Origin: Isoetes taiwanensis
Lineage: Eukaryota; Streptophyta; Lycopodiopsida; Isoetales; Isoetaceae
Length of the DNA stretch: 64,000 nt
Assembly: GCA_021234155.1 (NCBI GenBank)
Contig: JAJEKV010000005.1
Span: 8,300,216-8,364,215 of the forward strand
Reading direction: 5' to 3'
Below, piece after piece: positions 1-64,000 of the stretch. The notes beneath the pieces were generated by a model. The model was not told where the DNA came from. It saw only the letters and a program-made list of their open reading frames with translations, and ran no database searches. The translations under genes and the position numbers were made by a program. Numbering within the stretch: the first letter of the stretch is position 1; the number at the start of each line of letters is the position of its first letter.

Positions 1-1090
1 GTAAGCTCTATTTTCAAGTGCTTGAGAACACTAGAGAAAGGATCGATATAGGGGAGGAGGTATTCCCCTTCAGCACCCATTTTTGAGGCTTTGATGGATG
101 ATCAACCGCTTTGTTACCAAAGGCAGATAAAAAAGCTCACATTCAAGGTGTCTAGTGAATCATGGATTCCCCTTACTTGAGAAACAACTGCCCGAGGAGC
201 TATGTGTTCAATTGGACAACTGTTGGAAAGAAAACAAGAATAGATGGATGTTTGGGGCAATGTCATACTTGACAGCAATGGGAGTATTCAAAGTTGTGAA
301 AGTGGGATTCATGATGCTTGGGCATACGCATGATGATATAGATGGATTCTTTGGAACTTTCTCCACCAAGCTCAAGAGAGAACACGTGACTAGTCTTCCT
401 GAACTAATGGATGTGTTTGAGAGCTGCATTGACCCCAACCCAATGGCTTTCTTGATGGATGAGGTTGCAGATTGGAAATCATTTGTCGAGGGATACTTGC
501 TAGATGGTAAGGACCAGTTGACAGGACACACAAAGCCACTTCAGTTCAAGTTTTGGGTTAGGGATGGAATACCAATCATGCAATATAAGTGGAGACCAGG
601 TGACAAGTTGTGGATGCCTGTACAAGGTATCGAGTTGTGGCAACGGGGTGCTGCTGGTGAAGTTCTCATTCCCAAAGGGCAGCCAAAACCACTACCTCCC
701 TTCAAGACTGTCAAAGACTCTAGCCAACTAGTGAAGGGCATCAAGGATTACATAATGCACTGGGATGATATTCGAAATGGAAAGCACACCTCCACTCTTA
801 AGAAAAATCAAATGGACTCCCTAATCAAGTACTGGGAGAAAGTTGTGACATGCTTAGAAACTGAACAACCATGTGGGAGGGAGCTAAGAGACAAGTTCTT
901 GCCAGAGTCAAGATGGGAGGGTTCTCAAGGAACAAGCACGTCTAAGAATGTTCACTTGGGTCCTAACAAGGGTTCCAAGTGGTTTGTGGGAAGTAAGGCC
1001 TCAAAGCCGAAGTGGTTTGATCTTCCTGAGTGGGGTCCCTTTGAGGACATCAAGGAAGGATACTTTGTGCTAGTAAGGCCTGATGATGAG
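1..1090 (+). pseudogene. DUF7869-type transposon protein, C-terminal half
   Basis: An open frame begins at 155 within a conserved region, with no proper N-terminus. It carries the signature of DUF7869-type transposon proteins: LDNCWKENKNR (about residues 21-31 from 155) followed by GHTHDDIDGFF (about 56-66), where the acidic and histidine residues probably form an RNase H-like core. The C-terminal part, to about VLVRPDDEDC, also reads as protein. After about 1090 the frame runs into sequence that makes sense only on the other strand, so the last 40 codons of the open frame (to 1210) are not part of the protein. The matching N-terminal half lies at 1090-2666 on the minus strand. The gene is therefore broken by an inversion, or the assembly is. 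The family assignment is by eye and the exact transposon superfamily is unsettled. Confidence 0.7.
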
Positions 1091-2666
1091 GATTGTCCAT
1101 TGGCCAGCTTTCTTCTCTCTGTTGCTTGTTGTTCACGATGTCTGGCAAGATTCTGTTGCACAATATCTGTAAAAGAAATCAGGTTAAAATATTCTTTTTA
1201 TAACAAGTGAGAGGCTGGAGAGCTTGAGCTTACTTCTTTCGACCTCTGTCTTTGCAGTTTCTCGTTGACTTTTTAACTCTGCACATCTTGAGCAAACAGA
1301 CATGCTATGTCTTCTTGGAATTTTTACCAGGCCAAATTCACTCTTCCACAGTCTAGTGAAGTGTGAGTAAGAGATGTGCTGAAACTGAATGCAAGTCTCT
1401 TTGTATTCTTTGAAGACATCCTTTTTTGTAATATTGTCTGTCAGATGATACATGTTGCTATTAGGCAACTTCTCACATGTCTCTCTAAAATATTTCTCCA
1501 TCCATGTCACAGCAGCCAGGGCATGCATGGTCACAACTCTTCTTGGACCACAATGATCATCAATTGCTGGATTTTTGTCCAGTCTTTTGTGTATTCGAGA
1601 CATTCTCGTGGACCCTAAACGGTGGACAACCATGAAGCATTTTTGGCAGACTTGTTCACGGTTAACGTAGTGCAAGAATGTGTTGCGGTCTGGTCTTACA
1701 TGGTAAGCTAAGTAGGCATTCTGGTCAGCCAATGTCATTGAACTGTAGTTGTCTCTAACTGCTCGTAATTTAGCCATGTTAAATCTGTTGATGCAACCCA
1801 ATGAGCAGCATTTAGTTCTCAAGAGTCTCCTCATTTTGTGTTCATCCATAAGGTTTCTTCTTCTTACAGAGGAGCATGCTCTCAAAGTAAAATCCACCTT
1901 AAATTTCTTTGAAGATTGGCTGGAGAACATGTAATCTCGTTGTTCTTCGTTGGTGTCTTCATCTTCTGATGAAACTTCTACTCTAGGGGTAACTTCCTCA
2001 GTCCTGAGTGGTGTGTTTGTAGAGGAAAACAGGCCACGTGAAGTTGTTCCCAGAAAAGGCGGTAGCACAGTGTTAAAGGATGGTGATGGCCCATAAGAGG
2101 TTGTGGCAGCAGCTGTTCTTGTACCCTCCTGAGAAGGAGTTCTTGCAAACATATCCTTTAGAGCGGACTGGAATTCTGCAAATCCATGTGTCACAACCAT
2201 TGTGTGACAAGGAGTACATGCTGCAGCATCGTTCTCATTTGTAGTGAAGTCCTGGGAAGTGAACGAATCTCACAGTCTTCTGTGTTCCTTGTGTACTTGA
2301 ATGAAGGGGGCAAAGCTACAAACGGTGGGGGTAGCTTGTTCTTGAGCACTCGTTGTGGTGGAGCCTCTGTAGGTCCGGGGGATGGAACGAAGGGTGGTGG
2401 CAGCATGCTCCGAACTGGAGGTGATGCTTTGGAAGGAGATGGGAGTGCACTGTCTAATGGACTTGGTGACAGTTGGAAGGGTGGTGGTAGTCTGTTACCT
2501 GCTGGACTCGGAGTGTCTTCGAGAAGCAACAACGATGCTGTAGAGGTAGGAGTCGAAGTATGTTGGTCTTCCGAAGAAAGGCATTGCTCCCAAGCGTTTC
2601 CTCAGAACTAGACGAGCTTGAGACAACAAAAGGTGCTGGAAGCTTGTTCACGAAGCGGTTCGTCAT
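1080..2666 (-). pseudogene. DUF7869-type transposon protein, N-terminal half, inverted
   Basis: Read on the minus strand from ATG at 2666, the protein begins with a Pro-rich region holding several L-P-[PA]-P-F repeats (KLPAPF, RLPPPF, MLPPPF, KLPPPF). A Cys/His-rich segment follows (CCSLGCINRF, QVCQKCFMV, SVCSRCAEL), as usually found upstream of DUF7869. An intron at 1233-1167 (GTAAGC...TTTTACAG, 67 bp) joins EVER in phase to an exon starting NIVQQNLARHREQ. That exon is open to about 1080, where homology jumps to the plus strand. The frame changes near 2580 and near 2190; the first looks like an indel, the second could be an indel or an unrecognised intron. The 5' end faces the ParB-methyltransferase gene across 330 bp. 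Confidence 0.6.
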
Positions 2667-2996
2667 CTTGACAACTGCAAAATAGTGTAGAGATTTTAGA
2701 AATTTTCTCTAATGCAAACCTTTTCTTATTCCCGAATACAAGCCCACCTAGTACAAGTAGAAGTTCCTGTAGCAATTAAGTGAAAGGCAAACTAAAAGCT
2801 ATTCCGGAATACACTGGAGCAGAACAGTAAGGCTAAATGTATTCCACTTCACATAGAATACGAGACGAAATGGATACCTTTAAAAGGAAATTTTGGCGCC
2901 TTCAGTTGCGTATTCCAGTCTTTGAGCAGAAGTCGCTAGCGCCAGCGCCTCAAATATTATATTCAGAGACTGTATTCCGATACGCATAGAGAAGAC
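2667..2996. promoter_or_regulatory. Divergent intergenic region with palindrome copies
   Basis: This 330-bp spacer separates the start of the minus-strand DUF7869-type gene (ATG at 2666) from the proposed first exon of the ParB-methyltransferase gene (ATG at 2997). It holds one full copy of the ATTCCGGAAT core (2801-2810) and several half or decayed copies (near 2725, 2838, 2910 and 2972). I see no clear TATA box. A shared bidirectional promoter is inference from the geometry. Confidence 0.35.
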
Positions 2997-3004
2997 ATGG
3001 ACAG

Positions 3005-3408
3005 GTGAGTCAAAAGTACAACGTACAATCATTTTTTAGTGCGTTTCTTATTCCGGAATAGGTTTTGGCTTTCATGTGAAGGCCAAAGTGTATTCCGGAA
3101 TACACTTTGGCTTACAGTCGAAGGCCAAAGTACCAAAGTGTATTCTGGAATACACTTTGGCCTTCGACTGTAAGCCGAAGTGTATTCCGGAATACACTTT
3201 CGGTGTTTTTTTTGTAAAAAGGTTTTGATTTTAAGAAAAAATAGCTTGTTTTTAACACTTCCTTTTCGATAAAAAAATCTTCAAAGGGGCTTAAATCTGT
3301 CTCGTTTTAGTAAAAAAAAGCTGAACATGTATTCCAAAATATGTTTTAGTGTTGTTCTAGCTTCTAAATTTGGTTTTTGTCTCCAATATGTTGCAGACAA
3401 TAAGGTAG
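3005..3408 (+). repeat. Intron 1 with long perfect palindromes
   Basis: Four copies of the ATTC[CT]GGAAT core occur between 3049 and 3200. The copy at 3082-3111 is a perfect 30-bp palindrome centred on TTCCGGAA. The stretch 3108-3175 is a larger inverted repeat whose arms contain GGCTTACAGTCGAAGGCC and its complement around another core copy (TTCTGGAA). DNA or RNA of this stretch would fold into a strong hairpin. Confidence 0.8.
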
Positions 3409-5053
3409 CAAGAAAGCTTCGAAAAAGCCACTAAAGTTAAGAACAAAGCCACACCCACAGGCAAGTATACGGGAAACTGAAGAACCCACTGTGTATGAAA
3501 ACTTTCAGACACAGTGGTATATCACAAGAGGAACAGGAGGAAAGTACAGCACACTCACTTTCCTCCACGTTTGTAAAAGTCCTGGAGGAAAGCTCTACAT
3601 TGACTCCCACTTCATTTGCATGGGTGTAATAAGAGAACTATCTGAAGTGACCGGACAGTCCGGACAACAGGGAAGGATATCGTTTAAGACAACGCAAGGG
3701 TATATTGTTGTGGACCGGGGCTATTTTAGGCTTGGTAGAGTGACACCTCAACCTCTGTACAAATACATGACGCATTACATAAATAAGCTGAGGTTGTGGG
3801 AAATTATACAAAGAGTGCAATCTACGACCAACGAGGATTTTGCACACAGCGCGTCAGAAGATGAGAGAGTAGAGGAGGACAATGAAGATGGCGGCTCCAG
3901 TCAAGAAGAAGGGAACGACAGCCCCAGCACATCAGAAGAGCATCAGAGACAAAGCCGGCCAAGGGACACCATTGCGGCAAAAGAACAAAAAAAACGCAAA
4001 GTGCAAGCAATTGTAGTGCAGGAAATTCCTGAGGAACAACCAAAGAAGAAGAAGGGAAAGGGCAAGGCACCTGGGGTGGCCATTAAAGAAAAGAAGGTGG
4101 ATAAGACCTCAGAGAAGATGGAAGAAATAAATCAGAACAAGTATGTGCAAGGTGTAATATACTTGCCAGTAACTTCCATGAGTTTGCCACTGAAGAATGA
4201 AGCTGGTGAGCGCCCCCTTCAGGTTCGCAAAATCTATGCTGACCACTTAAGAAATTTGAAGGACAGAATAAGGAGCAACCCCAATGCCCATGTTGCTCCA
4301 ATTGTTGTTCTTGTTGATGTATCCCAAAGCATGGACCCCAAGGACTACGACAAAGAAAATGCAGACACCTACATGCACTATGTCCTTGGGGAAACCACGC
4401 TTCAAAGCAAGGAGGCAGCTTGTACAAAGAGAAAAACAATTCAAGATACCTCTCAGGCTCTACTGTTGCATCGTGGGGCCGACAGCATCGAAGAAGCCAA
4501 AATCGTTGCCAACACGCACAATGCTGACAACGAATATAAGCTTAAAATGAGTTTCGTGGACAAAATCAAGTTCATGCACAGGGAATATGTGATATTTAAA
4601 GAAAAATATGGAGATGATTTGAAAAAACCACAATACTCTCTGGAACTGAAGGAAGCGTGTGTTGTGGAGTGCTGCCTCAAATACGACGAGGCTAACAAAC
4701 GGCAGTCTCTCATACCACATGATAACTGGTTTCAACTGGCCTTCAGAGATGGCAGAGTAAGTTCCTTTTGTATTCTGGAATACCCCTGCAACCATCCCAC
4801 TGACATCGCTTTCTTCTCTGCAGATTTGGGACCTCCAAAACGAAATATTCACCATGTTCAAGCGTGGTGATTTAAAAAGCAAAGGAAAGGTCTCCGACAA
4901 GAAAAAAGGACCCGACGTCCCCAAAAAGGAAATGACAATAACTGTCTGGCGAGAAATGCAGGGCTTCACAGATATGGATATACTAGAAAGGCTACTGCAA
5001 AAGGTTGTTGATAAGGAATTTACACTAGAAGAAATGTCCAAGGAGCTCCACAA

Positions 5054-5503
5054 GTAAGAATGCCACTTTAAGTTTTTTGTTTCATAGGACGATGTGTATT
5101 CCGGAATACACACTCTGGCTCACACGCGAAAGACAAAGTGTATTCCGGAATACACACTCTGGCTCACACGCGAAAGACAAAGTGTATTCCGGAATACACT
5201 CCGGAATACACTCTGGCTCACACGCGAAAGACAAAGTGTATTCCGGAATACACTCTGGCTCATACGGGAGACAAAGTATATTCCGGAATACACTCTAGCC
5301 CACACGCGGGAGACAAAATGTATTCCGGAATACACTTTGGCCCTCATGCAAGATAGAAAGTGTATTCCGGAATACACTTTGCCTTGCAGTGTGAGAGCCG
5401 AAGTGTATTCTGGAATACACTTTAGCTTACAGTGTTTAAATGATTCTTTCTTGTTGCTTTCCTTTAAAATTTTCTTTCTTCTAACGTTTGTATTATATTA
5501 CAG
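5054..5503 (+). repeat. Intron 3 with tandem palindrome array
   Basis: From about 5094 to 5423 the intron is a tandem array with a unit of roughly 38-45 bp. Each unit is one GTGTATTCCGGAATACAC palindrome plus a spacer such as CTGGCTCACACGCGAAAGAC. I count nine palindrome copies, one pair overlapping at 5180-5212; the spacers diverge toward the 3' side. Open reading frames of the YSGIH type over this array are translation artefacts of the repeat. Confidence 0.85.
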
Positions 5504-5604
5504 CCAGAAAAACGTCATCACCTGTCAAACATGCTTAATGGAACAGTTAAATGTCGACAGCTGGGAAAGGTGCAAGGGGGTGAAAGTATGCTGGTGGGTA
5601 TCAA

Positions 5605-5628
5605 AAGCATGCGTCCGGACGCATGCTT
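5605..5628. repeat. 24-bp perfect palindrome near the left transposon end
   Basis: The core is GCATGCGTCCGGACGCATGC with AA and TT on its outer sides. It starts 27 bp inside the left terminus of the 5578-9894 element. No counterpart is visible at the right end. It could be a subterminal transposase-binding site. Confidence 0.7.
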
Positions 5629-5911
5629 GTAGCATGCTTATAGCAGGGTTTTAGCCCACTTAAAGCACCCCTGCTTTTGCTTAATTTGGGTGCTGGTGGG
5701 CGTAACTGCCCGTCATATTTTTGATGCCCTTCATGTACTCGCACGTCCACCTCACCAACGAACCGTTAGGAAAATGATTGTGGGATTTTGGCTGGATTTT
5801 CGCGCGAGTGGTAGTACGTTGCAAATTCGATCGAGCCCAGAACTACCACGACCTCATGGCCCGCGAAAATTCTCCCTCCAATTCACTTATTCTCCCTCTC
5901 TCAGGAATTTC

Positions 5912-8850
5912 ATGGCGCTCCCTGATACCGGCCTGGAGGCAATTGAACGTTTAGCATTGGAATTTCGGCCTGATGAATTCCAATACAGTGTTCCAGATTT
6001 GTTGGATGTCAATGCAACACAGGAAATATCGCGTGAAGATCTAGTTTCCTCTGCAATTTACAAGAAATTGGATGCAGAGAGAAAGAGAGAATACAGATTA
6101 TGGAATAAGATGAGGAAAGCAGCGGTTGAACGGGAGGATCTGAGCACGAGACGCAGGCAAGAAATAGCCAAGCTTGTAGTTGATTACTTCAACAAGCTCA
6201 CCAAAAAGTATTCACCCGAACTCAAGGCCGATGTGATGAAGAGGGTGGTTCATCACCACGAAATGGAAATCTCAGAACCTGGAATTTTGCCAAATCCAAA
6301 GGAGTGCAAGGCAGCGGGGGTGCTGCTCAACAACTTGAAACAAACAATGGTAGCCATAAAGAGGCAAAGGAACCATGATATTTGGAGAGCCAGAACCTCG
6401 ACACTGGTGATGGCTTCTTCCTTAAAATCGAGATGCAATTCCACTATGGCAGGGCTGTTAGCTACATCTAATTCTTGCTTTCATGCCTGTGCTTCTTCAT
6501 GCTTTCAAGTGCTTGTATCTGCTGAGTGGTGCTGGCTGGGATATGTTCATTGATTAATGTGCAATATTTCTTATGATAGGTTGCATGAGGTCAACTATTG
6601 CAACTGCTGCATTAAGGAAATCGGAAGCCTTCCTTGGAAATGGTCCGTGGTCTTGTTTCCAAAGGAGGTTGAGGTGCGATTCTTCACCCCCTCGCTTGCA
6701 AGCAAAGCATAACGTAATTCGAAACAAAATAGCGTAGTCTCTCCTTGCAAGAAAGATGTTGTGAACACTGTTGGAGAGTCAGGCTTCCGAATTTCTTATC
6801 CCTTGCACCTTATGGAGGTCACACAGGTACAAGTTTCCATACATTTTTTTTTTTTTTGCTATTATTGCATAAATATTCCTAACCAAAGGCCACAATTCAG
6901 CTGCAGCTATATCAACAATACAAAAAGGCACATCCTGAACACCCTGTTTGCTTAAAGGCTTTCGAGAAGTTGAAGCCTATTTATGTAAAGAAAGTATCAG
7001 AAAGGGAAACCTGTTGTTGCATATACCATATGAAGTTGGAGTAGCACTGAATGCATTAAGGTCAGCGATCTTCTGTAATATATGCTACAGACCTTGTTAC
7101 GATTCCATTCCGGGAGAGATAAGAAGTCGGTGGAGTTGCAAACCGCGTTACAAAGGAAGTGCCGTGTGGCGCCAGAAAAGAAAAGATCCAATGCCACCAA
7201 GAAGGGAAACAGAAGTAAGAAATCCAAGGTAGCTGGTGGGACACAGCCTGAAGCTGCAGCACAAGTTGGGAAGAAGGGAAACAGAAGTAAGAAATCCAAG
7301 GTAGCTAGTGGGACACAAAAAGTCAAAGACAAGTTGGGAAGAAGGAAAACAAAAAGTAAGAAATCCAAGGTACTTTGGTGGGACACAAACTGAAGTCGCA
7401 GCAAAGACAAGATGAGACCTCAAATGGCAAGGGGAAAAAAAAAGAAAGGTCCAAAGCCACCCTTAGATTGTCTTACAAGAGAACGACAAAGTGAAGGATT
7501 TCATTTCATATCCGTGTTCCACATTGAAGATATTCGTGCCACACAATTCTGAGGGCTAGATGGCGTGCCATGCAATTCGTGCATTGCCCGGACAATATCC
7601 AAGATGGCACCATTGTTTCGTAATTGATTTTGCAGAGAATTACAAAGATAAAAAATACAAAGGGAGGTTCAAATCCAAAGATTGGCACAATGACCGATAA
7701 CAATTCTCGTCCCACATCACGTATAGGATGGACAAATGCTCACGGGATCGAAAAGCTATTGAAGGAAACCCATTTTTACTTGAGTGATGACAAGATTCAT
7801 GACACTCTTTTTTGTGCAAAGACTGCCTTAGAAAGCACAATTCATGGCTAGTATCAAATGGTGTAGAATTCTCCGGGCATATAGTTTGGTCGATGGTTGT
7901 TCTAGCCAATTCAAATCTGCCCGGCCATTCTATTTCCTACCAAGATATCACCACGAGCTAGGGAAAGAAATAATATGGAATTTCTTTAGGACCGCCCATG
8001 GTAAGGGAGAGCATGATGGGCAAGGGACAGTCTTTAAAGGGGCATTCACTAGAGAGCAGCTCAAGTATGATGGAGTGAGATTTAGGGGTGCTGTTGATGC
8101 CTGTGAATTCGCTACGCAATGGAATGAAGGTGCCAAAGAACGGGGACATCAAGAGGTAATATGCTTTCATCTACATTCATCTGCTTTTGACGTGCTTTCA
8201 TCTGCTTTAAAAAGTGCTTTCATCTGCTTTTTTCCGGCCGTGTATTGTCAGATTGTGCCTCCGTCAGATGTGAACCGCAATACTTGTTGTCGCCTTTTTG
8301 CAGGCACTTCTGGTTCATTGGAAAGGATGATGTTGATAGGACAGATCGGCCGGATCGCCGGTGGTAGAAGGGACCAAGATTATACACAAAGATCGGGACA
8401 TACTTGGCCAAATCAAGCACAAGGGTGGCTCATAGAGGTTTAAGTTGTTTCGTGGTAACTGCTTTGAAAGGAAACCGGGTCATCTTGTGTGAACAAGCAG
8501 AGGTTAAAGAATTGGAAATATGTTACTCTAAAGCCGTAAAAGTCTACCGGTGAAGGTAATCAAGACCTAAATCGATGAGGCATTTTTTTGAAGGTGATGG
8601 AGAATGGCTTAGTGGAAACATAGAGGAAGGTGATAACTTTGTTTGTTGTAGCCCGAGGAGGGAAATCGAGAGAATGCAGATTTCTATGTGGTGAAATGTG
8701 TCAAGCCGAGGCATATCCTTGACAGAATTGTCAAGGATAGCTGGGGTCAGACCTTCAATGTCGATGAACATATGTTGGCTGGTTTGTACTATCTGTGCAC
8801 ATGACTTCCAGCAAATCTGTGCAAATGACTTCCAGGCGTGATATGTTCTC
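5912..8850 (+). pseudogene. Decayed transposase of the 5578-9894 element
   Basis: The likely start is ATG 5912 (MALPDTGLEAIERLALEF), open to about 6400; a possible intron then leads to CNCCIKEIGSLPWKWSVV after 6577. Further exons or fragments follow: QYKKAHPEHPVCLKAFEKL and CCCIYHMK at 6906-7035, then a shift to another frame (VALNALR), a Lys-rich repeat region (7190-7380), and the core pieces HFYLSDDKIHDTLF, DGCSSQFKSARPFYF and FFRTAHGKGEHDGQG (7770-8030). Weaker continuation, such as IGKDDVDRTDR, reaches about 8700-8850. The DGC..QFK and HGKG..DG.G blocks match a transposase family I know from plants and animals only as uncharacterised proteins. At least three frameshifts and several stops make it non-functional. 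The first Asp and the HGKG..DG block may be catalytic; that is inference. Confidence 0.6.
7190..7385 (+). repeat. In-frame Lys-rich tandem repeat in the transposase
   Basis: About three repeats of 55-70 bp encode KKGNRSKKSKVAGGTQ, KKGNRSKKSKVASGTQ and RKTKSKKSKV. This would make a strongly basic linker between the N-terminal and core regions of the protein. Confidence 0.7.
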
Positions 8851-8859
8851 CCCATAAGC

Positions 8860-9790
8860 TGTGTAAGCTGTTGGGCACATTGTAAAGCTCTCTTCTAATT
8901 TAATACCAAAGCCTCCCTCAAACCGCCTTTCGCTATGCTTTCGTGTGCCGTGGGTTTGTTGGGATTTGTCGACCTCTCGCTCACGCTTCTTTGGAGCACC
9001 TTTGAGGTGGGTTCACTTTTAACCTTGTTCTTTGTAGGCTCTACTCTTTGCCGCAAATCACTGCCCAATTAACCTTGAACTTCGTGGATCCCGCTTTGCT
9101 CTCGTGCGCTTATTGAATGCAAATAGGTATGATAATCGTCTTTCTAACTTCTCGTTCTTCAACCCGTCCCCGTATATTTTGCTCGAAGTTCTATTAGAGC
9201 TTCTTCGTTTTCGCCTTACCTTGTCAATGGAAGTTTTGCCAGGAATGACCCCGTTGGTATCCCAAACTTCATTGTACTCTGCTGCAGATATGAGATCTGT
9301 TCGAAATTGAGAGGGATGACGCCCTCGTTTGGCAGACCCGCATACGCATGGAAGTCTTCTTCGGTTCGGCAATCAGCCAGGTCCGGTCTTAAGGGAACGT
9401 TTCTTCTGGCCTGGAAGAATGCAAGAAAATCGAATTAACAGGGTTGAACCCTAAACCCATAGAAATTTTGTTTTGTTACTTTTTGATCACCCGGCAAATG
9501 GGTTCCGTTGGAATTACTGCTTGAGCGGGCGGATCAATCACCTTCTTCACCATGTTTGATCTGTTTGTTTAATCTGGAAATCCGAGAGCGCAAATTCGCG
9601 GGTTGCTTGGCCGGAACAGAGAAAGTTGGGGAAGAGAGATTTGGAAAAACACAAATTCGAAAGTTCGTTCGTTTGTCTAGTGGTGGAAGATTGCAGGGGT
9701 CGCATTCATTAACGGGGGCGGCAAACAGGTAATGATTGTATAAACGGGTACGAATAGACGGGCAGAATATAGGTGGTACTATATAGGTGA
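8860..9790. other. Right part of the 5578-9894 element, no recognised gene
   Basis: A minus-strand open frame of 104 codons (9372-9058) is rich in Arg and Lys, with KVRRKRRSSNRTSSK in its middle, but resembles nothing I recognise. It may be chance or a second, decayed element gene. The rest holds no supportable coding sequence. Confidence 0.3.
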
Positions 9791-9898
9791 AGGGTGGGAA
9801 AAAAATGTTTGAAGGGTGGAGAAAAATGTATTTTGGGTGCTGGTGCTGGTGCTGGGGTCGCGTTTTTTTGCTACCCACCAGCATACTTTCACCCAAGG

Positions 9899-11297
9899 AG
9901 CTTTACCCTATCACAACATCGGACGAAAGGATTATCCAATATGCGCCAAATTTTGAAGGCTGGGTACGTTGAATTGTTTTCTACATTTTTGTTTTTCTTG
10001 TTACTAAGACGTTATTTTTTGCAGAGCAAAAAGAAAAACAAGGACCTGCCGGAGGGCTTCATGCATCTGGTCAGGATAGCGCGAGAAGAGAGGATGCTGG
10101 CGGACAGGCGAGTTTTGGATAATGAGCCCTCCGATTACGAACGGTTTACAATGTACGATCAAAATAACCTGTTCTGTATAGTACACGGTGATTGCACCGA
10201 ATTAGCCGATTCAATAAAGCCCCAAGATTTTACCTTGGTAATAGCTGACCTTCCATATGGGTTTAAGCTGAAAGACAGCCGCTACGACGACCAGCCATTT
10301 AAAAACTCTGAGTTTAACGCTTTCGTCGACGGTATAAAGCAAATTACCACGGCAAAACATTGGGGGCTAGTTGTATTTCACTCAAGCATGCAGTCAGGCC
10401 TGGTGGAAGCCAGCTTCAAGAATCATTTCGGTTCCCCTGCGCAAGCTGGTTATGAAAATCTGGTTTGGTAAGCACTTATTCGGGAATACGCACGTCCTTT
10501 TGTTTTCATTATCTTTTTTTTTTTTAGTTACAACTCTAGCATTTTTAAATTCTTGTTAGGAGTTTCTATTCTGGAATACGATTCTTTTGGCTGTACTTAA
10601 ATCCTTTTTTATTTCTTTGTTGCTTAGGTACAAAACAAATATTAATTACCATGGTGGAGGCCCCTGACTGCTGAGTAAGGTCGAATATCTCCATGTGGCT
10701 TATTGGAGTTTCGATGGAAAACGTACAATGGAACACTTCAACAGAGCGGCGTGCCAGAACTTTTCAAATGTGTTGGAGTTTCCAGCTGTGTTACAGAAGC
10801 TGCAGGACCATAGTGCACAAGGAAGAATAGTGAATCACTATCAGAAGCCACAGAAGCTGATTAACCACCTTCTGGACATGTTCTCACGTCCAGGAGATTG
10901 GGTGCTCGACGCATTTTCTGGCTCTGGTACAACTATTGCTTGTGCACTTAAGAAGGGCCGAAACTGTGTAGCTGTTGACATTGATAAGAAGGCTGTACAA
11001 TTCATCAAGATGAGACTTTCTGCCTTACCAACTCTACCAGACGAGAATCAAGAGTTGGGAGCAAAGTCTAATTCTGATTTTGCTAAGATGACATCTTCGG
11101 AGATACAGCCTCCTTTCACAAGCTCTTTGGAAGACGAAGCTACGTTTGCAGAGCTGAAAGAAGTTGCTCTAGCTACAATACCGGAAGCAAGCACCAACAC
11201 AGAGAAGCCTAAGTCACCAGAGAAAGGTGAAAAGGTAGAATCTGATCAAGCTGAGACCAGCAAGAAGAATGAAGAAGAGTTTAATTTAGATCTCTGA
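9899..11297 (+). pseudogene. ParB/Srx-like-DNA methyltransferase fusion gene, 3' part (exons 4b-6)
   Basis: Exons are 9899-9963, 10025-10467 and 10628-11297; the introns at 9964-10024 and 10468-10627 have GTACGT/TTTTTTGCAG and GTAAGC/TTGCTTAG ends. The product is an N6-adenine/N4-cytosine DNA methyltransferase domain of the permuted class in which the catalytic motif precedes the SAM-binding one. DLPYG (about residues 650-654 of the fusion) stands where DPPY or SPPY is usual. A W-Y-K-T-N segment follows, then KPQKL and LDAFSGSGTT (816-825), with VAVDID binding the ribose. A Lys/Glu-rich tail ends at 11297. One TGA at 10665-10667 interrupts the frame between HGGGP and LLSKVE; CGA to TGA by CpG deamination is the simplest cause. 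With exons 1-4a the spliced length is 2,838 bases, an exact multiple of three. The 4-kb insertion and the stop make this copy inactive. Confidence 0.7.
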
Positions 11298-12269
11298 CGG
11301 ATCTATGTTGTGGCTAGTGATTGACATTTATTATTGATTGCCATTATTCAAATAACACAAAAACAGTAATGAGATTATTATTATTATGTTTACTAAATTT
11401 GTGTTTTTTTTACATCCACCTCTATAAAATTAGGTACTCATGTCTCAATTCTGCTATTTTCACGTGCTTAACTCCAAAAAAACCAAAGTCGTGTCCAAAG
11501 AATACCCCAAAAATAGGCCAAAAAAAAAACTGATACTCCTGAAACTTTAAACCTCTCTTAAAAAAGCCCAATTTTTGAAGTGACGTGCTTTTTCTAAAGG
11601 AATCTTTCAAACGGGAGTGCTGCAACACTCCCGTTTAATTTGCAACCTTGTTTTTGTGAAGTGGATCCTCTCTCTGAGTCAGATGATGATGACGAATTTG
11701 ATGAAAAACAAATCCAGCCTAATCAGGTCTTCTATTGTTCTGGGCCTTTTTGGGTTTGGTTATTGGTTTTTGTTAGATTATATACTGAACTAAACCTTTA
11801 GATTGATAGTTTTGGATATGTGTCACTCTGTCTGGTTATACTGTAGTTCAGAGTGTGTATGGCTGACCTTGCATTTATGGTTACCATTTTTTTCTGGATC
11901 AGATGCATAAATAAGTGGCAACCACCTGATATTCTATACCTGATTTTCTCTGTTACATAGTACTTTGTTTTATCCTTTGGTGTAGTTGCTGGTTTAGACC
12001 ATCTAGGTTTGCTATTGCTCTATTCACCCTGTTTACATGTTACTTGCATTTTGGTCATTTTAAGCACATATTCTAGAATGGGACTCGCAAGAAACCAACA
12101 AACCGCCCGATAGATAGGCTTCTCATTCATCTCAGCAGATTTTCTACAATGGTGGACAGTGGGTAGCCGCACACATGCGAACTACCCACGAAAAATAAAG
12201 GGAAAATCCAATTATATCATTTGGACCCCAAAAAAAATACAATGCTAATAGATGAGTGGCTGATGTACC

Positions 12270-12350
12270 TGCCGAAAGCTTATCACCGGGATTAAAAAAC
12301 CCCGCCCTTTCGGGTTTTCGAGGAAAAACCCTAGTGATAAGCCTTCGGCA
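12270..12350. repeat. Hairpin with conserved loop
   Basis: TGCCGAAAGCTTATCAC pairs, with one mismatch, with GTGATAAGCCTTCGGCA. The enclosed loop contains CGGGATTAAAAAACCCCGCC, then a short C/T-rich stretch, then GGGTTTTCGAGGAAAAACCC. The same loop recurs at 28128-28215 and six times after 52300, there with a different stem. Confidence 0.7.
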
Positions 12351-13439
12351 AGGGGCTTAGACAAACGTAAGGCATAGAAACGCTCCCAAAAACCCCCGCA
12401 TGGAGAAGTCAAAACAGATGCCGCTCGCCAACCTGTACCTGCACATCACCAACACAACAAACGCGACAACACAAACATACTAGAGAATAGCATCACCCAG
12501 GGGGTGGAAAAAAAAGCATCACCCAGCGGGTGGAAGAAAAACATGATAAACAGAAACTTGTGCACAATACAATAAACAAAGAAGGGGGGGAGGTTAGGTT
12601 CAAAGAGAATAAGGTACTGCTGAGAGAAGAGGAAGCGCCGATGAGACGTGGATGCAGAAACGCGCCTGAAATAGCGAACTCCCAACCAAAACGGGCATGC
12701 GCCGCCCGCATGCATGCAAGACATGCATGCTCGTCCCATTCTAGAATGGCGATCCGATGTCTCGGATCGATGCGATAGTTATTTAAGTGCATTGAAATAT
12801 GTAGTTCTGGAAATGGGGTTGTTGTAATGTTGCACTAGCCTCATTGTTGTCTCATAGAAAGCTAGGTTGCTTGGCCTGTTGTTCAATTTAGCAGATTGAT
12901 GCTGATACAACTCTCCTGCTTTTTTGGTCCTACCATGAACTGTGGTTGTATTCTGTGGCATCATTGATCGTCTCATTGTAACCTCTAGACCTGAGCCTTT
13001 GCCTCTATTTTATGTTTCTTACCCCTTTATGTGGATCTGTTCCAACCCTATCAGTCTCGTTTAGGCAGAAATACCCTCGAGTTGGAAAATTTTTATTTAA
13101 TAGGAATACCTGATAAACATTTAATAGTGGTAGAGATGAATGAGCATCTTTTTGACTAAAGGCCAGAAGTTTCTTCTTAAAAACAATTCGCTAACATTTC
13201 CTTGTAATGCATACTATCTAAGATTGTTATATCATTGCTTGAATGGATTTATTTGGGTTCAACTCCCAAACTACTTTATTAAAGCATGGTTTTAAGTGAA
13301 AAAATAATTGTGAGTAGAACAATCGAAAAAACAATGACCATGTGAAATTTTTTGTTATCTATGGTTATTTGCTGTTGTTTTTGTTTTTTTGCTAGTGTAG
13401 TTTTTCAATGGTTTTCTTTAGAACTATGTGTCCTTATTT

Positions 13440-13940
13440 GAGAAAGACTACATTTGAAAACAACTATTTTAAAAAACCACAAGTGGATGTTATGTTAAGC
13501 CACATATTATTTTTTAGTGAAAACAACACTTGGAAAACTATTATTTTAAAAAATCACACGTGGATGTTATATTAAGACACATTATTTTTTAGTAAAAACA
13601 ACATTTGAAAACTACTATCCATGTGTATATTTTGTAAACCACATGTTATTTTTTTAGTAAAAACAACACTTAAAACAACTTTTATTCTAAAAAATGACAC
13701 ATGGATATTCTGTTAAACCACATATTGTTTTCTAAAAACAACACTTCAAAACAATACATCGAATTTTTTTAAAAGACTGTCAATTTCCTATGCATAGACT
13801 TTTTGGATAAAAACTACACGTTGTTTCTAGCATTTTCGGAACAAAACAATGGGTACTGTTTAAGTGTTGTTTTTTTGAAAAAAAAGATACTAAAAAACTA
13901 CACGTTGAGCAAATTTTGGGGTTATAGTAGCTGGCACTTT
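13440..13940. repeat. A/T-rich tandem repeats and a decayed element end
   Basis: About four copies of a 90-100-bp unit contain TGGATGTTATGTTAAGCCAC and GTAAAAACAACACTT variants. The right side (13900-13935, GCAAATTTTGGGGTTATAG) resembles the right terminus of the 11-kb element at 26462-26492, so this is probably an old short member of that family. The same structure is present at 29290-29780. Confidence 0.45.
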
Positions 13941-14092
13941 TTTTGCCCACCCTTTCATGCTTCTACCCTCTTAGCAGAAAGATTACTTCTTAACAGAGCT
14001 TTTTTCTATGTATAATGTGTCAAATGCTACTTGTTCAGACATATGAAAAATTTACATCCTTCTGAACATCTACTCTTTGTTATGCCTGCTAG

Positions 14093-14796
14093 GTGCTGTA
14101 TGATAGTGGTGCAAGAAAGTTAGCAGCATGTTCATTACCAGCAATAGGATGTTTTCCATCACAGATTATGCTATATGGTAAAGGAAACCTGGCATGCGTG
14201 AGTACATTGAACCAAGATGCCCAAGTATTAAACGCAAGATTAAAACGCAGCACAGAATATATGAAATGGTGGAGCCTATCCAAAATGAAACCCCACAGCT
14301 TTTAGACTTATACAACACAACTTTGGATGCTTCACAAAATCCTTCCAAATACGGTGAGTAGCTCATACCGTATGGTCGAAGATTTAGATTAGGGCAAGAT
14401 TAAAACGCAAAGACGAAGACATGAAATGGTGGAGCCTATCCGAATGAAACCGCGTTTTTAGACTTATACAAAGACAACTTTGGATGCGCCACAAAATCCT
14501 TCCAAATATTTTTAGACTTATACAGCACAGCTTTGGATGCTTCACAAAATCCTTCCAAATATGGTGAGTAGCTCATACCTGGTATGGTCAGAAGATTTAG
14601 ATTAGGGCTGAAGCTTTGCCGCTTGTTCTTTGCAGGTTTCTCAGTAGGACCAACTGGCTGTTGCGGATCAAGAAGATATGAAGCTGCCATCTATTGTAAC
14701 CTTTTGACACCTGCTTGCCCCATAGCCGAAACTTATGTGTATTGGGAAGAGAATTTGCATAGCCGGCAAGAGCATGTTCACTCTTGTTTCCCTTAG
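14093..14796 (+). pseudogene. GDSL esterase/lipase 3' exons, copy 1
   Basis: The exon at 14093-14353 (acceptor gctag, donor gtgagt) encodes VLYDSGARKLAACSLPAIGC, the LYxxGARK...PPIGC block of plant GDSL lipases, then LDLYNTTLDASQNPSKYG. The last exon, 14636-14796, encodes GPTGCCGSRRYEAAIYCN and YVYWEENLHS, matching the GCCG and WDxxHP blocks of the family. In this copy the catalytic Asp-x-x-His of the last block is replaced (EENLHS). Between the exons, pieces of the first one are duplicated twice with frameshifts. The N-terminal exons with the GDSL serine are missing, so it is an inactive gene fragment. Confidence 0.7.
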
Positions 14797-15559
14797 CAAT
14801 CTGCCATAGCCACTAGTTTCGAAAGGAGAGCCTTTCTCTTGTCGCTCTGCACAGCATCAGAAATGGAGGCCAATAGAAACCCTAAATAAAAGGGTTCTAT
14901 GGTTGAATGGTACATATAAAAAAAGCATTGTGGTCCAGCCTGTGTGACAGATAGATAACTTTAATCATGGCCATACAATTCTATCTCTCATCAAAAATCA
15001 AAGGCCAAAAAATGGAGCACTCTAGAAATACTATTTTGTACACCTAGTTGAATACGGCAACAAAATCATAGAAAAACCTTAATAAATATCGTACAAAAAC
15101 ACAAAAGAAACCCCCTGTTATTATGCTAGATATTGGTCCCTTCTAACCTAAACCTAAAGGGTCATGTAAAAGGAACAAAAGGGGAAACCTTAAACCTTTT
15201 CCATTTTCGCATTTTGGCTTCCTTGAGGAATTCCGGCCAAGCCAAGTTGCTAGTTCGCATTGCCAGGCATCGTCAAGCCGCATTTGCACAATAGATCTCC
15301 CAGAAGTAGCTACATTCAGGCCAAGCGAAGGCATGGACGCGATTCAAGGAGCTGGAGCAAGCCAGGGATCAGGTAACCTGTGATTCCGTTTTGCAAAGCG
15401 GACTTTATGCCAGGCAATGAGCTAGGATAACACACTCACCCCGGTTTTTGGTCCACTGTTGAAAACATCAGTTTTGGTAGGTCTACATGTCCTGTTTTCA
15501 AAGAATCCTACATGTGGATTTGTGAAGGTATGGTTTTGTTCGATAATGGTGTTCTTTTT

Positions 15560-16110
15560 TCAGTGGACTAAAACATCCACTGTTGTTTTGTAGTTTCTTC
15601 TATTGTGACATGTCATTTTATAATACAATCCACTGTAGGAAAGAGTACTTGAATTTCTACATGTCTAATAATTCTATTGTCACATGTCTTTATAGATGTA
15701 GAAAAGAATATTTGATTCTCTACATGTCCTATACTTCCATTCACATGTCTTTATAGTAGTAGGACAGAGTACTTTTATTTGCTAAGGCATTGTAGGAAAG
15801 AATACATGAATTACTTACATGTGTAATACTTCTATTGTCACATGTCTTTATAGAAGTCGGAAGAATACTTGATTCTCTACATGTCATATGCTTCCATGTC
15901 ACATGTCTTTATAGTAGTAGGACGAGTACTTTATTTGCTAAGGCATTGTAGGAAAGAATACATGAATTACGACATGTGTAATACTTCTATTCTCACATGT
16001 CTTTATAGAAGTAGGAAAGAGTACTTGATTCTCTACATGTCCTATCCTTCCATATCACGGGTCTTTATAGTGGTAGGACAGAGTACTTGATTTGCTACAT
16101 GTGATGCACG
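15560..16110. repeat. Tandem repeats with ACATGTCTTTATAG motif
   Basis: The motif CACATGTCTTTATAGnAGTAGGA recurs at least six times at intervals of about 60-130 bp, with CTACATGTCnTATnCTTCCAT and GGCATTGTAGGAAAGAATAC between copies. The pattern is a higher-order tandem array. The ACATGT hexamer is itself palindromic. Confidence 0.7.
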
Positions 16111-16199
16111 CACGCCATCACATGTTCTTATACTAGTATTCCATGTAACACAAGTTACTTCAACTACTTCAATTACTTAACACCTATTTTTGCATAACG

Positions 16200-17775
16200 T
16201 GGGCACCAACATGCCAAGGTGACTCTAACATGCCACCTAGGCTCAAACATGCCAAGGTGGCTCCAACATGCCACCTAGGCTCCAACATGACAAAATGGCT
16301 CAAACATGCCACCTAGGCTCCAACGTGCTCAAACATGCCACGCAGGGGTCCAACATGCCACCTATGCTCCAACTTGACAAGGTGGCTCAAATATGCCACG
16401 TGGGCTCCAACATGCCACCTAGGCTCCAACATTCCTAGGTGGCTCAAACATGCCACATAGGCTCAAACATGCCATGCAAAGCTCACTTAGGCTCCAACAT
16501 GCCAAGGTGGCTCCAACATGCCACCTAGGCTCAAACATGCCAAGGTGGCTCAAACATGCCACCTAGGCTCCAAACATGCCACCTAGGGCTCCAACATGCC
16601 ACCCAGGCTCAAACATGCCAAGGTGGCTCAAACATGCCATGTGGGCTCCACCATGCCACCTAGCCCTCCAACATGCCAAGGTGGCTCACAACATGCCACC
16701 TAGGCTTAAATATGCCAAGTTGGCTCAAACATGCCACCTAGGCTCCAACATGCCACCGTGGCTCTAACCTGCCACCTAGGCTCAAACATGCCACGTGGGG
16801 TCCAACATGCCACGCGCCCAAGGTGGCTCCAACATGCCACCTAGGCTCCAACATGCTCAAACATGCCACGGGCTCTAACATGCCACCTATGCTCCAACTT
16901 GCCAAGGTGGCTCAAATATGCCACGTGGGCTCCAACATGCCAAGGTGGCTCAAGCATGCCACACAGGCTCCAACATGCCACCTAGGATCTAACATGGCAA
17001 GGTGGCTCAAACATGCCAAGTGGTATCCAACATGCCACCTAGGCTCCAACATGCCAAGGTGGCTCCAACATGCCAAGGTGGCTCAAACATGCCACCTAGG
17101 CTCCAACGTTGCTCAAACATGCCACCTTGTCTCCAACATGCAAATGTTTCTCAAACATGCCAAGTTGGCTCAAACATGCCACCTTGGCTCCAACATGCCA
17201 AGGTGGCTCAAACATGCCACCTAGGCTCAAACATGCCAAGGTGGTTCCCACATGCCAAGGTGGCTCCAACATGCCACCTAGGTTCAAACATGCCAAGGTG
17301 GCTCAAACATGCCACCTAGGTCGCAACATGACAAAATGGCTCAAACATGCCACCTAGGCTCCAACGTGCTCAAACATGCCACGCCGGGCTCCAACATACC
17401 ACCTATGCTCCAACTTGCCAAGGTGGCTCAAATATGCCACGTGGGCTCCAACATGCCACCTAGGCTCCAACATTCCTAGGTGGCTCAAACATGCCATCTA
17501 GGCTCAAACATGCCACCCAGGGCTCAAACATGCCAGTGGCTCAAACATGCCAAGGTGGGCTCAAACATGCCACCTAGGCTCCAACATGCCAAGGTGGCTC
17601 AAACATGCCACGTGGACTCCATAATGCCACGTGGGCTCCAACATGCCAAGGTGGCTCAAACATGCCACCTAGGCTCAAACATGCCAAGGTGGCTCCAACA
17701 TGCCATGCAGGCTCCAACATGCCCATGTGGCTCAGGCATGCCACCTAGTCTCAAGCATGCCACCTAGGCACCCCA
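16200..17775. repeat. Minisatellite array 1, forward orientation
   Basis: The array is built from a 19-21-bp unit, CTCAAACATGCCAAGGTGG alternating with CTCCAACATGCCACCTAGG, so dimers of about 40 bp are common. Long open frames over it in several phases (HLGSNMPRWLKHA and similar) are artefacts of the unit having no stop codon. The array ends in CACCCCAAGTGGTGACATGG, which also marks the turning point at 23605-23640. Confidence 0.9.
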
Positions 17776-17960
17776 AGTGGTGACATGGCATGCCAAGTAA
17801 GCAAGGTCAAGTTTTGACTAGGCCAAAAAACCAAAGATGTCCATCTTTGGTCTTTTCATTGGGTGATGTTGGCAAATTTTAGGTGACATGGCTAGATGAT
17901 GGTGACATGGACCTTGGATGTGCTGCAAACACCGGGTAGGCACCTCGACGGCGGCCCCTT
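17776..17960. other. Spacer between satellite blocks
   Basis: Short non-coding sequence with repeated GGTGACATGG motifs and a small inverted repeat (CCAAAGATG/CATCTTTGG, near 17830). I see no gene. Confidence 0.4.
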
Positions 17961-20875
17961 TCTTGTGAAGGGGAGTCTCCGAAGGTATATATGCTGGTGC
18001 ATTTTCTCTTCATGTGATGCAGCGTCATGCTTGCACATCCCGCCAAGATTTCACCTTTTTCGAGACCCGGATTTTTATCCGTGGCTTTTCTTTGTGTTTA
18101 TGCTCCCGAAATTCATAATTAATGCATGGGGCAGGGAAAAATCCTGGTTTTCAGCCAGCTGGCTTGCCAAGTGGCCCCCGAGAGTACAGGAAAATCCCGG
18201 TATTTTCGGATGAGTTTTAGACCCTCGATTTTTATTGGGATGGCCGCCGCTGGCCCCGACAAGGTTTAGACCACGTTTTCGATTTTGGGGCATGGAGGAG
18301 GCCCCCGATTGGCGATCCGACCTCGCCCGCGTCGTCCGAACTAAAGAAAATTACCCTAGGGGACAAGTTCCACGGCGAAGTTTTCCCGGGGGATCAATCA
18401 CTTACCCCTCACTAGGAGGTATTCAAAGATCCACCTCCATGCCAATTGACTACAAGTGTGTAGTAAACCACCTACTTTGGCGTTTCTTGGAGAGGGGGTG
18501 TCTTCCGCCCACCAAACTTGGTCCCCTAGGTAATGGGGATGTTCCGGGTCCATTGGCGGAGCCAGCCTCTGGTTCGGAGTGGGGGTCCAACCCGCCCTCA
18601 AATTTCCCCAGCTTGGACTAGCCTGCGAGAACAAGATACTTGGGGTTCACCCTGAGGCCCTGGTAGAAGATTGAAGTGAGAATAGCAGCACTAGGACTGC
18701 TAGGTGGTATACATGTGACCACGGAGAAGCAAAGCTAGCTCCACTACCTAGTAGGACGCTACCGAATCCGGTGGTCTCCTAAGGGGTTGGCTCCTAAGCT
18801 CGCCTCATGCCTCTCGCTTGTGTTTCTATTGCCGGGTGCATTTTCTCTTTGCATTAGCCATGCCGCATATCCCGCCAAGATTTCACCTTTTTTCGAGACC
18901 CGAATTTTTATCTGTGCTTTTCTTTGTGTTTATGCTCCGGAAATTCATAATTAATGCATGGGGCAGGGAAAAATCCTGGTTTTCAGCCAGCTGGCTTGCC
19001 AAGTGGCCCCGAGAGTATAGGAAAATCCCCGGTATTTCCGGATGAGTTTTAGACCCTCGATTTTTGATTGGGATGGCCACCGTTGGCCTTGACAGGGTTT
19101 AGACCACGTTTTCAATTTTGGGGCATGGAGGAGGCCCCGGATTGGCAATCCGACCTCGCCTCGTCGTCCGGAACGGCGAAATTACCCTAGGGGACAAGTT
19201 CCACGGCGAGTTTTCCCAGGGGATCAATCACTTACCCCTCACTAGGAGGTATTCAGCATCCACCTCCATGCCAATTGACTACAAGTGTGTAGTAAACGAC
19301 CTACTTTGGCGTTTCTTGGAGAGGGGGTGGTCTTCTGCCCACGAAACTTGGTCCCCTAGGTAATGGGGATGTTCCGGGTCCATTGGCGGAGCCAGTTCTG
19401 CCCGAGAGTGGGGTCCGGCCCGCCCCTCGGCCCCCAGCTTGGATTAGCCTGCAAGAATAAGATACTTGGGGTTCACCCTGAGGCCCTGGTAGAAGATTGA
19501 AGTGACAATAGGAGCACTAGGACTGCTAGGTGGTATACATGTGACCACGGAGAAGAAAAGCTAGCTCCACTGCTCAGTAGGACGTTACCGACCCGGTGGC
19601 CTCCGAAAGGGGGTTGGCTCGGAAGCTCGTCTCATGCCTCTGCTTGTGCTTCTATTGTTTGCATTTTCTCTCTTGCGTGTGCAGCGTCATGTTGCATATC
19701 CTGCCAAGATTTCACCTTTTTTCGAGACCCGGATTTTTATCTGTGTTTTTTTTTGTGTTTATGCTCCGGAAATTCATAATTAATGCATGGGGCGGGGAAA
19801 AATCCTGATTTTCAGCCAGCTGGCTTGCCAAGTGGCCATGAGCGCATGTGAGGAAAATCCCCGGTATTTTTCGAGGCGAGCTTTAGACCCTCGATTTTTA
19901 ATGGGATGGCCACCGCTGGCCCGGCGGTGGTTTAGACCACGCTTTGATTTTGGAGCATGGAGGAGGCCCCGGATTGGCGATCCGACCTCTCCACATCGTC
20001 TGGAACGCCGAAATTACCCTAGAGGACAAGTTCCACTACCAGTTTTCCCAGGGGATCAATCACTTACCCCCCACTAGGAGGTATTCAGCATCCACCTCCA
20101 TGCCAATTGACTACAAGTGTGTAGTAAACGACCTACTTTGGCGTTTCTTGGAGAGGGGGTGGTCTTCTGCCCACGAAACTTGGTCTCCTAGGTAATGGGG
20201 ATGTTCCGGGTCCATTGGCAGAGCCAGTTCTTAGTTCCGGAGTGGGGGTCCAGTCCTCAGCCCCCAGCTTGGACTAGCCTGCGAGAACAAGATACTTGGG
20301 GTCACCCTGAGGCCCTGGTAGAAGATCGAAGTGAGAATAGCAAAAGACTAGGACTGCTAGGTGGTATACATGTGACCACGGAGAAGCAAAGCTAGCTCCA
20401 CCGCCCGGGGGACGCTACCGACCCAGGTGGCCTCCCGGAAGGGTTGGCTCGGAAGCTCGCCTCATGCCTCCGCTTGTGCTTCTATTGCCGCAGCATTTTT
20501 TTCTTGCGTGTGCAGCGTCATGCTGCACATCCTGCCAAGATTTCACCTTTTTTCGAGACCCGAATTTTTATCTGTGCTTTTCTTTGTGTTTATGATCCGG
20601 AAATTCATGATTAATGCATGGGGCGGGAAAAAATCATGGTTTTCAGCCAGCCTGGCTTGCCAAGTGGCCCCGAGCGCATGAGGGGAAAATCCCCGTATTT
20701 TTGGGTGAGCTTTAGACCCTCGATTTTTTGATTGGGATGGCCACCGCTGGCCCCGACAGGGTTTAGACCACGTTTTTATTTTGGGGCATGGAGGAGGCCC
20801 CTGATTGGCGATCCGACCTCTCCATGTCATCCGGAATGCCGAAATTACCCTAGGGGACAAGTTCCACGGCCCTCT
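17960..20875. repeat. 830-bp tandem repeat, three and a half copies
   Basis: The landmark GCCAAGATTTCACC falls at about 18042, 18874, 19703 and 20534, giving spacings of 832, 829 and 831 bp. Copies are closely similar but carry small indels. The last copy breaks off at about 20868 inside GGGACAAGTTCCACGGC. Each unit includes CACTTACCCCTCACTAGGAG and CAATTGACTACAAGTGTGTA. Frames of 60-130 codons in each copy are not conserved in phase, so I do not call genes. Confidence 0.85.
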
Positions 20876-21225
20876 TGATCGAGGGAGCATCCCAGACAAA
20901 TCCTACCAAACCCTAGGGTTTGGTAGGGTTTACATCTCGAAAGGCCAAGATCGGAGACTAACACATCCAAACTTTGCATGGAGTTCTCTCGTATGCCTGG
21001 GGACCATGCCCGGAGATGGGGTCAAATCCCCCTGCAAGAAGATGCTTTTCGCACTCCCCTTCACCGGAAAGGGGCTTGTGAAGGGGAGTCTCCCAAGGTA
21101 TCTTTGACCGAAATTTGGCTCTGTCTCCCGAAGCCATGAGGGTAATCCAAACAGGTATTCCACGCCGATCCTCGGCCCTCCGGGTCATCTGAGCATCCCT
21201 GCAATGTAAACCCTATCAAACCTAG
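20876..21225. other. Unique spacer with a 26-bp palindrome
   Basis: Positions 20902-20927 form a perfect 26-bp palindrome with core CCAAACCCTAGGGTTTGG, two opposed telomere-like CCCTAAA-type half units. The rest is non-coding to my eye. Confidence 0.6.
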
Positions 21226-21420
21226 GCTCCAACGTGCTCAAACGCGCCAAGGTGGCTCAAACATGCCACGGGCTCCAACATGCCACATAGGCTCCAACAT
21301 GCCATGTGGGCTCCAACATGCCAAGGTGGCTCAAACATGCCACCTAGGCTCAAACATGCCAAGGTGGCTCCCACATGCCAAGTTGGCACCTAGGCTCGTG
21401 CATGCCACCTAGGCATGTGT
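21225..21420. repeat. Short satellite island, forward orientation
   Basis: Eight or so units of the CTCCAACATGCC minisatellite, the same family as 16200-17775. Confidence 0.85.
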
Positions 21421-21499
21421 GTTTAGCAAAGGTGCACCTAGCTATCCGAGAAAAACGATCACATTTTGGCCTCCTCAAACGTTTTTGATTTACCCTCCT

Positions 21500-22380
21500 C
21501 CCAAAGGTCGCAATTAGAAGTCAAGAACACATTTTGTAGTAGCAATTTTTTTGGAATGATTCGGGATCGCCAATAGATCCAAACTCATTATTTCAGGTTG
21601 CCATGGCTCCGCATACATGTTTGAAAAAGGTACACCAGTGTCCCAAGTGCAATCGACCCGCGTTTTGGCCTCCATAACGTAAACCCTACAATAACCCGGG
21701 CAAGGCAATGGTTTACGCTTTGGGAGGCCATACCCTAGCCAGATTGGACCAGGATCTTGCACAATGTCATGAGGTAGTGGGAGGGCGTTGACGCCAGAAG
21801 ATGGAGCCCTAAAACCTTCCAGAAGCAGTTCGACCCAAAATGTCCTCTCTGGAAGGTCCCTGGCCACGGATGGGCAACTCTCCCACCCCGGAACTATGAT
21901 CTGACTCTGCCAACGAACTCGAAACATCGACATTACCCAGGAGACCAAGTTTCGTGGGCAGAAGACCACCCCTGCTCCAGGAAGCGCCAAAGTAGCTCAT
22001 GTCCAACACGTTCATAGTGAATTGGCCTTAGCGAAGGGTGCAGAATACTGCCATGTAGAGGGTTCATGCTTCTTTTGCTGCAAAAAATGACCGTGTAACT
22101 TGGTCCCTAGGGTAATTTCGCTGTTTCGGACGATATGGCGAAGTCAAATCTCCATTCCGGAGCCTTTGTACTGCCCAAACGACAAAGCACGTGGCTTTCT
22201 ACATGGTCAATCAAGTAGACACTTTGCGGTTTGATATGTTCTCTGGACATATCTTGAATTTTTTTGATACTTGAAGAGTGGATTCAAAGGTCGGATGGGA
22301 AACTGGGCTCCGGGAAGGGAGGCATTGGCATTTGCCCTCCCGGAGGAGCACTAGTAGGAAAGCCTGCCTCGGTAACCTTT
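21500..22380 (-). repeat. Diverged inverted copy of part of the 830-bp unit
   Basis: Read on the minus strand, 22050-21840 matches the 830-bp unit from CTACTTTGGCG through GGTCTTCTGCCCACGAAACT to TAGTTCCGG, with many substitutions. The remainder of the stretch is non-coding. Confidence 0.55.
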
Positions 22381-22399
22381 GTGATGTCCGTCTCCTGGG

Positions 22400-23620
22400 G
22401 TCTGGCCACCTAGGCTCCAACGTGCCACCTAGGCTCCAACATCCACCTAGGCTCCAACATGCCACCTAGGCTCAAGTGTGCCAAGGTGGCTCAAATATGC
22501 CACCTAGGCTCCAACATGCCACGAGGGGCTCCAACATGCCACCTAGGCTCCAACATGCCACCTAGCATGCCACCTAGCCTCCAACATGCCCTGCCACATA
22601 GGCTCCAACATGCCAAGTTGGCTCCAATGTGCCACCTAAGCTCAAGCATGCAAGGTGGCTCAAATATGCCACCTAGGCTCCAACATGCCACCAAGGCTTT
22701 AACATGCCACGTAGGCTCCAACATGCCACCTAGGCTCCAACATGCCTCGTGAGCTCTAGCATGCCACCTAGGCTCCAACGTGCCACCTAGGCTCCAACAT
22801 GCCAAGGTGGCTCCAACATGCCACCTAGGCTCAAGCGTGCCAAGGTGGCTCAAACATGCCACCTAGGCTCTAACATGCCACGTAGGCTCCAACATGCCAT
22901 CTAGGCTCCAACTTGCCAACTACGCTCCAACATGCCACGTGGGCTCCAACATGCCACCTAGCATGCCACCAAGGCTCCAACATGCCACCAAGGCTTCAAC
23001 ATGCCACGTAGGCTCCAACATGCCACCTAGGCTCCAACATGCCTCGTGAGCTCTAGCATGCCACCTAGGCTCCAACGTGCCACCTAGGCTCCAACATGCC
23101 AAGGTGGCTCCAACATGCCACCTAGGCTCAAACATGCCACCGGGCTCCAACATGCCATGTAGGCTCCAACATGCCAACTAGGCTCCAACATGCCACCTAC
23201 GCCCCCGACATGCCACGTGGGCTCCAACATGCCACCTAGCATGCCACATAGGCTCCAACATTGCCACCTAGGCTCCAACATGCCACCGAGGCTCCAACAT
23301 GCCAAGTTGGCCCAACGTGCCACCTAGGCTCCAACATGCCAAGGTGGCTCACAACATGCCACCTAGGGTTTGAAATATGCCAAGTTGGCTCAAACATGCC
23401 ACCTAGGCTCCAACATGCCACCGGTGGCTCAACATGCCACCTAGACTCAAACATGCCAAGGTGGCTCAAACATGCCACCTAGGCTCCAACATGACAAGGT
23501 GGCTCAAACATGCCACCTAAGCTTCAACATGCCACCTAGGCTCCAACATGCCAAGGTTGGCTTCAACATGCCAAGTTGGCTTCAACATGCCACCTAGGCT
23601 CCAACATGCCATGTCACCAC
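22400..23620. repeat. Minisatellite array 2, forward orientation
   Basis: Units CTCCAACATGCCACCTAGG and variants. Two blocks of about 200-260 bp (around 22660-22810 and 22985-23120) are near copies of each other, showing recent amplification inside the array. Confidence 0.9.
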
Positions 23621-24610
23621 TTGGAGTGCCTAGGTGGCATGCCTGAGCCACCTTGGCATGTTGAAGCCTAGGTGGCATGTTGGAGCCCGCGTGGGATGTT
23701 GGAGCCTAGGTGGCGTGTAACATGTTGGAGCATGCGTGGCATGTTTGAGCCACCTTAGCATGTTGGAGCCCACATGGCATGTTGGAGTCCACGTGGCATG
23801 TTTGAGCCACCTTGGCATGTTGGAGCCTAGGTGGCATGTTGGAGCCAACTTGGCATGTTTGAACCACCTTGTGATGCCTGAGCCACCTTGGCATGTTGGA
23901 GCATAGGTGGCATGTTGGAGCCCAAGTGGCATGTTTAAAAGGTGGCATGTTGGAGTCTAGGTGGCATGTTGGAGCCCATGTGGCATGTTTGAGACACCTT
24001 GGCATGTTTGAGCCCACGTTGCATGTTTGAGCCAACGAGGTGGCATGTTGGAGCCCATGTGGAATGTTTGAGCCAAAGGCATGTTGGAGTCTAGGTGGCA
24101 TGTTGGAGCCCACGTGGCATGTTTGAGACACCTTGGTATGCTTGAGCCTAGGTGGCATGTTTGAGCCACCTTGGCATGTTGGACCCTAGGTGGCATGTTT
24201 GAGCCACCTCGTCATGTTGGAGCCCACATGGAATGTTTGAGCCAACTAAGTGGCATGTTGCGGCCATGTGGCATGTTTGAGCCACCTTGGCATGTTGGAG
24301 CCTAGGTGGCATGTTTGAGCCACCTTGGAATGTTGGAGCCTAGGTGGCATGTTGGAGCCCGCGTGGCATTTTGAAGCCTAGGTGGCATGCTTGAGCCACC
24401 TTGGCATGTTTGACCCTATGTGGCATGTTGGAGCCTAGGTGGCATGTTTCAGCCACCTTGGCATGTGGAGCCTAGGTGGCATGGTAGAGCCCACGTGGCA
24501 TGCGCGAACCACCTTGGCATGTTGGAGCCCGCATGGCATGTTAGATCCTGCATGGCATGTTAGAGCCCACATGACATGCTGGAGCCAAACAGCTGGCATG
24601 AATCATGATG
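23621..24610. repeat. Minisatellite array 3, inverted orientation
   Basis: The same unit is read on the opposite strand (GGCATGTTGGAGCCTAGGTG). Together with array 2 it forms an imperfect inverted repeat with arms of about 1 kb and almost no spacer; the turn lies at 23605-23640. Confidence 0.9.
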
Positions 24611-26492
24611 GATCCTAGGGGCACAACGTTTGAACCATAAAAATGAACATATGAATTAAACCATTAAAAAAATATTTCATATAACCAAGATGGACGACTA
24701 AGATCTTGATCCCCATCCTATTATATTATTGGCCCTTAGAACGACGGCTGTGATTCACGATGATATCAACGGCCAGGATATTGATCCGGGTCCTCTCCTT
24801 TCATTGGCTCTAGCAGGCCTGGGATTAATGGCCCCAGATTTTTCATTTCCCTCCATTATGGCGATGGTGGGGCTTCTTTGCTGCGCCTGTATTTTTCATT
24901 CCCTCCCTTAGCTATGACGATGCTCGAGCTCCTTCCTGTTATGGCTTGCGACTTCCATTATGGTTCCGGTTATGGTTTGTTATGGTGAGGAGGAGCAGAG
25001 GGTTATGATCCTGCTGCCGTAGAAAGATCTCGCCGATCCGGCATTTTTCTATAGCGGATCTTTCTTTCAAAGATCTTTCGCCAAATCCATAGCAAAGATC
25101 TCGCCCGATCCGCATCGCTCAGAAGCGGATCTTTCTTTCAAGATCTTTCGCCGGATCCAGTAGCGACATCTCGGCCCAGATCCGTAGTAGGCGCTTTTGT
25201 AGGTTACATGCAAAGCAAGGGAGAAATAATCAGTCCGCTTTGTTTGAACTCTATTTGCTGCTTTCTACTTCGGTGAAATGAAAGCTGCTATTTTGTTTCT
25301 CAGATTTCTCTTTTTTCTTCATATTTTGCTTTCCCAGATTTTCTCCTTTAGGAATTGCTGCTGGTGCTCGTGTTTTTGCCTTGACTTGATGATATGCTGC
25401 TTTCCTACCAAAGCAGTAGTTTTTCTCCCTTCAAAACCTTCACTATTTGTACATGCATCTTATTTCCAGTTTATGGCATCTTATTTTGTTGATACAGCTG
25501 TTAAGCTATGATATGATTAATGGAAATAAAATCATTCATTTCTTCAACTTCAGTTGTACAGTTTATGGTTTATTGTCTAAATTTTGTGTGTTCATCATTT
25601 CCATCCAATCTCATGGTTGTAATGACACATTTATTTGCTGACAATGATCTATCAATCAAAAGATAAAACAAAAGATAAAATAAAATAACTTTGATAGGGA
25701 AGCACTTACAATTAATGATTCAAACCAAACGACAATAAATTACAATGCCAAACGACAATAAACTACAATATGATCCTATTGTTTTTTAATTGTGGTATAT
25801 ATTAGTTTTTTATTTGAATGTATGCCACGTGCCAATATATGATTAGTTAGAAGTTATATTAGAAACAACACCTTGTTTTTTCTATATGTGCTAATAATGT
25901 TTTTATTTGAAAAAGTAAGCCACGTGTCGATACTTGATTAGTTAAAATACCATTTTATTATTTATAAAATATGCCACGCCACAATATTTCATTAGTTAAA
26001 GGCAATTGAAAACAACACCTTGTTTTTTTCTATATGTTATTATAATAATTTTTTACATGTCCGTAATTTAGAAAAACAATACTTAATAGCATAAAAAACA
26101 ACATCAAGATTTCAAAACACACGTGGTACTTTTGTTAAATAACATGTAACTATTTTTAAAAACAATCTTACTTTCATGTTGTAATTTAGCTTTCCACATA
26201 TGGTAATATGAAGACCTACATATGTAATTTTGAAGATAAACAACGATGGTTCTATTAAAAACAACAAAGAATGAAAAAAAAAAAAAACACGCTGATAAAA
26301 AATCACAAAAACCATGTCAATTTTTTTTCTACGCTGCGGGATTTTTTCTCCCAAAACCACTTGCCTCTTTGTGCAAATCCGGATAAACAGGCCACGTGGA
26401 CTTTTGGGGCCATTTTGGTGTTGTTTTTGGCATAAAACAACACTTCCGTACAACTAAAAAACAACTGTGGACCAAAATTCGGGGTCAGTGTG
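24611..26492. other. Right flank of the 11-kb element
   Basis: At 25015-25190 there are two tandem copies of a roughly 90-bp unit containing GCGGATCTTTCTTTCAAAGA. Between 25780 and 26120 there are A/T-rich repeats with AAACAACACCTTGTTTTTTC and GCCACGTGCCA motifs. No coding sequence is recognisable. The sequence ends in the terminal inverted repeat. Confidence 0.5.
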
Positions 26493-27225
26493 TAACATGG
26501 TAGATCAGTCTTAGCAGCCTTATAGATCCTAAGATCACCAGCCTTAATTAATGAACCTGACCATGTATGTTTAGGTAAATAGAATAGATATTATTCAGTA
26601 TTTCAGTTCTTTGATGATGATGATGTTCCATTCTATGCTCACTCCTGTGTATTGGAAGGGGGGTAGAGGCCTTGAAATATTCAGTAGTAGATGCATCTAG
26701 ATAGCCTCATTAAACCCCAATTATTGCGGCCCATGTACAAAGAGCCCGCCTGGTTGTGAGTGGCGGGGCTAGACCGGTGGAATAAGGGGGACTTGTCCCA
26801 TCACTGACTGATCCCTATGGTATGTAAAGCCTACCAGAGATCTTTGCGGGCTAGGCTTAATGGTTTGCCACTGCGTGTGGGCAAGGCATGAGCTCAACAC
26901 CTCTTGGGTAATGCATCACCTTCAATGAGGGACAAATCGAAGACGGGCAGTGACCCTCTAGCCGCTTGTGATGGGCATGCATGCCTCTGGAGAGGGTAAT
27001 GCCCCTCCTGTCTCATTGGGGCTGGGGAGATGAAACTCAGTAGTAGTCCCTTTGGCTATGCACCCGGCAGGCTACGGTCTAGTCCCTAGACTCTTCAACC
27101 TACTCTGCAAAGTGTACACCGGGAGGGGCGGATGGAGCGGACTACCCAACAGCCATGTTCCTATGCCAACCCAATCCACTCTTATGAATTCTGTCTACAA
27201 TGACTTCTGGAGACTGAAACCGTTA
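26493..27225. repeat. Unit A, copy 1 (733 bp)
   Basis: Nearly identical to 31282-32014. It contains a GTGGCGGGGCTAGACCGGTG stretch and a short open frame (MAMHPAGYGLVPRLFNLLCK) shared with copy 2; I do not recognise a product. It continues unit B of copy 1 if the 11-kb element is removed. Confidence 0.9.
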
Positions 27226-30200
27226 ATGAGATTATTATTATTATGTTTACTAAATTTGTGTTTTTTGTACATCCACCTCTATAAAATTAGGTACTCATGT
27301 CTCAATTCTGCTATTTTCACGTGCTTAACTCCAAAAAACCAAAGTCGTGTGCAAAGAATACCCCAAAAATAGGCCAAAAAAAAAAACTGATACTCCTGAA
27401 ACTTTAAACCTCTCTTAAAAAAGCCCAATTTTTGAAGTGACATGCTTTTTCTAAAGGAATCTTTCAAACGGGAGTGCTGCAACACTCCCGTTTAATTTGC
27501 AACCTTGTTTTTGTGAAGTGGATCCTCTCTCTGAGTCAGATGATGATGATGAATTTGATGAAAAACAAATCCAGCCTAATCAGGTCTTCTATTGTTCTGG
27601 GCCTTTTTGGGTTTGGTTATTGGTTTTTGTTAGATTATATACTGAACTAAACCTTTAGATTGATAGTTTTGGATATGTGTCACTCTGTCTGGTTATACTG
27701 TAGTTCAGAGTGTGTATGGCTGACCTTGCATTTATGGTTACCATTTTTTTCTGGATCAGATGCATAAATAAGTGGCAACCACCTGATATTCTATACCTGA
27801 TTTTCTCTGTTACATAGTACTTTGTTTTATCCTTTGGTGTAGTTGCTAGTTTAGACCATCTAGGTTTGCTATTGCTCTATTCACCCTGTTTACATGTTAC
27901 TTGCATTTTGGTCATTTTAAGCACATATTCTAGAATGGGACTCGCAAGAAACCAACAAACCGCCTAGATAGATAGGCTTCTCATTCATCTCAAAGATTTT
28001 CTACAATGGTGGGATAAGGGGTAGCCGCACACATGCGAACTACCCACGAAAAATAAAGGGAAAATCCAATTATATCATTTGGACCCCAAAAAAAATACAA
28101 TGCTAATAGATGAGTGGCTGATGTACCTGCCGAAAGCTTATCACCGGGATTAAAAAACCCCGCCCTTTCGGGTTTTCGAGGAAAAACCTAGTGATAAGCC
28201 TTCTCTCGCAAGGGGCTTAGACAAACGTAAGGCATAGAAACGCCCCAAAACCCCGCATGGAGAAGTCAAAACAGATGCCGCCGCCAACCCGCAGACACGC
28301 ACATCACCAACACAACAAACGCGACAACACAAACATACTAGAGAATAGCATCACCCGGGGTGGAAAAAGCATCACCCAAATGGGTGGAAGAAAAACATGA
28401 TAAAATGTAAACTTGTGCACAATACAATAAACAAAGAAGGAGGGAGGTTAGGTTCAAAGAGAATAAGGTATCACTGAGAGAAGAGGAAGCGCCGATGAGA
28501 CGTGGATGCGTAAACGCTGAAAATAGCGAACTCCCAACCAAAACGGGCATCAAGCCCGCCATGCATGCAAGACATGCATGCTCGTCCCCATTCTAGAATG
28601 GCGATCCGATGTCTCGGATCGATGCGATAGTTATTTAAGTGCATTGAAATATGTAGTTCGAAATGGGGTTGTTGTAATGTTGCACTAGCCTCATTGTTGT
28701 CTCATAGAAAGCTAGGTTGCTTGGCCTGTTGTTCAATTTAGCAGATTGATGCTGATACAACTCTCCCCGCTTTTTGGTCCTACCATGAACTGTGGTTGTA
28801 TTCTCAGGGCATCATTGATCGCCTCATTGTAACCTCTAGACCTGAGCCTTTGCCTCTATTTTATGTTTCTTACCCCTTTATGTGGATCTGTTCCAACCCT
28901 ATCAGTCTCGTTTAGGCAGAAATACCCTCGAGTTGGAAAATTTTTATTTAATAGGAATACCTGATAAACATTTAATAGTGGTAGAGATGAATGAGCATCT
29001 TTTTGACTAAAGGCCAGAAGTTTCTTCTTAAAAACAATTCGCTAACATTTCCTTGTAATGCATACTATCTAAGATTGTTATATCATTGATTGAATGGATT
29101 TATTTGGGTTCAACTCCCAAACTACTTTATTAAAGCATGGTTTTAAGTGAAAAAATAATTGTGAGTAGAACAATCGAAAAAACAATGACCATGTGAAATT
29201 TTTTGTTATCTATGGTTATTTGCTGTTGTTTTTGTTTTTTTGCTAGTGTAGTTTTTCAATGGTTTTCTTTAGAACTATGTGTCCTTATTTGAGAAAGACT
29301 ACATTTGAAAACAACTATTTTAAAAAACCACAAGTGGATGTTATGTTAAGCCACATATTATTTTTTAGTGAAAACAACACTTGGAAAACTATTATTTTAA
29401 AAAATCACACGTGGATGTTATATTAAGACACATTATTTTTTAGTAAAAACAACATTTGAAAACTACTATCCATGTGTATATTTTGTAAACCACATGTTAT
29501 TTTTTTAGTAAAAACAACACTTAAAACAACTTTTATTCTAAAAAATGACACATGGATATTCTGTTAAACCACATATTGTTTTCTAAAAACAACACTTCAA
29601 AACAATACATCGAATTTTTTTAAAAGACTGTCAATTTCCTATGCATAGACTTTTTGGATAAAAACTACACGTTGTTTCTAGCATTTTCGGAACAAAACAA
29701 TGGGTACTGTTTAAGTGTTGTTTTTTTGAAAAAAAGATACTAAAAAACTACACGTTGAGCAAATTTTGGGGTTATAGTAGCTGGCACTTTTTTTGCCCAC
29801 CCTTTCATGCTTCTACCCTCTTAGCAGAAAGATTACTTCTTAACAGAGCTTTTTTCTATGTATAATGTGTCAAATGCTACTTGTTCAGACATATGAAAAA
29901 TTTACATCCTTCTGAACATCTACTCTTTGTTATGCCTGCTAGGTGCTGTATGATAGTGGTGCAAGAAAGTTAGCAGCATGTTCATTACCAGCAATAGGAT
30001 GTTTTCCATCACAGATTATGCTATATGGTAAAGGAAACCTGGCATGCGTGAGTACATTGAACCAAGATGCCCAAGTATTAAACGCAAGATTAAAACGCAG
30101 CACAGAATATATGAAATGGTGGAGCCTATCTGAAATGAAACTGACAGTTTTAGACTTATACAACACAACTTTGGATGCTTCACAAAATCCTTCCAAATAC

Positions 30201-31284
30201 GGTGAGTAGCTCATACCTGGTATGGTCAGAAGATTTAGATTAGGGCGCAAGATTAAAACGCAGCACAGAAGACATGAAATGGTGGAGCCTATCTGGAATG
30301 AAACTGGCAGTTTTAGACTTATACAGCACAACTTTGGATGCGTCACAAAATCCTTCCAAATATTTTTAGACTTATACAGCACAGCTTTGGATGCTTCACA
30401 AAATCCTTCCAAATATGGTGAGTAGCTCATACCTGGTATGGTCAGAAGATTTAGATTAGGGCTGAAGCTTTGCCGCTTGTTCTTTGCAGGTTTCTCAGTA
30501 GGACCAACTGGCTGTTGCGGATCAAGAAGATATGAAGCTGCCATCTATTGTAACCTTTTGACACCTGCTTGCCCCATAGCCGGAACTTATGTGTATTGGG
30601 AAGAGAATTTGCATAGCCAGCAAGAGCATGTTCACTCTTGTTTCCCTTAGCAATCTGCCATAGCCACTAGTTTCGAAAGGAGAGCCTTTCTCTTGTCGCT
30701 CTGCACAGCATCAGAAATGGAGGCCAATAGAAACCCTAAATAAAAGGGTTCTATGGTTGAATGGTACATATAAAAAAAGCATTGTGGTCCAGCCTGTGTG
30801 ACAGATAGATAACTTTAATCATGGCCATACAATTCTATCTCTCATCAAAAATCAAAGGCCAAAAAATGGAGCACTCTAGAAATACTATTTTGTACACCTA
30901 GTTGAATACGGCAACAAAATCATAGAAAAACCTTAATAAATATCGTACAAAAACACAAAAGAAACCCCCTGTTATTATGCTAGATATTGGTCCCTTCTAA
31001 CCTAAACCTAAAGGGTCATGTAAAAGGAACAAAAGGGGAAACCTTAAACCTTTTCCATTTTCGCATTTTGGCTTCCTTGAGGAATTCCGACCAAGCCAAG
31101 TTGCTAGTTCGCATTGCCAGGCATCGTCAAGCCGCATTTGCACAATAGATCTCCCAGAAGTAGCTATATTCAGGCCAAGCGAAGGCATGGACGCGATTCA
31201 AGGAGCTGGAGCAAGCCAGGGATCAGGTAACCTGTGATTCCGTTTTGCAAAGCGGACTTTATGCCAGGCAATGAGCTAGGATAA
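27224..31284. repeat. Unit B, copy 2
   Basis: The second copy of 11367-15430, with the same exon-like acidic stretch (about 27519-27576), hairpin module (28128-28215, with a damaged stem), A/T-rich repeats and GDSL exons. It is followed without interruption by unit A copy 2, so it represents the empty site for the 11-kb element. Confidence 0.9.
29943..30650 (+). pseudogene. GDSL esterase/lipase 3' exons, copy 2
   Basis: The exon at 29943-30201 and last exon at 30490-30650 have the same splice ends as copy 1. The first reads through SLSEMKLTVLDLYNTTLDAS more cleanly than in copy 1, where a small deletion changes the frame. The intervening partial exon duplications (30245-30420) are also better preserved: two extra pieces, each ending TLDASQNPSKY or its equivalent. 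N-terminal exons are absent. Confidence 0.7.
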
Positions 31285-32014
31285 CATGGTAGATCAGTCT
31301 TAGCAGCCTTATAGATCCTAAGATCACCAGCCTTAATTAATGAACCTGACCATGTATGTTTAGGTAAATAGAATAGATATTATTCAGTATTTCAGTTCTT
31401 TGATGATGATGATGTTCCATTCTATGCTCACTCCTGTGTATTGGAAGGGGGGTAGAGGCCTTCAAATATTCAGTAGTAGATGCATCTAGATAGCCTCATT
31501 AAACCCCAATTATTGCGGCCCATGTACAAAGAGCCCGCCTGGTTGTGAGTGGCGGGGCTAGACCGGTGGAATAAGGGGGACTTGTCCCATCACTGACTGA
31601 TCCCTATGGTATGTAAAGCCTACCAGAGATCTTTGCGGGCTAGGCTTAATGGTTTGCCACTGCGTGTGGGCAAGGCATGAGCTCAACACCTCTTGGGTGA
31701 TGCATCACCTTCAATGAGGGACAAATCGAAGACGGGCAGTGACCCTCTAGCCGCTTGTGATGGGCATGCATACCTCTGGAGAGGGTAATGCCCCTCCTGC
31801 CTCATTGGGGCTGGGGAGATGAAACTCAGTAGTAGTCCCTTTGGCTATGCACCCGGCAGGCTACGGTCTAGTCCCTAGACTCTTCAACCTACTTTGCAAA
31901 GTGTACACCGGGAGGGGCGGATGGAGCGGACTACCCAACAGCCATGTTCCTATGCCAACCCAATCCACTCTTATGAATTCTGTCTACAATGACTTCTGGA
32001 GACTGAAGCCGTTA
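31282..32014. repeat. Unit A, copy 2 (733 bp)
   Basis: Second copy of 26493-27225. The copies part after CCGTTA, where copy 1 runs into unit B copy 2 and copy 2 into unique sequence (GTCCATACCCTGG). Confidence 0.9.
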
Positions 32015-33730
32015 GTCCATACCCTGGAGTCTAAGCCTTGGGTAGGATCTCCTATGTGATGATGGTATTGTTGATGTGTTTATACATGTATGTTATGGTA
32101 CAGTTGCCTTTCGAGGTGACTTTGTTTGCATTTGATGTCATGTGCTTACGTTTACTTACGCTTCCACAGTTAGGACGGTCCCGAGGGAAGACGGGACAAA
32201 TGACCCATCCATTCTTCCTCATCGATCTATTGCTAAAGGATTGGTGTCAGCTGGATGGCCTCTGTCAGCTTGGCTGCTAGGGGATGAACTCCACCTTCTA
32301 ATGCGATTAGACCATCGTAGAAGAAGTAGGGGACGTCACAACAATTATGTTTATTTCCTCAAAACACAATCTACTTTGGTTGTTACTAGATCGCCTTCTC
32401 TTTATTCAAGTACTATGGCGTCCTATCTAACTTTAGTTCCAAGTCATCGATGGAGAGAATATTCCTCATAATATGCCGGATCGGTGACCATCAAATTCTT
32501 AAAGCCAAAAACTTCAAAAATGACTCAATGGTGCAAAAAAAGTCAATGGTCCACATTATTTCTTATTCACATTACATTTATTTAAAACAGAAACCATGGT
32601 TTCCATCTACCACAACAGCACAAACAGATCAATTCAAATTTACAAACACACCACACTATTCACATTGGCAACAACACCCCCATAAGATGCAGGAACTGGC
32701 ACTCATGACACTCTCTGCTCGCCGCCTCATATGCCGCCACTATCATGACGACGCCTCACTGTTTCTAGCTCACGCAACTCCTTCATAAGCAGCCCCCTAC
32801 ATAGATTGAGATGTGAGCGAAGCATTCTCCTCTCGAAGATAACGGAATCTGTCTCACATCGCTCCACGACCTGCATGGGCCCTTAGGCACCCCACGAAAG
32901 TTCCAATGGTGCAAACCAGAGCAATGGTTGGTGCCACAAAAATTTAAAAAAATGCAAAACCCGTTGAAGCCGGCTATGGCATTTCAAAATAATTTCCTCA
33001 GATCAGAGAAATCCCATGTAATTCTTCCCCTATTTACATTCTGCAGTATGCTAGAAGGAATTGAATGTGATAGAAAATCATCGTATAAGTAAAGAGGGAT
33101 AAGCTTTAAACGGTTGGCAAATATAAGCCTTTTGGGGTCAACAAAAATACAGAGGAGCGCAACCATAATAAATATCTGTGTCAGAAATAGCTCTGATCAA
33201 ATCGGGAGCCCTTTTTGCCTGGAAATTGATACCTCAAGCTGCGGCTGTCGAATTTTTGCTTGAATCAATATCACACTTCCGGAGTTGTTTCGCAGATCAA
33301 GACCACAGAAGTATGACATGTTGTTTATGAAGAAACTTGGATTTTGGCAACATAGATCCATAGGTCGGCAAAAAATCCCCATGGTCAGCAAAAAATCCCC
33401 ACCTAGGTCGGCTAGGTCGTTGGGTCTGCCCAACTATGCCTCCAAACTATGCCTCCAAACTGACACAAATTCATTGTTAACCAAGCATTGTATGATCAAA
33501 TGTTGGACATCAGTGGTGGATACAACTGCATAGGCTCCCAAGAGACAAATTGTAGCTGAAATGGAGCTCTCACAATGAAGTAACATGAATCTTTGTACTA
33601 CGATCCATTTTGAGCATGAATATTAAAAGAATAGCCAAGGCTTCCAAAGTTGTGGAAAGCACATGAATTACAAGTGACATGAAAAAAGCGTTTGGAAATT
33701 TACAAACAAATTTTTCAAAAAGGTCTCAAC
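32015..33730. other. Intergenic stretch with one exon-like segment
   Basis: At about 32168-32345, after a cttccacag acceptor, a frame reads TVPREDGTNDPSILPHRS then GLVSAGWPLSAWLL; it looks protein-like but I cannot name it. Near 33360-33405 a short phrase (GGTCAGCAAAAAATCCCC) is duplicated. Otherwise nothing is supportable. Confidence 0.3.
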
Positions 33731-34216
33731 TTACATAGACTGCAGGAGCAGCAAAGACTCGAGTGCTTCAACTTGCAGCTGCAAGAAAGCCAAATAGCCA
33801 GCAGTCTCATGCAGCAGAAAGGGAATGCCCATCTTCTTCCCTCCCGGAATGACGCCCTGAAGTTTTTTCACTTTAAAATCAAACAATTTCTTCTTATTCT
33901 TTGTCTTAGATTCATCAAAACCTCTGCTCCTTAGCCTGCGTTTGAGAAAACGAGACAGAATGGTTTTTGGGTATGCGGCCTTTCGAAACTGCGGCCTCGG
34001 GCTTTTCCTTAACCCTGATCCTTTAAAAATCTTTGCACTGGGTTTTCTTAATTCCTCCTTGAGAGCTTTGCTCCAGCCAGAGCCCTCTGCGCAGAGTGCA
34101 AGCGCAGAATCTGCTGCATACTTTATGGCCTTGTAGCGCTGACTGATTCTCAGAAGCTCTGCAGTTCTGGTAGCCCGAACAAGAGCAGGCAGTAGATTAG
34201 CAAAATAATCCTCCAT
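33731..34216 (-). CDS. IBH1-like atypical bHLH transcription factor
   Basis: A single-exon frame of 161 residues. I start at the Met at 34216 (MEDYFANLLPALVRATRTAE) rather than the Met at 34432: the extra upstream 72 codons look hydrophobic and unlike the family, and a TATA box (CTATATAA, 34288-34281) lies about 65 bp before this start. The N-terminal part has the IBH1-type block RYKAIKYAADSALALCAEG followed by GWSKALKEELRK. A basic stretch follows (about 70-118), then a helix-loop-helix KVKKLQGVIPGGKKM and FLLHETAGYLAFLQLQVEAL. The basic region lacks the usual Glu of E-box binders, so the protein probably does not bind DNA itself but dimerises with and blocks other bHLH factors, as IBH1-type proteins do in growth control. 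It appears intact. Confidence 0.75.
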   Translation of the reverse strand: MEDYFANLLPALVRATRTAELLRISQRYKAIKYAADSALALCAEGSGWSKALKEELRKPSAKIFKGSGLRKSPRPQFRKAAYPKTILSRFLKRRLRSRGFDESKTKNKKKLFDFKVKKLQGVIPGGKKMGIPFLLHETAGYLAFLQLQVEALESLLLLQSM

Positions 34217-34280
34217 GGCCAAATCTGCAAACAGGTTCGTGAAGGCTGATGCTTGATTCTTCACAAATGAGCAGATGATT

Positions 34281-34288
34281 TTATATAG
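34281..34288 (-). promoter_or_regulatory. TATA box of the IBH1-like gene
   Basis: CTATATAA on the minus strand, 65-72 bp before the chosen start codon, a normal distance for a short 5' leader. Confidence 0.5.
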
Positions 34289-34439
34289 GGAGGAAAAAAA
34301 CCAAAAGGAAGAAAGAATAAAGAGAAACCAGATCTTGTCAGGATCTTGCAAATCGAAAGGATAGGCCAGATGCAGTGAACTGTAGCTAATGAAGCCCACG
34401 AAAACACGAATCCACAAACCAATATACTCCAATGGTAGA

Positions 34440-36780
34440 AATGATGCCTTTTAGTTCAGAAGTGGGCCTTTAAAGTCCCATAATGTGCCAAAAGGCCCTT
34501 GATATCCTCCCATGCCTTTCCACCTCATCCCTTTTTCAACTTCAAGGTAGAAATCCATGTGGGGATCCTCCCATTGCTCCCTGCCTAACCCTACCAATTC
34601 TTGTGCAAATTGGTACCAATTGTTGTGCCAATTGTCTCCCCGATGGTTGCCAGTTGTACAGCTCATCATTCATTGGCCTAACTCAAACAACTTGTATCCA
34701 ATAATTCTCAATTTGCGCACTCCTTTGCATGTGCGTTGCAGTTGAAACAACTGCATCTAGTTTAGATGCCATAGAGTATCGAGTTGCTCGCAGCCTCTAT
34801 ATGTGTTCTGATCTTCAAGAACATGTTCAAGGTGGGCCAACTGCGATGACTTCTAGGCATCCATTGATGGTGCAACTAGCACTGTATGGAGGACACTTAT
34901 AGTAGGTAAGATAGTCATTACCTAATTTTCCATTCTCAGCCCGTGCCTTTGGCATTGGGAAATCTTCCCACAGGTCCACTCGTGCACTATTTTGTTCACT
35001 AGTGGTGTGTACTTTTGCAATCACAAATACAATGAACACAACTTTGCTTCCGTTTGCATGACGAAATCAATCCCAACCCTATTCTTACACAATTTTATTC
35101 ATCCCATATAACAATAAATGAGATTGCAACTCCAGTAAGAATTAACTACTTTTACTACTAGCAGCATAGGAAATTTGACAAGAACATATGCCAAAGCTAT
35201 CTTTCAACAAACTCATCACTTTCTTTGGAATGCAATGCTTCAACCTACTTCTATTATTGACAAAATGTTAAAGAGAGTCACATGCCCAATAACTATTGAA
35301 ATAGTAAAAAAGTCATTGTGGCATTGAATAATCTACATTGCCTATGGTTACAACCTTGGCTTCTCGTCGGACTCTTGTGTGAGGCCGGAGAGTCCTTGTT
35401 TTTTGGTTATCATTATTAGTGCAATCCTGATAAAGTGTTGGTGTAGAACTGAAAACTAGTTATCAGTACTATTCCACCCATATAAGCCTAATAGGGTGAT
35501 TATTGGTTTGCTTCAACTAATAACAAAAATATGTGGCCTCCATTGTACATCCTCGGCCATATATTTGACACATAACGCCTCGGCCCGGCCTTTGGCCCTA
35601 GCGGGCCTTGGCCTTGGCCTTGCATGCCAAATATATGGCCTCGGACGTATGACCTGGGTCACACATTTTCAATTATCAGTCTCGGCAAGACCGATAACCT
35701 TACCTCTAGGGATTTAGAAGGTATGTTCTAGCGCGGACACCTCGATTCGACGTGACTTCTTCCTTTTTAGCCTACCAATATGTGACATAAAATAGGTTTG
35801 CAAAGGGTTGGCTTTGTAAAATATTCCTCATTTTTCTTCAAGTCCTCATCTCTCACGAGGATAATGTGAATACCCCCGAAGATATTTCGATTACACATTA
35901 GACATTCGAATTGCAAATAACAAGTGTTCATGCACACAAATGACTAGGTGACTTTGAAAAATGTCTAGCACGTGAGCCTCATTTTCGAGTACCATTTGAG
36001 ACAAGTGAAATAGAGACAAGTGAATAGTGTTTACGTAATTACCTATGATAGGTGTGTAGTAGACATGACATTGGTGCAAAATATACAACGTCTAGAATCT
36101 TAAGAGATACTATTGGTAAGTCTCTTCTATCAATGCGTCCAAGGATATAAATGTGCACATGCACATCCACATATACATAGTACTTTAAATGTTGGATGCT
36201 AAAAGTACAATCTATTGATGACGTCCAATCAAGACGCACATGCATATTAAAGGGAATGCAAACATGCACCGTACTTCAACATTCTAGCTTACATGGTATA
36301 GATATCATTGATATAAGATAAATGAAGCCCCAAATAAAACCAAAAAACAAATGAATAAAGATTAGAACATAGGTTATCACAACATATATAAGTGAGCTTC
36401 ATTTTTTGTTTGATGTAATATTTCCGTCCCAAGAAAAAATTTGAGAGAAACACGCGTGCTTCTAAAAAATAAAAAAACAAAAACAAAAATAAAAATGATA
36501 TGATGATACGACCCCTCTCTGGCCGCGATTCAAGCCGTCCGCAAGATTTGCATCTTCTGCTTGAATCATCAGGATATGGAATGGAGTGCCTTCTTCTCAG
36601 GCTAGAGTGCGTAGAATCCGACGTCTACTCCGGCGGCAACACATGTTTTCCGTAAAACAGATTCAACTTGCTAAACCTCTTATTAGCACAGGTATGAAAA
36701 AAATTGTAAGTTGCAGAATGTGATTTCCCCATTTCGTGCTTCATTTAATTCTGTCAATCGCATCCTCATCCTTGCACCTC
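34440..36780. other. Intergenic stretch
   Basis: A minus-strand frame at 35039-34827 (RVDLWEDFPMPKARAENGKL, then CPPYSASC) reads like part of a protein, perhaps a zinc-finger transposon fragment, but is too short to name. At 35580-35640 there is a GC-rich stretch with repeated GGCCTTGGCC. Nothing else is supportable. Confidence 0.25.
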
Positions 36781-36784
36781 TAGT

Positions 36785-38260
36785 TTAAGCTCGTCGTGTC
36801 TTTGACAAAATGCTGCGCCATTCTCTTCTGACATGGACTGCCATGATATTTGGCTATGTTGAGAGCAGGGAGGCTGAGTTAACATTGCGTTTCTTTAGAC
36901 AGATGTAAGAAGAAGCTTTCTCGTTGGATGCTTTAACTTATATCGCTGCATTGAAAGCATGTGCCAGTTAATGCGAAAAAGGAAGCAAGCGAGCAAATGG
37001 ATGGAAAGCTTGTGAAAATGGGTTGTCTCAGGATGGGCCGATTCAATATATGCCCCACTTCTTTGTGGACCCAAAAATTGTTTTTTCCTTCTGATCCAAC
37101 TTTGCAATATGCCTGGACCCATAAACCCAGAGAGATACATTATCAGATTCTTTCTTTAGGATTGGGATCAGATATCCTTGTGTCACTGCACTCTTATATA
37201 TGTACAAAAGCTGTGGCAGTTTAAATGATGCAAAAAAAATATACGGAGAGATGTCAATTCACAATGTGGTTTCATGCAATGCTATGATCTCAACCTATGC
37301 ACAACATGGTCTAGGCAATGAAGCTTTTCAGGTGTTGAAGCTGCAAAGTTTGGTTCCAGATCCTTTCATAGGTCAGCTTCATGCATGTGGAGTCATTGGG
37401 GCATTACCAGCAGGCAAGTTGTATTATTTGTGCATTCTTAGTTTTGAAATTGGTATTGATGTTGTCATATGCACCCAGCCCTTCTTGATACGTCTGAAAA
37501 TGTGGGAGTTTTCATGATGATCGAAAATATTCAAGAAGATGCATATCTGAAATGTAATTTCATGGAATGCTTTGATTCTTTGCATATGTCCAAAGATGGT
37601 CTTGGGAGACATCCGGATAATGTAACATGTATTGGAATAAATGATGCATATTAAAACTTTGCAACTCTAGCAGAAGGTAAAATGATCCATTCCTACATTG
37701 TTACAAGTATTGCAGTGTTGATGACGCATGTCAAATATTCTGCAGTATGAAGAGGCCTGACTTAATATCATGGAATGCCATGGTCATGTCATATTCACAA
37801 CGTGGTCTGAAAAAAGAGGCGCTTTGGTGCTTTCATGCACTACAGACTGAAGGCTTAGAGCAAGATAACTTTTATTGGTGCCCTTGATGCCTGTGCTAAT
37901 CTTGCGAGACTTGGTCAAGGCAAATTAGGCCATTCATGCATTTCGGATCGAGGGTATGAAGTGGATTGCTATGTTGGTACTGCCATCATTAACATGTATA
38001 ACAAGCGTGGACATCTTGAACGTGCATTTGGAGTCTTTCAAAAGATAACTGAGCAAAATGTGGTATCTTGGACGGTCATAATTTTAGCACTCTCTAACCA
38101 TGGTAAAGTTAATGAAGCTCTTGACTTTTTCTTCAAATGCAAGAAATTGGCGTAGAACCAAATGCAATTTCGCTTAATACTACTCTTTATTCATGCGGCC
38201 ATCTTTGGACTTATGAAGGTTGTCATGTCTTTGTATCGAGAAAAATGATGATATAACATC
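36785..38260 (+). pseudogene. PPR (pentatricopeptide repeat) protein pseudogene
   Basis: Fragments in changing frames show plant PPR repeats of the PLS type: VFDKMLRHSLLTWTAMI (36800-36850), LTYIAALKACAS (about 36930), YKSCGSLNDAKKIYGEM and NVVSCNAMISTYAQHG (37200-37310), a MKRPDLISWNAMVMSYSQRG block (37746-37806), and NMYNKRGHLERAFGVFQKI with NVVSWTVII (37990-38090). Such proteins bind organelle RNA. Several stops (for example after FFRQM) and frameshifts show this copy is dead. No DYW domain is recognisable after 38260. Confidence 0.75.
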
Positions 38261-41128
38261 ATTCCTCGCGGAGCATATAGAATGCATGCCGGATCTCCTT
38301 AGCGGGGTATGGGTGTGTCCGATGAGGGGAGGATTTTATTTCAAGCTCCTTTTGAAGCCAATACCGTGACATTGATTACTATGGTCAGCACATATAGGAA
38401 CTATTCGGAGGTAGAGTGAGGTCAGTGTGTATTGTATGTCATATGGACAAGGGGAGATTTTGTTTTCCAACTTCATGCATCATCGTAACATATCATTGGA
38501 TGTGCTATCCGGACTTAAACCGATTGCTTGCGTCATGATGATGGAACTCCAATGTTTAGAAATATATATCAACTAAGGTTCATGCCACGTAAAATTGTAA
38601 TTGGTCTTAAAGAAATCCTAACCATTGTTGGTATCCGACGGTCACCTGTAGAGGACCCCGGGTCAATTAATGTCTCACAATTTGCTTATAGTCGTGAGTC
38701 TTTATTGAATCAAGGAAAGGAGCAAAGCGCATTTTATCTTTGATGTGCTTATTGGAATGTTTGAAGAAAGGGAGCAAGCATGTTTATGTTGAAGAAGGAA
38801 ACAATAGATTGTGCCGATCTGGGCCAATTTGAGAGATTCTTGATTTGCAGAATGATTGCTTGGTTGGGCAGCATAGGTTGTGGAGATTAACCAGAGAATA
38901 TATGATACTACTTGATTTGTAAATGCAAAGATTGAAGAATAAAGTGTAGAAGACTGAGTAGACCCTCCATGTTGGTGTCTTGATTAGCACCAGAGAGTTA
39001 GTGCAAAGTGATATTAGAGGACAGATCATGGGTAATTGCAAGGTGGCTTGAGATACATATTTTAGGTTGGATGGTCAAGATTGAACGCATCTGATCGAGG
39101 CCGGCGAGAAAGAGCACACACCATGCGTGGCGAGATTGGACTCTCTTTTTGCTTTTCTACTTTTTTGTACTCTAGATTTGTTGCTTTTTATAATCTATAT
39201 GAAGCCTATTGTCCGTAAATATATTGACAAAATCTTTGGCAGAGTTCTCCAAGTTGTGGACATGGCAATTCTTGATAGTTCATGATAGTCGACGACAATC
39301 GACATCTGAGTAGTAATTGGTTACACGCCCCCGGGCTTCCGGAGTAGCCTCGCCATTGGAATTTTCGATTTTGAAACCAATTTGTGGAGGCTAGTGGGGA
39401 AATTACAATAGGGGCGTAGCTGTGGCACGTGAGGTCTCCCTTCCCTTTCTAGCGTCAAATCCATAACTACATTGTTGTAGGTAAATTTGTTTTCACTTTT
39501 TATTTGAATCTACCCGCTTTTCCTCGGCGGAAGGCACAGGGACCGTGAAGATGGCTAGGGGCGTAATGGCGAATGGCAATGCCAATAGCGGAACAAAATA
39601 TAAAGAATGGATTGTTTATTCCACAGACACCCAGGAGGACTTTACTCCCACAGGGACTCTCACCTTTTGTAGAGTCCCACGACTTAGCCTTTTGCTACCC
39701 TTCAGAATTGAATCACCCAAAAATTCTTTTGGTTATTTCTCGATCACTTTCGGCCAAGATTTTTAATTATAAGACATGCCAAGATTTTTTAATTATAAGA
39801 CATGTGAAAAAAATTAGGGGAAAATGCTTTTCAAAGCAAGATTGAGAAAGAAGAAAAGGATATATTATTAAGGCACTCAACCTTACACCACTCCTCAAAA
39901 TAGAATAGAATAGAATAGTTTTTTTAACACAAAAATGATTACGAGAAAAGCAAAGACTCAACACAAAAATGATTACGAGAAAATGATTAAGAGAATGATT
40001 TATGGTTCCATGGTTTGGTAACATATGTTCCAATGTCTTACCACGTTGTGCATATACCACCTATTCTCATATGGATAAAATCACTCAACTTCGGAATATA
40101 AGCCAACTTTTATTTCCAGTTCACAAAACTGTATAGTAGCCAGCCATTCATTCAAAGACATTAAATATAATATGCCAAGGAACACAAAATGGCTTTTGAA
40201 TATTGAACAAACCCATGAATGACCTATATGGATCTTCCATCACATATAAACTACAATATATTGAGTGCGAAGAACCAAAAAGAGGGAAGCATAGATCTTT
40301 ATAATGGAACAAAAGCATCACAAACAAAAAGCACCATTAACTTTTGGTGAATGGGTTGTCCTAACTTAAATGCTTGACTGGCCTTTGATTTAACGATGGT
40401 GCAAAAATACAAATAACTAGAAAGAAATGAGAAAATAAAAAATATCGCAGTGATCAAATGAGAAAAATAATGGGAATCCCATGATCGTTGACCATAGCTT
40501 CCATGTATCCTAAGAACACGGGAATACAAGGCAATAGTGCGGGCTCAAATCCCACATGTTCTCGAATTAATACATGATCAAAGCAGAATTTTAGCCTATA
40601 AATGATGGACTGGAAAAAAGAAATGTTCGCGGCGGCCTTGGCCGCCGCGATAAATTTCTTGTAATAACTAATGATGATACCAAAACATAAGCTCAATAGA
40701 ACCTGCGATAATAAAAAAAAAATGTGCTCTGTTAGTTGCCTTCAAAACTGTGATGTAGATGGGCGATTGTTCATTTGTTTGTTACTTGGTGATCTTTTTA
40801 TGTCCATGTCCTAGTTTGGTGCCTTTAATTTCTTGATGAATTTTGCGTGATAGAAAGCTGCTCAGGAACCACCAAACAACATGCCATAATTAGAAGCAAA
40901 CCAATTGATCTACAGAATTAAATCATGCTTACATCTAAGCAATGATAGAAACAATGGGAGTAGGATATCATCATAATACAAATATTAGTAAAGATATGGA
41001 ATGGTCAATGATTGCAAAACACCAAGGATGTTGGTGATATGGTCTGTGGGGTATGTGATAAAGGCTTGAAAATGTTGGGACCAATTGCATAACAATTTTC
41101 ATGAAGGATTTGCCATTTGGTGTGTTGG
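38261..41128. other. Intergenic stretch
   Basis: Mostly A/T-rich with no recognised gene. At 39755-39803 a 25-bp phrase (AAGATTTTTAATTATAAGAC) is tandemly duplicated; at 39898-39918 there is a short AATAG microsatellite; at 39930-39990 ACAAAAATGATTACGAGAAA occurs twice. Confidence 0.4.
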
Positions 41129-41131
41129 TTA

Positions 41132-43304
41132 CACTACAAAAATAAATCAGTATATTGACATCTGAACGTCGATGAACGACATCATGACATCGTTCAACGT
41201 CATCTATAACGACATCTGGACGTCCTTCAACGACGTCTAGACATGGAAATACCTGTCGCAACTGCGTCGTCCTTTAACGACGTCGTGACGTCGTTTAACG
41301 ACATCGTGTACAGGTGGCAATGGCTATGCTAGCGCGGTCAGCATCTGCCGATGCCAATGCGGCGCCACACAATCAATGTCGTTTAACGACGTCATCCACG
41401 TGGCAATAGTTATGCCAGCACAGCCAACATCGTGTACGCCATGCGGATGCCAGCGTGGCGCCACGATGTCCACGTCGTTGAACGACGTGTCATACATGGC
41501 ATTCACTTGCATACCACGTAATGCATAGTGGCAGTGATGCATCACTGGGACACGTGGCGTGCTACGTAAGCAACATCATTTGCTTAAATATATTAACAAA
41601 AAAAAAAAAACAAAAAAACATAAATGAGAAAAATTAATACATGTTAAAAAAATTTTAATTGAACCAGTAAACAAATATAAAATTAATACTACAAATCTAA
41701 ATTAATCATAGAAAAAGTCAATTAATCATTGAAAAAAAAAATATCATAAGAAATTCCAAAAATTTATAATTTAGTATCAAAAATTTAAATCAATCATAAA
41801 AATTTCAATTGATCGTTTAAAAAGTCCTAAACATTCACAATTATCATGAGAAATTCCAGAAAATTAGAATTAACTATCAAAAAATAAAAACATTGAGTTC
41901 AAATTATTTTATAGAATACAATCTCCCCATTGTTTTTAAGCTAAATACATTAATCAATAAATTTACAAAGTAAACGGTGAGAGCCTGGACCCAGAACACC
42001 TAGTTCCCTTCACTCAAGATGGAGTCGACCATGCCCTTGCGCAAGTCTCCTCAAATTTTCTTTAACCTAAATAAAGCATTAAACATTTTATTAGCATATT
42101 AAAAATTAAATGCTTACCTCAAATACGTACGAGGTGCCAAAGTTGTTTTGCAAGAACAACGCATCTTGTTAGGAGTGTACATGCAAAACAACAAATTCAA
42201 TGATTAGAAATATATTAATATAAATAAACTTAAAGGAAAAAAATTGAAAAACAAGGGGCGTGGAAGGGGATGTCTTTCAACAACGCCCCCTTCTTGGATG
42301 GCGAAGATAAATTAAGGACATCTCCAAATTGTGTTTAACCTAAATAAAGCATTGACAATAAAGTTCAAATTATTTCATAAGATATAGTCTCCCTAATTTA
42401 TTTTTAAGCTACAGTTCAAATTATTTTGACGATAATTTTGAGTTCAAATTATAGGATATAGTCTTCCCAAATTTTTTAAACTAAATACATCAATTAATAT
42501 ATTCACAAGAATAAACGGTGAGCTTGGATCCGGAATACATAGTCCCCCTCCACTGAAGATGGAGTCGACCATGCCCTTGCCCAAGTCTCCCCAAATTTTG
42601 TTTAACCTAAAAAAAAGTTTGACATGGCAGAAATGGTGGCGTGCCACCGTGACATGTCAGCAAGCTATGAGGCCAACTTGGCCACGTCAGATATTTTAGA
42701 CGTCGTTTAACGACAACATGTCGATGTGGCAGAATACGGCGGCATGTTAGCATGGTATGTCAGCAAGCCACGTAAGCATGGTCGACACGTCAGACGTCTT
42801 TCAACAACGTCATGTCGACATGGCAGAATACGGAGGCGTGCCAGCGTGGCACGTCAGTAAACTACGAGGCCGACTTGGCCACATCAGATATCATAGACGT
42901 CGTTTAACGACATCATGTCGACGTGGCAGAACACGACGACGTGCCAGCGTGGCATGTCAGCAAGCCACGAGGCTGACTTGGCCACGTTAGATATCATAGA
43001 CGTCGTTTAACGACATCATGTCGATGTGGCAGAACACGATGGCGTGCCAGCGTGGCATGTCAGCAAGCCACGAGGCTGACTTGGCCACATCAGATATCCT
43101 AGACGTCGTTTAACGATGTCCCATCGACATGGAAGAATATGACGGCGTGCCAGCGTGGCATGTCAGCAAGCTACGCAAGCATAGTCGACATGTCAGATCC
43201 AAGCCTTGTCAGACGTCGTTTAACGACGGCAATGTCGTTGAACAATGTTGACGTTATTAGAGGACGTCTGGACGTTGCTTAACGACACTGTGACGTTTGT
43301 AATG
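41132..43304. mobile_element. Non-autonomous CACTA element
   Basis: The left end is CACTACAAAAATAAATCAG; the right end on the other strand is CATTACAAACGTC, so the short inverted repeat is CAYTACAAA. A TTA duplication flanks it (41129-41131 and 43305-43307), the 3-bp size expected for CACTA. Subterminal regions are full of GACGTCGTTTAACGAC and its variants (41165-41500 and 42690-43290), the usual transposase-binding repeats of this superfamily. The right side repeats a block of roughly 100-150 bp (GTGGCAGAACACGA, CAGCGTGGCATGTCAGCAAG) about six times. There is also an internal direct duplication (41960-42110 and 42510-42615). No transposase is encoded. Confidence 0.8.
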
Positions 43305-43307
43305 TTA

Positions 43308-43719
43308 GTCCTATGAATTTCGGGTGTAACGGTATGGATTCAGAAACTGATGTTCTCAAGGGTTAGGCAAGATGATAACACTAGAAAGAGCCTCCCAATT
43401 GAACCTAATCCATTAAATGGTAGAAGCAACCCTCTATACATTAGCGTCTTGATAATCCTGCATAAGTAATGAGTTTAATATGTTATTGTGTCTCGTCGAT
43501 GTTTGAGGAGTGTGTTTTAATATGCCAACATAGTGTTCATTAGCCAATGAAGAATGTTTAGCCCCTTCTGGTTCCGAGGCATGAAGGCAAATTTAAGACA
43601 AAAGTAAAATTCGAAAACCAAAGGCACACAAAAGAGAATAGATGAATAGACAAGACACACATAACCCATAACAAAAATCAATTAGATAGAATTCCCTTAC
43701 ATATATTTCAACAAGATAT
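43308..43719. other. Spacer downstream of the EF-hand gene
   Basis: Unique A/T-rich sequence that probably includes the 3' untranslated region of the minus-strand EF-hand gene. No other feature is seen. Confidence 0.3.
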
Positions 43720-44283
43720 TTACATCATATTACATAGGTCTGCAATTCCATTTCCAGTTGCGCCTATAATTCCATTTCCCATTCCATATCCAATTCCAGA
43801 AAAGAGATAGGTGTAGGGTGGTCTAGGTTGAGGATGGTATATCCAGTGTGGAGGAGGGTAAGGATAAGTTGGATATGGCGAAAAAGATGGAGGATAAGGC
43901 ATCATATTTCGAGAGGCACTTCCAAACGGGGGCAAATGTGCACGAGGAAAAGAACACCTAGTGCATAATGTATGGTTGAATAAAATATACCTGCAATTGC
44001 TACAAAAACTTTTAGTCTTAAGAACATAGTAGAGAGTAGCACATTCCCAAAAATCTAACACATGATTTCTATCCTTATCTAGGATGTCAAAGTAGCCCAT
44101 GACTTGGTCTCGCAGGTCTGGTCTCAACACCTTGTAGAGTTCAGAACGGCTGATATAGCCATCGCCATTCTGGTCCGTTTTTTTAAACAAATTGATGCCT
44201 TGGGTCCTTTCCGACTCTAGAAGAGTGTGGTAGAAGGCAAAGGCCCTATTGTGAAGAGAAATCATATCTTCGCTCATTGCCAT
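43720..44283 (-). CDS. EF-hand calcium-binding protein with Cys-rich and Pro/Tyr-rich tail
   Basis: An intact single-exon frame of 187 residues. EF-hand 1 (about residues 37-48) is DQNGDGYISRSE, with all canonical calcium ligands at loop positions 1, 3, 5, 9 and 12. EF-hand 2 (about 69-80) is DKDRNHVLDFWE, also acceptable (D, D, N, D, E). A putative zinc-binding CSNC...CTRC pair follows (about 94-109), then a Pro/Tyr-rich segment (PYPTYPYPPPHW) and a Gly-rich end. The two-EF-hand plus CxxC layout matches a plant family whose role is not well defined. The start is ambiguous between Met 1 and Met 3. Confidence 0.75.
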   Translation of the reverse strand: MAMSEDMISLHNRAFAFYHTLLESERTQGINLFKKTDQNGDGYISRSELYKVLRPDLRDQVMGYFDILDKDRNHVLDFWECATLYYVLKTKSFCSNCRYILFNHTLCTRCSFPRAHLPPFGSASRNMMPYPPSFSPYPTYPYPPPHWIYHPQPRPPYTYLFSGIGYGMGNGIIGATGNGIADLCNMM

Positions 44284-44360
44284 GACAAAGAGGCTATCTT
44301 CTCACAGGTTTCTTGTGCTCTGGCAAGAACTTGTTACCAATGCTCACTCTTTGCAACTCT

Positions 44361-44486
44361 GTACAAGTAAAATAGCCAAGGTCAATCATCATAATGTTTC
44401 CGTGTTGACATGGTCAAGATGTTGTACAAGTAAAATAGCCAATGTCAATCGTCATAATGTTTCCGTGTTGACATGGTCAAGATGTT
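44361..44486. repeat. 63-bp tandem duplication upstream of the EF-hand gene
   Basis: Two adjacent copies beginning GTACAAGTAAAATAGCCAA, with three differences, about 80 bp upstream of the EF-hand start. They could change that gene's promoter spacing. Confidence 0.8.
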
Positions 44487-44993
44487 GAACCAGCACGTTT
44501 TAGAATTTCAAGTTTTTACCACAAGATTGTGTCTGCACAAACCATATTAGAATACGTAATAATCGTCACTAGGAGAAACAATAGATCAACAGTTTCCTTA
44601 GAGAGGACAAAACTAGATGCGAAACTGGGGCCCGCGAAAATGTTGCCAGTATTTTTGGAACGCAAGTTCTGAATTCATCGATGTTGCCTTGTCAGAGGAA
44701 ACCCCTTGTTTCGAGGTTTTGCTCATGAAATGATTCTCCTGACGGCTGATCAACGGGTCATCATGAAAATATGTGAAGGATAAAGAACTGTGCATTGTAA
44801 ACGAATCTCTGTTTCAGCAGCATTTTGGGTCAAAACAAGCCATGGCAATAAATTAGTCAAGCAGAATGACTTGCAAGCAAGCTAAGGGATATGTGACATA
44901 TTCAACATTTATTTATAGCAGCATGGAAATCTTACAGTGTATGTAAAGAATTGTGAATAAATAGTTATTGTAAATGAATATATCTATCTAAAT
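44487..44993. other. Spacer between the EF-hand gene and the glutaredoxin-like pseudogene
   Basis: No recognised feature. The end nearest 44993 would be the 3' region of the glutaredoxin-like gene. Confidence 0.3.
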
Positions 44994-46870
44994 TCAGCAG
45001 CATATAGGGCATCTAATGAGGCCATTTTCATTACAGTCAGGCCATCTAGAGATCACACCTCCTTCTGAAACAAGTTTGCAGCTTCCACTGCACTCCAAAC
45101 AAGGGATGAATCTGAGGCCTCCACATCCATCACATATCTTAAAAGGGTCTTCTTTAGGAATGCCCTCTAAGAGCTTTACTAGCTTGCCTTCTTCATGTAG
45201 TTTGGCAACCTCTTCTGATCCTCCAATGTATCTGCCCTTAATAAACAACCTAGGGACAGGAAGTGAAATGCCAAGGAGATCCTTCATTTCTTGCCTAAAA
45301 TCTGAATGCATAGACACATCTCTTTCATCTACCGCCACGCGAAAACTGCGAAGAATTAGATGCATGTTATTGCAGTCATTGAATGTTTTCCTGATCCCTT
45401 GTAAGCTTGTTGTATAGAATACTACAAGATTCTCACCTCCAGGAGGACATCTCCACTCAAAACAATCCAAAAGGGTTGTTATGAATGAGTTTCTTTGCTT
45501 CAGAATCAATAGGGGATACCTTGGAAAAAGAAATCTTTTTAGCAGTACCACCACTAGCAGCATAGGCACCAGCAGCAGCAGCAGCAGCAGCAGGAACATT
45601 ATTTCTGTCTGAAAATCCATCTTTGAAGGACCATAAATTTTCCCAAAAGCCGGTGTCATATATCTTATTTCCTTTCATGGCAGACCCAGCTCCTACAAGG
45701 AAATGCTTATCAGAACGTGTTTGCCTGCTCATAAGAGGGGTGCCCTCATTAGATGTGCTCCAGGATGTAGAAGTGCTTAAATCAAAGCATGTTCTAGCAT
45801 TCCAATCCTCCACAGTAACCTGTTTGAAAGCTTTTTCTATTGATGCTAGCAAATCAGGATCAAAAACTGGACTTCTAGCTTCTCTGTTGGCAGGAGTAGA
45901 ACCTTTCCTAGGTGTGCAGAATTCCCTGTTATAAACATAAGAACTTTTCCTTGGAGATGGAGTGCACAACTTTTGTCTAGCAGAAGGTGAATCTGCTACA
46001 AAGTGTTTCAGCTTATTACCGGATTTTTCAGTCCTCCGGTGTTATGGGAGATTTTGGGCGGTGATTTTCTATATTTCTCAAAGGCATCAAGGGTTTAACC
46101 TCGGAGGCATCTCTGCAGAATATATTACCAATCTTAGAAGAAAGATTATGCCTCGAGGTGTTGCAATCTTGCCTCCTTTTTGCTTCCAACAGTGCCAATT
46201 CTCTTTTTTAACTTATTTGGAGAGTCATTTTCCTTGCCTCCCTTTCTTGACCTAGAACAAGCCTTTCCTCTTCTACTCACATAGTAACAATAAATTTCTT
46301 TCAACAGCTTGTCTAGTGCGGATGGGCTTATGCCATCCCCGGCAAATATTGAATCAATTTCTTCACTTTGCTGCATTCTTGTGAGGGGACAATGATCTGC
46401 TATATATGTTTTTTGCTCCATCGGGGCGATGCCCATTGTGGATCATTCAAGCAATCATCTTCTAACCCTTCCATTAGCTCCCAAATATTGATAACCTCGG
46501 GTTTAGAACAAACCTCTGCAATATCGGCCACGATTCTTTGGCAAAGCTTGCATCTGAAACTTCATCTGCGAGAAGCGAGTTGGAATAATACCACTTTCTT
46601 GATTAATGCGTAGCTTCTAAAATAGGCTTATTATTTACTTGCCCGCTCATCCCTTCTTCACAATTTGTTGTGCATGTTCCTTTGTTAATCGCCAGATAGT
46701 TCTCATCGGACTCGTCATCCGGTGAATCCCAATTCGAAAACCCATATGTGGTCAATGTTAGGGCCACAAAATGATGGCGATGTTTGCGTTTGTGTAGGGA
46801 AATCAAATGAAAAATTGCATTCTCCTTTTCCTGTGTGAAAGTGGAAGCCTTTTGATCATGCACAACCCAT
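44994..46870 (-). pseudogene. Glutaredoxin domain-containing Cys-rich protein, broken
   Basis: On the minus strand the hallmarks of the plant At5g39865-type family appear in order but in changing frames. MGCA then a stop then SK is at 46870, where MGC-A/V-SSK, a probable myristoylation start, is expected. HHFVALTLTTYG is at about 46770, EVINIWELMEGLEDD at about 46490-46445, and a Ser/Thr-rich region with FDPDLLASIEKAF at 45969-45830. A poly-Ala run from a CAG repeat is at 45570-45595. The glutaredoxin fold begins CPPGGENLVVFYTTSLQGIR (about 45445), then FRVAVDERDVSMHSDFRQEM and PVPRLFIKGRYIGG, and a tail of four Cys pairs (CDGC, CLEC, SGSC, CPICC). The frame breaks between HNNP and the glutaredoxin domain near 45465, in a CCCTTTTGG run. 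A nonsense codon at position 5 plus at least three frame changes indicate a pseudogene, though the C-terminal 160 codons are still open. Confidence 0.75.
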
Positions 46871-46889
46871 CTCTCCCTTGTCTTCAAAA

Positions 46890-48456
46890 TGCAGGTTCAC
46901 ACAGAGTACATGGAAAAGAAAATCTGGCAAAAGGGAATGAAATTGTTAACAGAGGAAGTACAATCAAGTTAACTACAATTTTTCCAAGCTGTACCAATTA
47001 GCCTTAACTATAATCAATCTACATTAAAAAAATGGGTTCTTAAATGCCACTCATCCTAATCTGAAACAGTTAAAGAATCATGAAAATGCTTTAAACAATT
47101 AAAACCTGTTGAAGATAGTGATCTGGCATCCAACAGGGATGCAGATCTGGAAGTGCCAGCAGAGCAATCCGGGTGAAACGCCATCAGACATACCGCTTCA
47201 TATTGTATCTGTACATTGCATATTTATGTACAGCCACGATGGGGGCTTTTCCCATCCTCGTTGAATAGATCATCTCCCAGTTTTCCTGATTATTAACAAA
47301 ACCAAGGATACAGCTGTGTAATACCTCTTCAAACTGACAAGTGCTATCATAACTCAGACAATACAATCATTGCAAAGAGTTATCGACCAGAAGAGCATGA
47401 AATGAATAAGTGGTTGTCTTACAATTTTGTTCGGTTGTTGACGGAATCCTTGTTTTCCATTCTTATGGCCGATGTGATTAGGAACTATTCGAACCTCAAG
47501 TAGGTTGATCCGGAGAGCAGCGCGATCGTTAGGGCTATGGACGGGAAAATATTATGGTGATCAAGATCAGTGACCTCTCATTTCAGCTAGCAAAATTCTG
47601 TAAAGTTTTGAAAGAAACATGAACAATTGTACTATATTAACCACGATTCTATTAATTTGAAATTATTCCACGATTTTGAACCCATCGGCTGTGAGTTTCG
47701 GGGTTGTTAGTTTCAGGGTCCCCATGTGTCAGTTTCAGGGTTGTCAGTTTCGGGGTTGTCAGTTTCAGGGTTCTCACCTAGTTCTAATTTTTTGTTTCCC
47801 CCAGAGTGTTAGTTTTAAGCTTTTCGCCCAGTGTTACTTTTGAGTTTCCCGCCTACTATTAGAATTTGGATTTCCTGCCAAGTGTTATGGGCTTCCCACG
47901 GAGTACAAATTTTGGGGTTAAGCTGGTTCTTCTTTCTTCTTGACTGGGAACGTCTTTATCTGACGCCTGCCGCCTAGCGGCCAAGAGAGTTTTATTGTTT
48001 CTCACTTTTTTCTTCCCCTGGCGCCTGGCGGCCAATGCGAGTTCCTGACGCCTAGCGCTGAGTGAGCTCCTGGCGCCTGGCACCAATACGAACTCTTGGC
48101 GCCTCAACTGGAGCCTCAATGTGCGAGCTCCTATTCTTACCTTCTATGAGTTCGATGGATTCTAGTTTGGCAAGTGTTTGACAGATTTACCTTGATGAAG
48201 CAGCCAGGCAAGAGAAATCAAAGATCTTCAGCTCTTTGCAAATTGAGGTAAGAAAATCACCTCTTTTCTTCATCTATCTAGAAATTCTTGCTATAATGGA
48301 TGATATCGGTGCTTTTAGGCTTGAAATTGAGAAATGGGTATTGTCAAATCGATTTGTTTTGCCAAAAGTTCCTGTATAATACTCTTGGAGTGCTTTTAAT
48401 TATCTGTTTTCAGATTATATGAGAAATGAGGGGAAGCCAAAGGTGAATAGTAAACC
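46890..48456. repeat. Intergenic stretch with two short tandem repeats
   Basis: At 47690-47790 GTCAGTTTCAGGGTT recurs about five times with CGGGG variants. At 47935-48120 units with GAGCTCCTGGCGCCTGGC and variants recur on a background of GGCGCC. No gene is recognised; the minus-strand 86-codon frame over the second array is a repeat artefact. Confidence 0.5.
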
Positions 48457-48600
48457 CTTCTCTGCCACATCTCGCACTCAGCGTGAAAAGAGGGGAAAAG
48501 GGAAAAAAAAAGGATTTTTTCCAAAAAAAAAAAGGTTTTTTTTTTTTCCTTATTTTGCCTTGTCACGCTAAGTGCGAGATGTGGCAGAGAAGGTCTAGTA
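48457..48600. repeat. Foldback element (MITE-like)
   Basis: CCTTCTCTGCCACATCTCGC, continuing to AGCGTGA, is repeated inverted about 70 bp later (TCACGCTAAGTGCGAGATGT...). Arms of about 31 bp carry one or two mismatches around an A/T homopolymer loop. Confidence 0.75.
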
Positions 48601-51600
48601 TTCTTGACATATGACATCTATTGATCTAAGTGGTTAAATTCTTAGTTTTTTATCAGCAAGTTGTCTTCATGTCTTCAGTAGTTCTAGAAATGACATTTAC
48701 CTTCGTTTCGCAAGAATAGAAGGTAAATGAAGTCCTGGAACTACTGAGGTAGTTGTCGGTTAGTTACTTTCTTGGCTTTTCTAGCTCCTTGCCTATTTAG
48801 TCTTTTCCTTTTCCCTATCTTGTTATCAGCACTCTGACGTGCATCTCCATGTGATTCAGTATTTTGGCCATAGCTTCTTATCTTCAACGATGCTTTTTCC
48901 TTAGCATCTGGGTTTCATTTGTTGTTGCACTGTTCACAAAGCCATTTTCGTCCATTTTTCATGTGTTTCCTTCTTCTCCAGTTTTATTTCGGGCTGCTGA
49001 GTAGCGAGTCATTCCAATCGCTTGCAAATTTGCAGTCTGTAGACAGATTCCTCTCAGCTTTAAGGGTTCAAAAATGCTTTCCGTTTTTAGGTTTGCAGCA
49101 TAAGCTTTTGACTGGAACCGATCTTGTTTCTTGGAGCGACCACTTTCAGCAACATCCAAAACACCGGATCTGTTACAGACAAGAATATAGGCTGCATGAT
49201 GGCGGCATCAGGTTGTTTGATATGGACCTTGGTGAAGAACTTGGATGCATCTACCTATGCATGGACCAATGACTATTAATTCAATTGTACTGTGGGCGAC
49301 TCTTATGACCTTCCATTGCAGCACAATCTGAAGGTTTGCCTGACCCCATTCTTCCTTTGGCTCTATTTTGCTATTAATCACGAATGGTTGTTCCAATGGT
49401 TCTTGGATGAATCTCATTTTTTAACCTGCCTATGTATTTTGATTGAGAACGGGACTATTAGTCTGCTATCTATTTCCTTTCTTGTTTGTTAGTTCCCTTT
49501 ATAAACCTCTGTTTTATAACAACGTCTTCTAGTGTTTGTTATTCCTGCTAAGATAACTTGCTGCAGCTCTACAGTAAAATTGCTTGGGGATACAACAAAA
49601 AGTTTAGACAACTTTCAAAATTGATACATTCTAACTGGGCTTTGCTAAGTTGTGCGCTTGTGCAATAGAAGCTTGAACTCAATATTCTGTTTGTTATTCC
49701 TCTTTGATTCTTTCTTTATTATTTCCACTTGTCCTGCAATTTGGTTGACACCCAGTCCTTTACTGAATGCAATCCACGTTAAAATAGCAGGCGATGTTGA
49801 GCCTGGGAATTGAATCCCTGGAAAAACCAGTACTCAAGCTCCAACAAATTCTTTTTGTGTATTTTGTGCAATCAGTTGTTCTCAAGATACCTTCACCAGG
49901 ATTCTCCTGTTCTGACTAGCAAATTCATTTTTTCTTTTAAAGAACATTTATAGATCCAGATCGGTCAAGAAAGCAAACCCATCTGGCCTCCTGCACTTAG
50001 GATCAATGCCTCAAATGCTACAGATTTTGTCACTGTTCCAGATGTTGCGCACTTAGGACCAATGCCTCAAATGTTACAGATTTTGTCATTGTTTCAGATG
50101 TTACAACCCAGAATCGGATGATTTAAAGTATATCTACAATTTCTGATCGCTGTTTGATTTGTTCTTGCACCTTCTTCCCATGTCATCGTTTATTTTTTCT
50201 CTAGATAACATATTGTCATTCTCTGTGTTCCAAGAGATATTGGATGAGAAATTTCATCAACTCGTTGCTTTGTTGTCCAGTATATCATCTCAATCCACTC
50301 ATTCATGGTTTTAAAGTTCAGTTATAAGATTACACTGTCCATAGGATTGGGATGTTTCCTCTTTTTGCTATGAAGTTTGCTGGTTAAGGTGACAATTGTT
50401 ACCAGATGCTAGATGCTGGAGCCCATCAACATCCCATTGCTTGCTTGGTGAACAAGGTATCTGAGAAATACGATTGCTTAAATGTAATAGTTTCATTCTA
50501 ACAACTTCTAAGAGTCTTGTATGGATAACACTTATTTGCAAGCATCTTGCATGCCGAGTTTTTTAAATATTGGATTTTGATATGATGTGATGGGAGTAAG
50601 TAGCAAATGCGGCCACTCAGGTATTTGAGAAGCTGAGAAACGTGCATTCTAGATTTTTGTCTTGCCGTTATGAATTAGATGGGCATTTGAGAAACTAGGT
50701 TAGGCCATCTTCAAAGAAATTCCTTTATATGCCTCATTTTCCCACAGCTTTTGCTAATTATTTTCGTGGTAATGATTGAGAGTTTCCTTACCAACACCTT
50801 TGCAAGTTATCTATTTTCTACCTTAATGTAGCAAGCTCTTTCTTACCTCTTATCTGATCCTTACTCATACCTTGTTTAAAAATGTCCTTAGGCTTTGCTC
50901 CATAGTAATTTGTTTGTAAGTATCTACTTGATTTGTGCACAACATTTATCTTGTGAAATGCTTTTATCTATAGAGAACTCATTTAATTTGCTTTGCTATA
51001 TCGAGTTGTGGTATATGGAACGTCACATTGTTGGACTTAAATGCAATAGCCCTTGTATCCCATTTGCATGACCTTTGCTTTTGTCAATGTTGCCTAGCCA
51101 TCATGTTTAGATACTTTGAGCTATATTGTTTTCATTTTATGAGATTGCTCAATCATGGTCTTTTAATTTTGGACATTATGTGATGCGTTTAATTGATGAT
51201 GTTGTATATTAACCATTTTGGAGGTAGTTGTCACCAATGGAATTATATTTTGGTACTCATCATTTATATTTCATACTTACCGTCTTTGATACATTTATAT
51301 GTGTCATTTTCATCCTAAACACTTTGTCTTGCTCCTCTTCTTCTTGCATGTTGCTCTCCTTGTTTCCTTGCCTTTTGTGGTACATTTATCCAAAACCATG
51401 GTCAATAGAGTTCTATTTCTTCTAGTGCAACCTCCTAGATATGCCCTTTTCATCTTTTCTCCTAGACACCTTAAAACGCGCTTTCTCTTCCTTCCATGTA
51501 GCTTCTTCTAGCTTTAATTTTGTCTAAGCTTGTGATTGCTGAGTCCTATTGGACATTGTCTTGCTAGTGACACAAGTCATATTATGTGCTTTCTAGAATC

Positions 51601-51620
51601 CGTTCTCTCTGCCTCTATTT
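48600..51620. other. Retroelement-family fragment and unannotated stretch
   Basis: 48655-48870 matches 51622-51810 and 54645-54840 and holds the first 70-bp hairpin (48677-48748). At 49993-50105 a 57-bp phrase containing CAATGCCTCAAATGCTACAG is tandemly duplicated. Otherwise I see long non-coding sequence; the 117-codon frame at 48919-49272 resembles nothing I know. Confidence 0.4.
48677..48748 (+). repeat. 70-bp hairpin, copy 1 of 8
   Basis: The arm AGTAGTTCTAGAAATGACAT, then TTACCTTC, pairs with GAAGGTAAATGAAGTCCTGG, then AACTACT, around a short loop. Other copies: 51644-51713, 54669-54738, and on the minus strand 56281-56346, 58258-58323, 59027-59096, 61630-61700 and 63568-63612 (shortened). 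Confidence 0.8.
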
Positions 51621-52400
51621 CAGCAAGTTGTCTTCATGTCTTCAGTAGTTCTAGAAATGACATTTACCTTCGTTTCGCAAGAATAGAAGGTAAATGAAGT
51701 CCTGGAACTACTGAGGTAGTTGTCGGTTAGTTACTTTCTTGGCTTTTCTAGCTCCTTGCCTATTTAGTCTTTTCCTTTTTTCCTATCTTGTTATCAGCAC
51801 TCTGACGTGCGTCTCCTCTTTCCATGTAGCGTTATGTCCCACCCGCCCGCCCCTCTTGCTAACTTGTCCTACTTGGTTGGAGGCCCCAGTGCCTGGATGG
51901 AGGCCTTGTGCCTGGATGCCCCTTGTGGTTATGTGGAGGCCCTCGTGCCTGGATGGAGGCCCTCGTGCCTGATTGGAGGCCCTCGTGCCTAGTTGCCCCT
52001 TGTGGCTCAGGCCCTCGTGCCTGAAGAGGCCTTAGTGGCTATCGGTTCACTTTTCTTCATTTTGCAGGTAATAAGAAGAGGACAGAGGTCATGGTGTGGC
52101 ATGGTCTTATTTCGTTACAAGATGAAGGGACTGAAATACATTGAACAATTCAAACTTGCATGTTCAAACATCTTTTAGCGTTCATGATGTACTATATCTT
52201 TAATTATGTAATCCTTACCCAATAAGGCTGGTTAGCATGAGGGTTTCTATCACCACATAATTGTTAGCTAACAAATATTAGTGATACTATTATTGTCAGG
52301 GTCTTTCCTCCAAAACCCGAAAGGGCGAGGTTTTTTAATCCCGACCATAATGGTGTCACTAATTAGCATGTACTTGTTTTGGTTTATAAGGAGATGCCCG
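51620..52400 (+). repeat. Retroelement-family (R) copy, plus orientation
   Basis: In order: the 70-bp hairpin (51644-51713), a tandem block of GGAGGCCCTCGTGCCTGGAT units (51875-52035), an AGGCTGGTTAGCATGAGGGT box (52223-52243), the conserved-loop hairpin (about 52295-52365, minus orientation of the loop) and an AAGGAGATGCCCGTGAGG end (52389). No protein is encoded. The module order recurs in the other copies, so this is one repeat type. Confidence 0.6.
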
Positions 52401-54640
52401 TGAGGGAGCACTTTTGCGTGCATCTCCTCCTTGCTAGCATCAAGTCCCCATGTTTCTCCTCTACTTTTATTTTCGCTTTCCTCCACGATTTTTCTAGTTC
52501 CAGTGTTGTTCTCGGATTTGCATATTGCAAATTGCTTGTTGCCCATGCAACATCGTCTTCGGACCTATGAACGACCTTATTTTGGCCTTTTCCATTGTCG
52601 CAAGGTTGCAAGCAGCAATTTCCTTTTGACATTTTTCTGCCTTTGTGACTTTCGGCAGACAGTTTTCTAGGTATTCAATAGAAATAGTTTACCCATAGCC
52701 AGATTTATGCTTAGATTCTCCGATGGCAGAAAGAGCTTAAGCTTTACCTGCTCTCAATCGTCACTGCAAGTTGACTGTCAGCAGTTAGACTAGGATATTT
52801 TCCATTTTTTGCTACTAGACCAAGAACTATGTCTATCTCACAATATCGAAACTTGCCGCCATCAGATTGGCACCGGTTGATCTCTCAGTCCAGTCAATGC
52901 TTTGAGCATGTAGATCTGTTTATATCTCGCTACTTCTTGGCTTAATTTTGCAGATGTACTTGTCGGATAAGGGTTTCTATAAATGTTGGATGTATTTCAA
53001 AATGCTGAGCCAAGATTCTGAGGATCAAAGTCTCTCATGCAAGGAACAAAGGAACAAGTGCACGATTGGTCTCATCAGCATTTGCCTTGGCATTTTATGT
53101 TTGGTTGAAGCGATGGATTTTAGAACGACGACATGAACAAGGTAAGCATTTTGAGATTTAGTAACTTTCTTACGTCGGTTGTTTCCATATTTTTGGGAAG
53201 TTTATTTGATGCTTTATTACTCAGTAGTGATTGTCGCTCTACTATTTTGTCCTGTTATAATATTATGGCTGAGCTTGAGTAATGTATTATGACATGCCTG
53301 CAGTGGTCTTATTAGCATTTGCCTTTGCATGGTTATCTTGTTTTAGTTGAGGAAGTAATATCCTTTCCTATATGATTTGAACGAAGACTGGTTAAATCTT
53401 CTTCATTTGTGGAGTTTTAAACTTGATCTTGGTTTGCATTAGTAAAGAAGGGGAAGGATCGTTGGGATCAAACTGGTTGATTTGTTGAAGAGGCTGCTCC
53501 TTGTCATTTTCACTAGTAACATGTTAGTGGCTTGGTTGCTATGGTCTCATCAGCATTTGCCTTTGCATTATTATATTCCGTTGGTTGAGGAAATAATATC
53601 CTTTCTTGAATGAACTGAATGAAGATTGGTTGGCTTTCCTTTTTTCTTTTGTGGAGTTTAAAACTTGATCTTGGTTTGCAATAGTAAAGAAGCGGAAGGA
53701 TAGTTGGGATCAAACTGGTTGAATTGTTGAAGAGGATGCTCCTTGTCATTTTCACTACACGTTTGTTTTCTATCCATGGCATCTTAGTAGCACTATTTTC
53801 ATGGCACTTTGAAGAGCCCTCAAGCAATGCCATTAAGTAGCTCAGTCTGATTCCCTATCTAGTACAGAATTGCATGGGCAACACCAGTGACATCTATCAA
53901 AGCTCAGCCTCACTACTTTGGTCGTGTTCAACTTCGCATTAGTATCAACTTTACACTCCGGATTACAGAATTGAACAGAATTGATTGCTTATATCAGTGT
54001 TGAATCTACATGCCCTTGGGACTGTGATACTCTGCTGTCAAAGTGATTTATTTGCCTTAAAGTTTCAATTCTAGTTTAAACTTTTCCTTTTATGTTCTTG
54101 TAAATATGTAAATTCTAGCTGTTTATATGCCTTCTATAACATTTTCCATTTTTCTTATGTTTCCATTTCTCTAGTTTCCTTCAATTTTGTAGTCTAGCAG
54201 CTGTTAAAACTTCAAAGCTCAGCCTCACTAGTTTGGTTGTCTTCAACTTCACATTTGGGACCGTGATACTTTGCCGTATAAATTCTAGCCATTTGTTGCA
54301 TAAATAGCCATTATCTTGGGATATGAGTTGTGGCAAGTTCTCTAGTAAGTTCATTAAGATCATATCTTGAGACAACTCAAGTAATTGGTAGTTATGTATG
54401 TTCTGGTGCAATCTTAGTGGTGTTCTCGTAGATAGACATTGTTGGTTATTGTGGACTACATTTTATTTGATACACTTCCAATACACTTGCAATTATCTTA
54501 TGTCCTTCCTTCCATTGACTATTTGGTATTAAATCTTGTGTCTAGTTGGATTTTCTAGCCTCTAATTTGTTGCTAGCTTACAATACTTGGACCTTTAGAT
54601 TGCAATGCTCTTGTTGACATCATTTTTCTGCCTCTTTTTC
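52400..54640. other. Non-coding stretch with a 230-bp tandem duplication
   Basis: 53310-53515 and 53540-53757 are diverged tandem copies sharing CTTGATCTTGGTTTGCA and GATCAAACTGGTTGA. The rest has no recognisable gene. Confidence 0.5.
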
Positions 54641-55592
54641 AGCATGTCTATATGTCTTCATTATCATCAGTAGTTCTAGAAATGACATTTACCTTCGTTT
54701 CATACGAATAGAAGGTAAATGAAGTTCTGGAACTACTGAGGTAGTTGCTTCTAGAGTTCTTTTTTTGCCATTTTATACGCTTGTCTATTTAGGTTTTCCT
54801 TTCTCACTTTCTTCTCATCAGCACTTTTGCGTGCATCTCCTCCTTGCTAGCGTCAAGTCCCCACCCCCTCCCTCCCTCGAAACCCTTTTTTCCACCATTC
54901 TTATCTGGTGGCATTCACTTCTTTGTGAGCCTTTTGTTTGGTTCGACCTTTATTTATAATTGTTTTGGGTGAGGCCCTAGTGCCTGAGTGGAGGCCTTCG
55001 TGCCTATGTCGAGGCCCTCGTGCTTGAGTGGAGGCCCTCGTGCCTAAATGGAGGCTCTCGTGCCTATGTGGAGGCCCTCGTGCCTAGACAAGCCCCTAGT
55101 GGCTTTTAGTCTTTTCTTATTGTTGTTTATGCAGGAAGCAAGCTAGCAGGACATTCAATTACTTGGCTCCATGCTTGGATGGAGGAATAAACTAAGAGGA
55201 GAGTCTGCATGATTTAGCATATGCTTCTGCCATGCATTGTTCGTTGTGGTGGCAAGCTGGTGGACGTTACACACGATCATGTGACGACTTGGCATCTTTT
55301 GGCATGCGCTTTCATACTTATTACAAGATGGAGAGGTTATGAAAGCATGGATGTGTTGTAACATATGTGTACTTAACCCAACAAGGCTGGTCAGCATGAG
55401 GGTGTACTTCTTTATGTTTTAAAACCCTAGCCTAGATTAATGGCGCTATTATTGTCGGGGTTTTTCCTCGAAAACCGAAAAAGGCGAGGTTTTTAATCCC
55501 GGCCATAATGGTTTCACTAACTAGCTAGGGAGGATGTACTTGGGTGATTTCGGTTTTAAGGAGATGCCCGTGAGGGATGCATCAGTCTGGCA
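54640..55592 (+). repeat. Retroelement-family (R) copy, plus orientation
   Basis: Hairpin at 54669-54738, GAGGCCCTCGTGCCT tandem units at 54975-55100, AAGGCTGGTCAGCATGAGGG at 55382, loop module at 55446-55516, end AAGGAGATGCC at 55558. It meets an inverted copy head on at 55570-55600. Confidence 0.65.
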
Positions 55593-58500
55593 TCTCCTTA
55601 TAACCAAAATCAGATACATATTGATAGCAAGTTAGTGAAACCATTATGGCGGGATTAAAAAACCTCGCCCTTTTGGGTTTTAGGAAAAACCGACAATAAT
55701 GGGATCACTAACCTATGCTAGGGTCATAAATCTCAAAAGCGAATCAATACCCTCATGCTGACCAGCCTTGTTGGGCGAAAATACATATAGCAATGAAGTT
55801 GCCAACAACAATTCATGTTGGAATTGTATTCTCTCTTCAACTTAGTCTTGTGCTTGAATCCAAACCTTCATAAAAATACAAGCTATAGGGAAAATCCTTC
55901 ACCAACCATTAACACCGCAAACACAAGAAAAGCCGAACCAAACGCCACTACGGCTATCTGAGGCACGAGGGCCTCCAACTAGGCACGAGGGCCTCCAACT
56001 AGGCACACGAGGGGCCTTCATCCGTGCATGAGAGCCTCAACCAGGGCACAAAGGCCTCCAGCCATGCTCCATGGCCTCCAACTAGTCACTAGGCCTCCAA
56101 CAAGATATTAGCTTACCAATAAGGCATACAAGTGAGTAAGGGTGGGCGGGTGGGGCCAAACCCAGAAGAAAGGACGAGAGATGCAAAGCGAGCTGATGAA
56201 GAAGGGAGGAGCGAGAAAGCTGCTAAATAGACAACTAGGAAAGAAAATGACAAAAATAACTAACTGCTAAACTGCCATCGTATTTCTAGAACTTCGTTTA
56301 CTTTCTATTCGGTGAAACGAAAGTAAACGTCATTTCTAGAACTACTAAGGCAAATAAGAACAAGAATGCTGAAAAAAGAGGCAGGACATGCAACAATAAA
56401 GCAAGGGCAAAGAGCAAGAAAAGCTAGTAGGCGTACATATGAATAAGGTGACAACTTCAAAGCTAAAATTCAGAAAGAAAACAATTCTTAATGGTCATGA
56501 ACACATAGTTCGCAAAAGAAGAATGGTAGGGAACAAAGAACAAAATTTGTAGGGTAGACTTAAGGTTGGGGAACACTAAGAACAATGGCGAACTCAACCA
56601 TTCTGCTTATTTCCAACTCGTCAAGCAACCTCAATATATCACAAAAGCAGCAATTGAGCTAGAACATTTTATAACGAGCAATAAATGCACCACTTAGGAT
56701 TATAATAGTCCCATCCCGTTAATTCACCAGATCGATCTTAAACGAGTAAGAGAAGTCAAGCCTACCTATGGTTGGTTAAAATAAAATTCATTCTTGACAT
56801 GGGAATATGGGAATGAGAATCCATACTTAGGATAAATCTTAGTAAATCAACGTGCTAGGCTAAAATGGATCAAGAATTAGTAGGTTTCGCTAAGTTACAC
56901 TAAGGTATAACAACAGAGCAAACCCAAAACGTGGCCGGCAGCCCTGGCATGGCCTGCTCCCGCTCGAACTTAAGGTAAAGAAAAACAGGGAGGTCTCAAG
57001 ACCAGGCCGGCGATCCTGGCATGGCATGCTCTTTGCTTTGAACTGGAGTCTAAGGCTGCAACTTGAGCCGCGCAGTAGAAAACCGTCATGGAAAGAAAAT
57101 AGGTCTGGCAAGAAAAACAGGGAAAACGCAGCAAAAAGGGGTTTGATTCATATAAGACTGTAATTAGCAATAGAGATCACAGATCTTGGGATTCGGCTGT
57201 CCTAGCGTTGCCAGTGATTAGAAATACAAATCGACTACAGCCGAGGTAAACACAGGTAAATTACAACAGGGAAATCGTGACAGGAGCAATCTCTCTAACC
57301 CAAACTATCTCTGTAAATTACTTTCAGAAACTCTGCCTCTTCTAAGACAGCCAAAGCACTTCTTATTTTTCTAAAGTAGACAACTGAGTTACAACAAGTA
57401 AAACGATTAGACCGAGCAACTAAACCCAAACTTTTCTGTACTTCCTCAAACAGAACAACTGACTCGAAATTAATCCTTTAGCAAATTAGTCTTTAGCACA
57501 ATTGACAAACACTCAGAGCCTCCCGGCAGATTTACCACAGATTTTAGAGCCAAAAAAACATCTAGCAAAGATCCTTTTTCACATCCAAAAGGGTTAAATC
57601 CCCCATTTCATATAACTCTGCAACTCTTGGCCCTTCCCTATCTCTGATGCAGATTAGATTCTTCCTCTTAGAGATTAAGGTGTTATCTTTGTCAATGATG
57701 CCCTTAGCTGCCGAGTCCAGGGCCTTGTGCAACTGCAAATGGCGCTCTAAATCCGCGAAGGAGTCCTCCAATTGATTCAAGAAATCAAACTGCCTGATAT
57801 TTTCGTGATACTTCAAAACAGGGGTTCTTGATCTCTTGCTCTTTCGTTGGATCTCTTCTTGCAAGGATGAGATCTTGGATTCCAAAGCCACCACGCCTTC
57901 GCCTTAGAGCCATCTGAGATCATCCAACTTTGCCTGCAGCCTGCCTTCGATGATGGCATTTAAACTTCCCATCTTGGCTTCCAAACTGACCTCCATGGCT
58001 TTAAGCCATGCCGGAACCGGAACCTCATCAGAAGCCTCACCTGCAGACCTCTTCCTACGCTTTATAGCACTAGCCTTTGGGGCCATAGAAAATTAGCGTG
58101 GCTGCCCAAGAAACGAAAAGCACCGGAAGCGCCAAACTGTAGAAGAAAGGACGAGAGATGCAAAGCGAGCTGATGAAGAAGGAAGGAGCGAGAAAGCTGC
58201 TAAATAGACAACTAGGAAAGAAAATGACAAAAATAACTAACTGCTAAACTGCCATCGTATTTCTAGAACTTCGTTTACTTTCTATTCGGTGAAACGAAAG
58301 TAAATGTCATTTCTAGAACTACTAAGGCAAACAAGAACAAGAATGCTGACATGGCAAGAATGCCAATGCTCTGCTCGGCATCTCCTTATTAACCAAGAAA
58401 AAAGTACATGCTGCAAGTACACGCTAGCGAGTTAGTAAAACCATTATGACCGGGATTAAAAAACCTCGCCCTCACGGGTTTTCGAGGAAAAACCCTAACC

Positions 58501-58700
58501 ATAATGGCATCACTAACTTATGCTAGAGCCCAAAGTTATAACAGAGTACAATATGCTATACCCTCATGCTCACCAGCCTTGTCGGGTAGGAAATACAATG
58601 AATAATGAAATAAACTCCATGTTTGCATTGCCTTCTCTATTAATCTTCAACAAGTGACTAGAGTACGACCTGCTTGACCAAAATCCCAAATTATTTTCTA
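55593..58700 (-). mobile_element. Degenerate LTR-retroelement-like copy 1
   Basis: On the minus strand, sequence ending TTCTTCTACA at 58138 is followed by GTTTGGCGCTTCCGG, which looks like the LTR end and primer-binding site of plant Gypsy-type elements. A gag-like frame begins at 58086. The left side (55593-56350) holds the loop module (55627-55705), ACGAGGGCCTCCAAC units (55965-56080) and a hairpin (56281-56346). The right side, after 58138, holds a hairpin, a loop module (58431-58515) and the GGCTGGTGAGCATGAGGG box. No protease, reverse transcriptase or integrase is visible. The block is repeated almost exactly at 60936-64000. Confidence 0.55.
57562..58086 (-). pseudogene. Gag-like protein, copy 1, frame-broken
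   Basis: It starts MAPKASAIKRRKRSAGEASD, about 50 bp after the primer-binding-like site, with a basic N-terminus and a coiled-coil-like middle (VALESKISSLQEEIQRKSKR). The frame stops at 57904 because of a small change at 57908-57920 relative to copy 2 and resumes at 57894. It has no zinc knuckle. Its position right after the primer-binding-like site suggests gag; the sequence alone would not. Confidence 0.45.
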
Positions 58701-59100
58701 CGTGCCCTCAACCTGCTTTCTGCAAAATATAACAAAGAAAACAAAATCCACTAGAGGTCCATCCAGGCACGAGGGCCTCCAACCAGGCACGAGGGCCTCC
58801 ATCCACGGCACGAGGGCCTCCATCCACGGCACGAGGGCCTCACCAAATACCAAATCAAGCCAACCAAGTATGCAACATCAAATAAGGGAGGGTGGGTGGG
58901 TGGGACCAAACCCTAAGAAGGAGATGCTAAAATCAGGAGCTGATGAAGAACGAAGGATGAGAGAAGATAAATAGGGGAGGATAAGGGAAAAGACAAACTA
59001 ACTAACTAACCAACCAACTACCTCCGTAGTTCTAGAACTTCATTTACCTTCTATTCTGTGAAACGAAGGTAAATGCCATTTCTAGAACTACTACGGATAG
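58700..59100 (-). repeat. Additional R-family fragment
   Basis: ACGAGGGCCTCCATCCACGG units (58768-58840), the ACCAAACCCTAAGAAGG phrase at 58904-58920, and a well-preserved hairpin at 59027-59096. Confidence 0.55.
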
Positions 59101-60935
59101 ACATGGGAAGAATGCTGAAAAAGAGGCAGAGTAAAAAGTAATGTCAATTCAGTTAAGCAAGAGCCAAGAGTAAAGATATACTGGAAAAAACATAGAAGTT
59201 GAGGGATAAAAGACTTCCATTGGAAATCACATACAACAACCCATGGTGGGGAGAACAATGGTATAAACACAAGGTATACATGACTAGACTTATGAGGCAC
59301 CAAGGTCATGGTAGAAATGATCATTCAATGGTATAAATACAAGGTATACATGACTAGACTTATGAGGCACCAAGGTCACGGTAGAAATGATCATTGTGTT
59401 GCTATCATCGCAACCTTATGTGAACCAATATTCGAGCCAAAAACAACACATTAGCACTTAAAATAGCCCAATTTCTTAATTATCATTTGAATCTACTAAA
59501 TAAGCCTCGCCGCTATGACTACCTTAATAACACTTTTAGAAGCCGACAAAGTGCAAGGGCAACAAGGCAAGAATGACCAGGCCAGGCAAAAAGTCAGGCA
59601 AGACTAGGAGCAATAAGAAAATGGACAAGGGCTAAAGAATTATATAACAAATTAATTACTTCAAGGCAAACGGAGGCCAAAGTAGCTAGCAAGCCAAGAA
59701 ATTGCGCTACTAAATGTTAAATTGAAGTTGTGAAACCGGATATGTTAGTTTTAGCCTTTATATTACAATATGAGTTGCATGAGGCTTAACAAGGATAAAG
59801 AACGAGAGGCTATTTGGGCAGCCGCAGAATCCGAATCGAGAGAGAAACGAGGCAGCCCTGCAAGGGCCGATTTGGGCAGATGATCGGATGGCACTCACAA
59901 TTGGTGGGCAACGGATTTGCTGAAGGGAACAGACTAAGGTACACAAGCAGTTATTCCGCTAAAGGATTGGGCCGGAAGAAAACATAGCTGCAGACAAGAG
60001 TGGTGCAATCAGAAGGATTTAACAGGATAACTGTTAACAAAAGCATTTAGCCAGATAACCGTTAACAAAAGCTTCAAAACCAACTGTTAGAAATATGATT
60101 TTGCTATTCTGCAAAGCCAGAATTTCACGATTGATCATCAAGGCTGTCGTTCTACATATCTATTATGAAAGTTTGCAAAATTAAAATAGAATAACTGCTC
60201 ATACTAAAACTAAGCGTTTCTACTAACATAGGATTATTTCCTACGGCCATCCATGTACAGATAGCTCACAGAGAGACACAGACGTACCAAAGAGAACGGG
60301 ATTGGAAACAAAGAAAAGATAAAGAAAAACAGGGCTAGACGATACAAATACCAAAAGACAGTCTTCCCCTTGGATCTTCGAAGCCGTGACTTTTCGTGAT
60401 GGGAAGTTCAAGCAGATCTTGGGGTTTTACCAGCCTATTTCTTTCCACCATCCACACTTGAATTGCAGTTTCGTTTCTTGTGGTCTAATCTCCACTGAGA
60501 TATAGAAGAGGACAAAGAAAAGAAAATACAGATAACAGAAATTCCATATCCGCTCAAGATCCTGCCTGAATCATCTGGTAATCCTTAGCTCTCCATAAAG
60601 CGGCATCTTCAGCCCCTATTCTACAAATCTTAGCCACATTGAACCCAGTGATCTTTCCACAAGAAATAGGGCTTCACAAAACTGGCCATAGCTCTTTCCT
60701 TAGCCTTTCGCACAAAAGTTCGAAGTCATCAAAGGTCCAGCGATGTAACAGGGGGAGCTATCACCGCCATGCTTCTGCCCTGAAATCCCCAGATACAGCA
60801 CCAGGCAAATAAATCAACAAACAAATAAACTCGGCAAGCAATAATGCCATGAAATTTTGATGGTGTGACAAATATGAATGGGCCACCGCCACAAGAGATA
60901 GAACCAAGGAAGCGGGACCAAACCCTAAGAAGGCT
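59100..60935. other. Non-coding stretch with a tandem duplication
   Basis: 59251-59397 holds two copies of a roughly 72-bp unit with AAGGTATACATGACTAGACT. No gene is recognised in the remainder. Confidence 0.45.
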
Positions 60936-63900
60936 TCTGGCATCTCCTTATAACCAAAATCAGATACATATTGATAGCAAGTTAGTGAAACCATTATGGC
61001 CGGGATTAAAAAACCTCGCCCTTTTGGGTTTTCGAGGAAAAACCCTGACAATAATGGGATCACTAACCTATGCTAGGGTCATAAATCTCAAAACGAATCA
61101 ATACCCTCATGCTGACCAGCCTTGTTGGGCGAGAAATACATATAGCAATGAAGTTGCCAACAACAATTCATGTTGGAATTGTATTCTCTACTGAACTTCG
61201 TCTTGTGCTTGAATCCAAACCTTCATAAAAATACAAGCTATAGGGAAAATCCTTCACCAACCATTAACCTGCAAACACAAGAAAACTGAACCAAACGCCA
61301 CTACGGCTATACAGGCACGAGGGCCTCCAACTAGGCACGAGGGCCTCCAACTAGGCACGAGGGCCTTCATCCAGGCATGAGAGCCTCAACCAGGCACAAA
61401 GGCCTCCAGCCATGCTCCATGGCCTCCAACTAGTCACTAGGCCTCCAACAAGATATTAGCTTACCAATAAGGCATACAAGTGAGTAAGGGTGGGCGGGTG
61501 GGGCGCCAAACTGTAGAAGAAAGGACGAGAGATGCAAAGCGAGCTGATGAAGAAGGGAGGAGCGAGAAAGCTGCTAAATAGACAACTAGGAAAGAAAATG
61601 ACAAAAATAACTAATCAAAAAGCGCCATCGTGATTCTAGAACTTCGTTTACTTTCTATTCTAAGTGAAACGAAAAGTAAACGTCATTTCTAGAACTACTA
61701 AGGCAAATAAGAACAAGAATGCTGAAAAAAGAGGCAGGACATGCAACAATAAAGCAAGGGCAAAGAGCAAGAAAAGCTAGTAGGCGTACATATGAATAAG
61801 GTGACAACTTCAAAGCTAAAATTCAGAAAGAAAACAATTCTTAATGGTCATGAACACATAGTTCGCAAAAGAAGAATGGTAGGGAACAAAGAACAAAATT
61901 TGTAGGGTAGACTTAAGGTTGGGGAACCCCATTCTGCTTATTTCCAACTCGTCAAGCAACCTCAATATATCACAAAAGCAGCAATTGAGCTAGAACATTT
62001 TATAACGAGCAATAAATGCACCACTTAGGATTATAATGGTCCCATCCCGTTAATTCACCAGATCGATCTTAAACGAGTAAGAGAAGTCAAGCCTACCTAT
62101 GGTTGGTTAAAATAAAATTCATTCTTGACATGGGAATATGGGAATGAGAATCCATACTTAGGATAAATCTTAGTAAATCAACGTGCTAGGCTAAAATGGA
62201 TCAAGAATTAGTAGGTTTCGCTAAGTTACACTAAGGTATAACAACAGAGCAAACCCAAAACGTGGCCGGCAGCCCTGGCATGGCCTGCTCCCGCTCGAAC
62301 TTAAGGTAAAGAAAAACAGGGAGGTCTCAAGACCAGGCCGGCGATCCTGGCATGGCATGCTCTTTGCTTTGAACTGGAGTCTAAGGCTGCAACTTGAGCC
62401 GCGCAGTAGAAAACCGTCATGGAAAGAAAATAGGTCTGACAAGAAAAACAGGGAAAACGCAGCAAAAAGGGGTTTGATTCATATAAGACTGTAATTAGCA
62501 ATAGAGATCACAGATCTTGGGATTCGGCTGTCCTAGCGTTGCCAGTGATTAGAAATACAAATCGACTACAGCCGAGGTAAACACAGGTAAATTACAACAG
62601 GGAAATCGTGACAGGAGCAATCTCTCTAACCCAAGCTATCTCTGTAAATTACTTTCAGAAACTCTTTCTTCTAAGACGCCCAAAGCACTTCTTATTTTTC
62701 TAAAGTAGACAACTGAGTTACAACAAGTAAAACGATTAGACCGAGCAACTAAACCCAAACTTTTCTGTACTTCCTCAAACAGAACAACTAACTCGAAATT
62801 AATCCTTTAGCAAATTAGTCTTTAGCACAATTGACAAACATTCAGAGCCTCCCGGCAGATTTACCACAGATTTTAGAGCCAAAAAAACATCTCCTTTTTC
62901 ACATCCAAAAGGGTTAAATCCCCCATTTCATATAACTCTGCACCCTATCTCTGATGCAGATTAGATTCTTCCTCTTAGAGATTAAGGTGTTACCTTTGTC
63001 AATGATGCCCTTAGCTGCCGAGTCCAGGGCCTTGTGCAACTGCAAATGGCGCTCTAAATCCGCGAAGGAGTCCTCCAATTGATTCAAGAAATCAAACTGC
63101 CTGATATTTTCGTGATACTTCAAAACAGGGGTTCTTGATCTCTTGCTCTTTCGTTGGATCTCTTCTTGCAAGGATGAGATCTTGGATTCCAAAGCCACCA
63201 CAGCTTCTGCCTTAGAGCCATACAGATCATCCAACTTTGCCTGCAGCCTGCCTTCGATGATGGCATTTAAACTTCCCATCTTGGCTTCCAAACTGACCTC
63301 CATGGCTTTAAGCCATGCCGGAACTGGAACCTCATCAGAAGCCTCACCTGCAGACCTCTTCCTACGCTTTATAGCACTAGCCTTTGGGGCCATAGAAAAT
63401 TAGCGTGGCTGCCCAAGAAACGAAAAGCACCGGAAGCGCCAAACTGTAGAAGAAAGGACGAGAGATGCAAAGCGAGCTGATGAAGAAGGGAGGAGCGAGA
63501 AAGTTGCTAAATAGACAACTAGGAAAGAAAATGACAAAAATAACTAACTGCTAAACTGCCATCGTATTTCTAGCTATTCGGTGAAACGAAAGTAAACGTC
63601 ATTTCTAGAACTACTAAGGCAAACGAGAATAAGAATGCCAATGCTCTGCTCGGCATCTCCTTATTAACCAAGAAAAAAGTACATGCTGCAAGTACACGCT
63701 AGCGAGTTAGTAAAACCATTATGACCGGGATTAAAAAACCTCGCCCTCACGGGTTTTCGAGGAAAAACCCTAACCATAATGGCATCACTAACTTATGCTA
63801 GAGCCCAAAGTTATAACAGAGTACAATATGCTATACCCTCATGCTCACCAGCCTTGTCGGGTAGGAAATACAATGAATAATGAAATAAACTCCATGTTTG

Positions 63901-64000
63901 CATTGCCTTCTCTATTAATCTTCAACAAGTGACTAGAGTACGACCTGCTTGACCAAAATCCCAAATCATTTTCTACGTGCCCCTCGACCGCTTTACGCAA
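60936..64000 (-). mobile_element. Degenerate LTR-retroelement-like copy 2 (cut by window end)
   Basis: Nearly identical in order and sequence to 55593-58700, offset by about 5.3 kb. The putative LTR end and primer-binding site are at 63432-63445. Here a second GCGCCAAAC followed by TGTAGAAG also occurs at 61504-61520, where copy 1 has a decayed form. Hairpins are at 61630-61700 and 63568-63612, loop modules at 60980-61060 and 63705-63795. It runs past the window edge. Confidence 0.55.
62914..63393 (-). CDS. Gag-like protein, copy 2
   Basis: An open frame of 159 codons. It has a basic N-terminus (KRRKRSAGEASDE), a region with alternating charged and leucine residues that could form a coiled coil (about 50-85), and EDSFADLERHLQLHKALDSA further on. 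It ends early relative to copy 1 because of a deletion near 62942. No zinc knuckle or protease is visible, so it is probably a remnant of a non-autonomous element. Confidence 0.4.
   Translation of the reverse strand: MAPKASAIKRRKRSAGEASDEVPVPAWLKAMEVSLEAKMGSLNAIIEGRLQAKLDDLYGSKAEAVVALESKISSLQEEIQRKSKRSRTPVLKYHENIRQFDFLNQLEDSFADLERHLQLHKALDSAAKGIIDKGNTLISKRKNLICIRDRVQSYMKWGI

Follow-up and report, generated by a model that had tools for sequence, protein, structure and literature searches.

How did an intron-bearing gene that joins a ParB-like domain to a bacterial-type DNA methyltransferase (MTase) come to lie in the nucleus of a land plant, and what might it do there? The question was raised by a 64,000-nt stretch of the 1.66-Gb Isoetes taiwanensis genome (contig JAJEKV010000005.1, hereafter the window), in which the preliminary description had seen a six-exon gene at 2997-11297. 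This exon model holds at the level of the DNA, as the joined exons, all on the plus strand, show GT..AG splice ends, agree in phase and amount to 2,838 nt, that is 946 codons including the stop. Exon 1 as proposed (2997-3004, ATGGACAG followed by GTGAGT) carries the putative start codon, judged by sequence and a phase test, and exon 2 (3409-4756) encodes an N-terminal domain, a basic linker and the ParB-like domain, the last recognized through weak profile matches of other copies. Exon 3 (4824-5053, IWDLQNEIF...), placed by splice ends and phase, has matches in L024 and L027, while the first half of exon 4 (5504-5577) is uninterrupted in copy L011 and its second half (9899-9963) comes from the phase and splice test of the joined exons. 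The MTase occupies exon 5 (10025-10467), where sequence comparison places the catalytic-type motif DLPYG, and exon 6 (10628-11297), with the SAM-binding motif LDAFSGSGTT and a match to PF01555.

The 946-codon frame is not open. A stop interrupts it at codon 736 of 946 (10665-10667, plus strand), a place at which L003, L015 and L001 are open. A 9-copy alignment revealed that the ParB-like domain is frameshifted between approximately 4388 and 4500 (plus strand), with loss of the GGNHSFKAR of other copies; the ParB motif quoted in the preliminary description, YVLGETTLQSKEA, is the product of this frameshift, and the 8 other aligned copies have GGNHSFKARRQLYKE at that place. The stretch 5578-9894, previously taken for an intron, is a nested 4,317-bp transposon inside exon 4, with inverted ends GGGTGAAAGTATGCTGGTGGGTA and an AAGG duplication, which is absent from copy L015 at the same place. 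Carrying an internal stop, a frameshift across the ParB-like motif and nested transposons at two places, the window copy is a pseudogene.

The feature is also not a stand-alone gene, since it runs leftwards to about 1100 and beyond and rightwards to 11652. What the window holds (1100-11652, plus strand, right end set by copy comparison) is the right-hand part of a decayed DUF7869/ParB-MTase transposon copy with terminal inverted repeats (TIRs). To its left the copy continues outside the window, on the far side of an element that has gone into the transposase gene (window -7556 to 1100); homology to two full-length copies, A and B, is found at window -7997 to -7556 and resumes from 1100. Next, on the minus strand, comes the 5' portion of the transposase gene proper to the element (1187-2693; ORF 1184-2269, with copy A similar as far as 2693), which the inserted element cuts at about 1100. 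The DUF7869 domain, found in copy A's transposase gene, is therefore cut off in the window copy, and the DUF7869 ORF at 131-1210 (plus strand; PF25273, E 2.2e-37; junction at about 1100) belongs to the different, oppositely oriented inserted element and lies outside the ParB-MTase element. The right end (11610-11652, plus strand) consists of a hairpin, AACGGGAGTGCTGCAACACTCCCGTT, and the terminal inverted repeat up to 11652, as judged by copy comparison and by exact hairpin counts in the genome (294 forward and 280 reverse matches, control 0). A hairpin near the right end suggested a Helitron, a reading that was dropped because of the inverted left end and the 4-bp duplications.

Copies A and B (8,760 and 8,284 bp) end together, are 92-96% alike in three blocks, and carry the terminal inverted ends AACA..GTTGC..ATTAAACGGGAG and the 4-bp target duplications ATGA and TGTT. 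Two non-autonomous copies, flanked by ATTA and TAGC, have kept the ends and both arrays of a palindrome described below and have lost both genes, being devoid of any protein match. A 4-bp target duplication, a Sola trait like the inverted ends, was present in 4 of the 4 elements whose two ends are known. Sola DNA transposons are described as having terminal inverted repeats and a length of mostly 2-9 kb (PMC10741241). Where Sola1 elements have a DDD-type transposase, a DUF7869 domain was found (E 1.6e-22 in copy A's minus-strand gene); none of the papers searched mentions DUF7869 by name. The full element, as read from its sequence, is made of two head-to-head genes, a DUF7869 transposase gene and the intron-bearing ParB-like/MTase gene. 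Among the 150 MTase and 150 DUF7869 matches listed, and by eye, at least 27 of 88 N-terminal loci have an MTase match downstream on the same strand, and at least 17 of 88 have a DUF7869 match upstream on the opposite strand. The N-terminal part and the MTase are thus found side by side, in one order and orientation, at many loci.

Rough first-look counts gave 1,444 MTase, 5,405 N-terminal and 9,910 DUF7869 candidates. Introns and the plant nuclear context would suit a host gene that arose by domestication, with one bacterial module captured and now serving the plant. Against this stand the MTase matches, of which all 150 that were scored exceed the cut-off, the common transposon ends with target duplications, and the broken state of the window copy. 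For the window copy this reading is rejected because of copy number, ends and target duplications, and overall we hold it to be very improbable. Of what had been proposed, the mobile-element origin of a bacterial-type, intron-bearing plant nuclear gene stands, and the captured single gene or host gene gives way to a two-gene, high-copy transposon. All these features indicate that the window feature is one decayed copy of a high-copy, long-lived, Sola1-like TIR DNA transposon.

The last exon clearly has the sequence of a beta-class N6_N4 amino-methyltransferase, in line with the N6/N4 DNA methyltransferase of the preliminary description (Pfam N6_N4_Mtase scores 65.1 bits, the cut-off being 26.7, with E 1.2e-17). 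Beta-class amino-MTases have a catalytic [DNS]-x-P-Y motif ahead of an FxGxG motif, and this order is found here, with DLPYG in exon 5 and FSGSG in exon 6. The SAM-binding part has homologues of solved structure in the PDB, namely MboIIA (3e-8), CcrM (9e-8) and RsrI (4e-7). A DNA-marking activity yielding 6mA or 4mC is predicted.

The ParB-like assignment is probably right. Neither Pfam nor PHROGs gave a ParB/Srx match for the window's N-terminal ORF, and it is in other copies that weak matches to the announced domain appear, all of the ParB support lying under every curated cut-off. TIGR03764 ('ParB family protein') was the sole NCBIfam match in 8 of 8 scanned copies of the window family (E 1.6e-4 to 2.4e-3, below cut-off) and reached E 0.055, also below cut-off, in L045. 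An unrelated profile, IgA0_D2, matched L045 with E 5.6e-4, a value comparable to those of TIGR03764 in the window family. DUF6551 matched 7 of 8 copies (E 0.013-0.053) and L038 (0.03), below cut-off, and the unnamed PHROGs family phrog_30771 matched 8 of 8 copies (best 4e-4). No NCBIfam ParB match was obtained in L038, L044, the L041 pieces or the nested element's ORF, PF02195 (ParB) had no match across the whole genome, and a ParB profile searched against the PDB gave chance-like matches only. AlphaFold run without alignment on the window's N-terminal ORF was uninformative (mean pLDDT 33). The position that we take to be the ParB box-II arginine is Ser or Thr in 11 of 11 copies compared by eye, and therefore the nucleotide or nuclease activity of the domain may be altered. 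Separately, a motif GQHSVRAA can be read by eye in the nested element's ParB-like ORF, which has no Pfam or NCBIfam ParB support.

Is the ParB-MTase protein a mere passenger, or else a decoy, that plays no part in DNA marking, the enzyme being dead in vivo and the arrays neutral tandem repeats? That many copies are broken, the window's included, speaks for it. In copies picked for open frames, which biases the measure, the ParB part gave pN 0.059 against pS 0.773 (8 copies) and the two MTase exons pN 0.105 and 0.127 against pS 0.718 and 0.654 (7 and 5 copies). The pN/pS ratios ranged over 0.034-0.151 for the ParB part, 0.050-0.145 for exon 5 and 0.081-0.246 for exon 6, with pairs at synonymous saturation (18/28, 13/21 and 2/10, respectively) giving no ratio; for the whole N-terminal exon they were 0.072-0.673, and up to 1.42 for its first domain. 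Such values point to purifying selection on open copies. We are highly confident of this selection and of the transposon identity taken jointly. Selection at synonymous near-saturation argues against a passenger, as do two sister-family loci, L041 and L045, in which the catalytic-type motifs D[LI]PYG and FSG[ST]GTT can be read, and palindrome arms conserved far beyond their outer spacers. We regard this explanation as quite unlikely.

These palindromes are the third component of the element. The window-family palindrome, GTGTATTCYRGAATACAC, is found as an exact 18-mer 2,585 times across the genome, and the reversed control 0 times. In the window it forms arrays in intron 1 (3089-3196, sites at 3089, 3139 and 3181) and intron 3 (5095-5419, nine sites, one of which overlaps, with a spacing of mostly 40-44 bp); two diverged sites lie between the divergent genes (2725-2813) and single diverged ones at 4769 (intron 2) and 10565 (intron 5). 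Each element copy has 10-16 sites (L016 and L017 being counted across whole 10-kb loci), only 1 of the 10 in copy A being exact, and about 23 kb of flanks of A and B contain 0. On contigs C1-C64, 22 of 23 palindrome clusters come with element sequence; around the array of L034, 5 kb contain nothing else of the element. In 55 array units, chosen by similarity to the core, the arms TATTC and GAATAC are 94-100% conserved and the outer spacers 34-65%. Protein-like sequence holds 9 of 167 sites against 98.1 expected. Arrays were also present at 9 of 9 other DUF7869 loci examined, a non-random set made up of 8 from the 150 listed and, in addition, the nested locus next to the window, and 8 of these arrays are of three other types. 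Among these loci, L038 and L039 are high-ranking DUF7869 matches without a listed ParB/MTase neighbour, and the other six are spread over the profile ranges. As exact 16-mers, the other palindromes occur at 13 sites (GGTATGAATTCATACC, rare), 3,786 and 1,551 sites (reversed controls 0). Thus the palindromes of DUF7869 families are specific to the family, stand in arrays and lie for the most part in noncoding sequence, a new observation.

Palindrome signatures that differ between families suggest a route to self-recognition and self-marking, and this is our preferred reading. The ParB-like part would recognize the element's own palindromes and bring the MTase there, autonomous and non-autonomous copies would thereby be marked with 6mA or 4mC, and the mark or the bound protein would shield the element from silencing or license its transposition. 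To this explanation as a whole, transposon, ParB-like/MTase gene and palindrome self-marking together, we give a probability of about 50%; self-recognition and self-marking through family-specific palindromes, taken separately, is tentative, with slightly less than an even chance. More speculative, and rather doubtful, is a self/non-self code in which a diverged, ParB-guided adenine/cytosine amino-methyltransferase would be matched, in each Isoetes Sola1-like family, by a palindromic address peculiar to that family; the address would recur all over the family's noncoding sequence and be kept by non-autonomous derivatives for recognition in trans.

Identity comparison indicates that transposase and ParB sequences split the elements alike, and therefore the transposase could be the palindrome binder. 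The palindromes would then be DUF7869 transposase binding sites, or operators of the divergent promoters, with the ParB-MTase acting elsewhere or without sequence preference. Subterminal repeats serve as binding sites of some plant transposases. In agreement with such a role, palindrome types change with the transposase lineage no less than with that of ParB, the space between the divergent genes holds some of the arrays, and the arrays of the two non-autonomous copies are about 370-600 bp from the ends. In the full elements A and B, however, a distance of 1.9-4.0 kb separates the arrays from the nearer end, and part of them are in MTase-gene introns, hence not subterminal; a transposase, moreover, more commonly has its sites in the conserved inverted ends. 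We judge this alternative unlikely. Co-occurrence links protein and palindrome, and the candidate binder is either the ParB-MTase or the transposase; the proposed pairing of protein and palindrome, seen in Isoetes as co-occurrence, would be comparable to the parS/ParB system.

To our knowledge, the VANC protein of Arabidopsis VANDAL elements and its superfamily are unrelated to the Isoetes ParB-MTase element. VANC is likewise element-encoded, its targets are often tandem repeats varying between related elements, and VANC21 localizes to non-coding element regions; the Isoetes protein is a predicted MTase, whereas VANC causes DNA methylation loss and is not described there as an MTase (PMC5735166). 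The architecture itself is already known from algal transposons, the Isoetes case being its land-plant form. In Ectocarpus, the strand of a Sola1 DNA transposon that does not carry the transposase gene encodes a ParB-like domain with an N4mC/N6mA MTase, green and red algal cases are cited there, and self-binding and self-marking are proposed too (PMC12477816). The Ectocarpus protein has 1104 aa in a 21.5-kb element, against about 945 aa (window exon model) and 8.3-8.8 kb in Isoetes, which differs also in being a land plant and in its very high copy number. Within the available text of that account, no mention was found of palindrome arrays, array-bearing non-autonomous derivatives or a selection test (PMC12477816). 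A horizontally acquired bacterial-type N6_N4 MTase is also described in a eukaryote for bdelloid rotifer N4CMT, which as presented there is a host gene with a chromodomain, marking transposons and not transposon-encoded (PMC8885841).

Phages and prophages are reported to carry fusions of a ParB-CTPase-fold domain to an N6_N4 MTase, with mobile-element ties (PMC12704722, PMC5512222), but no close phage homologue of the Isoetes protein was found. The ParB part gave no tblastn match in 50,697 phage records, MTase matches were weak (at most 39.2% identity among the matches listed, 15 of 483 records), and two scanned phage MTases had no Pfam ParB domain. Viral contigs yielded two MTases, with no ParB-like part seen by eye in their ORFs, and no ParB relative; the MTase of L020, from these contigs, also has DLPYG.

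If the self/non-self code is real, a eukaryotic transposon-borne modification system would hold several family-specific addresses in one genome. Transposons writing their own bacterial-type marks would show a route to escape or steer plant silencing, and such marks would be a natural source of 6mA/4mC, a disputed mark in plants. The family-specific palindromes make the published self-binding idea directly testable at the 2,585 exactly known sites, and Nanopore reads are reported for I. taiwanensis (PMC8566536). Among the other DUF7869 loci, palindromes lie between transposase exons too (L042, L044 and L045), and the array of L043, which adjoins another transposase fragment, is some 7.5 kb away from the DUF7869 match by which the locus was chosen.

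The ParB-like/methyltransferase (MTase) gene lies on the plus strand of the window, with exons at 2997-3004, 3409-4756, 4824-5053, 5504-5577 continued at 9899-9963, 10025-10467 and 10628-11297. The exon join of the preliminary description holds, since its GT..AG ends are all present and the 2,838 nt make up 946 codons counting the stop. The spliced frame carries a premature in-frame stop at codon 736 (10665-10667). The stretch 5578-9894, which had been taken for an intron, is a 4,317-bp transposon nested in exon 4, with identical inverted ends of 23 bp and a 4-bp duplication AAGG, and exon 4 is uninterrupted in L011, a copy from elsewhere in this genome. Two ORFs of this nested transposon were scanned and gave no Pfam match above cut-off. 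As for YVLGETTLQSKEA, presented as a ParB-like motif, it is a frameshift product, eight other aligned copies having GGNHSFKARRQLYKE at that place. The window copy is a pseudogene because of the internal stop, the frameshifted ParB-like stretch and the transposon inside exon 4. Copies with open exons are present elsewhere in the genome. The right limit of the element in the window is 11652, and its left part is separated from the rest by another DUF7869 element in the opposite orientation (-7556 to 1100, negative positions lying left of the window start).

Comparison of genomic copies places the ParB-MTase gene in a two-gene transposon. Two full copies, A on contig C952 and B on contig C1028, align in three blocks of 93.4, 96.2 and 92.2% identity over 8,760 and 8,284 bp, and both alignments end at the same points. 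Each copy is bounded by imperfect inverted repeats, AACAAAGTTGCGTATTAAACGGGAG at one end and the complement of AACATGATTGCAAATTAAACGGGAG at the other, with 4-bp duplications outside them, ATGA and TGTT, respectively. A transposase-like gene with a DUF7869 domain (E 1.6e-22) occupies the left half on the minus strand, and the ParB-MTase gene the right half on the plus strand. In the genome searched (1,658,258,908 bases, 1,110 contigs), a first look gave rough candidate counts of 1,444 for the MTase model and 5,405 for the N-terminal ORF. Scoring covered 150 of the former, every one above the cut-off, and 88 of the latter, which yielded 90 matches. A search for the right-end hairpin AACGGGAGTGNTGCAACACTCCCGTT gave 294 forward and 280 reverse occurrences (reversed control, 0). 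A DUF7869 match, among the 150 such matches listed, lies upstream on the opposite strand in at least 17 of the 88 N-terminal loci, and an MTase match, among the 150 listed, lies downstream on the same strand in at least 27, both counts being made by eye; the N-terminal and MTase parts lie together in paralogues as well. Shared inverted ends, 4-bp duplications and many genome copies bear out the mobile-element origin that had been suggested. This kind of transposon is already known and the Isoetes element is a variant of it: a gene of this type is described from the 21.5-kb Sola1-1_Ec32 in PMC12477816, where green and red algal cases are cited (Iyer et al. 2011; Petroll et al. 2025), and PMC3627910 notes MTases in Mariner-type transposons of viruses.

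The encoded protein comprises an N-terminal domain, a basic linker, a ParB-like domain and the MTase, in this order. For the last exon of the window copy, the MTase assignment made earlier is borne out by Pfam N6_N4_Mtase (E 1.2e-17, 65.1 bits, cut-off 26.7) and by the PHROGs DNA methyltransferase phrog_67 (2.3e-19). Among proteins of solved structure, the MTase has as relatives the adenine enzymes MboIIA (3e-8), CcrM (9e-8) and RsrI (4e-7), with two cytosine-N4 MTases next (1e-3). The catalytic-type motif is DLPYG, also found in an MTase on a viral contig in the same analysis, and DIPYG in the loci L041 and L045. The MTase belongs to the beta class, and its predicted product is 6mA or 4mC, which the sequence does not separate.

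The ParB-like assignment is less firm than that of the MTase. No ParB or sulfiredoxin match was obtained for the window N-terminal ORF in Pfam or PHROGs; of the proposed ParB/Srx-MTase fusion, the MTase stands, and the ParB-like half finds weak matches in other copies. TIGR03764 ("ParB family protein") is the only NCBIfam match in all eight copies of the main family, to which the window copy belongs (E 1.6e-4 to 2.4e-3), and scores E 0.055 in L045, in both cases far below the curated cut-off. Pfam DUF6551, named among NTP-binding ParB-CTPase-fold fusions in PMC12704722, matches seven of these eight copies (E 0.013-0.053) and L038 (0.03). Speaking against the assignment, an unrelated family reaches 5.6e-4 in L045, and NCBIfam gave no ParB match in L038, L044 and two L041 pieces, nor did a PF02195 profile search of the genome or a comparison of the ParB-like part with the PDB give any. 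Ten of 11 copies keep the motif GG[NT]H[ST][FY]KA[RK] intact, and L041 departs from it by one change. Where sulfiredoxins and many ParB-like proteins have an arginine after the histidine, the 11 copies compared have Ser (10 copies) or Thr (1), so the nucleotide chemistry of the ParB-like part may differ from the sulfiredoxin/ParB type.

Among copies with open frames, whose synonymous sites are near saturation, pN and pS were 0.059 and 0.773 for the ParB part (8 copies, 28 pairs), 0.105 and 0.718 for MTase exon 5 (7 copies, 21 pairs), and 0.127 and 0.654 for exon 6 (5 copies, 10 pairs). In unsaturated pairs, the median ratio was 0.073 (9 pairs), 0.090 (8) and 0.092 (8), respectively; it was 0.144 for the N-terminal domain and 0.345 for the linker, with single pairs exceeding 1. 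We read the conservation of the protein, set against nearly saturated synonymous sites, as long-standing purifying selection on the accessory protein.

Introns and the intergenic region of main-family elements carry arrays, with a pitch of ~42 bp, of a palindrome with the core GTATTC-YR-GAATAC within AAAGTGTATTC..GAATACACTTT. The exact 18-mer GTGTATTCCGGAATACAC has 2,585 genome sites, and none with its letters reversed. Allowing up to 3 mismatches in 16, we counted 16, 10, 13, 11, 10 and 12 sites in the window copy, A, B and the loci L015, L016 and L017 (the last two counts covering whole 10-kb loci), while 29 of 30 shuffles gave 0 sites and one gave 1; the background was 0 in the flanks of A and B (~23 kb) and 1 in the remaining 52 kb of the window. 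None of the 16 window sites falls in an exon: intron 3 holds 9 and intron 1 holds 3, introns 2 and 5 have 1 each, and the remaining 2 are intergenic. Over 13 loci, protein-like sequence overlaps 9 of 167 sites (expected, 98.1), two of the nine being the window sites in introns 2 and 5, counted since the query proteins are read-through. In 55 array units, chosen by core similarity so that core conservation is biased upward, conservation is 94-100% in the arms TATTC and GAATAC, 83 and 78% in the central CG pair, 74-85% in the four bases flanking the 16-mer on each side and 34-65% in the outer spacers. In the six copies counted, the central CpG is often TG or CA with intact arms, the pattern expected of decay at the centre through host cytosine methylation. 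At L031:373, an element is inserted directly next to a palindrome-like site TATTCTGGAATA, seemingly in another copy's array; this single case is a nested insertion, possibly reflecting target choice.

On contigs C1-C64, where the palindrome and right-end listings are both complete, 12 of 23 palindrome clusters have an exact right end or one of the listed MTase matches at most 5 kb away (by eye); the other 11 were all fetched, and 8 contained element proteins, 2 element ends only and 1 an array alone. One end-only locus led to a member of a 3.2-kb family. Two copies of it, 96% identical, have both ends and the duplications ATTA and TAGC. They carry 8 and 9 palindromes, most of them grouped in two arrays, and gave no match to the element proteins tried. 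Among the matches listed for a query piece of this family, five more spanned the whole piece at 93-94% and one covered most of it. Stretches of at least 100 bp shared with full elements comprise the first 260 bp, both arrays and the last 130-270 bp, with one further weak 120-bp match to A beside the second array. Such retention of ends and arrays with both genes lost would be expected of cis-acting sites.

Nine more DUF7869 loci, none picked by palindrome, were read: L038 and L039, picked for no listed ParB/MTase match alongside, L040-L045, picked to span profile ranges, and the element nested beside the window. Each of the nine contains palindrome arrays, of the type GTATRAATTYATAC in L038, L039, L040 and L041, CTATGCGCGCATAG in L042, L044 and L045, and CGACTCGCGAGTCG (within TTTCTCGACTCGCGAGTCGAGAAA) in the nested element; L043 has the main type, which adjoins another transposase fragment ~7.5 kb from the DUF7869 match that selected the locus. 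The remainder of the window served as a control: none of its perfect 14-mer palindrome families has more than two members. Exact genome counts were 13 for GGTATGAATTCATACC, 3,786 for TCTCGACTCGCGAGTCGAGA and 1,551 for CTATGCGCGCATAG, with reversed controls at 0. L038, L039, L041, L044 and L045 have ParB-like relatives (44-56% identical to L013) on the opposite strand, accompanied by MTase exons in the last three; no such relative was found in L040 and L043, and only an N-terminal exon was seen by eye in L042. An ORF of the nested element (L035:1984-2604, window ~-6016 to -5396) matches the NLI/FCP1-type phosphatase family PF03031 below cut-off (E 0.051), and is perhaps a captured host gene fragment.

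From these comparisons, the palindromes emerge as family-specific, with hardly any outside the noncoding DNA of the elements, and as retained in non-autonomous derivatives. We infer that the arrays are a candidate address for self-binding and self-marking, in which the ParB-like part would read the element's palindrome and the MTase would then mark the element; the authors of the Ectocarpus study have suggested both activities for their ParB-MTase (PMC12477816). Palindrome type tracks element lineage, and the elements are divided alike by transposase and by ParB, so this comparison does not single out the palindrome binder, and we give a substantial share of the probability to the transposase binding the arrays instead. 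For self-marking through the ParB-like part, the nearest known plant logic is that of VANC, whose targets are often tandem repeats varying between related elements (PMC5735166); VANC lowers methylation, whereas the Isoetes ParB-MTase would add a mark. No description of palindromes alongside ParB and Sola transposons was found in the open-licence papers searched, an absence weakly tested.

Elsewhere in the window, a 4.06-kb copy (97.5%) of 11367-15432, in which the final 286 bp of the MTase element are included, lies between direct repeats at 26493-27225 and 31282-32014 (733 bp each, 99.2%), and we read 26493-32014 as an LTR-like element or a duplication that copied its neighbourhood. Minisatellite-like arrays with direct and inverted copies and long repeated-peptide ORFs lie at 16196-17772, 21220-21415 and 22405-24600.
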